From: Apteryx mantelli | Taxonomy: Eukaryota; Chordata; Aves; Apterygiformes; Apterygidae | Direction of reading: 5' to 3' | Length of the DNA: 64,000 nt | Assembly: GCF_036417845.1 (NCBI RefSeq) | Contig: NC_089994.1 | Coordinates: forward strand, 19,052,001 to 19,116,000 | Part shown: piece by piece, positions 1 to 64,000 of the stretch | Layout of the letters: each line of letters starts with the position of its first letter | Numbering within the stretch: position 1 is the stretch's first letter | Notes under the pieces: model-generated | Seen by the model: only the letters and a program-made list of their open reading frames with translations | The model's database searches: none | What the model was told of the DNA's origin: nothing | Position numbers and translations under genes: made by a program

Positions 1-25
1 GATGCAACAGAGGACAGACTTCTAC

Positions 26-3610
<3,585 letters not shown>

Positions 3611-4063
3611 CGACGGACTCGGGGCCGGGCGCGGCCCCCGCCAGCGCGCTGCGCTCTGCTCGGCTCCGCCGCCCGCAGGACGCCCGGCGGCACGGGGGGG
3701 GGGGGGCTGAGCGGCCCCGCCGCCGCCCCCAGCCCGGTCCGGCCCGGCCCGGCCTGACCCGCCTGACGGCCGCTTCCGGGCTGCGGGCCCGCCACTCCCG
3801 TCGCAGCAGCACGTGACCACCTTCGCTCTACGGCGGCCGGGCGGGGACAGGCAGCGGCGGGCTCAGCTCGGAGGCACGTGACCTAGCCGTCACTGCGGCG
3901 GCGGGCGGGGAGACGCAGCCGCGGTGGCGCGCGCGGTTCAGGACCACGTGACTGCGCTGGCTCTACGGGGGCCGGGCGGGGACACGCAGCCGCGGTGGCG
4001 GGCGCTGTTCAGGAGCACGTGACCGCGCGGTCGCTACGGGGGCCGGGCGGGGACAGGCGGCGG
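3611..4063. promoter_or_regulatory. Bidirectional CpG-island promoter of HPS4 and SRRD
   Basis: The two divergent start codons are only 453 bp apart, within a dense CpG island. No TATA box is visible. The SRRD-side half is a tandem repeat with four CACGTGAC boxes (3810-3817, 3875-3882, 3945-3952, 4016-4023). The SRRD ATG is embedded in ATGGCGGC, a YY1-like sequence. A G run at 3694-3706 may be mis-sized in the assembly. Confidence 0.8.
3810..4063. repeat. Four-unit ~70-bp tandem repeat, each unit starting with CACGTGAC
   Basis: Units begin at 3810, 3875, 3945 and 4016 (spacings 65, 70 and 71 bp). Each unit has CACGTGAC, then a GCTCTACGG- or GTCGCTACGG-like segment (diverged in the second unit), then GGCCGGGCGGGGACA or a close variant; units 2 and 3 also share GCAGCCGCGGTGGCG. 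The fourth unit runs into the SRRD start codon, so repeat sequence supplies the SRRD 5' leader. The box is the core of an E-box/CLEAR-type site bound by TFEB/MITF, USF or MYC-MAX family factors; which factor binds is not shown by sequence. Confidence 0.85.
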
Positions 4064-5968
4064 ATGGCGGCGGCGACGGAGGGCGGGTGGCGCGCGGCGG
4101 GCCGGCGGCGGGCCCGGGCGGCGGCGGCGGGCGGCAGCTCGGTGCTGCGGCGGCTGCGGGAGGCGCGGTGAGTGCCGCCCCCCCTCCCGACCCCCTCTGT
4201 GCGCGGTCCCCGCTCACGGCTGCGCTTTGCCCCCTCAGGGACGATCTGCTGGGCTCCGGCTTCTGGGCGGCGAGCGCCGGTGAGCGAGCGAGCGAGCGGG
4301 CGGGCGGGCGAGGGCGGAGGGGGGGCGCCGGGCCGCGCCGCCGCCCTGACGCCTCTCTCCGTGCCCGCAGGAGCCATGCGGGGCGCGCTGGGCCGCGGCG
4401 ACGAGCGGGCGGCGGGCGGCGCGGCGCGGCCCTCGCGGTGCGTCTGCTACGGCCTGGGGCGGTTCTGCTGCTGCCCCGCCGCCCGCCACCAGCTCGCCTT
4501 CCTGCTGCTGCTGCTGGAGGAGCTCGCGGTAAGACCCCGGCCCAGCCCCCCCCGGGCCCCGCCCGCCGGGCCCGGCCCCCCCCCCCCCCCCGACCCACGG
4601 CTCTGCCCTGCAGGTGCCGCGCAGCCAGTGCTTCGTCTTCGACCCCGCGTTCTCCGAGCAGGAGCTGGCCGTGCTGGGCGAGCTGGGCCTGCGTGTCCTC
4701 CCCGACAACGAGGTGAGCGGGGCCCCCCGCCGCATCTCTGCTCTCACCCCCCCGACCGCTCGGGGCGGGTCAGCATGGCCCTTCTTCCGCAACAGCACTG
4801 AAGGGCTCTGGACCAGGCGACCCAAAGCACCGCTGTGGGTTCGCAGGGCCCCGGCTCTATGCCAGGGTGCTGGAGAGCTCCTGCGGTTCTGAGGGCTGAG
4901 CACGCTGAAGTGACGTTAGCTCTGCTTACACCGTCGGCATTTAGAGAAGGGGAGAAACTAACTGTGAGTAACAACAACTGTTGTTTATATGCAGGAGGGG
5001 AAACACTGTGTTCATGAGTCTGCCACTCTCTTTTATATGATCCACTGTGGAAAAGCTCTGTATAACAATCTCTTGTGGAGTAACTGGTCCATAGGAGCAC
5101 TGTCCAAAATGGTCATCATCGGAAACAGCTTTAAAGGAATTGAGGAAAGGTACGTACCTGGCCCCCAGAATGGAAGCTTTCTGGTGCTTTCTGCTCCTTG
5201 GCTCACTGCAGCAATAGCCCTCTCTGTACTTGCTTTCTTTTATGGCTCCTGACAATGATTTTCATGCAGTACTCAACTCGCTGTGAAGTTTGTAGTCATC
5301 AACACTCTCTTTTCTACCCTGCACTTCTGTTTAGAAAGGGAGGTGTCTCAAATTCTTAAGAATATCAAGCATGCCTAATGCTAGTTTACCTTGTTTTTTT
5401 TTCCTGGTAGGCTGTTGTCAAGAATCCTGGAGAGAGATTATTCTTACATAGCAAAGGTAAGAAGCACTAGCTTTGTAAATACTAATGCTTTGCATTGACA
5501 AAGTACCTATTAATGAGAAAAAAATTGCAAGAATTATAATAAAAAAGCTTTTAAAACCTCATTTCTTGGCTGCTCTAGTATAGAGATGAATCTCTCTAAA
5601 ATCATCTTATTATCTACAAAACCCTCTGCAAACAGGGTTTTTTGGTTAGCTTAATACCATTCTCCTCTTCTCTGTATCTTAACATATCTTTCCAGAAAAG
5701 TTCTTCTGCATCATACACAACTGTTCTCTTCAACTACTCTTAGGTCTTAAAAGGGACAGAGGAAATTGCATTTCCAACTCACCCTCGGTATATGGATACA
5801 TTTAATGACACCTCCATCCACTGGTTTCCCTTGCAAAAACTCAAGGAACTCTCCAGCGAGGTTTGGGAGTTCCTGGAAGAGCCTACTTACCAGGAATGTG
5901 ACGACTTGGAGATCATCAGAAAGGAAGACAAAGTTAACCTGTGCAGTCCTACTGCAGTGGAGTCTTAA
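4064..5968 (+). CDS. SRRD: SRRD, SRR1-like domain protein
   Basis: SRRD is the animal relative of plant SRR1 and has been linked in mammals to haem-dependent growth and clock gene expression; its biochemical activity is not established. Seven coding exons join in phase: 4064-4167, 4239-4279, 4371-4528, 4614-4712, 4995-5149, 5411-5456 and 5744-5968, giving 275 residues plus TAA. Conserved landmarks are CVCYGLGRF and [12 protein letters not shown] (exon 3), [11 protein letters not shown] (exon 4), [11 protein letters not shown] and [15 protein letters not shown] (exon 5), and the C-terminal [14 protein letters not shown] with DDLEIIR (exon 7). The human protein is longer (about 340 residues) because of an Arg/Ala-rich N-terminus; here exons 1 and 2 encode a short Ala/Arg-rich leader. 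The start is the first in-frame ATG and has a good context. The gene is head-to-head with HPS4 and convergent with TFIP11. Confidence 0.95.
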
Positions 5969-6175
5969 CTGTGCTCTGCAACTGGTGCCTTATTTTGTAG
6001 GGCAGCTTCGCCCTTCCCTCAGCAACTATGTGCAGTTGAGGTTAAGCTCAAGGATTGGCAATGTCATCATCATCTGCCAAACTTAACTTAAAACTGGCAG
6101 CACCTGAAAACTGACCTTTATGGGACAGGTTTGTCTCTAAAAGTGATTATTTAATAAATGCAAAAGCTATGCTGT
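5969..6175 (+). other. SRRD: SRRD 3'UTR with polyadenylation signal
   Basis: A consensus AATAAA lies at 6153-6158, about 185 bp after the stop. No earlier signal is seen, so cleavage is expected near 6170-6180. Confidence 0.75.
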
Positions 6176-6699
6176 GGCTTATGCTCACTTAACTACAGCT
6201 AGCTAATTTAACTTAAAAAAAAAAGTTTTAAACCACTCATGCTGCTTAATGATCACTCTTCTGCACCATTCAAAGTCTTTGTACTTCTCATAATTTGAAG
6301 TATCCAAAAGGGCGTATTATTTGTGAAGGACTTATAGTTCAAGGTGTTAATATCCAGTTCCAAATATAGGCTTAAAACACCTCAGCTGAGGACTGGACAG
6401 GACTTCAGCTGTCTAGTGCTGCTAAAAACAGCTCTTCAGCCACATTCTTCTGTGAAGAATTGGGTCTTTCCCTTCTAGAACATGAGGGAAGGAAGAAAGG
6501 GGGGAAAAAAACCAAACTTAGTTACCATTCCTCACTACTGAGTTTCCCATGGTACATGTTCTGTGAATATACTGAAAAATCACCTCCCTTCTAGCGCTGT
6601 GTTTTGACAGGGCAAAGAGGGGCTCCTGGACCTGACAAGGGCCTGAGGTTGAGAACAGGCACCAGCTTTAATGAGCCAGCAGCACACCGTGGCCAGCTG

Positions 6700-6890
6700 A
6701 GCGAGGAACATTATCAGGATAAGAATATTCACTGGCAGCAGTTAGAGGCTGTGAAATCTTCATCACTGGAAACTTCTGAGACTTAGCTTGACAAAGCCCT
6801 TGCTGATCTGGGGTTGGTAATAGCCCTGCTTTGAGCAGAGAACGACCTCCAGAGGTCCCTTCTAACCCTCACTTGCCTGATGATGTGAAA
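6700..6890 (+). mobile_element. Old CR1 LINE 3' fragment
   Basis: The stretch containing AGCCCTGCTTTGAGCAGAG, ACGACCTCCAGAGGTCCCTT and CTAACCCTCACTTGCCTG follows the end of CR1 open reading frame 2 and its 3'UTR. The terminal octamer repeats are degraded, so this is an old copy. The left edge is uncertain and could reach about 6,600. It lies in the SRRD-TFIP11 spacer; the rest of that spacer (6,180-6,690 and 6,895-7,060) shows nothing recognisable. Confidence 0.75.
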
Positions 6891-7065
6891 GGACAGCTGA
6901 TGGCTCTGTATCAGAGGTGGCAATTACACTAGCGTCAGAACTGCTCGTTTCTCCTTAGCACCAACTTCCACATGTAATTTTACCTGTTGACACCATCTGA
7001 ACAGCTCTAAGAAAAAAATCCTGGCATACAGCTGAAGTTTCGTCTATTTACAAATTTGTAACTTC

Positions 7066-7071
7066 TTTATT
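7066..7071 (-). terminator. TFIP11: TFIP11 polyadenylation signal
   Basis: AATAAA on the minus strand (TTTATT on plus), 64 bp beyond the TFIP11 stop codon. This gives a very short 3'UTR, with TFIP11 and SRRD ending about 0.9 kb apart, tail to tail. Confidence 0.75.
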
Positions 7072-7134
7072 CTAAGACAGTTACATTAAAATACTAGCAA
7101 GATAATCTTGCTAAAACAGTTCAAAGCAGGGGCC

Positions 7135-10100
7135 TTATTTAGCCATGTCAATGAGACTCTGGAGAGAGGTTGGCACCCAAGTCTTTTCTCCCTGTACAAA
7201 TACAACGCCTCTGTCAATGTAAATCACAATCCGTCCAAACGTATACAACTGTTTTCCTTCGTGCCGTTTTCCAATCACAGGCATGAAAACAATATTGTGT
7301 TCCTCTGCTTTTGTTTGAATTAGGTCCTTAAAGTTCATTGGCACGGAGCTGGCAGCCATGCCTATGCCTCGCTGGGCCATGTTCTCAGCCTCTCGCCGCT
7401 CCTGCATGGCTTCATACTGAAAGTCCTTCCTTCGCTCTGTGTGCGTAAGGTAGGCGATGTTCTCCCGAGCACCCGGCTGCATGTAGCCACCTGTTTGGGA
7501 GTGAGATGAAACATGTGAAAACAAGGTCCCAGTCCACTCTTAGTACAAGGTATATAAGTAAGCTCCAATCCAGGGCACAGGAAGTATCAAATCCTGTAAA
7601 GCAGATTCATAAAGTTTTGAATCCTCCTTTTCAGACATTCTTGTTTCTTAAGTTTTACAGTGTTAATGCTAGTATGATGTAGACTAGGTAGGTCAGTCAG
7701 TGAACTGCAAAAACGACAGGATTTGATACAATCCCAATTTGTATCTGAGCACGCACAGCAGAGGAGGATGCTGCACTGCTACTGACAAAGGGAGAATTTG
7801 AACAACAGGTTTTGTCTTTAAAGAATGTTTTTTGTTCTTTCTGACCTGTGGTCTCCACATGCCACCTCGAACAGTGAAACAGTTACGAACAGTGACTGCT
7901 ACAAAAATCAAGCAGCATCATATTGCAGGAAGAGGCAATTCATCGTACTTTCACTATCAGTTTTAGTTCACTTTGTGGCTGCCCTGAGTAATACCATGCC
8001 GGAAGTTTTGCAACAGATAAATTTCTCTTTGTGCAATGCTTGCCTGCGATTGTATCATTTTACTACAGAAATAAATATAACACTTTAAAATAAAGGATTG
8101 CTTGAAGTCTATGTTTCTGATTTAGATTCTCCATCACACTATACAACAAATTCCTAGAGGAACATGAAAGTAGTTCACTCATTGAGGGCAAGACAAATTT
8201 TAGATGCTTCTCCTCCCCTCAGGCATTTCCTCCCCTTTTTATACAGTTAATTCCCAGCAAATTCCTAATGATCTTTTATGTCACAGGGAGAGGCCTGTGG
8301 AAGCGGGGGCATTGCTCTGAAGCTAAGGAGAGGAACCAGTATCTCACCCAAAAGGAAAAAAACACCAATGAATTATAGCTTCAGAACCTAACATTTTTAA
8401 ATGATGATCTCTGATGGTCTCTCAGTAACTGACATAAAATATACTATATTCACACTACACTGAAAGAGTCAGTTGCTTAATGGCAGAGGCAACCAATCAC
8501 CAAAAATCTGTTTCTGCTTCAGTGAAGTGCAGACAATTAAGTAACACCTTACAGCTGTTACTTATGGACAGAACAAGGTAAAAAGCATTTAGAGTTTTAC
8601 TGCTCATTGGAGCTGCTGAAATGCTAATTAGCAAGGTCATAAACCTATATACAGACTTGCAGGAACCAAATGTTGCTTTATCGGGAGAAGTGGAGCCATC
8701 ACAATAAGCCACCTACCAACACTAGAAGAGACAGCGCGGTTCATGATATCAAGAGCTTCATTAAATTTGTCTTTGATCGATGGATGTGCCAACACTTGGT
8801 CTGAGAACATGGATTTCCAACCCAAGTACCACTTCGTGATCTCTTCATAATTGGGGCTGTTACTAAGCCAAGAGCACAGCACCTGCAAAGCAGTATGACA
8901 GATCAAATTCAATAGGACAGAGAAATGGGAGAATTTATGGGAGAAAGTCCTTATTATCACTTAGTATGGCTATTAATGAGCTTTCATTATGGAGAAAAGG
9001 ACTGTGACAGTCTTAGGAAGCAGTCAATAATCTGATGGGTATGAAGCTATGAGGGGCAATCACTCCATTTTACAGAAAAATTCCAGTACTGGGGCAACAA
9101 TTACTAGGCAGAAGTCACTAAAAGACTTCACTGTGAATCAAGCCTATCAAAAGTTACTCAGCCTTGATTATTTCTCACCTGCAGCCACTTAGGGAAGAAG
9201 TGTTTCTCCAGCAGTCCAACAAGACTGGAGACAGAAATCATTCCCTCCCAGTCAATTACCCAGTAGAACGCATCCATGTGCTGCTGGTGAGGGTTTATGA
9301 TGAGCTCATTCAAACACATCCCTGGGAAATGAGGAAGGAAAGTTAGAACAGAACTTGACTCACTGTTTTCTCAGTGCTTTGACCTATTTAACTAGCAACA
9401 TACATGATTTGAGGAACAGTTGTATTGAATATTACCCAAAAAGACCTTCAAGATCTTTAAACTGTTTGGCTGCCTCCAAAACAATATGTAATTGCTGGAA
9501 ATGGAAACAATGTGCTGCCAGAGTTGAGAAACTTAAAACATAAAATTCTTATTTTAGACTGAAGAGCCTTTCAGCTGGCTTGCATTGCTGAACAATAAGT
9601 TACAAGATCTCATGGTGAAAGCATTAGCATAGACCAAAAGAATATAGGAATTACAGAAAGACATTTTATAGCACAGTACTACCTGACAGCTGTCAGATAT
9701 TATTGTACTCGGCTGATTCCTCTGTTCTCAACTGAGTTGGAGAAACAAGACAAAAGCCACTAAGAATAACCAGAGCGCTTCCCCTTTTCTAAAGTGTCTA
9801 TCTGTCCAAAAAAATGCATGACAACAGTAACACAGACGATGTAAACTTGCTCTAAACTAATTAATAATATCCCTTTTGAAACAACACTGGCAACTTTGTC
9901 AATATATATCTTTTTCCAGGTGTAAGGAGGAAGCTGGCAACCAGCTGATTCAAGAAATTGGCTTGTCTCACCTAGTTTAGGCACAATGTTTTTGACCATG
10001 AAAGCCTCCCACGACCCTGGTGTAAATACATCTTTCCAGGGCTGAAGGATAAGTTTGGCCGAGGAGTCACTGGGATGCCATTTCTGCAGTGCATTCGCCA

Positions 10101-13100
10101 ATTTATTTCGGATGGGAGAATACAGTGGTTCTAATCGCGCCTGCATCAGGGGAAGCCAGGGGTGAATCCAAGAGTGGATTGGGACTGTGTCTGTCAAAGG
10201 ATTCCAGCTTTCAACCTTGAGGCAAAACAGAAAAGATAAAAGTAAGTCTATTCTTTAATCAGTAACCTCTGCCAGATGCAAAAAGCAGCATAATGCAACC
10301 CCCTAATTGCCAAATACATTGTCAGAGGCAACGCACCAGAAGTTTGGAAGTTTTAGTTGACTAAGTTGAAATACTGGCTCAGAGCACAGCTTCATTCTAA
10401 AGCAGCTCCCTCATCTTACCTCTTTCTGTAGCTTGGGGAAGATGAGCTGATCCAGAATGTTATCCAGTATCCATACAGGAACAACGTGCACCCAGCTATC
10501 CAAGAAGTCCACCATTGACCCACAATTCCTAGGTTGCCACTGTGTTACTATGTTTCTTACATACGGCATCCAGATTTCCCACATCAGTCTAGGGAAAAAG
10601 CAAAGTTAAGCTTAAAACTATAGCTTCACGCCTAAATAAACCAAATGAGTAATAGCTACTTAAAAGCTGCTTTCTTTTATATAGCTGACAGCTGGATTTT
10701 AATTGACACAGAGAGAATTGTTTAGAAAGCACACATCCATCTATTTTTCTCTGTCTCTAAGGAAGCAGCATTTGAAGATGCTGCACAAAGTACAGTTCAT
10801 GTTATTTACCTGTGAAAAGCATCTGTTGATAAATCCTGCCCACTGTGTGATAACAGCTGATCATTTTCCAAAAGACTCTTCCACTTGGCTATAATCTCTG
10901 TGCCATACGTACAGTCCTGGAAATGATATAAGGCATGGGCGGTCTTTATCCTTTTTCATTAATTTCAGCTGGTATCTAGAAAGAGCAGGCTGATGGTATG
11001 CTTAACGAGAGAGAGCTTTCTCACCCAACTCTTCTGTCACTCAAAGGCAAGCCAGGCACTTGTAGCCGTTACCAGTAATCCCACAGGAGGAAAACCCCAC
11101 TTTATGGATTTAAAATACCCCAAAGGGAGAAAGATTATAATCTTCTTTTCTTTTTTTTTTCCAGGTGTACAGAGAGAACCCAGACTCCTTCACCTATCAC
11201 AGGCTAAATGGCATAAAGAATAGACAGCACAGATACGACCACTTCAAAGACAGACCTTTCAGCTTTTGCCAAAAAAGGAGTAGAGACTTAGCTTTCATAT
11301 ACTTTGTCTTCCCAACAGCTGCCCTCATAAAAGGGCTTGATTTTAATCTTACAAGCTTCTAAATGGTTCATCATTTTACAGAACACTTCAGCATTACCAA
11401 ATACCTGGATAGTGGTGGAGATCAACCTTTTGGACACATTTAATTCACTCTACCACGAACACTGGGAGTTTTCTCTGGAGCTTTCCTCTCCCCTGCCATT
11501 TAATCAACACTTTGATCAGAATGTGGGGCAAGAAGTGGAGGGAGTCAAAACAGTAAAGGCAACTTAGTCATCAAATAAAAACTGTGAAGAAGTCAAACTA
11601 ATACGCACCTTGAGGGGATCCCAGTTCTTGAAGTAATCTTTCATGAGGGGATAAACTATTGCTACTGCCAAATCCACCCTATCAGACATTCGGTACTCTT
11701 CATAGTACTTGTCTTGAAGTGTCTCAAAAATCTTTGCACACTCATCCAAGGTCAGGGGGTTTTCACAACTGGGCTGCATCCGTCTCTCGCACTCTTCCAC
11801 CATCTCCAGGACTTTGCTGAGATTGCTAATTGCTGTCTCCTCATGAGAGAGGACTTCAGACATCTTCTGTATCTCATGGGTCAGGTTGACAACCATGTCT
11901 CTCTCATACTGCAGTTGCCGGTCATTCTGGATGATCTCCTGCTCTGTGATGTCAATGAGAAGTTGTAAGTTGTGCTCCAGCTCAGGCAAGGCAAATCCCT
12001 GGGGCTTCGAGTCTTTGCCCAGTGGCTGCTGAGGACTGTCATCTGGAATATTGTGCTTGTGGCTAATTTGACTGTAGCTGTAATAAACCTTTTGTTCACG
12101 GCCCGTCATATCTATAACCTTCCAACAAACAAGAACAAGCATGTCTTAAAAAAAAGAAAATCTTATTTCATGCTTAAATTGAAAATTTGGATTTCTGAGA
12201 TTTCCAAGCACCTTAATTACTCCAACAGGCTACTAATACAATCAGGTATTCTGAATCGTCTAAAAAGGCCTCCTCTCCACATGAAGATTTAGAATGAATG
12301 AAGAACACTACATGGAATCAGAGCTGGAAATAAGTGCAGAGAAAAGGCCTCTTTTTGACCTCCGAGTTTGGAGAGAAATGTCCTCTTTCTCTAATGCCAA
12401 TTTTACCATTTCACTGAGTATTTCTACACAGAGTGATGATGCAAATAATATACAATTCATTATGGCACAAAGTCTTAGCTTATTTTATATGTTTTTAAAG
12501 ACATGTAATTTCAGGTGAATAATTAAGTGCATCAAGGCCAAATCTAGTTACTGTCCCTTTTAAGTGGAGGATGGTTCAGAGTATGTGCTCAGATGCACAA
12601 TCATAATATGTACAGCTGGGCTTTCAGAAGTGGACACACTTTTGATTTATGACAAATGTGAGACAATTAAACTTAACTCATAATGAAAGACATCTAAGCT
12701 AATCTGCATTTTCCTGAGGGCAAAAGGTTGCCTGTGAACAAGTGCCACGTCCCAGGTGATGCAGTAGTGTGTTAAATGACTTGGTGATAAGTCTGAGGCC
12801 TTTGATTTTCATGAGGCTGTGGACAGCTCATTCTTATAACTGTCTTCTATTAAGATTAACAATGGCTAGAAAGCACTCACAGTACTAACGCAGACAAGTC
12901 ATTTCCCAGAGATGCCATCGCTTAGGTTATCAGCCTTACCTTGACTTGAGACAGCTCCTTCTGAGGTGCTGAGAGCTGTTTGCTGATCCTACCCTTGGCT
13001 TTCAATTCTTCTACTGTCTTATAGTTGTATTTGGGCTTTTTCTTGCCTCCATTAGGATCCTTCCTCCACTGACTGAGCTCTTTTTGAAATTCCTAAATAA

Positions 13101-15681
13101 AAACAAGCAGAAGTTGCAGGTTGCTCCTCTGTCATTAACAAAATTTCTCTCTCTTTTTCTTCAGAAAAAATAACCAGCAGATTAATGAAGAATGCCGTAC
13201 AGCAAAATAATAGGAATAGTAAAGCTGAGTGACAAACTGGCTCAGCAGCTGTGGTCCACTCAAACATGCTAATCACGATGCCAGCAATACTCTTCTGTTT
13301 TTTTTTTTTTTAATAGAAGGAAAAAGATCCAAATGTTTCTACCATTTTAGCCAGACAAAGAGGATTTATTTTGGGTGCTTCTAGCAAGACTACTGGAATA
13401 AAGTGAGCCAGAATTTATGAAAAGAACATTATGTTGACAAGAAAAATACATCTACATGAAACAGTGTTGTCTTTAGTTTCTTACCTAAAACTGGCCTGAA
13501 CAGTTTTCTCTGACATAAAAGCTGATACCAGACCTGAATTTCATAAAATACAACACAACAATGACAAGAGAGATACCAGGAATCACACACACACCTCTTC
13601 GGCTTCCTCTTCTGAGTCAACAACGGGGAAGTCTTGCAAAGACTGATTGGTTCTTTCAGAGCCATATGCCCCCACAGCTCCTTTGCCTTTTCTTTGTTTG
13701 GCCTCAATTGGATTGATAATACCTGAAAAGGACAGTAGGTAGACCAGAAAGGATTACAGTTTAGTTGCAGAGAAAGAACTGAAAGTGCTTTTCTTACAGT
13801 AACCTGAGTTATCAAATTAGCAAGAACCATCTGGCCTGGCATTCTGCCTCTTAGGCCATAGTATTTATGATGACTATACTGATTTCTTAGTGGCTATAAA
13901 ATTACTTAATTTAGGCAGACAGCGACAAAATGCAGAGTACTATTCACATATGTATTTCACTGCTTTTTCATTCTACCACATAAAATAACATCTCCTTTGA
14001 TTCTGAGCTGACTACTCTTAGAATTTTATCTCCTTTCTTTCTTCTTCTCATGCAAAATAATGAAAACACAGAACTGACCTATGGTAAGTTAAATGTAATT
14101 GAATCTTATCATAAGGATTCACATCATTTGCAAGAAATGTCAGAAAATGAGAATGAGGTTTTAAGCCACCTTGAGATTACAGTTCCTTAAAGAATCCAAT
14201 CTCTTGTCTGAATTCTGAGTTAACAAAACACAAACAAACATGCAATCACAGTACCTTGAGCATTCTTCCCAAGACCTCTTCCGGGGACATAACCCATCTT
14301 CTGGAGAAGCTTCTGTCCAATTCCCTTAGTGTGTCTCTCCCAGCTTCCAAAATCCATGAAAGATTTGGTCCCCCCTACAAAGCCTTTCTGACTGGGCTTG
14401 AAATTACCACCCTGTTTAAACAACAACAAACTTTTTAAGGCAATATAATAACTAAGCTTTGTATATGCCAACTCAAAACAGAGGCATCCTCCTGAAAAGG
14501 TTCAGCTGTCACCACACTGTACTGCTGTTTCTCTAGCTCATGACAAGAGAGCAGCACTGTTGTGTCCATTTAAGCAGCCTGTCACTTAAGAACTTTCCAT
14601 GTAAGCTGCCAGTTATTAGGCTCTATCACTGACTATAGCTGCAACTGCTACTGATCCCTTCTGTGTTTGATGGCTAAAAATAAGATTTGGTTTTTAATCT
14701 GTAACATGCTCACACTAATCATATTGCTCTGTGGGAATAAATCAATCTTTGGGATTTTAAGAATTGAAAAAAAGGAAATAAAACACGAGCCTTCTTTTAT
14801 TTTTATCCTCAATTAATCAAAATGAATAAGATTAGAATAGAAGGTCTCACAAAGGAGCAATATTCCCAAGGACACAAAAGACTATAAGTATAGCTATAAA
14901 AATATAGAAAACATTTCCTTTAACTACAGGCACTATCAGTTCTCTGGTTTACAATTACTTCTCCCTTTCTTGAGTGCTCTATTATTGGTTCAAGAACTTT
15001 GATGTTATTATGCCTTAAGTTTCATAAATGCATGACCCAGAATTAAAAAATTTCTGGATAACTCACAGTTTTTAACTTCTTTGGCACAAACTCTTTAGGG
15101 ATTTCTTCCTGCTTAACAGGCTTTTCATCTTCATCAGAGTCTTCTTCCGACATATCCTCAGCTGCTGACTTTTTCAGCCCAGCACTGATGAAGTTCACAG
15201 GCGCTGAGTAGTCCCTAGAACTATATGTATATTAAAGAAAAGGCTTCTGTAAGTGGTCACGGCATGAATTCTGTCCCGGTGAACCCGTGCATGTCCCTAC
15301 ACAACCCCTGAAATAGTTCTGCTTATATCCCGCTCTAAAAGTAAAGCTTAAAAACTGCTGGCTAACTGCGGGTATGAGGTTACTGCTTTTTTTCTGTCCG
15401 GAAATAGCCGCGCTTGCCCCCCGGGCAGCGGGAGACGGCCTGCGCGCCCAGCCCGGCCGCCCCGAGCCCCGGCGCGGCGCGCACCGCTTGCCGCCGAAGC
15501 TGGGCCGCTCCTCGTCCGAGTCGCGCTCGGCCCACACGCCGTAGGTGGCCTCCTCCTTGCTCTGCCGGTGCCGCTGCCGGTGCGGGTTGAACTCGTTCTG
15601 CAGGTCCCACTCCGACACCTCGAAGCTCTCCATCTCCACGCCGTCCTCCCCATCCGTTCCGTACAGGTGCGACATCGACAT
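7135..15681 (-). CDS. TFIP11: TFIP11, tuftelin-interacting protein 11 (spliceosome disassembly factor)
   Basis: TFIP11 (yeast Ntr1) activates the helicase DHX15 to release the intron lariat and dismantle the spliceosome in the nucleus. Twelve coding exons join in phase: 15681-15485, 15214-15067, 14411-14255, 13722-13595, 13092-12940, 12118-11609, 10916-10810, 10588-10420, 10215-9972, 9321-9179, 8882-8717 and 7490-7135, giving 825 residues (human 837). The N-terminal TIP domain begins MSMSHLYG and contains [10 protein letters not shown]-like sequence and [10 protein letters not shown]. An acidic stretch follows ([11 protein letters not shown]), then a G-patch at about 143-189 ([19 protein letters not shown]). 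The long GCFC-type domain includes [34 protein letters not shown] and [15 protein letters not shown]. The C-terminus is [19 protein letters not shown]...SLIDMAK. The exon ending at 13595 uses a GTGTGTGTG donor; all others are standard. The start matches the human N-terminus. Confidence 0.97.
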
Positions 15682-16320
15682 GGCGCCGCCGGGGCCCGCA
15701 CGGCCCCGCACCGGGCCCCGGGCCCGCTCCGCTCTGCCGCCGGACACCCCCGCGGGCCGCTCCGGCCCCGCTGCGCGCAGCCCTGCCGCCGGAAACCCCT
15801 CCGGCCCCGCTGCGCGCGGCCCTGCCGCCGGAAACCCCCCCCCTCCGCTCCCGCCCCCGCCCCGGCCCGGCGGCTCCGGTCCCCACCGCTGCCAAACGGG
15901 CCCAACGACACAGAGCGCCACCCGGAAACGAACCCTCCCCTTCCGGGTCACGCGTCCCGCCCCCCCCAGCTGGAGCCACGCCCACTACCATAGAGACGCT
16001 CGCGCCAGGGCGGGACCAAGCCGGCGTCCCGCCCGGCAGCCGCCCCTCTATGGTCTGGCGGACCGACTGACCGTGTCCAGCCCGCTCCGCCCGGGGGCTG
16101 CCGCAGGCCGCGGCCGGCTTCCCCCCCCCCCCCCCCCCCCCCCACACACAAAAAAAAAAAGGGACCCCGGCACGGAGGCCCGGCCGGGGCAGGGGCCTCG
16201 CCACCGGCATCCCCAAACCCGGCCGTGCCCTCCCCCCCCCCCCGCCTCAGAGACCCAGGGGAGCAGCAAGGGGGAGGGGGGCAGGCCAGGCCCAGCCAGA
16301 GGCAACTGCCATTTGCCCTC
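15682..16320 (-). promoter_or_regulatory. TFIP11: TFIP11 CpG-island promoter
   Basis: A dense CpG island lies immediately upstream of the TFIP11 ATG. It has ETS-type CCGGAA cores, including CTTCCGGG at 15940-15947, and no TATA box. It contains an exact-length 39-bp duplication (15761-15799 and 15800-15838), each copy with CCGCCGGAAACCCC. A 23-base C run at 16121-16143 followed by CA and A runs may be a sequencing weak point. Confidence 0.7.
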
Positions 16321-17648
16321 CCCCCTGTGCTACCGCCTTTATTTATATATATTTATATTTATAACAATACTTTAATCACGTGCCATAAACAAAAGAGCCA
16401 AGCACGAACCAGGTGGCCTCATATATTAATTCTTAAATAGATTCTGTAAATTACAAGTGAAGGAACAGCGGGGGGGGGGGCTCAGATTGTCACTTGTACA
16501 ACAAATGCTCTACGAGGTTATTACACCTATTTCTGAGTTGCAAATTAGAACAGCATTACAAGACACTTAAATACAGCCTTAAAAAGTTCTCAAGTAATTG
16601 AATATAAAATCTCTTTCCAATGCACTTTGAAGTTTCAGTCAGAATATCCATTTCCACAGATTCTTTTACCACGGAGCATTCAGAAAAGGTAGACAACCGA
16701 TACTTGAAGTGTAAAATGTTTGGCCTTTGCAAATAAATGCAAATACATTCCTTGTATAGCAGTCATTTTGGCAATATTATTAGCAAGCAATATGCTTGGA
16801 TAACAGATTTCCACTTTTGCAGTTGCAAACTCCTCTTTGTTGGACAACAGAAGGCCATTTGCAGCACTCTGAAAGACAAGAAACACAGTCTTAGGGATAA
16901 GATACAGACAGATTTAACACAGCAAATAAATGACTAATGAATTTAAACCAGCAGCTACATAAAAAAAACTGTTAGATAGATATTCAAGTCCCAGCTCCAG
17001 GATAATGGGCATACATCATCCATCCTTATTCAATGCTTCTGCTTCTTTAGCACAAGATACTGCTTTTAAATAGAAAGTAATTTTTAAAGGTTCATTTTTC
17101 AAAAGAAAATTTTCATTTATGGTTTGGCATAGATGCTACCTGAAGAGAGAGACAGAAAAACATCCAAGATATTAACAGTTGTTTCTGGAGAAGAAATCAA
17201 GGGTTGCGGTTTTGTTTTTCCAAACAAACTGACAGCATATGCGACTGCTTTATCTTTTCTTCTGCGAGGCCAGTGCACATCCTAGCAGGCTACTGGGGGA
17301 GCTGCTCAGCACAGCTACACATTTCCACACTTCATTTCAATGTTCCCAGCAGGGATATTCAGTAATAACTCTCCCAAATGGCTGATTTCGATTTTGCTGG
17401 AGCAAGCCTATTTTCAGAGCTCAGAAAAACATTTTCTCACAAATCATCTCATGGAGTTAGCAGTAATGTTCTGAAAGCCTAAAGCAACTGTGAAGGATCA
17501 TTCACACAAAGAGCATGCCTGGAGCAGCCCAAATAATCAACAGGCACAAGAAATTATACAAGCAAAACACTAACTCCGGAGCAATGCAGGTAGATTTGCA
17601 TGAGTCTCAAATTAAAGTACAAGGACTTACCTGGAAATCATTAATTTA
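16320..17648 (-). other. TPST2: TPST2 3'UTR with a 3'UTR intron
   Basis: After the stop at 17649-17651 the exon continues 18 bp to 17631 and ends in a strong donor (CCAG followed by GTAAGTCC). The next acceptor is next to 16868 (TTTCAG). The junction is under 50 nt from the stop, so it should not trigger nonsense-mediated decay. The intron (about 16,871-17,630) holds nothing recognisable. Confidence 0.6.
16338..16343 (-). terminator. TPST2: TPST2 polyadenylation signal
   Basis: AATAAA on the minus strand in an AT-rich tail (TTTATTTATATATATTTATA on plus). It ends a 3'UTR exon that probably spans about 16,320-16,868, whose acceptor (TTGTCTTTCAG) lies just beyond 16868. The TPST2 transcript therefore stops roughly 650 bp upstream of the TFIP11 start codon. 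Confidence 0.65.
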
Positions 17649-20600
17649 TTAGTGAGAAGATGATGTATTCTGAGTCACCTAGAATAACCAAGAAGGTAGA
17701 AGTATCAGTTTTCCATCACCACCTGCAACTCTGAACATCCCCAGTGTTCCGAGAAGCAAGAAAGGGAAACGTTCAGGACAGAGAAAATCGTGGCAACTAC
17801 AGAGAATCAGCAGGCACGAGGCTTTGCCAAGAGCCTGCAATCCCTTCCTGACCTCTCATTTCCCCAGCGTATCTGCAGCCTGAACCATACACACTTGCTT
17901 CACCAGCAGCCCTGTTTTCTCATCTCAGTTTTTGGCTATGCATCTTTCCACATGACACTTGGGCAATGGCGATCAATCATGCTGCTTTCTTTAGGAGTCC
18001 ACACGCTGAACAGGTAAAACCCAGGACTTTTGACTGAAACAGCGTACACTCAACACCACTCTACTGCCTCTCCTATTCATGCAGGCAGCACTTCCTGGAG
18101 AACTGAGAAACCTTTTATTCTTTTGGGCGTTACGCGCAACGACTGTTGGATTGCTCTGCATTATAAAAGATGGTTATCAATCGTTTTCAAACACGGCACT
18201 ATAAGGACAGAGTCATATACTTTCGACACTTGAAAACGGTCACACAAGTACAAGAACCAGAAGAAATATTTGTAATTTCTAAATTAGATAAGCCATGCCT
18301 TCCCTAAACATGACAAGGCCCAGGACAATGAAAGCCTTAAGAGTCAAGGGACAGACAACAAGGGGGGAAGCGTTTTAAAGTAACAGAAGAAAGTGCACGA
18401 GTCCGATGAGTGAACACAGAGCTCCACAACAAGAAACCATAAGCAAGAGCAGGCCAGGAGAGGCGATGGAGATGGACAAGCAGGGTCTGAGGAGCACAGA
18501 ACACCATTAGGATTTTGTAGGACAAGGCATGATATCAAAAATAAAAATGTGGAGGAAGGGAGTGGTGCCTAGCATGAAGGAAGGGAACACAGGATGGGCT
18601 GATGAAGACAGGAGCGTGCCCTGCAGCTGGGCTGCCCAGCCTGCATCTGCCCATGAGAGTGAGCAAGGGACCAAGCACCCACGAGTAACCAGCAGGGCAA
18701 AGCCCTGAGAAGGGCCATCAGACTCTTACCTGAAGATGACCTTTCAAATTGGCTGGCGTTTTATAATCCCCCTTCAAAACCTATGGAAAAGGCAAAATGA
18801 GAGTGACCCCTTCTTGAACAGTGGCAGTACGAATATCAGTAAGTCCACCTCATTAACTGCATGGATTGTCCCAGTGTATCTGAACCAACGGAGATCTCCT
18901 GATGGACATTTGTTCTACATCATGCTGATGTTGGGGAAACAGCTGGAGGTTTCCTCCTTAGTGACTTCTTAAGCAAAGACAGGGAATGGCATCCTGCTGG
19001 TGCAGGGTCCTGACAAAAGCAGGTTCTCTGGATCCATCCTTAACCTGGAAGGGGGCCTTTAGCATCATGCCAGTTCTCCAAATTTGTGCCAAGAAGTACT
19101 GGAAGGCGGACAGCAGAGACTGCATGAGTCTCTTAACCCTGCTGGGGGAAGATGTTCATCCAAATCATCTGTGTCCTTAAAGAGCTCTCAGCAAGCACAC
19201 AGCTGCAAGGAGGAACTGTCAGAGACCAGAGTATTCAGAGCGCAAACCAGCCCAGGGAAAGCTCTTCTGAGCTTCCTGTTCAGTGCTGTTACTTTCCTGT
19301 CGGCCTATGGATCTGCTTATAGCACAACAGGGACCAGTCCAGCCCGCAGGCGTTCCTCCACGCCCAACGTGACAGAGGACATCTGGTCCAAGAGCACTGT
19401 CACTGGGTGTGCGTGCAAGGCTGGGGAGGCTGCCGAGTCCTGCCACAGTCTGGGGAGGAGCTGGGCTGCTTCAGAGTGTGAGAAAAAATTCCCTCTGTCT
19501 AGTAACTGCTGTCTGTGGCAGAAACATGTGTCAATATTCTGAAAAAAATCCTTTTGGTCTTTGCCCAAATGCATGACAAGCCTCCACTCACTCGCATTCC
19601 TCCTGGGACCGCGGGGAGCGGCTGGTGAGCTGCACATGGACACAGCACAACCTAATCCCTTCTCCGGGGGCCAGACTGGAGTTTCTAGAGCCAACAGCTT
19701 TGCATCTAGATAACACAGCACAACTCCCATGCCCGGTACTCAGAACTGGGCCGGATCGGGGAGGGACAGGCCAGTATCTGCCACAACAGAAGAAACGAAC
19801 ACAACCACAAAACCATAGGGAACATCCTCAGTCTGAGCCACGCTAGGCTCAAGCTACTGCATTTATCTCCGTTTTAAAGTAACCTCAGTGTAACTGCATG
19901 TCTATCATTCATAGCCACCCCAAAGAAAGGGAGCTTTTGTTTCTCCAGCGCTCTCTTTTTGATTCAGTTCAGCAACCTCTCCTACTGCAGAGGGCTCTGT
20001 GGGCACAGGGGGATCTCTGTTCCAGCATCAACCCACCCTTCCCGTAACCGCCTGGCCGCGCTCCAGGCGGGCAGCAGTGACACTCACTCTGTGCGTGTTG
20101 TTGACAACTAAAGGGTCCGGGTTGCCGTAGTTGGGCGGATTGGCGTACGGGTCGTAGCCGAGCCTGGCAAGCATCGGCGCTATGTGGGCCATGTCCTGCA
20201 GCACATCCCCTGGGATGTGTCCGATCCATTTAGATAATGCCTCCATGTTCACAGGTTTGATAACCTGGTCTGTTGATCTTTCTATCCTGGGAAAAATAAA
20301 ATAAAAAGGAAAGCAAGACACTAAAGTTGCTGTCAGTTGGATTTCACGTGTATATTAGGCTCAGACAGAAAAATCTTCAGCTAGGTTAACTACCCTCTGA
20401 ACGCCCAAGATGCACACGCAGCTCAAGCGTTGTCGAGTCCACGCCGGGATCAAAGGCTCCCAAGGCGGCGGCTGGAGGCAGAGCCATCGCCGAGCCCCGC
20501 AGTGCCGCTCTCGGGGCGGCTCCCATCAGGACGGCAGCAGCTCCCTGCCCTCCAGCCCCTGCTCCGACAGCCCCTCTCCAGCTGGTGCCTTCAGTCTGCA

Positions 20601-22567
20601 AGAGCCAGACCCCAAGAGCATCGCGGGTTCACGCAAGCCACTTGCCTCGCGACCAGGTTTGGGCACTAGGACCAACAACGGCAGCTCTGAACACGCCGGT
20701 ACGGGAGGTGCTGGCCCGGGGGGGGCCGTTGCACGGTGCAGGCTCTCCCTTCCCACCCCACGCGCGGGGCGACGCTCACCCCGGGCTAAGCTGCATCTGC
20801 TGAGCCAGAGGAAACCACACCGACGAGGCATACGCCACCCCCGCGTTAGGAGGGATAAATACACAGAGACTGCAGGTCGCGGGCTGAGAGTTACCCAACT
20901 ACTGAATCATAAAGCGTATGCAATTCCACAGAGCCTGTTCAGGACGAGCGTTTTAGTGCTGAGGAAAGCAGAGCCGAGGAGCACGCCCCTCGGCGGCCTC
21001 GCCGAAAAAACAGCGCGAGCACGCCCACCGCTCTGCATGCATCGAGCTAACACGGGGCAAGAGGAATTCAGGCAAAGACCACTTGGGTGGTTCCCATATA
21101 GGGCTGATTAATTTTTGCTAAATTAGACTTAAGCTTCCACCTAGAAAAATAATACAGCAATAAACAACCAGAAGAAGCTGGGTGAAGCCAGCACCTCTTG
21201 GAACACAAGAGGAGACAGAGAAAGCTGGGGAGCAGCGGGGTGTGTCTTCAGGGGAGGAGGTATTTCTTTTATACTGCAGTACCGGCAAGACGTGGCAAGA
21301 ATTAGTGCAAGCTACCAAAAGCAATTTGTTAACAACAAAACTGTAATCCCGGCCTGAGCAGATATTTGAGGACGGGTGGAGAAAAGAGCCATTAAAAAGC
21401 TCAAGTTTCTGAGCAAGCAGTTCTTTTCAAATCAGACACCAAAATCATTCATCTGCTGTTGACAGTGTGGAAACAAAACACTATCACCTGCTTTTACAGT
21501 CCTTGCCTAACAAGCTGTTCTACTGGGTACAACATATTGCGAATATTCAAGCTGTGTTTTGCTTAGAAACACAAAGCCTACTGAGCAAAATGGGATGTGC
21601 TACCACTTCCGCCCCTGAAAACTATGCATAAACATGAGCAACAAATCCTTGCCCCCCCAGTTTTGGCCTTGACCTGCTTTGTGTAACGAAAATACTCTTT
21701 GAAAAGCAGAGGCAGTAGCTGAGACACTCACTTGGAAAGAGACACTCCACCGGGCTTCCCTATCAGTTCCTCATGGTGCAGCACCGCGTCGCTCCAGGAG
21801 ATATCTAGGAACTTCATGATGGCGTGCATGGACTGCTCGGGGTGCAGGACTAACTGCTCGTAGTAGACTGGCAGGCACCGGGCTCGCCCGATCTCCAAGC
21901 ACTGGGAATACATCACCTCGATTGCTTTGTTCCACTTGGTAAGGCAGTCTCGGTAGCTGTTCAGGTCAAAGCCTGCGATCGTCACCTTCCTTGTGATCAT
22001 TGAGTGGACAGACGCCCGGCCGTCTCGAACCATGAGGAGGAATTTGGAATTGGGGAACAGTCTGGACAGGTAGACAGAGGACTTCAAAGTGAAAGGGTCC
22101 TTGTTACACAAATACCGGGCTGGCTCGCCGTGCTTGGCGATGACTTCCAGTATAAAGGCCTGCATAGCAGCGTCCAAGACTTGGTCCGTCACTCCTGCCT
22201 CGTCCAGGCGCATCTTCTCCCGCCCCGACTTGGACCAGGCCTGGCGCATGGCCAGCACGCGGGGAATGATGCGGGTCTCCTCCCCGCAGCGGACCTCAGG
22301 GTGGGCATCGAGCATGGCTCTCATCAGCGTCGTGCCGCTCCGCGGGACCCCGCCAACAAATATCAGAGGCATCTCCTTGCTGTAACGGTACTCGACATGG
22401 TTGGAGTCCACCATGACCAGCTCCTCGTTCTCGGGTCTCATCAGCCTGTGCCGCCTCTCGCTCAGCACCTGCTGGCACTCCAGGACCTGCTGGCCGAGGT
22501 GCAGCGTGACCATCAGGGCGACCACCGAGCCGACCGCCAGCAGCACTCGCCTCATGGTGATCCGCAT
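17649..22567 (-). CDS. TPST2: TPST2, protein-tyrosine sulfotransferase 2
   Basis: TPST2 is a trans-Golgi type II membrane enzyme that transfers sulfate from PAPS to tyrosines of secreted and membrane proteins. Coding exons are 22567-21732, 20286-20088, 18780-18730 and 17678-17649, in phase, for 371 residues (human 377). Residues 7-24 form the membrane anchor after a short basic tail (MRITMRR). The 5'-phosphosulfate-binding loop GGVPRSGTT is at 72-80; Arg76 and Glu97 (in CGEETR) correspond to human Arg78 and the catalytic Glu99. [25 protein letters not shown] and YGNPDP are conserved. The last exon encodes only VTQNTSSSH before TAA, replacing the human VNQNSTSSHLGSS tail. The ATG at 22567 matches the human start; no in-frame ATG precedes it in that exon, whose acceptor puts the first base at 22647. 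The transcript starts far upstream, probably near 33.2 kb. Confidence 0.96.
17679..21731 (-). other. TPST2 introns between coding exons
   Basis: The introns at 17,679-18,729, 18,781-20,087 and 20,287-21,731 show no second gene, recognised transposon or RNA gene. The stretch 20,400-21,000 is CpG-rich and open in several frames, but has no recognisable protein. Confidence 0.5.
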
Positions 22568-22647
22568 CCTGTTCTCCACATAGGCTGGAGACCGACGCGT
22601 GACCACGCTTCAGCTTTCAGCTAGCGAGCGTTCAATCCTACGCGCAC

Positions 22648-25600
22648 CTGCAGGAGAAGCACAGCACGTTCAGAGGAGCAGGAACGGCAACCCAGCCACC
22701 CCCCGCGGCCCTCGGAAGGCTCAGGCATCCAGCCTGGCTCCCCGTGCTCCTTCTGGGATGCTGACACCATCCCAGGCTTTCATCACCTCTTTTACTTATC
22801 AGCAATTTACAGGCTTGGTGCCTTCTACCCACAAAGTAATTAAAGTCTGTCTCAGCACACCCAAAGAGATTATTTCTTGATTGTTTGGTTTCCAGAATCA
22901 CAGGTTTACAGCTTGAACAAAACTCCACAAAAGTTTAGGAGAGGAGGGGACAAGCTTATCCAGTCAATCCATTTCCCTAATGCATAGCCTAATTTTGCCC
23001 TCATCCAGTTACTCCTTTGGATCAAGCATGTATTAGCTTAGGAGAACAACTTTACTCCAGCTTTACTTCCACCAAAACGGTAACAAATATTTCAAGAGTT
23101 TGTTCTGTCCCAGATGAACCCCAGACCCTCCTCACAGCCTTCCTCTGCTCCAGCACAGAGGTGCCCTGCACTCAGCACACCGCCCTGCTCGGCTTCAGCA
23201 GCCACCTGCTTCCTTTCTACTTTTGCTTTAGTTTTACATATGCTGTCGGGGGGGGGGGGGGGGCTGGCTGAAATGAAAGAAAAAGAAAAGCATTTCATGC
23301 AAATTTCAGAGGTCCAATTAGAATGAACCAACCCGTTTGAGAAATTAAACCAATTTGAAGGGTAAAGTGTAAGTAATAGCAACAAACGCAGCCGATGTTA
23401 AGTACTCTTCTCCCAGAGACTGACCTTACATAAAACTCCCTGGAGACTTCATCTGGCATTAAGATGGGTTTTCTGCTCCTTGGCGGGATATTCCAGCAGG
23501 GAGTCTGCTGTTCGCACAGGTCTCCTGCTCCGCCGCTTACCCAGGGCTCCCAGGAAAGCTGGCACAGCTTCCCGCACCCTCCCCCTTTCCCGCTCCAGTT
23601 GCGAGCACAGGTTTTGCAATCCTACCCGTGGGTCACAGAGGGATTTCGAGTGCTTTGTGATTATACGGCTTGGGCAGGAGTTGAATGCGAGTGGAAGGAA
23701 CTGGGTGTCCATGCACTTTATATCACGGACAATCAAAAGAACTGCTCCAGAAAAGCAGTTTCTCCTCAGAACTCTCTTACTGAAAGACCGTATTTAGCAG
23801 TGGCCCATGCAAAAATCCTTTGAAGCTGTTAGCAACCACCACGAAGGGCTCCCGGCGCCAAGCAGCCCTCTGTTTCCCTGCGATACCTGGCAGCGCACAG
23901 GCTGCCCCGGAGCAGGCGCTCGGCGCGCTTGGCTGGCTCCGGGCTCCGCTCCTGCGCCAGCGCCTTTATACCTAGCTCCACCTACCTGCACTGATCAAAC
24001 TGTCAGCTTTTCTCCACGAATTTACCCTCATTTTATATAGTTCTGCTCATACAACCAGGTTACCATGACAGGATGGGTTAGCGCGTGTCTGCCCCACCGT
24101 TGCAACCAGCCAGGTACGTGATTCCCCCTCCCAACAGCAAAGCAACACAAGAGTCAGTAAAATTACTGTCATGGTGGTTTAGCTCCATGGTTAATGTCTT
24201 GGCTAAATGCCTTATCACACTTAAACAGCTTCAAATGCATGCCCGTATACTATATAAAAGTCAAGTGCTAGTAAGTTTGATTAGATCATTAATCACTCGG
24301 AACAAGATACAGTTCTCTGGCATTTATGGAGCGCTAAGTGCAGAGTCAGAGCCATTAAAGCAACAAGTACTCCTCTACTGCACCCCGCGAACTCGATCTC
24401 TTCAGTCATGTACATACGCTTAAATGTTCACCCTAAAAACAACTGCAAAAGCCCACAAGACCTGCTTCAACGCATTGCAGTTGGAGCAGTCAGCGTTTAA
24501 GGCCAGCTGGAACAATTAAGAATACGTAGACCAAGACAGGCTAATTAGGAGGAGAGATCTGTGTTTTAAAGAGGAGGCTGCAAGCGCAGAAGTACTGTCA
24601 CTGCTCTCTGCAAAAATAGCTCGAGCGAGCACTTCCCGCAGAGACTCTGCTCGCTGCCTGCGTGCGGCGGGAGCTCTGCGCGCCAGGCGAAAAGGGAAAC
24701 TGCTCATTTCGGCACGCGAAGCGCAGAGCTGGCTGCGAGCCGGACAGTGCCATCCCTCGGCTCCAGGAACGCTCGGCGGGACGAGGCGCCGTGCGGAGGA
24801 GCCCCCCCAGCTCCCGGCCTGTCTCCCGCAGGGTGCCGGGCACGGCGGCGGCAGCGGCAAGCGCAGGAACCGCCACGGCGCCTGGGGCTGACAGCGCTGC
24901 CTGGGCGGCCGCCGCGAAACGCTTCGAATATAGGGAAGTTCCTCAGCTGGGCTCAGCCTGCCACGGGGCAACAGGAAACAGAGAAACGCAGGTGCCGACG
25001 GCTGCGACTGGGGAGCGCAGCTTCTCCATCGCTGCTGTGATTTGGACTCTCCCGGCTGCTGCAATACACCACTTCCCCCGTCGGCAAAAACACCCGGCTC
25101 CGCTTGCTGCAAGGCAGCACGGGGGACCCGAAAGGCCTGAAACAACTGAATTTCTCCAGTGGGATTACCCCAGTTTTCCCAGGCCAGCTACACAAACGCC
25201 CGTGAGCACGCTCAGTAACACTCTGCTGAGCAACTGTAAGCAATCTCAGCTTATTTTTAGGTGTTTTGTATAATCTCCGCTAAGACTTTTCCAAAATTTA
25301 TGGGGCTTATTAGTCCAAGAGAGAACGGGGACAGGCAATTTCCTCCACAGCAGATATTCTGGTGTAAAATATTATGGCATAATTAGGTAGTTTGACTCGC
25401 TGATCAGAGACGATCTTCTAGTCCTTCAGATGAGCAAATTGACTTCAAGAGTTTTCAACTCCAGTAAGAATCAGGGAGTTCTCGGGGACTTTTCTTACAC
25501 CTCACGCCGTGGACTTAACATCACCGCAGCTAGTGAGAGGCAGTGGAAATCAAGGTACCGAGGACTGACCCAGGGCCGAAGCAGCTCGCGCAGCCTGCAA

Positions 25601-28600
25601 GCCCCGAGCGCGCTGAAGACTGCGGCCGAGACCCAGGGGACACCGCGACGGCGCGTGACCCAGACGGCCGGGACCTGCACCTCGGGCTGCAGACACGGCA
25701 AGGGTCTCAAAGAAAACGGAACCGAGCACGAAGGAAGACGTGAGCTAGCGGGGAGGTGATCAAAAAGCAGCGACAGACAAGGACGCCAAAGGTCCTACGT
25801 GTGGAAAGTCCTCCGTATGCTGCATGCTGATAAGACATCGATATCAGCAAGGCTTAAAGTGTTTCTTGTAAGCTCGTGAAAGCAATAAAATATTAACAAA
25901 GCATCAGTGGAGGTGTGGAGAGACACATGAAATATTCATCAGTCCACTCCCAACATCACCAGTCCTCTCCCGACGTGCTTACCTTTCCCCGGCAAGTTCA
26001 TCCTGCTGCTAGCCAAGCTTCATGCTGAAACACAGGTGGCCGCTAAATACCTAAATGGGGAAGAAAAACCACAATGTTGATCTGCGTGTTTATCGCAGAT
26101 CCCCACAAGCATGGTTACAAGCGACCTTCTCCTTCTCGGCACCTGCCCGCATGCAGCAGCTTCCCCGTCCGCACGTCTCCTTGCCGGAAGATCCCCGAGA
26201 CCCAAAACACGCACGGCCCCGGCACGGCCACCAACAGCCGCTGCCTTCAGCTCACCTCCGAAATTGCGATGCCGTCATCATTAATGTATTAAAACGCAGC
26301 CCAACGAATACGACCTGGGAGGCCACGTGGGGACCCTGCCGCAGCCCTGGGAACGGCTCCACGCGGCCAGAACCGGAGAGCTGGGACAGCGTGGGAAAAT
26401 GTGAGAAGAGGGAGCGGTTTTGAAACACGGTGGTTTTGTTTAGAAAAACCAAGTGTCCCAAAAGGGGAAGCCTCAAAGGGGCGGACACAGCCAGGATGCT
26501 CAAAACCAGGGGCAACGCAGCCCGTTTCCATGACACGCGAGCCGGCAGAGCGACGCAGCCCGTCCCGGAGGGGACGGCAGGCTTCCTCCTCACCCCGAGC
26601 GCTACCGCAAAACGTTGGAATTGGACAAAAGTCAGAACACGATCCCGTTTCCCAAACCTTTAAAGCAGCGAAACCGAAACCCTCAGATCATCCCCGCACG
26701 TGATGCACCCATCACGCCTGCTCGCCCGGGGCCCCGTCCTGCCTCCGGAGGTTATTGCACGCTGATGGCTTTTGCAGCCGCGCAGGAGGTCTCCTCCTCT
26801 CCCGCCCCACCGCCTCCGAACGTCGGCGGCTCCTCCGCCGCGGCGCGCGTTAGGAAGCGGGGGGAAAACTCCCCCCAGCGCCAGCTCCCGCGATGCCAAG
26901 CCCCCGCGCACGCCTCCCGCTGCCCCTCGAAACCTTCCGCCCGACCCCAGCCCGGCCAGCGGCCGCCGAGGGGCTTCGGGTCTGAACGAGGCCGCGGCTC
27001 GCCAGAGCGGGAGCCGCAGCTCCGGATGCACTTCCGCGCTGCCCTGGATTATCGGGCGCTCGCAGCGGCGGTTTAGCAGCCCCCCCGGCGCGGCACGGTG
27101 CAGCGCTCCGGAAGCAGCTCCCGCTCTCGCCCTTGCACACAGCACACGCTTGCAGACTTCCTTCCTGACGCCTCCCGCAGCAGCTCGCGCGGCGACGCTC
27201 CGCAGCGCTCCACGGCCTCTTCCCTGCGCCCGCAGGAGGCGGACGAGCAGCCGCCGCCGCTCGAGCCCAATGCACCCGGCACCCGTGTGGCCGGGAGCGA
27301 GCGGCCCGCGCCCGCGGCTCTGGGGCGGCCGGCTGGGCTGCACGATGCCGTGCACATCCGCCCCGAGCACCGTCACCTTGCATGGCTGCCCATCGCTGTT
27401 CACTACCTGCGCAGCAAAAAAAACAACCAACCTACCCGGCGACGCCTTCTGCTTTGCGGCATCGGCCAGGTCGCCTGGCGTCTCCCACCACCTTTTCCAA
27501 TGGAGCACGGGCCTGCGGCCGCTCCCGCAGCGTGGTGCACCGGGCACCCACCGCCCGCCCACGGGAAACGCACGTTTTGACTGAAGGCAATCCACAGCGC
27601 GGCAGCGTTTCGAGTCTGTTTTTCAGAGCAGGGAAGTGTTATGCACAAACAGCAAAAAGTTTTCAGAAGTTTAGTATGACCAAAAAAAAAAATTATGCAT
27701 TTTCATTAGCTCATCCCCCAAACAGCTGTTAAGCGCGACTTCCCCAAAGGGCCCAGGTGTGGCACTGAAACTTTCAGCTCAAGCCCTTGTGCTTAACGAA
27801 ACCACGAGGAGCTGCAAAGCTGCCTTCGCGCTGGATCAGCAGCAGCTTCTGCGGTCAGCGAGCCACTTCCTAAGGCACCGAACTCGCCCCCTCAGAGATC
27901 AACAAGATCAACAGAAGCCATCAGTTAAGTCACCTGTCGTATGCAACTCCAGAATAACCCAGCTTGCTGCTGTTTCAGCCCGGGCTCGGAGAGGCACCAG
28001 TTCCTTGCTCGCTTTCCGAGCATTGGTTTGTAATGCATGTTGCAAAACACCTGCTGACTGCAAGAAATTTTCCTCTAGCAGGATATAAACGTCCAGATCC
28101 TGCAGAGGCCACAGCACGTGCAAAAAAGGGATCAGAGAGATCCGGCCGGAGAGCCTGGGAGAAGAGCAGGCAGCAGGCAGAGGAGAGGCGAGAGGAGGGC
28201 AGCCGGGCGCCAGGGCGCTTCTCCAGGCCTTGGACCCGATTTCACATCGGCTCAGCTGGAAGTTTAACAACAGGTTTTCGAGGGCTGGTTCCCGACGGCG
28301 GCGGCAGAGCTGGCTGCTCGCTCGCGCGGCCGGCGGTGCTGCTCCGAAGGGAGGTGGTGACAGCAGAGCCCGCTTCCGCGCGTGAAACCAAGCTCCTGCA
28401 GGGCACCTACAGCATTCCAGGGAAAAAAGGGGGGGGGGAGGTTGCTTTCCAGCCATGCGATGGGAACAGCAACATCTACAGCAGAACAGTTTTTGCTTAT
28501 TAGAGCTAAAGATAACTCTGGGTTCACAGCCTGCAGTGTAACTACAGGAATCAGAGCCAATCCCAGCAAAAATACATGGATCCGAGACCAAATCGGTGTT

Positions 28601-31600
28601 ACGGGTCCCTCTGCACAGCACCCTAGCTCGCGTTTGCACTGCGGACATCGTCTCTCTGAGCGGCTCATGATCAGCCTCCCCGCCACGGAAACCCTTCCCG
28701 ACTCAAGTCGGCGGAAAAAACAGCCAAAACACTGTAAGCAAGGGAGTTTAAAGAGACGTTTCAGCACCCAGACCCGGCTCAGCTCACCGCTGAGAGCAAT
28801 CGCATCTCGAGCCGACGTTGCAGCACGCATCGGCTCTGCCCTGTTTTCTTGCAATGAAAAGCACCGAAAGAAGATGCACGGGTCAAACATCAAGCAAACC
28901 CACCGACTCCCTAAAACCCCCTGTTCCTCCCCAACTATGAAAGGCTGCCCACAGCAAGCAGCGGGGCGGCCGACGCTGCAGCTCGCCCCGCGGAGGGGAC
29001 CAAAGCCACGAGCTGCTCCCGCCCCAACGGCCCCGCGCAGGGCAGCTCCGGAGGCAGCCGGGGCTGGACGGCACTCCGCACCGTGCTGGGCTCCGGCCGG
29101 CTCCCAGCACCACAACTGAACCATCCCGCGTCCCGGAGGTCGCTGCTTTGCAACCGCAGGAGCCGGGGGCTTCTCGCAAAAGAGCATTTCTCTCCCAAAC
29201 CACAAACCCTCCTACGCAGCAACACGCAGAGGACTATTTTCACTGCTAAGCACTTAAAAAAGCACCAGAATCCAGTATACGGAGAATTAAGGCAGCATGC
29301 ATGGGCTTCAAGCACTGACCTGCTTGCTCCGAAGCACCTGAGAGGTGAAAACCCGGAGCCGAGCGGAGCGCTCGCATCCGAGTGCCCCCAAACACCATCC
29401 CAGGGAGCCGGGGCAGGGATGCACGAGCAACGTGCCAGCCCGCTGTAACAGGCTTTAAATCAAATCAGCAAAGATTCGACCAGCATTTTACGGCACAAAT
29501 GTACTGTTTGTTTATTGCCTCGAGGCTGTTATGATTAGAAAAACATTCTATTATCCTGCTCAATGCTAAAATGATCCTGGAATAATAAAAATCCCACCAA
29601 TTTGCAGTATCTTCATTCTATTTGTCTCATTTCGAGCACAGCAACGGCATTTTATCATTCAGCAGAGGAAACCACAGTGCCCGTTTCTGCCAGCCTCTCC
29701 GAAAGACGAAATCTAAACAGCCTTTCTTTCCAACTAGCATATTAATTATGAAACGCCGAAAATGGAGACTGCCAATAGGAGGCCGGCTCCGGAAGCAGCA
29801 TCGCCGGGGCGCTGGAACAAGCTAGCACACCTACTGCAGCGGAATCAGCCTCAAGCCGGCTTTGCTGGAGCGGTTCAGTACCTCTGCTCCCACAGGCCAA
29901 AGAAAAGGAGGAAAAAAAAAAGGGAAAAAAAACAAAAAAGGATGCTATGTGATTGCACACTGCAATCACCATCCCTACAGGCAGGTCCAAAAATGCCCTG
30001 TGCAGGGAACGCCCATCCCGCGGGAACACTTGCGCTCCGCTTCGGGTCAATTCCAGCGGTCAGCCCTGGACACCCCCAGCCGGCAGCGGGAAGGGCGGCC
30101 GCCGCGCGGTGCGTGCCGTCGGGAAGGAGGAAGGAAGCTTCGCCCCTCCCGAGGCTTGCCCGCCTCTGGGATCGCCGCCAAGCCAGGGTACCGGAGGCCG
30201 CGGAGCGCGGGGGCCTGGCGGGAGCAGCAGGCAGAGCCGGGTCTCCCGCGCGGCGCCAGCAGTCCTTTTCCAAGCGAGCAAGCAGGCAGGCAGGCAGCTC
30301 CGGGAGGCACCTGCGGAAGAGCAGCGCTCGCTCCCGGGCAGGACCGCGTGGGGGGGACCCCATCCCCGCCGGGAACCGGGGCGCCTCCGGCCGGCCGCGG
30401 GGAAGCGGCTCCCGCCACGTCGCCTCCACAAGCCGGGCTGCTTTGGAGGCGGCAGCCGCGGCCGGGAGACGTCCTGCTGCTCCGTCCGGGGAGGCTCCCG
30501 CCGGAGCGACGCGAGGCCGCGGCACCAGCCCCCTCCCGCGGCGGCGGCCCCGGCAAGAGAGAGGGATTTCTGACTCCTCATCAATCCGCAGTTCAAACAC
30601 GCGGCGCTCAGCTTCCTCCTGTGCTTTAATCCCATTGCAGTCGTTATCCCAGCAGGATAAAGCCACCTTCCAGAGGCCCCGGTCATGCACGCTGGATTTC
30701 CACGTCGGGGTCTCCGCCGCCGCCGGTCCTGCGGCCCCTGGTCCCCCCGGCACGGACACTGCTCCATCGGCGCCCCGGGGAAGCGGAGCCACCCCCAGCG
30801 CGACGAAGGCTCACCTTCCTCCCCCTCACGGACTCACGAGTTCCCCCCCCCCCCCCCCCGTTTGCTCCCCATTTGCATTCCTGGTACAAACGTGACTCTC
30901 CTCTCCCAAGGCTGAGCAAGTATTCCCCACGCGAACGTGGGCGGTCAGAGCCTGCCACACAACGGGGGAAAAAAAGAAATCAAAGAACGGCTATAAAAAA
31001 TATTTAGTATCTTCAAATAAAAAAATATTTTCCCAATCTGCATGCCAAACCTTAACGTTTGGCCAGCTGAATTCTTGCAAGCACAAAGGTCACTGTTTGC
31101 AAATAAAAGGTTGTTTCTACAAGAGAAACCCAAAACCTCAAGTTTGTTTAAGAAATGATTTTTTTTTATTTTTTGGGTATCCACAGGCCTGCAGGCGCCG
31201 ACTGCGGGAAGAGCAGCTTGGCCAGAGCAGCGGCACCTCGACGCCCGGCACTTTCCCTAAGAGCCAGCGCCACGGGGGCAGGGAGGGGGGGGAATAAGAA
31301 AAGGCATAGGCTGCCCTCAAACCGGGCTTCGTTGGGGAGAATCTCCAAAACGCCAGAGACGGGTGTTTAAGAGAACTGCACAGACCAGAGGCTTGCAATA
31401 TTACGTGGAATAACGCATGCAAGGGCCAAACAGCAAGCTGCTTTCACCGGCCTTGCTCGTACGACTGAGTCCCAGCACGGATGCTGCAACCTCCCGGGAA
31501 AGCTGCAGCGCCGCGGGACGCAGTCGGGAGCCGTCCACATGGAGAGGGGCGCTGCCACGGCGTTCCCACGCGCCGAGTCGTGCGGCAACGCGCGGGGACG

Positions 31601-33115
31601 GGACGGCTCCGCGCTGGACCGAAACATCAGGTCGTCAGGAGGGTTTTAAACACCGCGTCAGCTGCATCCCGACGCTCGTCCCGGCAGGGCGGCTCCTCAA
31701 ATCCCTCCTGCCGCAGGGTCGCGAGCAAGGCAGGCTTGCGCACGTCACCCACGTGAAGTCACCCTGGGTTTTGGGGATCGCCCTCCCTAGGCGAGCCGGT
31801 TGCAGGGGGCATTTCGCGGCTCGCTGCCCCGTCTCCGGCAGCCGCGGAGCGCTGCTGTTCCCTGCTGGGACGACACGCGCGGGTAGGGAACGGAGCGCAG
31901 GCTGCAACCGAGCACCGTACTCGAACCGCTCCGAGAGGAAGCACCCGAGCCCCGCGTTCGCATTTCACGAGCTCCCCGCCGGCCCGCTGAGGCATTCCCA
32001 GGAAAGCAGCGTGGAACTTGGAAACCCGCTAGCGCAACTCATTGCAACCTCTGCGCTCACCCTTGCTCAGGACGCTAGCGTGAAAGAGCAGCACAGCTGT
32101 GCAAAGGAAACACTCAAAAACCGTACATTAAACACAAGCAGCTGGCGCAGCCCGAGTTTGACTAGCAAAGGAGGACGCGTGAAGGGGTTTCAAGCTGCGA
32201 GATGGTTTTTGGACTGAGACTGAGCATGCAAACAGACACAGCAAGGGACCCAAGGAAGGCCCGTGCAACCCAAACAACGCTCTTCCCGTGGAAGGTCACA
32301 CCGCCGACGGCAGCGGAGGGTGGGAGGGCACAAGAGGGCTGCAGCTCCGGCCGCAACTCCCAAGAGGTCGGAAGTTGCTACAGAAATAACGGGAATCTCA
32401 CATCTTTATCACGCGACACTGCAAAGCAAAGGCCAAAGAGCGTCTGAGGCAGGCCAAGAGCAGGGGCGTGCTGGCATTCCCTACAGACTGCATGGCACAC
32501 GGAGCAGCTTGGAGCCACTGTGAGCAGGGTGACACTGCCGATAGGCCCACGCACAGGTAACGGAGGGTCGCAACCAGGTGTCCTGGGCTGCCCAAGGGAT
32601 GTCAGGGAGACCGAGGGGTGAAGGAAGCGTGGCAGCGTGCAGGGAAGAGCAGAGGAGGAGATGGGCACGGAGCACCCTGCACCGCGTGCCAGGCTCGGTG
32701 CATTTTGCAGAGCACCGTGCACCGCATGCCACGCGCTGTGCGCCACGTAACGTGCGCTGCCCGCCGTGCGCCCTGCACCACTGACCGTGCACTGCCCGCT
32801 GGGCACTGCGCACCGTGCACCGAGCACCCTGCACCCCCCCACGGTGCACCGAGCACCTTGCGCCTCCCACCTTGCACCGAGCACCTTGCACCGAGCACCG
32901 CCCGCCGGGCGCGCTGCAGCACCCGCCGCGCTCCGAGCGCGCTGCCCCAGCCGCTCGGTACCGAGCAGCGAGCACCGCCCGCGCTGTCACCCGCCGGCCG
33001 CGGCCCGGGACGCGGAGCGGCGCCGGTGCCGAGCGGAGCTGGCGGCAGCGGCAGCGTCCCCCCGCCCCTTCCCCGGCCGCGCGGCCCCGGGCCGGGCTGG
33101 TCCCGCCGCACTCAC
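22648..33115 (-). other. Long GC-rich 5' intron(s) of TPST2
   Basis: About 10.5 kb separate the coding start exon from the likely first exon. CpG-dense blocks sit near 24.6-25.1, 26.75-27.4, 28.9-29.1, 30.0-30.85 and 31.2-32.0 kb; any could hold an alternative promoter or 5' exon. Many frames are open because the DNA is GC-rich, but I recognise no protein. Homopolymer runs at 23248-23263 (G) and 30843-30859 (C) may be unreliable. Confidence 0.5.
32630..32960. repeat. GCACCGTGCACC-type short tandem repeat
   Basis: An irregular array of 10-12-bp words such as GCACCGTGCACC, CGAGCACCCTGCACC and CGTGCACCGCATGCC. It ends at the edge of the TPST2 promoter CpG island. Confidence 0.7.
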
Positions 33116-33300
33116 CGGAGCCGCTGCTGCTGCCGCCGCCGCCGCCGCTGCTGCCGCCGCCGGCCCGGAGCGGAGCGGCGCGGCGCGAGACGCGCCGACG
33201 TCACGCGCACGAGGGGCCGGGAGCCCCGCCCCCTCGCCCCGCCCCGCTCCGCCGCGCCGCGCCGCGCGCCCACTGCGCCTGCGCGTCAGCACGGCGGCGG
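33116..33300 (-). promoter_or_regulatory. TPST2: Likely TPST2 first exon (5'UTR) and promoter
   Basis: On the minus strand a non-coding exon ends ...GGCTCCG at 33116 with donor GTGAGTGCGG, inside a strong CpG island. The exon carries a (GGC)n/(AGC)n tract at about 33120-33166. A CRE-like GACGTCAC (33197-33204) lies just upstream. No TATA box is seen. It is the only good minus-strand donor in a CpG island between CRYBB1 and the TPST2 coding start that I found convincing, but the link to TPST2 is inferred. Confidence 0.6.
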
Positions 33301-33715
33301 GCAGGGCGGGGGTGTCTGCACCGGGCGGGGGGTGTCTGCACGGAGTGGGTGTGCGTGCACGGTGCGACACCGGGATGTCTGCACGGTGTGACACCGGGGT
33401 GTCTGCACGGGGGTGTGCATGCACGGTGTGACACCGGGGTGTCTGCATCGGGTGGGGGCTGTCTGCACGGAGGGTGTGCATGCACGGTGTGACACCGGGG
33501 TGTCTGCATGGTGGGGTGCATGCACAGGGGAGGTGCATGCACGGTGTGACACTGGGGTGTCTGCACGGGGGTGTCTGCACCGGGCGGGGGTGCATGCACA
33601 GTGTGCCATGGGGTATCTGCACAGGGGGTGCAGGAGTGCCCCCCGGGGTGTCTGCACGCATGTGCGTGCACAGCTGTGCCACGGGGGTGTCTGCACGGGC
33701 CAGTGCCTGGGGGGG
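33300..33715. repeat. Minisatellite, GGTGTCTGCACGG unit
   Basis: Imperfect 40-60-bp units combine GTGCATGCACGGTGTGACAC with CGGGGTGTCTGCACGG. The array fills the TPST2-CRYBB1 spacer next to the TPST2 promoter. The remaining spacer (33,720-34,230) shows nothing recognisable. Confidence 0.85.
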
Positions 33716-34248
33716 CTGCCACGCAGAGAGGGCGTTTTGGACCAGGTTTTGGTCTCGCTTGTCGCAGGCTGCGGGGGGGTCCCGTGGCTGCTCCAGGCTG
33801 CTGGGTGAACCAGAAAGTGGGGCGAGCTTGGAGAGCTCACGAGGCGCGCAGCCGGGCTCGGCGGGAGGGCAGGGGCGCAGCCGCGCAGGAGGCCGTCCCA
33901 GCGGGGCGATGCAGCCCGGCCGCTCCTGGCCAGAGCTCGGGCCCGTAGCCAGGCTTCTCCATGGCCCCTGCAAACCCTCTCGGGCCTCCCCAGCCGCATC
34001 TGGCAGCGCGGGAGCAGCGAGCTTCCCCCTGCAGCACGGCCGCTGCTGCAGGAGCCCCCGGCCCCGCGCTCCCTGTGCAAGTGGCTGCTTCCCCCAGCCT
34101 CCCCCTGCCTGTCCCCGCTCCCGCTGGGGGGATTGTGTCCCGCCAGAGAATGATTCCCCCCGGGAAAATCCTCCTCCTCCGTGCTGCTCCACAGGCCTGG
34201 GGACGTGCACACACCAGACTCTCAGGCATCACTAGTCTTCTGGTATTT

Positions 34249-34254
34249 TTTAAT
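34249..34254 (-). terminator. CRYBB1: CRYBB1 polyadenylation signal (ATTAAA variant)
   Basis: ATTAAA on the minus strand (TTTAAT on plus), about 100 bp after the CRYBB1 stop, in the only AT-rich stretch nearby. No AATAAA is seen between the stop and this point. Confidence 0.55.
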
Positions 34255-34350
34255 TTGCATCACAGTGCAAAGTACCTGCCGTAACTGTGCAATATGCAAG
34301 GAAAGTGCAGCGGCGGCGCGCGGGGCGGCAGCCCCGGCCGGGCTCCCCGC

Positions 34351-36317
34351 TCAGTCGGAGGGCGCCTCGGGGGCGACGAAGGCGCCTTTCTGCTCCCACT
34401 GCATGTCCCTGATGCGCCGGATGGACTGGATCTGGGGCCGGTAGGCGGACCAGTCGTTCCAGTGCCGGAAGTTGCCGGTCTCAAAGAGGTACTGGTAGCC
34501 TCTGTAGCCGGGGTACTGGTACCCGACCCAGCTGTGGGCAGAGTGAGCAGAGCGCGCGTGAGAGAGGTGGCCGGGGGCTGGCCTGGCCGGCTGCACTCCG
34601 CTGGCCGCAGGGTTTAGTGCTGGGCTCCGGCTGCCCGGCCATGCTGTTGCGAGCCTCGTGCAGAGGCTGCCCGGCGTGCACCGAACATCCCTGCTGCAAA
34701 GCTGCCCCGCACGCTTTGCACCGGGGCACGTGCTCCCTGCACTGCACACAGTGCTCCATGCATGGCTTTGCACCGGGGCACGTGCTCCCTGCACCATGCA
34801 CAGTGCTCCCTGCGTGCAAGCTCCTGCTGCCCCGGTCCCCCGCACGGCCCCGTCCCCTGCTCTGGCCGCTTACGTCCCGTTGGGCACCTTCACGCTGCCC
34901 ACGCGGTCGCAGAAGCCGTAAATCCAGAGGCTGGGCACGTCGTCCTCCTGGATCTCCATCGTGTTGCCCTTGAAGTCAGCGGACTCGAAGAGGGAGATTT
35001 GGTGGTCCTCGGCCTCCTGGGGATGGCAGAGGGGAAGCACTGGGCTGAGCCGCGGCGGCGGCGGCAGAGCCGGGCTTGGGTGCGGAGCCGGGCTCGGCGG
35101 GACGGCAGGTCCACACGCAGCGGTGCAGACGGCGCCCGGCGCCCCGCTCGGGGCCACTCACCATCCTGATGGGACGCATGGACATGAGGCGGTCGCTCCG
35201 GTAGCTGCTGGACCAGGTGTCCCAGCGCGGGTACTCGCCCCTCTCCAGGACGAACATCTCCCCGCGCAGATCGGCTTGCTCGTAGGCCACCCAGCTGCGG
35301 AGAGGGCAGGACGAGGGGCGCGAGGGCTCGGACGGCGCCCTGCAGACTCCTCTCCGCGCGCGCGGCACAGATCGCTCCCGCCCGCTGCGCCCCACTCACG
35401 GTCCGGCGGCGACGATGACGCTGCGCACGCGGTCGAAGCCGCGGTCGGCCAGGTTGAGGCACTCGCCGGTGAACTCCATCTGCCGGCCCTGGAAGTTCTC
35501 CTGCTCGAAGACGACCATCTGCGGGCGGAGGGCGGCTCGGGAGGCGGCGCCGCGGTGCCCGTGCCCGGCATCCCCGCCATCCGCCCGCCCGCCCGCGCTC
35601 CAGCCTCCGCCGGGGGTGTCCGCCGGGAGCAGCCGCAGCAGCGGCCGGGGGGCAGAGCAGCCCCGAAACCTGCGGCCGCCCGGGGGGATGCGGCGGCGAG
35701 GGCAGCACCATCGTGGTCTTCAGAGGAGGCTCCCTTTCCCTCGGCTGCTCGCGCTCTGCAGACACTGCCGCCGTCCCTCAGTCCGGGATCATGTGCCACC
35801 GTGTGGGACCAGGGCCGGGACCATGTGCCACCGCACGGGGTCAGGACTGGGAACATGTGCCACCATGTGGGACTGGGACCAGGACCATGTGCCACCATGC
35901 AGGACCGGGACCATCTGCCACCACGTGGGACCAGGACTGGGACTGGGACCAGGACCATGTGCCACCGCGTGGGACCAGGACGAGGACCACATGCCACCAC
36001 GTGAAACCAGGAGCAGGACTGGGACCGTGTGCCACTGCGTGGGACCAGGACCAGCACCATGTGCCACCTCATGAGACCAGGACCAGGACTGGGACCGGGA
36101 CCATGTGCCACTGCATGGAACCAGGACGAGGACCACGTGCCACCACGCAGGACGGGGGCCGGCGAGCAGGGCTTACCCTGAAGGCCCCCTTGGAGGGCTC
36201 CTTGCCCTTGCTGTTGGTCACAGCAGCCGGGTCAGGGCCGGGGGCTGGTGCCGCGGCCGCCTTCTCCTTGTCCTCGGCAGTCTGGCCGGCAGCGGCGGTT
36301 TTCGTGCTCTCAGACAT
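34351..36317 (-). CDS. CRYBB1: CRYBB1, beta-B1-crystallin
   Basis: Beta-B1-crystallin is a structural lens protein that forms beta-crystallin oligomers. Coding exons are 36317-36177, 35518-35400, 35294-35162, 35016-34874 and 34531-34351, in phase, for 238 residues. Exon 2 encodes the 47-residue Ala/Pro/Lys-rich N-terminal arm ([12 protein letters not shown]...), typical of basic beta-crystallins. Each later exon encodes one Greek-key motif: [11 protein letters not shown] (motif 1), [20 protein letters not shown] then YPRWDTW (2), [17 protein letters not shown] (3) and [15 protein letters not shown] (4), followed by a short C-terminal arm ending APEAPSD. This one-motif-per-exon layout is the hallmark of the family. 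The start follows a 5'UTR exon; the acceptor next to 36336 leaves 19 nt of leader before the ATG. A minisatellite sits in the intron between the arm exon and motif 1. Confidence 0.97.
35770..36150. repeat. Minisatellite in CRYBB1 intron, GGACCATGTGCCACC unit
   Basis: About a dozen imperfect copies of GGGACCAGGACCATGTGCCACC with variable numbers of GGGACC/AGGACY spacers. It lies between the CRYBB1 arm exon and the first Greek-key exon and nearly abuts the donor of the former. Confidence 0.85.
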
Positions 36318-37010
36318 CGCGGCGTTCAGCTCAGGCCTGGAAAACGGCACGGAGCCGAGGTGGCAAAGCCACCGGCTGGCCCCGGTGCTCCCGAGGGCCG
36401 CAGGACGGGACCCTGGGGCTGGGCGTTCCTGCCTCGCGCGGGCGCCCCTTGCAGCCCCCTTGGCCGCGAGAGCCCCGGGCTGCTCCCGCCGGCGCAGCGA
36501 TGCTCCCCAGCCCGGGGCAGCATGGCTGCGGTGGCGAGCGCCGGGTGCTGCTGCCGTTCCCATGCCGGCTATTGCAGCCGGAACCGGGGCTGCGGAGGGG
36601 AGCGGGGGCCACCGGCACGGGTGTGCATGGGAGCGGGGCTCGGCAGGGTGCCCAGGTCCACTTCCAGCAGCTGCCCCGACCGGCATCGGCACACCCGCGT
36701 GATGCCGAGCGGCTGCCAGCAGCGGGATGCGGGAGCGCCGCGCCAGGCTCCCGGCTGCTCCGCGACACGGTGGTGCATCCTCGTGTTTCCCACGCCCCTG
36801 CCCCGGCTCTGCCGTGCTCATGGCTCAGCCGGGCCGTCGAGCAGCTTGCAGCAGCTCCTGCCCTCTGCCTTCCTCCTGCCGCTGGCACCCGGCGGGCTCG
36901 GCACGGCCCCCGGCACGGGGCTTGGCACGACAGCGCGGCGCCCAGCATGGCTCGGCTCCCGGCATGGCTCACCCCTGGCAGCCCTGCACCCAGGGACTCG
37001 GTGCTCTTAC

Positions 37011-37080
37011 CTGCGCAGCTGCTGTTCTTGCTGGAGGGAGCGGGCGCGTGCCCGGGGCGCCGCGTGGCCCCGCTTTATAG
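37011..37080 (-). promoter_or_regulatory. CRYBB1: CRYBB1 first exon (5'UTR) and TATA promoter
   Basis: On the minus strand, CTATAAAG (37072-37079) is followed after about 30 bp by the expected start site and then by a short leader exon ending at 37011 (GCGCAG before GTAAGAG). This matches the compact TATA-type promoters of crystallin genes. Upstream, TGCTGGCTCATCG near 37119 resembles a half MARE (large-Maf) site, the kind of element known to drive chicken beta-B1; that match is loose. Confidence 0.8.
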
Positions 37081-37394
37081 CCCGGCAAGGGCAGAGCCGC
37101 GGGCGGGCGCACAAAGGATGTGCTGGCTCATCGGCGCCCGCCGGCCGACCAGTCATCACATCGTGCAAAGCGCGCAGCGAGCTGGAAGCCTCCCGCTGGC
37201 CCTGTGCCCAGCCGCTGCCCGCAGCAATTCCTTTGTGCCGCCGCGACAGGAGGCCTGACGGTGCCGCTTCGGCCGGCACCGCGGCCCCGCGCGGACGCCC
37301 CGCCAGCGCCTATACAGAGCCCCCGGCGCGCGCAGCCAGCGCCGACCCAGCCCACTGCCCTCCCTGCCCGCAGCCCCCGCAGCCACGAGCTGCC

Positions 37395-37880
37395 CCCGCC
37401 ACCACCACGAGCTGCCCCGTGCACGGCCCCACAAACTGCCCCGTGCACGGCCCCAGAGCTGCCCCATGCATGGCCCCAGGTCTGCCCCGTGCACGGCCCC
37501 ACGAGCTGCCCTGTGCACGGCCCCACAGGCTGCCTGTTCACGGCCCCACAAACTGCCCCGTGCACGGCCCCAGAGCTGCCCCGTGCACGGCCCCACAAAC
37601 TGCCCCGTGCATGGCCCCAGAGCTGCCCCATGCACGGCCCCAGGTCTGCCCCGTGCACGGCCCCACGAGCTGCCCTGTGCACGGCCCCACAGGCTGCCTG
37701 TTCACAGCCCCAGAGCTGCCCCACGCACAGCCCCACAAGCTGCCCCGTGCACAGCCCCACGAACTGTCCTGTGCGTGGCCCCAAAGCTGCCCCATGCATG
37801 GCCCCACAAGCTGCCCTGTGCACGGCCCCAGGGCTGCCCCGTGCATGGCCCCACGGCTGCCTGTTCATGGCCCCACGCCC
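37395..37880. repeat. Minisatellite, 22-24-bp CTGCCCCGTGCACGGCCCC unit
   Basis: About 20 tandem copies of a 21-24-bp unit varying between ACAAACTGCCCCGTGCACGG and AGAGCTGCCCCGTGCACGG, each followed by CCCC. It begins about 320 bp upstream of the CRYBB1 TATA box. Its long open frames (for example 36105-38093) are periodicity artefacts. Confidence 0.9.
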
Positions 37881-38150
37881 CACTGCCCACCTGGGGAGCA
37901 GGAGCCCGGCACAGCCCGGGGGCTGCCTCGGGGGCCCAGGGTTTCTGTCGCAGCAGTGAGCGCTGTCCCCACATGCCGCAGCCCCCCCAGTGCTGCCCCC
38001 AGAGCCCCCGATCTGCTGGACACGAGCTCCCGGTGGGGCCGGGCACTGGGGCGGCAGCATCGGTGGGGGCGCCGAGCCCTGGCCCTGCCGTAAGCCCCCG
38101 CCCTGGGGGCAGCTCCTCACCTTCCTCTTTTGCCCCTTTAAATGCAATGG

Positions 38151-38241
38151 TTTAGAAGTTGCATCCCAGCATCTTCATCACTCCATACCAGAAAATGCCC
38201 AGACTGCTCTGCCCTGAAGATGCCGGGATGCAACTTCTAAA
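38151..38241. repeat. Near-perfect inverted repeat (26-bp arms, 39-nt loop)
   Basis: The left arm 38151-38176 begins TTTAGAAGTTGCATCCC and the right arm 38216-38241 ends GGGATGCAACTTCTAAA. They pair over 26 bp with one mismatch (A versus G). A third partial direct copy, TTTAGAAATTGTA, follows at 38244-38256. Size and shape suit either a microRNA-type precursor hairpin or a small fold-back transposon. No target-site duplication is obvious. The sequence is not a microRNA I recognise. Confidence 0.85.
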
Positions 38242-38256
38242 TGTTTAGAAATTGTA

Positions 38257-39660
38257 CGGGTTTTTTTTCCCCCCTAAGCAAAGCCTAATCGCAGCTGATG
38301 CCTTCCGCACTATCTCGGGCTGTGCGAGTGGCGGTTTCCCACGCGGAGAGCTCGGCAGGCCAGCGCCCCAGCGCCGTGGCGGTCATCCCAGAATACCGGC
38401 AGCAGGGAGAGGCGGGGAGGCCGGCCGGGGGCCCGAGGGGTCTCGCTCCGCTCGGTGGCCCCTGCCCTGCGGTGACGGTCCCCCATCACCCATGGCTGCA
38501 GCTGGGGTCACCGGGAAAGACCTGCCGGAGCCTGCGCTCACCCAGGCTCCGGCCGGCTGCTCTGCTGGCCGCCTGCTCTGATCCTCTTATTGCTTGAATA
38601 CCGGCACGTTTGCTTTCTCCCGGTGCTTTCGGAGATCCCCAGCGCTGCTGCGGCACTAAGCACTGGCACCGGCAGGCCGGCAGCGCCCAGTGGGCTCGGA
38701 CACCGCTCACGGAGGCTGCTGCAGGAGCTCGTCTTGAGCGCAGAGTGTTCGCTCGCAGCTGCGCGCTATGCATACATCACCTGGGTTATTCCCAAAATAC
38801 AGAACCAGAAGCATTTACTGATCCCTTCCTTTCCCGCGTTTTTATTGACCGTTCTGTCGTTCCCGGCATGGCACGGCCTGGTGCGATCGCTGCCGCTCCT
38901 TTTGCTTCTGACTCTCTTAGAAGCCGGGTTTCTCGTCTTTAGGGTGGCCAGATCCTTTATGATTCTTTTCTTTCAATTTACATCCATTTTCGTGTTTGTT
39001 AGCCGCGTTTCTATTTCAAGCTGCATTCGCTTCCTCTTAGAGCCAGGGTGCTTTTTCAACCGCTGCGCTTTGCCCAGGGTTTCTAAGCATTAATGAGCAC
39101 TTCTCGCAGCGTGGGCTCCTTGCACCCGCTCCTGCCCAGAGGGGTGCACGGTGCGAGCACCGCAACGAGCACCGCAACGAGCTGCCTCAGCCTCAGCCCG
39201 GCGGGCTGGCGGCCTGTGCGGTGCCGGCTCAGCCCTGCCAGCACGGCCGCGGCTGTGTGCACGGTGCGCGGGGCTCATCTGCACGCCGGCTGCTGCGGCC
39301 CCCGGCAGGAGCTGACCCGGCAAGTGCAGGGATGCAGCTGCGCCACCGGGCATGCTCCAGCCTGGCCACAGGGCCATCCCCAAACGCACCACGACGGGGG
39401 ATGCCGGCTGGCTCCGGAGCTGCGGGGCCGGGGGTGCGGAGCCCTGTGCGGGAGCGCGGCGGGCTGGCGGCCTGCAGGGAGAGGTGCTTGCACCTCTGTG
39501 AGCAGCCGGGTACGGGGCTCTCCGGGGGCACGGCCACCCCGCTCGGTCGGGCCAGGACCTGCTCCGGCACAGCCGCGTCTCCAGCAAGGCTGAGGAGGAC
39601 ACCGTGTGGCCACTGCTGAGCCTGAGCCCTGCTCGAGCGCTGGGAAAAGCTGCGGGATGC
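38257..39660. other. Unassigned interval without a recognised gene
   Basis: Mixed sequence, GC-rich at both ends with a T-rich block at about 38,800-39,090. I looked here for CRYBA4 exons and for Greek-key words such as ERGEYP or GYRG and found none on either strand. Confidence 0.4.
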
Positions 39661-39664
39661 GTCA

Positions 39665-39870
39665 GGCTGCAGCTGCAGACACGTGCATGCATGCATGCGC
39701 ACCTGTGCACCCTCGCACACCTGTGCAACCCCATGGACCTGTGCACCCATGCACAGCCATGCACCCTCACACACCCATGCATACCAGTGCACCCATTCGC
39801 ACCCCTGCACACCCATGCACCCGTGCACCCACACACACCCGTGCACCCCCACGCACCCTTGCACACCGAC
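39665..39870. repeat. CACCCATGCAC short tandem repeat
   Basis: Tandem 10-12-bp words CACCCATGCAC, CACCTGTGCAC and CACCCGTGCAC with purine variants. The flank at 39,875-40,840 shows no gene. An AT-richer unique patch lies at 40,050-40,260. Confidence 0.8.
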
Positions 39871-40844
39871 TGCCAGCTTCACAGCACCATCCCTGCCCAG
39901 CGCGGCGTTCCCAGCCCGCGAGGAGCGGGCGGCCCTGGTGCAGCGCGGTGGTGCCGGGCTGGTGGTTGGCACACACGTGTGCACCAGCGCAGCCAGAGAG
40001 CTGGGGAAATGCAGAGCTATCGGGGGCTGTTGAGAAAACCGTCTTCTTCGGCTCATGAGAAAATGGCAATTAACTGAAGCTGAAAATGTGACAGGAAAAG
40101 ACCAGTTTGGACAAATTTCTCATTTCAGAAAGGTTCTGGAGAAAAAGATCTGATGTTTATTAAAATGTCCCATTACTGGCATTTCCAAAAGGAAGACCAC
40201 CATCGGAGACAACGGATTCTCCTCGCAGCAAACAAGGATTAAAATACAGACTAGAAGAAGGAACAAGAAGTTCTGGGATGGGCTGCGTGAAGCCCTTCTG
40301 CCACCCGGAACAACTGCATGGGGGCATCCACCAGCGAGACTGGCTGGAGGATTTGTGGTTTCCGTCCCCATCTGGCGCGTTGTGCGGGCGGGAGCCCGTC
40401 CTGCCTGGCGCCAGTGGGCAGCGTGGCACGGCTCCCGGCCGCTGCATGGCATGCACTGCCCCACCAGAGCCCAGAAACCTCCGGCTCCATGCTGGGACCC
40501 GGGAGCGGGGCCAGGGAGCAGAGGCACGGCACGCCGCGGCTGCTGGTGGCGGGAAGGGGTCCGTGCCACGGGGACGCTGCCAGGACCTGGGGCAACAACG
40601 CAAGAAAGGAGCAGCTGCAAAGGGCGCCGGAGCCCCCACGCTGCCGCCGTTCCCGCCCGCGCTGCCGGCACGTCCCCGGATGCGCCAGCCACCCCTCCGT
40701 CCCTGCTGAGCAGCCCTGCAGGAGCAGCAGGCACGAGCGTGCGTCCTCCGGGGCAGGCACCGGACACGGCAGCACTGGGCTGCTGGCGCAGCTCTGCCGG
40801 AGCCAGGAGTGCTGGGCAGGCCCAGGAGCTCGGGCGGCAGTGCA

Positions 40845-41895
40845 CACGCATGTCATGCCTGGGGGGGTGCACGGCTGTGCACACACGTGTGCAGAGCCTT
40901 GAGCAGGCGCACGCAGCCCCAGCAGCAGTGCACACACGTGTTGTGCCTGGGGGGGTGCATGGCTGTGCACACGTGTGTGCAGAGCCTCGAGCATGCATAC
41001 ACAGCCCCAGCAGCAGTGCACACGCATGTTGTGCCTGGGGGGTGCACGGCTGTGCACACACGTGTGCAGGATCCTGGAGCAGGTACACGCAGCCCCAGCA
41101 GTGGTGCACACGTATGTTGTGCCTGGGGGGGGTGCACGGCTGTGCACACACGTGTGCAGGAGCCTTGAGCAGGCGTACACAGCCCCAGCAGCAGTGCACA
41201 CGCATGTCATGCGTGGGGGGGTGCATGGCTGTGCACACGTGTGTGCAGAGCCTTGAGCAGGCGCACGCAGCCCCAGCAGTGGTGCACACACGTGTTGTGC
41301 CTGGGGGGGTGCATGGCTGTGCACACGTGTGTGCAGAGCCTCGAGCATGCATACACAGCCCCAGCAGCAGTGCACACGCATGTTGTGCCTGGGGGGTGCA
41401 CGGCTGTGCACACACGTGTGCAAGATCCTGGAGCAGGCACACGCAGCCCCAGCAGTGATGCCCATGCGTGTTGTGCCTGGGGGGGGTGCACGGCTGTGCA
41501 CACGCGTGTGCAGGAGCCTTGAGCAGGCGTACACAGCCCCAGCAGCAGTGCACACGCATGTCATGCCTGGGGGGCGCATGGCTGTGCACACACGTGTGCA
41601 GAGCCTTGAGCAGGCGCACGCAGCCCCAGCAGCAGTGCACACACGTGTTGTGCCTGGGGGGGTGCATGGCTGTGCACACGCATGTGCAGAGCCTCGAGCA
41701 TGCATACACAGCCCCAGCAGCAGTGCACACGCATGTTGTGCCTGGGGGGTGCACGGCTGTGCACACACGTGTGCAGGAGCCCCAAGTGGACGCACGCAGC
41801 CCCAGCAGCAGTGCACACGCGTGTCGTGCCTGGGGGGTGCACGGCTGTGCACACATGTGTGCAGGAGCCTTGAGAAGGTGCACGCAGCCCCCGGC
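40845..41895. repeat. Higher-order minisatellite: 88-90-bp monomers in a 354-bp, three-copy array
   Basis: The word TGCCT (or TGCGT) starts monomers at 40856, 40944, 41032, 41120, 41210 and so on. Monomers alternate in the order TTGAGCAGGCGCACG, TCGAGCATGCATACA, CTGGAGCAGGTACACG, TTGAGCAGGCGTACA, and this four-monomer block repeats at exactly 354 bp (40856, 41210, 41564). Each monomer holds GTGCACGGCTGTGCACAC and, mostly, ACACGTGTGC, which includes an E-box palindrome. Because 354 is divisible by three, both strands stay open for over 500 codons; these are not proteins. Confidence 0.92.
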
Positions 41896-41904
41896 AGCAG
41901 TGCT

Positions 41905-42650
41905 GGCCCCTCTCCCCTCAGCCCCCCATGGCCGCCAGCCCTCTCCCCTCAGCCCCCCCCATGGCTGTCGGCCCCTCTCCCCTCAGCCCCCCATGGCCGC
42001 CAGCCCTCTCCCCTCAGTCCCCCCATTGCCGCTGCCCCTCTCCCCTCAGCCCCCCCGTGGCTGCCAGCCCTCTCCCCTCAGCCCCCCCATTGCCGCCGCC
42101 CCTCTCCCCTCAGTCCCCCCGTGGCTGCCACCCCCCTCCCCTCAGCCCCACAGGCCCCTCTCCCCTCAGCCCCCCATGGCCGCCGCCCCTCTCCCCTCAG
42201 CCCCATATGGCCGCCGCCCCTCTCCCCTCAGCCCCCCATGGCCGCCGCCCCTCTCCCCTCAGTCCCCCCGTGGCTGCCGCCCCTCTCCCCTCAGCCCCCC
42301 ATGGCCGCCGCCCCTCTCCCCTCAGTCCCCCCGTGGCTGCCGCCCCTCTCCCCTCAGCCCCCCATGGCCGCTGCCCCTCTCCCCTCAGTCCCCCCGTGGC
42401 TGCCGCCCCTCTCCCCTCAGCCCCCCATGGCCGCCGCCCCTCTCCCCTCAGCCCCATATGGCCGCCGCCCCTCTCCCCTCAGCCCCACGGGCCCCTCTCC
42501 CCTCAGCCCCCCCAATGGCCGCTGCCTCTCTCCCCTCAGCCCCCCCAATGGCCGCCGCCTTTCTCCCCTCAGCCCCCCCAATGGCCGCCGCCCCTCTCCC
42601 CTCAGCCCCCCATGGCTGCCGCCCCTCAGCCCCCCCGTGGCTGCCGCCCC
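41905..42650. repeat. ~30-bp tandem repeat, CCATGGCCGCC plus CTCTCCCCTCAG unit
   Basis: About 25 copies of a 28-31-bp unit reading CCCCCATGGCCGCCGCCCC then TCTCCCCTCAG. In the middle the units alternate in ~60-bp pairs (ATGGCCGCC versus GTGGCTGCC). The array abuts the CpG island of the MIAT promoter. Each unit ends in a pyrimidine tract plus CAG on the plus strand. Confidence 0.92.
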
Positions 42651-42654
42651 CCTC

Positions 42655-43260
42655 CCCGGGGCGGCCGGCGGCCATGTCGGCGCAGGTGCGGCGGGTAATG
42701 GCGGCTGTGTCGCCCGCGGCGGCAGCTGGCGCCGGAGGCGTGAGCGGGCGGCGGGAGGCGGGAAGGGGGCTCGGGGCCGCCTTGGCGGCGTTAAGCTCCG
42801 CCGGGCGCCGCGGCAGAGGGCCGGGCGGCGGGGAGGAGCCTGCATGGCTAATGCCGCCGCGCCGCGCCGCAAGGCTGCGGCACAAAGGAGCTGCGCGGCG
42901 GCGGCGGCGGCGAGCCAGGCCGGGCCCGCGGCGGCCTCCCCTCCCTTCCCCTCCTCTGCCCTCGCCGCAGGCCGGGTAAGCGCGCTCGCGGGACGGCGAC
43001 GGGGACCGCGGCGCCCGGGGCCACGGTGAGGGCGAGGGTGAGGGTGAGGGCGGCGCCTCGTCGCGGGGCGCCAGAGCCGCCCGGCAGCGGCACGCGGTGG
43101 CGGCGGCCCCGGCGAGGCCGCGTCGCCGAGGGGCTCGTGGCCCCCGCGCCGCCCCGCTGCGCCTCTTTCGGGCACGGGCGGCTCCAGCTCCCGGCGCTCT
43201 TCCTGGCGTGCCGCAGGGCGGAGGCCGCCCGGGAGCAGCCCCGGTACCGCAGCTCCTATT
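42655..43260 (+). promoter_or_regulatory. MIAT: CpG island, likely MIAT promoter and first exon
   Basis: A dense CpG island with no open frame matching a known protein. A plus-strand donor at 42975/42976 (GCCGG before GTAAGCGC) could end the first exon. A second possible donor is CCACG before GTGAGG near 43,025. The link to MIAT rests on strand, spacing and the absence of another gene. Confidence 0.55.
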
Positions 43261-43322
43261 AACTGATGCACCGCTTGTTGTATTTCTTCTTTTTTCTTTT
43301 TTTTTTTTCTTTTTTTTCCCAG

Positions 43323-43352
43323 AAACCTCCTCAAGGATAGGGCTCCGGACAG
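43323..43352 (+). ncRNA. MIAT: Candidate 30-nt MIAT exon
   Basis: A long T-rich tract ending CCCAG precedes AAACCTCCTCAAGG..., which ends GGACAG before GTAAATGG. Both splice sites are strong, but usage is not shown. Confidence 0.4.
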
Positions 43353-45918
43353 GTAAATGGATTCTTGCCTAATTTACAGTGCTCCCGGAAGGAAATTTAG
43401 CCAAAATGCTCGTTTACTTCTTGGTCTTGAGACCACCATTTTCTCCTAAATTTGGTGACCTTAAGTAGGGGATTTAGCGCGAGAGGCCGGGGCGAGCAAC
43501 CCCCCCCTTCCCCCCCCCCCCCCGGCGCTTCAGCCCAGCCGTTCTCCCTGCAAAGAGTTAACCACAGCGCGTTTTGGGGAGCCATTTTCTCTCCCTTACT
43601 CTTTCAGCACCTTTTGCATGTGCAAATGCATCTCGGCCCTGAGAGCCCAGAAATAATAAGGGTTTTTTTAGCAGCTTCCGAGATTCCAGGGCATCTTTGT
43701 TATCCTGCCTCTGCCGAAGCCTCGGGAAAGGCAGAGCCTGGCCGGTCCCCGGCGGCGCAGCGGAGGCTGCAGACAAAGGGCGGCCGCGTCCAGACGCCGC
43801 TCCTGCAGCGAGTGCCTCGGTCCAGACCCCGGGCTGCGCGCCGGCCGGAGCAGAGGGCCCACGCTCTCCTCCCGGGAATGCCCAAATCCTGCTTCTTAAA
43901 GATCACCCTCTCCCGGCAAAGGTAAAAATTGTAAAATGCACCGTGCCTGCTGCACAGCGGCTCTGCTTCCCTTGGCTTGTCACAGAGGCAGCTCGCACCG
44001 GGGCACATGTCTGGTGTCTTAGCCTCTCTGCTCCTGCCTAGAGCAGCGCTCGCGCTCCTCTCTGGTTCCCTTCCCACTCAGGAGTATTTCTTTAGACCTT
44101 GTTTAACCTGAATGCTGCCTCCGGATGCTCAAACCCGGGGCACCCAAGAATTACAGCTCAGTGGTGCACAAAATGAATGTTTGGTTAACTGCTGCCCCTA
44201 CGAAATTGTTTTTCTCCCCTTCCTATTTCCTGTATGTGCCTCATCATTGACCCGAGAGGGAAAACGTTCAGAAGCAGCCACTTCGGTGGAGATACTGTCC
44301 TGCCTACCCTTATTACAGACACCTCCTAGCTCAGATCCACGCAGGGAATCCATTTTCCGCATTCCTGAGAGCATCTCCCTTGCCTGCTACTGCACTTGCT
44401 TCTCTCCAGATCCTGCAGAGCCCAGGCACCCTTGCGTAGGCCCCAGCTCTTACAGTCTGTTCCCACAGCAGCGTGGTTTGCAAATGCTTCTTGGATGTGC
44501 TGTCCTTGAGGAAGGAGTTGTCCTGCAGGGGACTGTCTGCACTGTGAACAATAATAAACAGCAGGAAGCAATAACTGCTCAGCAGCTGAACTGTGGAGCC
44601 GTCATGGTCCTGCTCCACAGGGATTTTGCGCCACTGTTGCTTTTCCTACGCAGGTATCGCATGAGAACGTGAATTAGTGCAGTCTGACTGCTGGGTCCTG
44701 TCACTTGCTCTTAGATCAGTGCAAAGGTGGAACCGTAATGACCATAATGATGCTGGCGTACGTCCAGGCCAGTTCTGCTTAAAACAGTGTTTTGGGCATT
44801 AGCAGGATCTGACTGAGCCTGGTTTACCTGCAGCGGTAGGCGGTACCTGCTGCTAGCACGGAGAATTCCAGCACCAGACAAGGGCAAACTGTCCAGGATA
44901 CTGCCGTTAGCTCTGGTGTGGTCTTTCCCGTCCCTCCCAGGATTACCCTCCTCTTCGGGAGCTCAGTGTGCGTCCAGGCCCACGGTGGGCACGGCTCCCT
45001 CCTGGCACTGCCGGGAGAAGCAGAAGGCAGAGGCTCTGCATTGCCCTTCACTCGCGTTATAGCAGCCCGGGCTGCTGTGAGTGTCCAGGTACTGAGGAGA
45101 AGCCTGAGGTGGAGCTGTGGGCTTGGGGTGGCATCTCGAGGGTGCGGAGCTCACCTGACTCTGCGGGAAGGGTCTGGGAATTGCCATGTTTTCCTTAGGC
45201 AGTGCCAGGACAGGGCTTTTCATCCTTCTGGGCTGAGAAGATGCATCTGCCTCCTGTCCAGCCGGGGCCTGTCCCCTTCCCCGTGACAGCGTGGAGCATG
45301 GCAGAGGAAATCTGCGTGGAGCCGGCGGGGTGCCCTGCTGGGGGCACCGAGGGCTGGAGGCTCCCGGCGCCTCCTCCGGCACGGATCTCCCCTCTCTGCC
45401 CTGCAGGGAGCTGGCCCCTGCCTCGCCCCGGCACGAAGCTCTGCCTGGCCAGCGCCTGGCCCATCCTGTAAGCTCAGCTCTCGGTCCCAGCAGTGGGGGG
45501 GTTGATCTGAGGATGCAGCCTTGGAAGCTTGATCCCATTAAGCCGCAGCCGGTCCAGGTCCTGCAGGGATGGGGGCCCGAGCTGCCTCGCTGGAGCCGTG
45601 CCAGGGGAGGACCTCGGGCAGCTGAGTTGGTGCAGCCCCACGTGTGCTCTGCGGGTGCTGGCTGGCACAGCAGCTCTCTTCTCCCTGCCTGCCGGCCCCA
45701 CGGCTCCCCCGGCAAGGCCGTGGCAGGCTCTGCAGGAGGGGACAGCCCCAGGGACACTCAGGACAGGGGAAGCTTTGTCCAAGCCCTTCTGGGCTCCGGA
45801 GTGGCACCAGGCATCTGCCCCGGCCTCTGCTGGGCTCTGCCCGGGGATGGGGAGAGGCTGCCAGCGGAAAGTCCTGCATGTTGTTCTCTCTTGCTGCGTT
45901 GGTTGTTTTCTTTTGCAG
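43353..45918 (+). other. Presumed MIAT intron
   Basis: No protein, RNA gene or recognised transposon seen. An AATAAA at about 44555-44560 could in principle end a short transcript. Open frames over 45.2-45.9 kb reflect GC richness. Confidence 0.35.
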
Positions 45919-46034
45919 CCGCTAATGACTGACCTGAGGTCTGTTCACACACAGTCCCCTGCGCAGCCTCCACGGCGGAGCAGCGAGACAAGACGGGGGG
46001 CATTTTACAGCACTCGCCTAGCCGCTGACATCAG
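45919..46034 (+). ncRNA. MIAT: Candidate 116-nt MIAT exon
   Basis: The acceptor GTTTTCTTTTGCAG and the donor CATCAG|GTAGGA flank an exon starting CCGCTAATGACTGACC. It is the clearest internal exon between the CpG island and the TACTAAC exon. Confidence 0.5.
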
Positions 46035-47902
46035 GTAGGACCCCGGGGCGGGGGGTGACGCAGAGCAGCCCCAGCGCACGTCTGGCGCTTGGGGGCTCCA
46101 GCTGGCAGCAGGGATTCAGCCCCGTGCTCCTCCCCATGCCTTTGGACCCAGCCCGGGCGGCTGGGAACCAGCTTTAGTCCCTGGGTTTGATCCCGCTCCT
46201 GGTGGGGCTCCTCTCCACACCCCGAGCCCTTGCAGGCACTGCCTGGACTCCGGGCTGGTTCCCGGGGCCACAGTTTTCCCCTGGGGTCTGCATGCACGCG
46301 GGGAATGTGCCTCATCCCCCGAGGGGACACCCGCCGAGCCGCAGGTGTGCAAGGGCTGGGGTGGCCTGTGGGCCTAGCGATGGGCAGAGGCTGCTGCCAC
46401 TGCGGCCGGGCTCTCACAGCCTCTCTCTGCTCCCCCCAGAGCCGCCGGCCGCCGGGGCGCTGCCCGAGCTCTCCCCGGCCAGCCCGGGCCGTGCCTCGCG
46501 GGGAGCCCGGCCGCGGGGAGCCAGACCGCGGGGAGCAGCGAGCGCCGCCTCGGGCAAGGACTGCGAAGCCGCGGGAGCCGGGCGGCCCACGTGGAGCTGC
46601 CTGCTGCGGGCTGGCACGGGCCCGAGCCGTGAGCCCGGCTGCCGCGAGGGACGGGGCCGAAGGACTGGCGGTGGCGATAGCCGAAGACGCGGGTCTGCGC
46701 GTGCAAGGTGCCCAGGGCATCCTCCCTTCCCTCCCGTCCCTGCGGCAGACGCAGAGCCATGGGGAAGGGGTGGGCAGCTGAGCGGCACGGGCAGGACGGG
46801 AGCTCGTCCTCTCCGCCAGCCCCATGTGGGTGGAGGAAGGAGGGGAGAGGACCGCAGGGAAGGAGAGGACGGGAGCGGAGCTGTGCCAAACCCCCGGATC
46901 CCCCCCAAGGCAGACTGCCTCCGTGAGCGCACCGTGCTGGGATGCAATAGTCGGAGCCCAAGGGGCCCCAGGCTGTCCCTGCCCAGCTTGAGCCACTTCC
47001 CACCTATCCTGCCCTGTCTCCCGTCTGTCCCCAAAGTCCTGGTGCTTTTCACTCCTACACTGCTGCTGCCAGGCCCTGGTGGGAGGAGGGACCCTTAGGG
47101 GCACTAATGGCCTCTACTCTGGCATGTGTGTTCTGAGAAAACACTTGGTTTCTGGAGCAATGTGAGGAAGAGGGGCTAGCACATGCCTCCCTCCCAAAGC
47201 CCCCCGTGCCAGGGCTTCGCGGCTGTGCTGGGCCGCTGTGGCCAGGACGTGCGCGCTGTGAGCCCGTCTCACAGTTGCACTGGTGAAGAGTCTGATCCAG
47301 CATTTTTCTCCTTAGCACAGAGCGAGGGTCGGGAGTGCAGCGACCTGTCGCGTGTTGGGCACTGTGGGAAGGCAGAGAGCAGGCACAGGTCGTGGCAGGC
47401 AGTTTGCAGGAGCTACAGCCCTGGAATACCAAAATGGAGAACCAGCCTTGTGGGGAGCAGGGATCCGTAGCATGAGGTGACCTGGGGGGAATACAGGGAC
47501 AGAGACTGCCCTGGATACCTCTTCCCGGCCCTGCGTTATTTCTCTGGGTGTGGGGCAGAACTGACTGCTTCCTGCTGCCTAGCAGCAAATTAGCAGCATG
47601 CATTCGTTAGCTGGGATTCTGTCCTCTCCGGCAAATATCCCCAGTGAGTGGCAGTTTGTAATGGAGAGGGGATAAGTTATCAGGGCACATTTTCTCCAGA
47701 ACGTGTGGTTTTTCTCCCCCGACCTCCTCCTCTTTCCATGAGGCAGTGGGAGCTCAGTAGAGACATGGAGCAGAAATCTGTCTCCAGGAGTCCTGCTCTT
47801 GCAGAGCCGTTAGCCTGCAGCCTTTGCTCCTGGTGCTGCTAGCATAGATTTCACTGTGCTCTAGTGATGCTTTCACCCATTCTCTGTCTCTGCTTCTTAC
47901 AG
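46035..47902 (+). other. Presumed MIAT intron
   Basis: A CpG-rich patch lies at 46.43-46.70 kb. The rest has no recognisable gene or repeat. Confidence 0.35.
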
Positions 47903-50900
47903 CTCCTTTAGCGTCCCTAGCCTTGGAGCCTTGCAAAGCTGAGTCAAAGACTAGGGCACTGCCTGGACCGTCTCCTTGTGTGCACGGGTACCGGGGGGGG
48001 GAAGCACCTGCAGTGGGGGAACACTCTGCTCAGGGTGTTTTGTACCTGATGAACATGGATGGTAGGGGCAGATCCCCTTCCCTGCAAGGCATTTTATTCA
48101 GAAAGCATGTTGCATTATGTAGGTGAAATAATCCACTAACACCTTCCCAAATCTTGACCCAGTAGCAAAGCCCAAAAATGCCTCCTAATACGGAAAGCTA
48201 GAGTCCCTGCTGCAGTGAGAGCAAAGCAGACTAATCCCCCGGGAAGCGCTTCCTCCACCGGCAGGTGGGACTAGCCGTGACCAGCCGTGCATGCGTGTCG
48301 CTCTGCTCCGTTATTAACGTACTAACCCCGCGAGGATCTGCGCGGAGGCGCCTCCAGACACTCCTGCTAGTGACGCTGGAATGCTGAGTAAGTCACTCGT
48401 GAATGAACTAACCAACTAACTGGCTCTAACGCATGCTCTACTAACCAGTCTCGTTTCACTTTCTACTAACTGTCGACAGCAAATAGTGTCTTTAAAGGGG
48501 AACGGAAAAGCTGGGTAAGTACATTTGCAAAGTCACGGACATTGCCACGTCAGTGACAGAATCCATAGGCAGAGCCAAATATTGCAAGCGCTTCGACCAG
48601 GCAAGACAGCGAGCGGGGGCTCCTCCAGGTGCCTGCCAGCACCTGAACAAGCGGCTGCTTTCGCCGGGAAGCGGGGAGCCTCCCCTCGCACCCTTGCCCG
48701 GTGCGGCCGGCCCCCCGGGCCTGCGGAGCAGGGCAGCGGCTGCCCTGCCGCTCTGCGCAGGTAAATCAGGGAAGAGACACCTTCTCCCTGGTGTGTGGTG
48801 TGCAGTGCCGAGGCCTGTGTGTGGATTCTGTTGCTGACTCGGTATCCTAAAATGGTTTTATCAGCAGAAGCTTTTCAGTTCCTTTTTAAGCCAGTAGATC
48901 TCTCTCTGTTACTAACACATTCCTGAACTGAATTAAACAAACTAATTGTTGCTGCTTTTCTCTTCATTTATCTTCTAATATGTATGTTCTATAAGTAGGA
49001 CAGATTATGCCATGCTTCTGTTTACTAACTGCTTGTACTAATCTTTCCTTACTTGTTTCTCTATTGCTACTAACAAATATTCTTTGCACTTTAACTTTCT
49101 GACGCTATTCACCATGACAAATGAACAAACGGCCTCCTCCTCTCCCCAGGGGACTCTCTAGGTTATGAACCTGCAGTAGTCTGGTTTTCAGTGCTGCTGA
49201 CCATCTCTGTCTCCCATTAAGTACAAAGAAAGGGAAGATGCTCAAGGTGGGGGCGGGGGGAGCTTTGAACATTTGCCTGTTGGCCTCTTGTTTTCAGAGA
49301 AATTTCGGGAGGCTAAACGAAGCAAAGATGCTGAGTGGAAATATGATAATGCTGAAACCATTATGTTCCTTATAGCAGTTGGTAATTACCAGAAAGGTCC
49401 AGCAAGCCTAGTTTGCAGAGAGATTCAGACAAAAAGCAGTGATATTTCCATAAGCCCCATCAGCACCTGAGCTCGGGGCTCACGTGGAGGCGCAGTTCAC
49501 CTGTCATTGGGAATGGCTCTCGTGCTGCCTTCCTGCTCCGGCACTCCTGAGCTCTAAGATGGATGCAGGGCACTCTCGGGCTCTTCAGTCTCTCTGTCTC
49601 TCCGCAGTTTATCTTGTGACCTTGATGTATGTGGAAAGCCATTGCCAACAGCGTGATCCTAACTAACTGCAAGGAGCCAAGGGCTAAGTCTAACCATTTG
49701 GTTGGTACTTGCAATGTTTATTCCCAGTGCCTAACGCAGCGGAAGGGGAGGGAGGAGTGGGAGGTGAGTGGTGATGTGCCGGCCGGAGGGCACTCTGCTA
49801 TCAAGTTGTCTGATAGAGTTAGGATGCTGCTGACGCCATCCTGGTCTTGAGGCCTTGCTTTTGCTTTCTGTCAGTCTGTAATTTAGGTTAAACTTCCACT
49901 GCATTTACACTGATTCTGCTGGGGTTAAAGCTTCAGGATCTGGCCTATCTGCATTGTTTCAGCATGCAAACTAGAAATATACGGTTAAACATCATCAGCA
50001 TTAAGTGTTGGCTTTTAACAACAGCACTGCTGAGACTACTAACAGGACAAAACTAACCCTTGCATGCCAGGAGGAGGGTGGTGGTCTCTGTGTTTCTAAC
50101 CGCACTTCGGTCCTCAGGACAAAGGCCTGATTCATAAGGACATCCAAGACCATGACAGCCGGTGCAGGTGTTTGACACCTCCGTGCACCCAGAGACCTGT
50201 TGTGCCGGGTGTCGGTCTCGAGGAGCGCTGCTCCTCTGCACCCCGGGGACAACGGGGAAATGCTCTTCTCTGACCATAGCCAGGTGAAAGCGCTGTGCCG
50301 GCGTGTGCCATGCCAGCAGCCGGCCACTGCTGAGGGGAGAGGAGGGCACGGGGGCAGTGGGGAGCCGGGGGGTTCCTCTCCGTCCGCACGGAGGTGCAGA
50401 GCCAACAGGCAGGGTGGTTCTGCCCAGGTGGTTTTATGGATCTGGCCTGCATCCAGTTCCAGCTGCTCGCTCTCTCTCTCTCTCTGTTCTCCTTCCCTTT
50501 TGCTGTGTTGACTAACCCTGTGGTGAGGACCTCCTGTCATAACCCCGTGTCCCTGCTGGCTTGAGCCTAACAACTAACAGCTCTTCTGCTTTGTGTTGAA
50601 ACGCATAGACCGAGAAAGGCCTCCACCGCTGCTGATCTTACTGCAAGTCTGCTGCCTGTGTCTGTAGCCGAAGTCTCTCTAACCTCTGTTATGTACTAAC
50701 CGCTGCAACCTGTTCCTTTCAGTCTGACACTGACGGCTTGGTGGGAAGTCTTGCTGGGGCGCTCTCCGCTAACCTAGCTGCCTCCTTTCCCTTAACAGCT
50801 CAGTCCCACACCTGGCGGTGTGCATTTGCATCTGAAACGCTAGCCAGTCAGCCAGCTGCCATGGCCCGCCTGACCTTCTCCATATTAACCCACTAACCGT

Positions 50901-50920
50901 TCCCCCTCCCTTTTCTCAGC
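47903..50920 (+). ncRNA. MIAT: MIAT 3' exon with TACTAAC (SF1-binding) repeats
   Basis: Exact TACTAAC begins at 48320, 48439, 48464, 48910, 49023, 49068, 50037 and 50694. Near copies AACTAAC, CACTAAC or GACTAAC begin at 48134, 48406, 48414, 49661, 50051, 50510, 50572 and 50891. TACTAAC is the intron branch-point consensus; in Gomafu/MIAT such repeats are known to bind SF1 and slow splicing in vitro. The motifs are dispersed and not in a regular tandem array. Stops are frequent in all plus frames. A CT microsatellite lies at about 50,468-50,486. Confidence 0.85.
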
Positions 50921-50999
50921 AAGGCTGGGATCAGGAGGAATTTTTGGGCTGATGCTCATCCGCTTAATTGGAGACGATGTCTGCCCCTCCCCAAATCCA

Positions 51000-53880
51000 C
51001 AGGAGGCAGAGGTACTGCTGCAGGCTGAAGGGCAGAGAAGTAGCTCTGGCATAGAGTAAAAGAGTGGGGATGAGGAAAGAGCAGGAGACAGAAGGAGGAA
51101 GGCAGGAGGACAAGCTGGGTCCAGCCGCGGGAGAGGTGAGTCCCCCTTCCTTGGGGCAGTCTGGTTCAGGGCATCGGAGCCTGCACGTCCTCTTAAGGAA
51201 ACCTGCAGCCTTCGGAGACGAGCGGGAATCCCTCCTGCCACCCCAAGCATTGGGCTGGCTTTGCCTGAGCCCTTCTGCTGTGAAGGACAGCCCTCCTCTG
51301 CCCTGGGGTGGTCCCTGCCTTTCCTCTCCAGAAAGGCTTTCCAGCCCAGTCCGGGTGGCCAGGAGTGACCTTGCCGGGTTGTTCCCTGCTCACCCACCTA
51401 AGGGAGTGGTGGGACCAGGAGGCCCAAAGGATGCCCCAGGCAGGTGCTGCCCGGCACAGGGCTAGTGCTTCCTCCTAGCCCTGCGGGGGGGGGGGGGGGG
51501 GGCAGCTTGCCAGCTCCCTCCGAGTCACTGTCCCCTCTCGCCCTCCTCCTGGCACGGCCCCCCCTCCTGAAGAGAGTGGGGGCCTGGAGCAGGGGGATGA
51601 GGGGCTCCATGACCGGCTGCTTGCCCCTTCCTCGGCTCTGCCCGCCACCCCAGGGCTCCCTGCCCCACGCCTGCGTCTCCCCTGGCTGCTCCTCGGCTCT
51701 CTCCCCGGCTTGTCAGCGCTGGCGATGCTCCATCCCAGCTGCCGGTGGGGCGCAACGCTGCCGGGTCCTGGCGTGGGGAGCCCCGAGGCCGTGGCGTTGC
51801 GGGAAAAGGCAGGAGCCCAGCTTAGAAGACCCTTATTCTGCTCCCGGGTGAGTTAGGGCAGTTACGGGGCTGGCGGCTGGCCTGACCTTCCCCTTCGCTG
51901 TCCCTGCAGCGGCTGCCTTACCGCAGGTGACAGGTACAGTGAGAGGCCAGTGGGTCCCCTCTTTGCAGAGCTCGCCGGGGACACCCCTGGCTCCGGTGTC
52001 TCGGTGTGGGTGGGAGGGCGTCGGAGCTGCCTGGCGGGGATGCCTGGGCAGCCCGCGTCTCCTGCAGAGCCCCCTCAGCTGCCGCGGCTCTCCGTGTGCT
52101 CCAGGGCCCGGAGCTCCCGGAGCCCCGTGCAGGAGGGGACAGCCTGAGCGCCGGTGCTGCCGCCGGCAGCGCCCTGCGGAGCCCGGCACCGGGGGAGGCC
52201 GGGCGAGCGGCACGGCTCCTGGGCCAGCCCTGCGGAGGAGCCGGGCAGGGAGCGGGGCTGCGCGCGATGCACGGTGTGCCAGGGAAGGGGGGTCTGGGGC
52301 TTGGCGCGAGGGCCGGGGCCACCAGCAATGTCCCTTCTGCCTGTAACCTCTGCTGTAAACACGGTGAGTCTGCAAACGCCTCTGCGGTCTGGTGTGTGTG
52401 TGTGTTGGGGGGTGTCACGGAGGGCTGGGGGACGGTGCCTGCTGTGGGGGGCTCAGCGCTGTGCCTGTTCCCGCGCCAGCCTGCTGCCTCCTCTGGCTCC
52501 CGGGGAGCCCCTGGGAGCTGCTGTGAGCACCGATGCTGCGGCGGCGTCCCCAGGCCTTGCTCCGGCGGGTCCCGAGCCCCCGGCGCATGGATGCACGGGG
52601 TTGCACGGTGCGTGGATACACGGGGGTGCGTGGTGCGGGTGAGCCCAGACCCGTGGCAGGGTGGCTGGCGGCTCTGCCCCGCCGTTGGGGGCAAGGTGGG
52701 GCCAGGCTGCTGCATGCCGGGGGGGAGTCTGGGGCTGCCCCCCTGCACTGTGCTGGGGACCGAGCGTGGGGGCCAGGCGGGCGGCTCTCACCGAGCTCAT
52801 GGCAGCAGCCGGGGCTGCCTGACAGCAGAGCGGAGCAGGTCCGAGGGGGACAGAAATGCCCCTGCCGCTAGGTCCCACCCTGGGCAAAGGGGTTTGTCCT
52901 GCGCCGGCCGGGCTGGGCGCTGCGGGAGGGACGGGGCTGGTGTCACCTCCTCCACACTGGTGAGGACGAGCCTGGAGCGGAGCTGCCTGCCGGAGCAGCC
53001 CTGCTTAGCAGCTGTGCTGTGCCTGGGGGACCATTTTGTGGATTTTGGTGGCCAAGAGCTCTAAGAGGGGGGGTCCTGGGGGTGCGTGAGGGGGCTGCAG
53101 GGGGCACGAAGGGCCTCGCTGGCACATCTTGCTGTGCAGCTGGAGGCCATGCGGTGGCCCCGGGCGAGGGCAGTGGGCGAGCGGGGGGCCTCGCACAGCC
53201 CCTACCCCGCCGCACGGGGCTGCCCGTGCCCAGGGCGCAGGATGCAGCCGTGGCCCCCGCTGCAGGCTGCGCTCCGGGGCGGTGGGCGCCCGCCGGTCCC
53301 CGCGCCCGGCCCGGCCCGGGCAAGGCAGCAGCAGATGGAGCTCTTGCTCCAGGAAAACCCTTCCCGGGCGGGCTGCTCCCCGGCTGCTCCGCTGCTGCTG
53401 CCCTGCTGCTGCCCCCAGCCCCGGGGCTCCGCGGCTCTCGGCCGGCTGCCCCGGTGGGCTGTGCCTCTTTCCCTGCACCGCGGGAAATGCGTTTCTGAGC
53501 ACGGGGGGAAAAGGCGCCCGGACGAGCAGGGATCCAGCAATGCAAGCAGAGAGGTGCAGCTGCCGCCTCCCAGCACCGCTCGGCCGTGCCGGGCCGAGAC
53601 GTGCCGGCAACCCCTGTGTGCCAGCGCTGCGTGAGCCCCGAACCCCCTGGGAAGGGGAGTGGGGTGATGCCCCCCAGGGCAGGCCAGCAGCCGGTGCAGT
53701 GGGAGCCTGCGGCACGGTGGCAGCGGGGGCTCCGCGAGCGGCCGTGCTTTGCCTGGGGCAGCTGCGGAGGGGGCACCTGCCTGGCCGTGCTCGCAGCTAG
53801 CGGCTCCCGGGCTCTGCAAGGCTGCGCCAAGCTCCCGGCCCCGGCACGGCCCCTGCTCCCTCCAGGCAGGGTGGGAAAGG
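51000..53880. other. GC-rich interval, no gene recognised
   Basis: It may include the far 3' part of MIAT. An 18-base G run at 51485-51502 is a likely trouble spot. Open frames on both strands have the composition of GC-rich DNA and match nothing I know. Confidence 0.35.
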
Positions 53881-53884
53881 AGCA

Positions 53885-54065
53885 GCCAAAGCGCCATGTT
53901 TATTTTCCCCCCGGTAAGCAGCATTTTGACATGTCACAGCAAGTCTCTCAAATGCATGTTGACAGAAAATGTGTACAAGCAAGAGAAATGTTGTTCATTT
54001 GCATCAAATTGCAAAGTGATTTGGTGGAATTGATAGGTGGCATTTCTGTTAGCATCCGTAAAGAC
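53885..54065. promoter_or_regulatory. Candidate conserved enhancer element
   Basis: An AT-rich island in GC-rich surroundings. It has a TGACATGTCA palindrome (53927-53936, TGIF/MEIS type) and an octamer ATTTGCAT (53997-54004, POU type). No coding frame. Conservation is inferred from composition and motif density only. Confidence 0.4.
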
Positions 54066-54654
54066 GCCGTGTTCTGCGGCGCCGCGCAAGCGGGAGCCGC
54101 GCGGGTCCGGGGCGGGGGCGCCTGGGAGCCGCCCTGAGCGTTGCCCACTGCCCAAAGCGTCCCCGTCCGAGGGCCGGGGCTGCCCCTGTCCCTGCCGCGC
54201 AAGGCCTGTCCTGCACCCTGCGCGGGGCTGCCCACGCTGGTGGAGCCCGTGGGAGCTGCCGCAGCATCGCCGCAGGCCCCGAGGGAAGGTGCCTCCGCGC
54301 AGAGTCTGCAGCTGCGAAATATCCCGCTGTCCATAGCTTGGCGATGCCTGAATAGGTTTGGAGTTTTTGCTCCCAGATCTGCAAAAGTGACACTTCAAGA
54401 GCTTTTGGTTTTCCGTTTACCCCCTCCCTCGTTCTGGTCCGGGAGGCGAACCCCGCGCTGCTCCCGCACGCTCGGTCTCCGGAGGCGGTGGCTGCGGCAG
54501 GGATCCAGCGCCGTGACCTTACGCTGCATCCGTCCCGGTGGCCCCTGATGGGGCTGTTCTCCAGGTCCGAGAGCTCGATCCCGCAAAGCGCGGCGCTTCT
54601 GCATCCCCAGCGCCGCACGGGGACAACGCGGGGAGACCTTGTTTGGCCAGAGTG

Positions 54655-54860
54655 TAGCGGCGTGGATTGAAATGTGGCTGCACATGTGGCCTCTTGACCT
54701 AACCTCATTAGGAAGGTGGAGGTAAAACTAATTAAGATCATGAAGTCCCAAACTGCGCATCTCCTGGTATAATTTATGTCTGGCCGCTCCTCATTCGCAC
54801 AACTAAAGTTGCGCTGGGTTAATATTCTGCGAATGCTAAAAGAGCAACCATGCAAAACGA
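54655..54860. promoter_or_regulatory. Candidate conserved enhancer element
   Basis: An AT-rich island with CCTCATTAGGAAGG, ACTAATTAAGATCATGAAG and TGGTATAATTTATG, including homeodomain TAATTA cores. Non-coding by eye. Confidence 0.35.
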
Positions 54861-55049
54861 GAGCGATGGCAGCAGCACCTCTCGGCACCGGGGCACGGCC
54901 CTGCGAACGCCGGACCCCGCGGCAGGGGTTGCGGCGGGTTTCTGCACTTTGCGTCCCAGCTGGCGCCTCGCCGGCCCTGGCCGCCGGCGTCACTGCTCAT
55001 CTCTGCTGCTTTCCGAGGGGCACGGTGCCGACCAAGTGGCGTTCATTTG

Positions 55050-55290
55050 TTTTCCAGATGGTTATGACTATTTCATATCTTGCAGCAAACAGAGCTGAAA
55101 ACCATATGTGAAATAATGAATAAAGCTGAAGCTTAAGACAGGAGATCCCTGGCACATCTTGGAGCAATTAAAATATCGGTTACAAACTTCCGTGCGTGTA
55201 AAGCCACCGTCCTTTCTCCTCCTACCTTTGTGGAACAAGACGGTGGCTTTGACTTGGTTGGGAACCAGAATAAATATTTAATTCCCACCT
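55050..55290. promoter_or_regulatory. Candidate conserved non-coding element
   Basis: A unique AT-rich stretch with AATAAA at 55119-55124 on the plus strand, which could alternatively be the polyadenylation site of an extended MIAT. No recognised gene. Confidence 0.3.
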
Positions 55291-55414
55291 GAAACAGAGA
55301 GCGCAGTAGCAGGGCTGGCGCGGGGCGTCCCGGCGCGGGAGCAAGCCCCGTGCACGGCGCTGGCAGCTCAGCGTGCGATGGGCTCCGGGGCCCCGTGGCC
55401 ACGCGCTCTCATTA

Positions 55415-55835
55415 ATACGGGCAGTTGCAAGGCGATCCGTAATTAGATGCTAACTGAGTTTTCTCTAAGTTGGGTGAGGGAAGGTCAGCAAGGTAGAACC
55501 GGAGTCAGCTTATTGTTATTATCAATCAATAACCTATTTATTTTCCAACACTCCTATTAACCTCTGCGAGCCGCCCGCCGCCTCCGTCTGAAGGGCTGCG
55601 CAGTCCGCCTTGCTGACTGGACAACTCTGATTGAAAATGCAACGGCGACCCGACCCCAAAGGCAGAATCCAATTAAGATCATTTTCATTTGTAGATTAAT
55701 ATTTTTTAGCGTGTTCTACATTCCTTGCTTCAGCATTTCGCGCAGGAACTGCTGCCTCATTACATGAGCAGCCCATATCGGCAGTGTCATAGGAAAATAA
55801 TTACAACTAATTAGGCGCCGAGACGATGGGATTGT
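55415..55835. promoter_or_regulatory. Candidate conserved enhancer element(s)
   Basis: Two AT-rich patches split by a short GC-rich gap. Sites include TAATTA (55440-55445), SOX-type ATTGTT (55512-55517) beside PBX/HOX-type ATCAATCAAT (55521-55530), and several ATTA cores at 55,670-55,815. Confidence 0.45.
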
Positions 55836-56209
55836 CCTTTCGCGGGGAGCGCGGGGCTTTGCTCAGCCTCTGCTGCCTCCCGGGCAGCCGGAGCGGCGGC
55901 GGGATCCCCGCTCCGGTGTGCAGGGCGCGGGATGCCCTGAGGGTGCCGAGCCCCCGCGGGGGCTGCGGGAAGAGCAAAGCGCAAGGAGCCGTTGTGTGCC
56001 GAGGCACCGTGCGCGCGGGAAGCCCTGTGCTGCGGCCTGGCCGAGCCTGGGAACGTGCGGGGACCCACGGCCGGCCCCGTCCTCGTCCTCATCCTCATCC
56101 TCGTCCTGCCAGCCCCATCCTCGCCCGGGGACCGGCGCATCCCTGCCGGTGGGTCCCATCCGGAGCCCCCGGCCGAGGCTGGTGCGGAGACGCGCTGGGG
56201 CGCGCAAGG

Positions 56210-56580
56210 TGCTGCGGTAATTGGCTGATGAAGCTTGGCCTTAACGTAAAGTCCATTATTAATAACGTGACTTTGATAATAAAAAGATTAAAATTAAGCT
56301 GATGGTGGGCTGGCTGCCCTTTCCGCGCTGCAATCATCCCTCATTCATATTCATGAACCGCTCATTAGTAACCACTGCTTACGAGCAGCCCGAGCAGCCG
56401 AACCGCGCAGCAGCCACCAGCTCCTTAACTGCTTAACTTGCTCTCTGATTACCAACATCAAATTAACTCTGCAGAACGGATCTAATAAGCTTCCCGGTGG
56501 CTTCAAACCTCCTTGAAAATTGCTCTGATGTCTCCATGGGGCCCTATTAAAAAAAAAAATTCTTCCCCTGCGAATATTGC
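56210..56580. promoter_or_regulatory. Candidate conserved enhancer element
   Basis: A long AT-rich island with TAATTGG (56218-56224), CATTATTAATAACG and ATTCATATTCAT (56343-56354, POU-like), plus several ATTAA cores. No coding frame with any familiar protein. Confidence 0.45.
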
Positions 56581-57274
56581 ACTCTTTCGGTGGGCGACAC
56601 ACGGGGCGGGCAGCTCCAGGACCCGCCGCAGCCCCGGCCCTCGCTGGCGGGTGCGCGCTCACGTGTGCGTGCTCACGCGCGCTCGCCGCCAGCGTGCACG
56701 GCGAGGCTGCTCCCTGCAGGCCGCCGCCGCTGCAGCTCGTTCCTTATCGGCAGGTGTTTCGGCTGCGGAAACGGCTGTTTGAACTGGTCGGGAGCTTTTC
56801 CTGGGAGCTCAGCCGCCACCGTGGCGAAGCTGCGCCCCGCGCGGGCGGCAGCATTGCTGCCCTCACCTCCCCCCCCCGCCCCGCCTGCTTCTCACGCCTC
56901 CGGCTTTGCTTCTCCCAAACCCGGCTCTGATGAAAGACGCGTTTCTTTTTGAGCTGTGCTGGCTACTAAAAACTCTCCGAACTCCTGCGCCGGTCGGCGA
57001 GAGCCGCGAGGGCCCCAGCTGGCAGCGCCCTCCTGCCGCCGGGGCTCATCTCTGAGCCTGGGTCAAACACCTCCGAGCCTTAATTTGCCTGTTTGCTAAC
57101 TTGAGGCTTGCATAACAAAAGAATAAATAAGAATGACCTTTCAGTTTAACTACATTTTTCAGATGTGGAAAATATATCGACTTTCCGAAAGGGGGTTGCA
57201 AGGGGCTTTGCGGCGGCTGTTTTGGAGGGGGCGAGTGGGACGGCAGCCGGAGCCTGGCGGCTGAGGGGACGGCC

Positions 57275-57420
57275 AGGTGCGCGGTGCATGGTGCCTGGTG
57301 CATGGTGTGTGGTGCACAGTGCATGGTGTCCAGTGCATGGTGTCCAGTGCATGGTGTTCAGTGCGCGGTGCACAGCGCATGGTGCACAGCACATGGTGCA
57401 CGGTGCATGGTGTGCAGCAG
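57275..57420. repeat. TGCATGGTG short tandem repeat
   Basis: Ten- to fourteen-base words GTGCATGGTGT, CCAGTGCATGG and GCACAGTGCATGG in tandem. It directly follows an AT-rich island at 57,060-57,185. Confidence 0.8.
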
Positions 57421-58034
57421 GACTCTCCGTGTGCACGTGCTGCCCATATCGAGCACAGAGCCGGCTCAGGTCCCCAGGAGCGAGACGCGGGGGGGCTGCA
57501 GGGTCCAAGGGACGGCGGCGAAGCACGGGGACGATGGCCCAGCCTTGGAGGAGGGCTCTGCACCGGCAGCGGGGCCTTGCTGCGGGAGCCGTCGGGGTTC
57601 GGTCGCCCCAGAGCCGCCAGCTCCTGGGCCAGGCATGACGCTGGTCCACGTGGGCTCGCCGCGGCGGGGGCTCCGCTCTGCGGGGGCGGCGCCATCGGCA
57701 GCTGCTCGGATCGGCGCGGAGGGTGGGGGTGGCTTCCTTGCAATTAGCTCTAATTAATATTTCAGTGGCTGCCAGCCAGCGCGATTTTGCCTAATGCGAA
57801 GGAATGTGCCCCGGCGCCCAGCGTCACGTGAGCCGCGAGCCCAGCGCTAACCCTCCATCTCTCCCATTGCCATGGCAACGGCAGGCGGAGGGCCGTCAGG
57901 AAGCGCAGGAGAAAGCCGGCGCGAGAGGGATGCTGCCGGCGCCTAGAAATACATCCTCGCTGGTGCGGCCAGAAACGGCGCCCCCGAAACCCCTTGGAGA
58001 GGGGCTGATCGGCTCCGCTTGGGAGGCTGCAGCC

Positions 58035-58260
58035 CCGGCAGGACACGGCTGTGCCCAGGATGCTGCGGTGCCTGGGACACAGTGGTGCCCGGGATGCTGT
58101 GATGCCTGGGATGCTGCGGTGCCCAGGATGCTGCAGTGTGCAGGATGCTGCGGTGCCTGGGGCATGGTGGTGCCCGGGATGCCGTGATGCCCAGGATGCT
58201 GCGGCGCCCAGGATGCTGCAGTGCCCAGGACACTGTGGTGCCCAGGATGCTGCTGCGATG
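58035..58260. repeat. GGATGCTGCGGTGCCC minisatellite
   Basis: Roughly 15-18-bp units alternating CCCAGGATGCTGC(G/A)GTG and CCTGGGATGCTG(C/T)G, about 13 copies. Confidence 0.85.
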
Positions 58261-58489
58261 TGCCGTCATGCAGAGCCCAGCCTGGCCTGCTGACGGCTGC
58301 TGGCTGGGCACTGCGATCCCAGGCGGATGCAGCAGGGCCCAGAGCAGGCAACCAGGATGGGAGGCGGCGAGCTGGCCCAGCACTCGCCCCCAGCCTCCCT
58401 GCTTGCGGCTGGGCTCGCTCCCTCCGCTGTGAGCGCACAGGAGGCTCGGGAGCAGCGCTGCCTGTTGCTGCTGTCGCCCAGGGGAAGAT

Positions 58490-58610
58490 ACAGGGTGTGC
58501 AAGGTGCAGGGTGTGCAAGGCACGAGGTATGCAAGGCACGGGGTGTGCAAGGCACGGGGTGTGCAAGGCGCGGTGTGCACAAGGCGCAGGGTGTGCAAGG
58601 CACGTCCAGG
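58490..58610. repeat. GTGTGCAAGGCACGG short tandem repeat
   Basis: About seven copies of a 15-17-bp unit GGTGTGCAAGGCACGG with small variants. Confidence 0.85.
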
Positions 58611-59199
58611 CCCCCGATGCAGCACGGGAGCCCCCGCGCCCCCCTGCCCAGGGCTGCGGTGCTGCCAGGCTCCTGCGGCTCCCGGGCCTCTCCCGCGCTG
58701 ACGGCACCAGCCAGGCGGCTACAAATTCCCGCGCCCGGCACATATTTCCTGCGCGCTGGTGAGCGCCTCTTGCAGCCAGCCAGCGACAGGCGAGATTTAG
58801 TGGGCAGGATGCGGAGAATTTGTGCATCGGTTCCCTACTTTATGGCAGAGGAGCCGGAGCGATGGCGGCAGGGCGCAGCCGGAGCCGTGCCGTGCCGGAC
58901 TGGACCGTCGTTCCCGGACCTCCCTCGGGGCCGTCGCCCCCTGAGCGCCCGGATCTGCACCGGGGGCCACCAGCCCCCGCGGGCGCGCGGCATGCCAGAG
59001 CAGCGGTTTTCCAGGGGCTCTTGTCCAGACGAGGCAGGGGGATCCCAGGCTTCTGCAGGGCCACGAGGGACCCGGCTCACCCGACCCCCCGCAGCAGCTT
59101 CGGAAGGGCAAAGCCGGGCAGGGAGAAGCTGCGCCGCCCCCTCACCCCGGCGTTCGGTCCCCACCGCTCACCCCCGGCGCCCCCTTCGCCCTCCATATT

Positions 59200-59490
59200 C
59201 CCAGATTCTGCCTAGAACCGATGTTAATAGTGGTTTATTTCAGGTTTTCAGCCCACTTTCTCCCAAGCAAATATTTACGCTGAGCTCCATTTTCCATTTC
59301 TTTTCAATTACCGCCGTGTCTGATCACCTCCCCACAACTCTCCTCTTTAGCCATAAACACAAATCCTATTATCTTTTCTCTTTCTGTGTATTTGCCCTTT
59401 GATTTAAGCTGCATTTTCTCCTGTTTTCATCAGTTCTGGGCCTCTCCTGCTGTATATCTCCCTGTTTATCTACTTTCCAAAGGCCTCCTC
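59200..59490. promoter_or_regulatory. Candidate conserved non-coding element
   Basis: A pyrimidine-rich, AT-rich island with GATGTTAATAGTGG, AAATATTTACG (forkhead-like) and TTCAATTACC. No gene recognised. Confidence 0.35.
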
Positions 59491-60229
59491 TTATTTCTCC
59501 GGCCCTGATCAATACGGCTGCGGAGCCGGCTGGCAGCTCCTCTCCGATACCGCGTGTAGTTTTTCTTGGGGGACTTGTCCAGTATTTCTTGTTAAGCTTC
59601 TGTCTCAGCTCGCTCCGTTTCTCATTAGGCTTCAGCGCTGCCCTTGTAGTATTTCTTGTATTTCCACGCTGCCCGGCGGAGCCCTTGCAATTCGTGGCGG
59701 CGAGGCTCGAAGGTCTCGCTCCGCAGGGGCTCCCGGGCCCGTCCGGCTCCGGTCTGAAGCGGCGAGCGCCGTGACACTTTGATTTTCAGGTGGAGAAAAG
59801 GACGTCTCTGCTTGCAATCCTGGCCATGATTTTTCCTAACGAAAAGGGCAACGGGGATTATTTGCATTTCACAGCCGCTATTGCAGGGGATATATTTACG
59901 GGGGAAGCGTGGGCGCGGGGGCGGCTGGGAGGCGTCCGGTGGCTCCGCCGTCCGTCCACCCCATCCGGTGTCCCGCAGCCTGCAGCCGGCTCCGGATGCC
60001 CGCGGGGCTGCTCTGGAGGCTCCGCTGCCCCACGGTGAAACGCTCCCCCAAATCCCCTCCCCGGCCCCCTTTCCCAGGCCGCTCGCCGGCCAGTGAGCAG
60101 CGCTGCTGTTTTGCAGGCGCCTCCACGCGTTCTTCCCAAAATTTTCCTTCTGCAGGAAAAGCTGGTTTTAAAATACGCCCCAGCTTTCTGGCTGTCAAGA
60201 GCTGGCAAACGTATTGCTCTCCGTGGCTG

Positions 60230-60500
60230 CATTTCTGAGTATTAAACATGACGCGCAGTAGCCACTACGCAATATTTCCTTGGATGCCACTGCACCACGG
60301 GAGCCAAACAGTGTCCTTTAAAATAAAACCAGTTTTTCCTGTCTCCTCCACAGAATAGCCTTATTTATACACGCCCAAACAGCTGTTACTGTAGGTTAAC
60401 CAAAGCTTGTAAAAACATTTCTCAAACGCCCTTAACTTCGCCTGGTTTGTTATTGAAATTGTTAATCTTTGTTTTAGAAATTTTTTTCCCATCACACTAG
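60230..60500. promoter_or_regulatory. Candidate conserved non-coding element
   Basis: An AT-rich unique stretch flanked by GC-rich DNA, with homeodomain- and SOX-like words. A smaller similar patch lies at 60,780-60,890. Confidence 0.3.
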
Positions 60501-61714
60501 TATAAAACGGGCGAATCGGGGGCCTTCTCTGGCCACCCGGAGGTTTCTGCCCGGTGCCGGCACTTGCAGTTTGCATTTCTGCCTGGGAAAGGCCTTTGCT
60601 CGCCCGCGTGCCTGCGTCCACGCGCTCCTCCGCCGCGGCCCTTCCCAGGCCCCGTGGCCGGCCAGGACATTTGGGGTTTGGTGCTTCAGGCTTTTCTGGA
60701 AGCCGTGTGAAGCTGCCGCGTGATCGTGCAAGCGTCTTCTATTGCCTCGGTTCTCAGCTAGACCAGTGCAAACGGGACTCAGAGCAATTAAACTACGTTT
60801 AACTCAGTTCCAATAAATAGTATTTTAATGTTCCTACCTGAGAATCACTTACAGCTTAACTGATCTCATTTGATCATCTCATCTGCAGGGAAAAAACGGT
60901 CCGGTGTAAACGCCGCCGTTTTCCTGACCTGCCAGGACGGGCGGACGAGGCCGCCCCGGAGGACGCTGCTCGGCGCCGTGCACCCTGCCCTCCGCTCGCA
61001 CCTTGCTTTCTGCGTCTGGGCACTCGCCGAAGCAGCTCGCCGCAGCCGATGATAAACCCTTTCTGCGCCACTGGGAAAAGCCTACGGGGACTTCGACACA
61101 GGCTTAGCTTTTACTGGAGATCTACAGAATTAGGAAGTTGTCCTTAAACCCTTGTTGCAAGCTTTGAATCCAGAAGGATGGAAGCGATTCAGCTGGATGG
61201 AGACTGCAGCTAAAAACCTCCCGCCCGACAGACCCCCCCGGCGGCAGCTGCCTCCCCCGGCTCTTTGCTCCTGCTGCAGCAGCGCAAACCCTCCCCGGCC
61301 GCCGGGCAGGGACGAGGCGGCAGAAGGAGACGCCGCCCTGCGGATCGCGCCAGCAAGGGCTCGGGAGCACCGCGGATGAGCGGGGCTGCGCTGGGGCAGC
61401 AGCACCCCCTCCCCGGCCCCCCTCGAGCAGCCCGGGGGAAACAACCTCCCAGGGAGAGAATAACCGGCATCATCGCACCCCTTGCAAAGTGAGGAAGGGA
61501 TCGAGAGGAGGCTGGGAGCTGCCCCGTCTGCACCCTGTCGTCCTGCACGGAGCGAAGGGCAGCGCAGCTCCGGGCCGTGGGACAGGCTCCCGGCACCGAG
61601 TAACACGCTGCACCCCAAATCCAGCCTGGAGACCAGCCCCGGAGCGCCCAGCCCTTGGGCAGGGAGACGAGGGACCCCTGCAGCGTGGGAAGCGGGTTAG
61701 CTACGCTGCCAAGC

Positions 61715-61945
61715 AGCGGTGCTATGCGGTGCGGTGCGGTGCGATGCGATGTGATGCAATGCGATGCGATGCGATGCAATGCAATGCGATGTGATGCGAT
61801 GCGATGTGATGCAACGCGATATGATGCGATGTGATGCAACGCGATATGATGCGATGTGATGCAACGCGATACGATGCGATGTGATGCAATGCAATGCGAT
61901 GCGATGCAATACGATGCAATGCGACGTGATGCTATGTGATGCAAT
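61715..61945. repeat. Pentanucleotide (GATGC/GATGT/AATGC)n array
   Basis: About 45 tandem five-base units, mostly GATGC, GATGT and AATGC, with ATATG and ACGCG interruptions forming a 15-30-bp secondary period. Low-complexity open frames (MRCDAM...) are artefacts. Confidence 0.92.
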
Positions 61946-62259
61946 TTATATCTCTAAAGTCTCTAAACTCTCTTCTCCTTCCCTCCCTGCCCCCAGCCGA
62001 GAGCCCAAAGAGGCCACAGCTGCCTCCACCTCTCCCATAGCCAGGGCCGTCCCTGGTGCAGCTCAGCACCGGCGGCTGTGGCCTGTCCTTGGGATGCGGC
62101 ACTGGCTCTTCCCCAGCCGCTTGGCTGGCGCCTCTGAGGGCCCTGGGACGCAGCACCTGCAAGGCGGCTGGTGTCAGAGCAGCCCCTGCCGCCCCTGCGC
62201 CTCGTTAGGAGGCTGCGAAGGAGCCGCGTGGGCCCGGCACCGTTTGCACGGCGGGTGAG

Positions 62260-62640
62260 TAATCGACGTCCTCTCCTGTCACCCTGCGAGCACCATTTCT
62301 ATGCAGATGATCCTCTAATCTAGGAGGGGAAAGCCAACCACTGATGAAATTCAATCTCATCCTCAGCCTGATTGTGATAATTTGCAACGAGCTAAGGGAA
62401 AGTGAATTATTATTAAATGCAAATAAAAGTTAAATAATGCCGTTTGGGAGCTGCTCTATGTCGCACCACCCACATAAATCAGGAGGAGGTTTAACCCAGG
62501 GCAATGCATCACTGCAGGTAGTTACCACCTCTGAGTACCTGGCTTTGTGTCCAGAGCAGCCCAGGCCCTCAATTACCTTGCTATTAATTGGAGGCAGTGA
62601 TTACACTGATTGGAAAATGAGGGTTGGATGGAGCTTTGCT
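62260..62640. promoter_or_regulatory. Candidate conserved enhancer element
   Basis: An AT-rich island with a perfect octamer ATGCAAAT (62417-62424), TTATTATTAAATGC, CTCTAATCTAGG and GATTGTGATAATTTGC. No coding potential recognised. Confidence 0.45.
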
Positions 62641-63169
62641 GCACCTGCTCCCCAGTGGGTCCTGCTGCAGGGGAGGTTGCAGCGGGCTGGGAGCTGTGCT
62701 CCTGCCGCAGCGTGCCTGAGCATCGCTGTGCATGCTGGCATGGCACGGCATGGCACAGCACGGGGCGGCTGGGCTTCCTCCTCGGTGCCCACTTCCTGGA
62801 GAAACGTGGAACCGGAGAGGGGGTTTGCACCTTGTTCGGAGGAGAAGCGTCCCGATGAGGTAACGAAGCAAACTCTGGGCAGCGGCGGCGCGGGCGCAGG
62901 GAAGCCCCGGGCGCGCGGAGGCGTCGGGACGGCCGCGAGCACCCGCAGGGGCCGCGTGCCGAGGGGGGGGGGGGTTCGCCCCATCCCACCGTGGGGCGGC
63001 CGCTGGGGGCTGCTCCTGTGGGTCGCGGCCGCTGGAGGGGGGGGCCGGCGGCCCCGGGGGCGACGGGGGTTGATTAGCCGCTTTGCTCCCCGCGGCTCGT
63101 CCCGCGCTGGGGACGGCTCGCGGCAGGGGGAGCGGAGCGCGCGTCCTGCCCGCGCGGAGGGGCGACGGA

Positions 63170-63570
63170 GCACCCTGATGGTTTTATGTCACTGTAAATC
63201 GTCTACCAATCAAAGGGCTGTCGGAGAGGTATTTTTAGGCGCTGCTGCGCAATTAAGCCTTCTCGTTAGTCTCAGGAGGAGAAGGGGCTGTTGGTTTACT
63301 TGCAAACGCTGGAGGTAATTCTCTAATGGCTCCTCCACCATTACACAGACGCTGTTCTCAATCTCTTATCATATGTAATCCCTAATGATTCCTCCGTTAT
63401 GTCCTGTTTTATTAAAGCGCCATTGAACTATAGCCTATTGATTTAGATTTCACAGACAATTGAAATTTAAATTGACTCCAAATTGGATGTCTCCACGCAA
63501 TCTGTGTTCTGTACTAAAGATGGATAAAATGCTTCTATATTTGATAACAACTTGTAGCAGAGGCGCGTTG
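63170..63570. promoter_or_regulatory. Candidate conserved enhancer element
   Basis: The longest AT-rich island of the desert. It contains a TCF/LEF-type ATCAAAG (63209-63215), CAATTAAGCC, GTAATTCTCTAATGG, CCCTAATGATTCC and TTGAAATTTAAATTGACTCC. The texture (unique, homeodomain-site rich, flanked by GC-rich filler) is typical of deeply conserved developmental enhancers. Confidence 0.5.
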
Positions 63571-64000
63571 TAACGTCGAGAAGCGCGAGAGAGTCCCGAT
63601 CCCTGCAGGCGCCTCGGGGGGCCAAGACCGCCGCGCTGGCCGGCTGGTCTGGATTTAGGGCAAAACGCTGGGATATTGGCGCTTCCCCTGGAAGGGGAGG
63701 TTGTGGAAGCGCCGGCTGGGTGAAGCCGGTGCTTTGCTCCCCGGGGCGGCAGGTCCTGCCCAGGCGGTGCCGCTCGCCGGGCCCCGTTCCTGGGAGCGAA
63801 GCGGGGAGCCGGGGTCCGGCCTGGCATCGTGGGTCCAGCGGGACGGGAGCACGGAGCCGGGGCTCCTTGGGGCTCTGCCTGGCCGCCGCGGTGTAAATAA
63901 GGGGGAGTCGTGGGCTGCTCTCCGCACTGCTGCCGCTCGTGCACCGCCCGCCAGCGAGAACGGCTCTGTCGGAGCAGACCGTAACGCCGGCACGGATAAT

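Follow-up and report, generated by a model that had tools for sequence, protein, structure and literature searches.

Positions 47903–50919 of the window, the 64,000-nucleotide stretch of kiwi DNA analyzed here (C17:19052001–19116000), very probably hold the bird orthologue of MIAT (Gomafu) on the forward strand, and are predicted to act as an array of decoy branch points for SF1 and perhaps for QKI. What we observed at this locus is an excess of the word TACTAAC and its core ACTAAC, a strand bias of these words, their absence from the near flanks, the position of the segment, and the order of two MIAT exon-5 models. An exact word count found eight copies of TACTAAC on the forward strand of the segment (at 48320, 48439, 48464, 48910, 49023, 49068, 50037, and 50694) and 16 of ACTAAC, spread over about 2.8 kb from 48135 to 50897, while the reverse strand has none of either. 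A large exon whose sense strand repeats TACTAAC/ACTAAC is a feature of MIAT/Gomafu. The T that completes UACUAAC precedes 8 of the 16 ACTAAC copies and is missing from the other 8. The first-pass annotation had counted sixteen TACTAAC words, exact or one-off, on a single strand; the strand was right, and the number stands if ACTAAC was meant, as is probable (eight exact copies and eight differing at the first base), but not literally, as up to one mismatch in TACTAAC gives 21 words on the forward strand and 6, all inexact, on the reverse.

The same annotation had proposed that the motif be counted against shuffled sequence. Neither count was attained in any of 2000 dinucleotide shuffles of the segment, which averaged 0.11 copies of TACTAAC and 0.62 of ACTAAC, and these two words are the most over-represented 7-mer and 6-mer of the segment, respectively. 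Nor is there an equal density of the motif on the reverse strand or in the flanks: ACTAAC does not occur on the forward strand of either near flank (32001–47902 and 50920–64000), the reverse strand of the latter has a single copy, and the more distant positions 1–32000 have four on the forward strand. Elsewhere in the genome, 16 loci fetched for crystallin or globin exons (51,585 bases; L009–L016 and L028 excluded, L025–L027 overlapping the window) hold 10 ACTAAC copies over both strands, with a maximum of two on either strand of any one locus. The nine excluded loci, which were matched by the two MIAT models, have at most two per strand.

These two Rfam models match the forward strand of the segment in the order MIAT_exon5_1, MIAT_exon5_3. 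The first (RF01875) aligns to 48305–48471, a stretch that includes 5 of the 16 ACTAAC copies, scoring 31.7 bits, with an E-value of 0.14 when 10 kb was scanned and 0.87 when 64 kb was; the second (RF01877) aligns to 50397–50820 with 26.1 bits (E 0.00026 and 0.0017 for the same two scan lengths). Both scores are far below the Rfam gathering cut-offs, 100 and 90 bits, and a scan of the window at gathering level returned no matches; in the 64-kb scan some unrelated families appeared at E 0.07–0.2, smaller values than that of MIAT_exon5_1. If the models are built chiefly from mammalian sequences, as we assume, the sub-cut-off scores lower the case for membership of the Rfam families, not the case for orthology. 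We also searched the genome (1.50 Gb in 408 contigs) with both models. With RF01875, for which the best 45 of 69,827 candidates were scored, the better of the two matches listed is C17:19100310–19100469, that is, 48310–48469 of the window, at 21.6 bits vs. 19.6 for the next. The latter, at 16.77 Mb of C17, was considered as a paralogue and rejected, having one ACTAAC in 3.1 kb. With RF01877, for which the best 18 of 106,796 candidates were scored, at least eight places elsewhere reached up to 27.7 bits and the MIAT locus was absent among the matches listed; since those places score alike, we discarded this model as genome-wide proof, and the MIAT_exon5_3 match adds order and strand, with no genome-wide significance.

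The first-pass annotation had described the primary sequence as otherwise hard to align, and our alignments bear this out. Raw local alignment to the exon5_1 consensus scored 57, where 37 overlapping windows elsewhere reached at most 35 and the opposite strand 28; for exon5_3 the score was 52, with at most 49 in those windows and 44 on the opposite strand. When the words were kept fixed and the rest was shuffled locally, the exon5_1 score was attained in 2 of 200 shuffles and the exon5_3 score in none of 200, the best-aligned stretch for the latter consensus (local score 52) being 50646–50756 on the forward strand. Once the words had been masked in both sequences, the scores fell to 34 for exon5_1 (maximum elsewhere 40) and 45 for exon5_3 (maximum elsewhere 62), not above other windows; homology outside the words, favored by the raw and motif-fixed tests only, was therefore not accepted as significant. 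The MIAT identity is well supported, and it therefore draws above all on the words, their strand, the order of the models, and the place of the segment, with a weak extra similarity that is best at 50646–50756.

As for place, the window carries an SRRD-like exon with an SRR1 domain at 4533–4892 on the forward strand (PF07985, 26.1 bits against a cut-off of 24), followed by three genes on the reverse strand: TFIP11 (tuftelin-interacting protein), with exons at 9760–15984 named by their domains (GCFC, PF07842, at 9760–10254 and 11564–12145; TIP_N, PF12457, at 15232–15984), TPST2, with its large coding exon at 21728–22609 (PF13469; best PDB chain protein-tyrosine sulfotransferase 2, 3ap1), and CRYBB1, with four crystallin exons at 34396–35518. 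PF00030 matches three of these crystallin exons and also the fourth, at 34873–35016; for two of them the best PDB chain is human beta-crystallin B1 (1oki). A frame at 7135–7539 had no family match. This order is that of human 22q12, where the four genes come ahead of CRYBA4 and MIAT. CRYBA4 itself was not found: the forward strand of the window between 35600 and 47900 has no exon of it, and the best matches genome-wide were CRYBA1 on C22 and, on C6, a gene that we take to be CRYBA2-like. The C22 crystallin is not a moved CRYBA4, as in two cleanly aligned exons it is 90–92% like human CRYBA1 vs. 67–78% like human CRYBA4. CRYBA4 may thus be absent between CRYBB1 and MIAT through loss or non-assembly. 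GC-rich minisatellites crowd the stretch 35783–42761, which lies between CRYBB1 and the MIAT segment; they include an 88-bp unit present 12 times at 40837–41903 and a 31-bp unit present 23 times at 41906–42627. PMC3116199 places Gomafu 3′ of CrybA4 in human, mouse, and chicken alike, and CRYBA4 is described as head-to-head with CRYBB1 in mouse and as expressed in the chicken lens (PMC9012887).

Could the words have come together without any relation to MIAT? It is hardly credible that they cluster by chance, grew as a satellite, or belong to a repeat family. We found nothing in favor of it, and the shuffles, together with a strand bias of 8:0 and 16:0, argue against it. The head-to-tail units of regular period that mark a satellite are not seen: Tandem Repeats Finder (score 50) listed no array between 46536 and 51660, the gaps between ACTAAC copies vary as those between random points do (coefficient of variation 1.00), and the flanks of one copy resemble those of another about as much as random places resemble each other (12.43 of 48 vs. 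12.05, sd 0.31), so the irregular spacing that had been read as speaking against satellite growth is upheld. It is very improbable that the words were acquired here by some other non-coding RNA with no relation to MIAT. Such an origin would fit the masked test, in which the sequence beyond the words can hardly be aligned to the Rfam consensus, and is opposed by the shared strand, the expected neighbors, and the order of the two MIAT exon-5 models. Motif content, strand, model order, and the neighbors TFIP11, TPST2, and CRYBB1 all concur with the MIAT identity first proposed for this segment.

Most likely, the segment makes up the main part of the large exon that corresponds to exon 5 of the Rfam models. 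We scored splice sites on the forward strand between 46.5 and 53.5 kb using an approximate matrix, which gives the four CRYBB1 acceptors of the window −0.2, 4.1, 5.6, and 7.6. The acceptor ending in ttcttacag just before the CTCC at 47903 scores 7.7. The first-pass annotation had placed the exon at 47903–50920, and its start is plausible on this score. Its end is not, since 50920 is the first base after the strongest 3′ splice-site-like element of the scanned region, a CACTAAC followed by a pyrimidine tract and CAG at 50891–50919 (score 9.8), and is therefore no exon end; going by the splice signal, it may be the start of a further exon. We note that 50920–51135 (216 bases), just past the last ACTAAC, is a possible internal exon, with this acceptor and a donor after 51135 that scores 7.1. 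The longest forward-strand ATG reading frame overlapping the segment has 83 amino acids, in line with the lack of a long sense-strand reading frame in MIAT. On the forward strand AATAAA does not occur between 44553 and 55119, and there is one ATTAAA, at 48932; the chicken genomic sequence is described as lacking both poly(A) signals, yet chicken Gomafu RNA is polyadenylated (PMC3116199).

By analogy with published mouse, human, and chicken work, we infer that the locus is transcribed, that its RNA is retained in the nucleus and binds SF1 or QKI, and that splicing is affected. In the proposed mechanism, the scattered UACUAAC/ACUAAC words would be strong branch-point mimics to which, in the transcript, the STAR-domain protein SF1 and possibly QKI would bind; the RNA would hold a local pool of bound SF1/QKI, and their sequestration would slow or shift the splicing of introns with weak branch points. 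Human, mouse, and chicken Gomafu RNAs all carry TACTAAC words, and the UACUAAC repeats of mouse Gomafu pull down SF1, for which UACUAAC was the best ligand among those tested; moreover, repeat oligonucleotides delay the in vitro splicing of a substrate with a weak branch point, and extra SF1 rescues it (all as given in PMC3116199). MIAT is reported to have 16 ACUAA elements in about 1000 nt, with which SF1 and QKI are each able to interact (PMC11483029). Two published observations count against a strong effect: most splicing is unchanged in neurons of Gomafu knockout mice, as described in PMC4890022, and most SF1 signal does not overlap with Gomafu RNA, as described in PMC3116199.

Two other readings of the words concern their use. 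It is possible, if somewhat unlikely, that they serve QKI or another STAR protein and not SF1, the RNA being a Quaking sponge with no branch-point decoy. QKI sites pair a core with a YAAY half-site, and here a separate YAAY lies within 1–20 nt of 11 of the 19 ACTAAY cores (half-sites inside other cores excluded), above random placement, which attains this count in 41 of 2000 cases. The T of UACUAAC is missing in half of the 16 copies, and ACUAA is said to be bound by both proteins, with higher affinity for QKI (PMC11483029). The presence of this T before the other half, in view of the preference of SF1 for UACUAAC (PMC3116199), goes against a sponge for QKI alone. A decoy shared by SF1 and QKI would, in our view, be the most likely arrangement. 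We think it unlikely that the segment is not one exon and that a number of the ACTAAC words function as true branch points in alternative introns of MIAT, such as one that starts at 49764 and runs to 50919 or as far as the AG ending at 50722. The acceptor before 50920 with its CACTAAC would suit such introns, as would the acceptor at 49150 (score 7.1) with TACTAAC upstream at 49068 and the donor GGGAG|gtgagt after 49763 (7.1). Nevertheless, within 100 nt the first AG scores at least 3 for only 3 of the 19 ACTAAY copies, or 5 of 19 with the copies at 49024 and 49037 included, for which the first AG, that of the acceptor at 49150, lies beyond this distance. The pyrimidine excess after the words is weak (+6 to +31; attained in 437 of 5000 random sets), as is the AG-free distance (173 of 3000), and Rfam nomenclature puts both matched regions in one exon, exon 5. 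The same two results, the 3 of 19 copies and the weak downstream pyrimidine excess, led us to reject a general composite in which every ACTAAC is followed by a pyrimidine tract and AG; the side ahead of the words is, if anything, the more pyrimidine-rich one (−30 to 0; attained in 69 of 5000 random sets).

One copy does have this composite form. The TACTAAC at 50694 is followed on the forward strand by CTGTTCCTTTCAG at 50710–50722, the two giving a branch point, pyrimidine tract, and AG that lies 24 nt past the branch A, and the resulting acceptor at 50722 has a moderate score of 3.1. The Rfam exon5_3 consensus aligned to this element reads GACTAAC and then CTGTTCCTTTCAG. Going by these letters, it is conceivable, at rather long odds, that at least this MIAT copy is a complete 3′ splice-site mimic, beyond the bare branch points, which could hold SF1 together with U2AF or be a regulated acceptor by which a portion of the motif-rich exon is included or skipped. 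Assuming a mammalian Rfam consensus, such a mimic would, on the basis of one alignment, have been kept since the bird/mammal split. Among the PMC titles and abstract openings listed for Gomafu/MIAT, none concerns a U2AF-type composite in MIAT.

The gene is already known, chicken MIAT having been published in 2011 (PMC3116199). According to that source, chicken cGomafu (AB570406) is nuclear and was detected in brain, not in heart, liver, or gizzard. It resembles the kiwi locus in coming from a bird, in its beta-crystallin neighborhood, in its TACTAAC words, and in being non-coding, and differs in that it lies 3′ to CrybA4, a gene not found at the kiwi locus, and in that its cDNA (3045 nt) has three exact TACTAAC words vs. 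eight in the 3017 bases of kiwi genomic sequence. Human MIAT (NR_003491) and mouse Gomafu/Rncr2 (AB300594) have seven and six in transcripts of 10,142 and 8,701 nt, close to the eight found here (PMC3116199), and have the exon5_1 and exon5_3 models in the same order. The MIAT described in PMC11483029 has its 16 ACUAA elements in about 1000 nt, whereas the 16 ACTAAC of the kiwi are spread over about 2.8 kb. The ACUAA elements of NEAT1, which are used by QKI according to the description in PMC11483029, likewise place STAR-protein words in a long non-coding RNA, from another gene. Among the PMC titles and abstract openings listed for Gomafu/MIAT, none concerns MIAT in a bird other than chicken. 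What is new is therefore a further bird, with more exact words (eight, genomic) than the three of the chicken cDNA, the possible loss or non-assembly of CRYBA4, and the TACTAAC + CTGTTCCTTTCAG element present also in the Rfam consensus. These results lend support to the view that a non-coding RNA whose remaining sequence has drifted may still be recognized through its position and its short protein-binding words, and is probably preserved through them as well. With its eight exact words, the kiwi can usefully be set beside the chicken cDNA already published, and CTGTTCCTTTCAG after TACTAAC is one non-motif element bearing on how the RNA holds splicing factors.

The avian source given by the first-pass annotation agrees with the globins of the genome. 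Three alpha-type exon matches lie on C16 and four beta-type on C1 near 1.35 Mb, one of them with a stop in the matched frame, a layout in keeping with the alpha and beta clusters known from birds. The nearest PDB chains to the beta globin tested are, by narrow margins, 3wtg and 3a59, from emu and ostrich haemoglobins, so by its globins the bird may be a palaeognath. Finally, about 45 copies of a GCGAT-type 5-bp repeat occupy 61716–61942 of the window.
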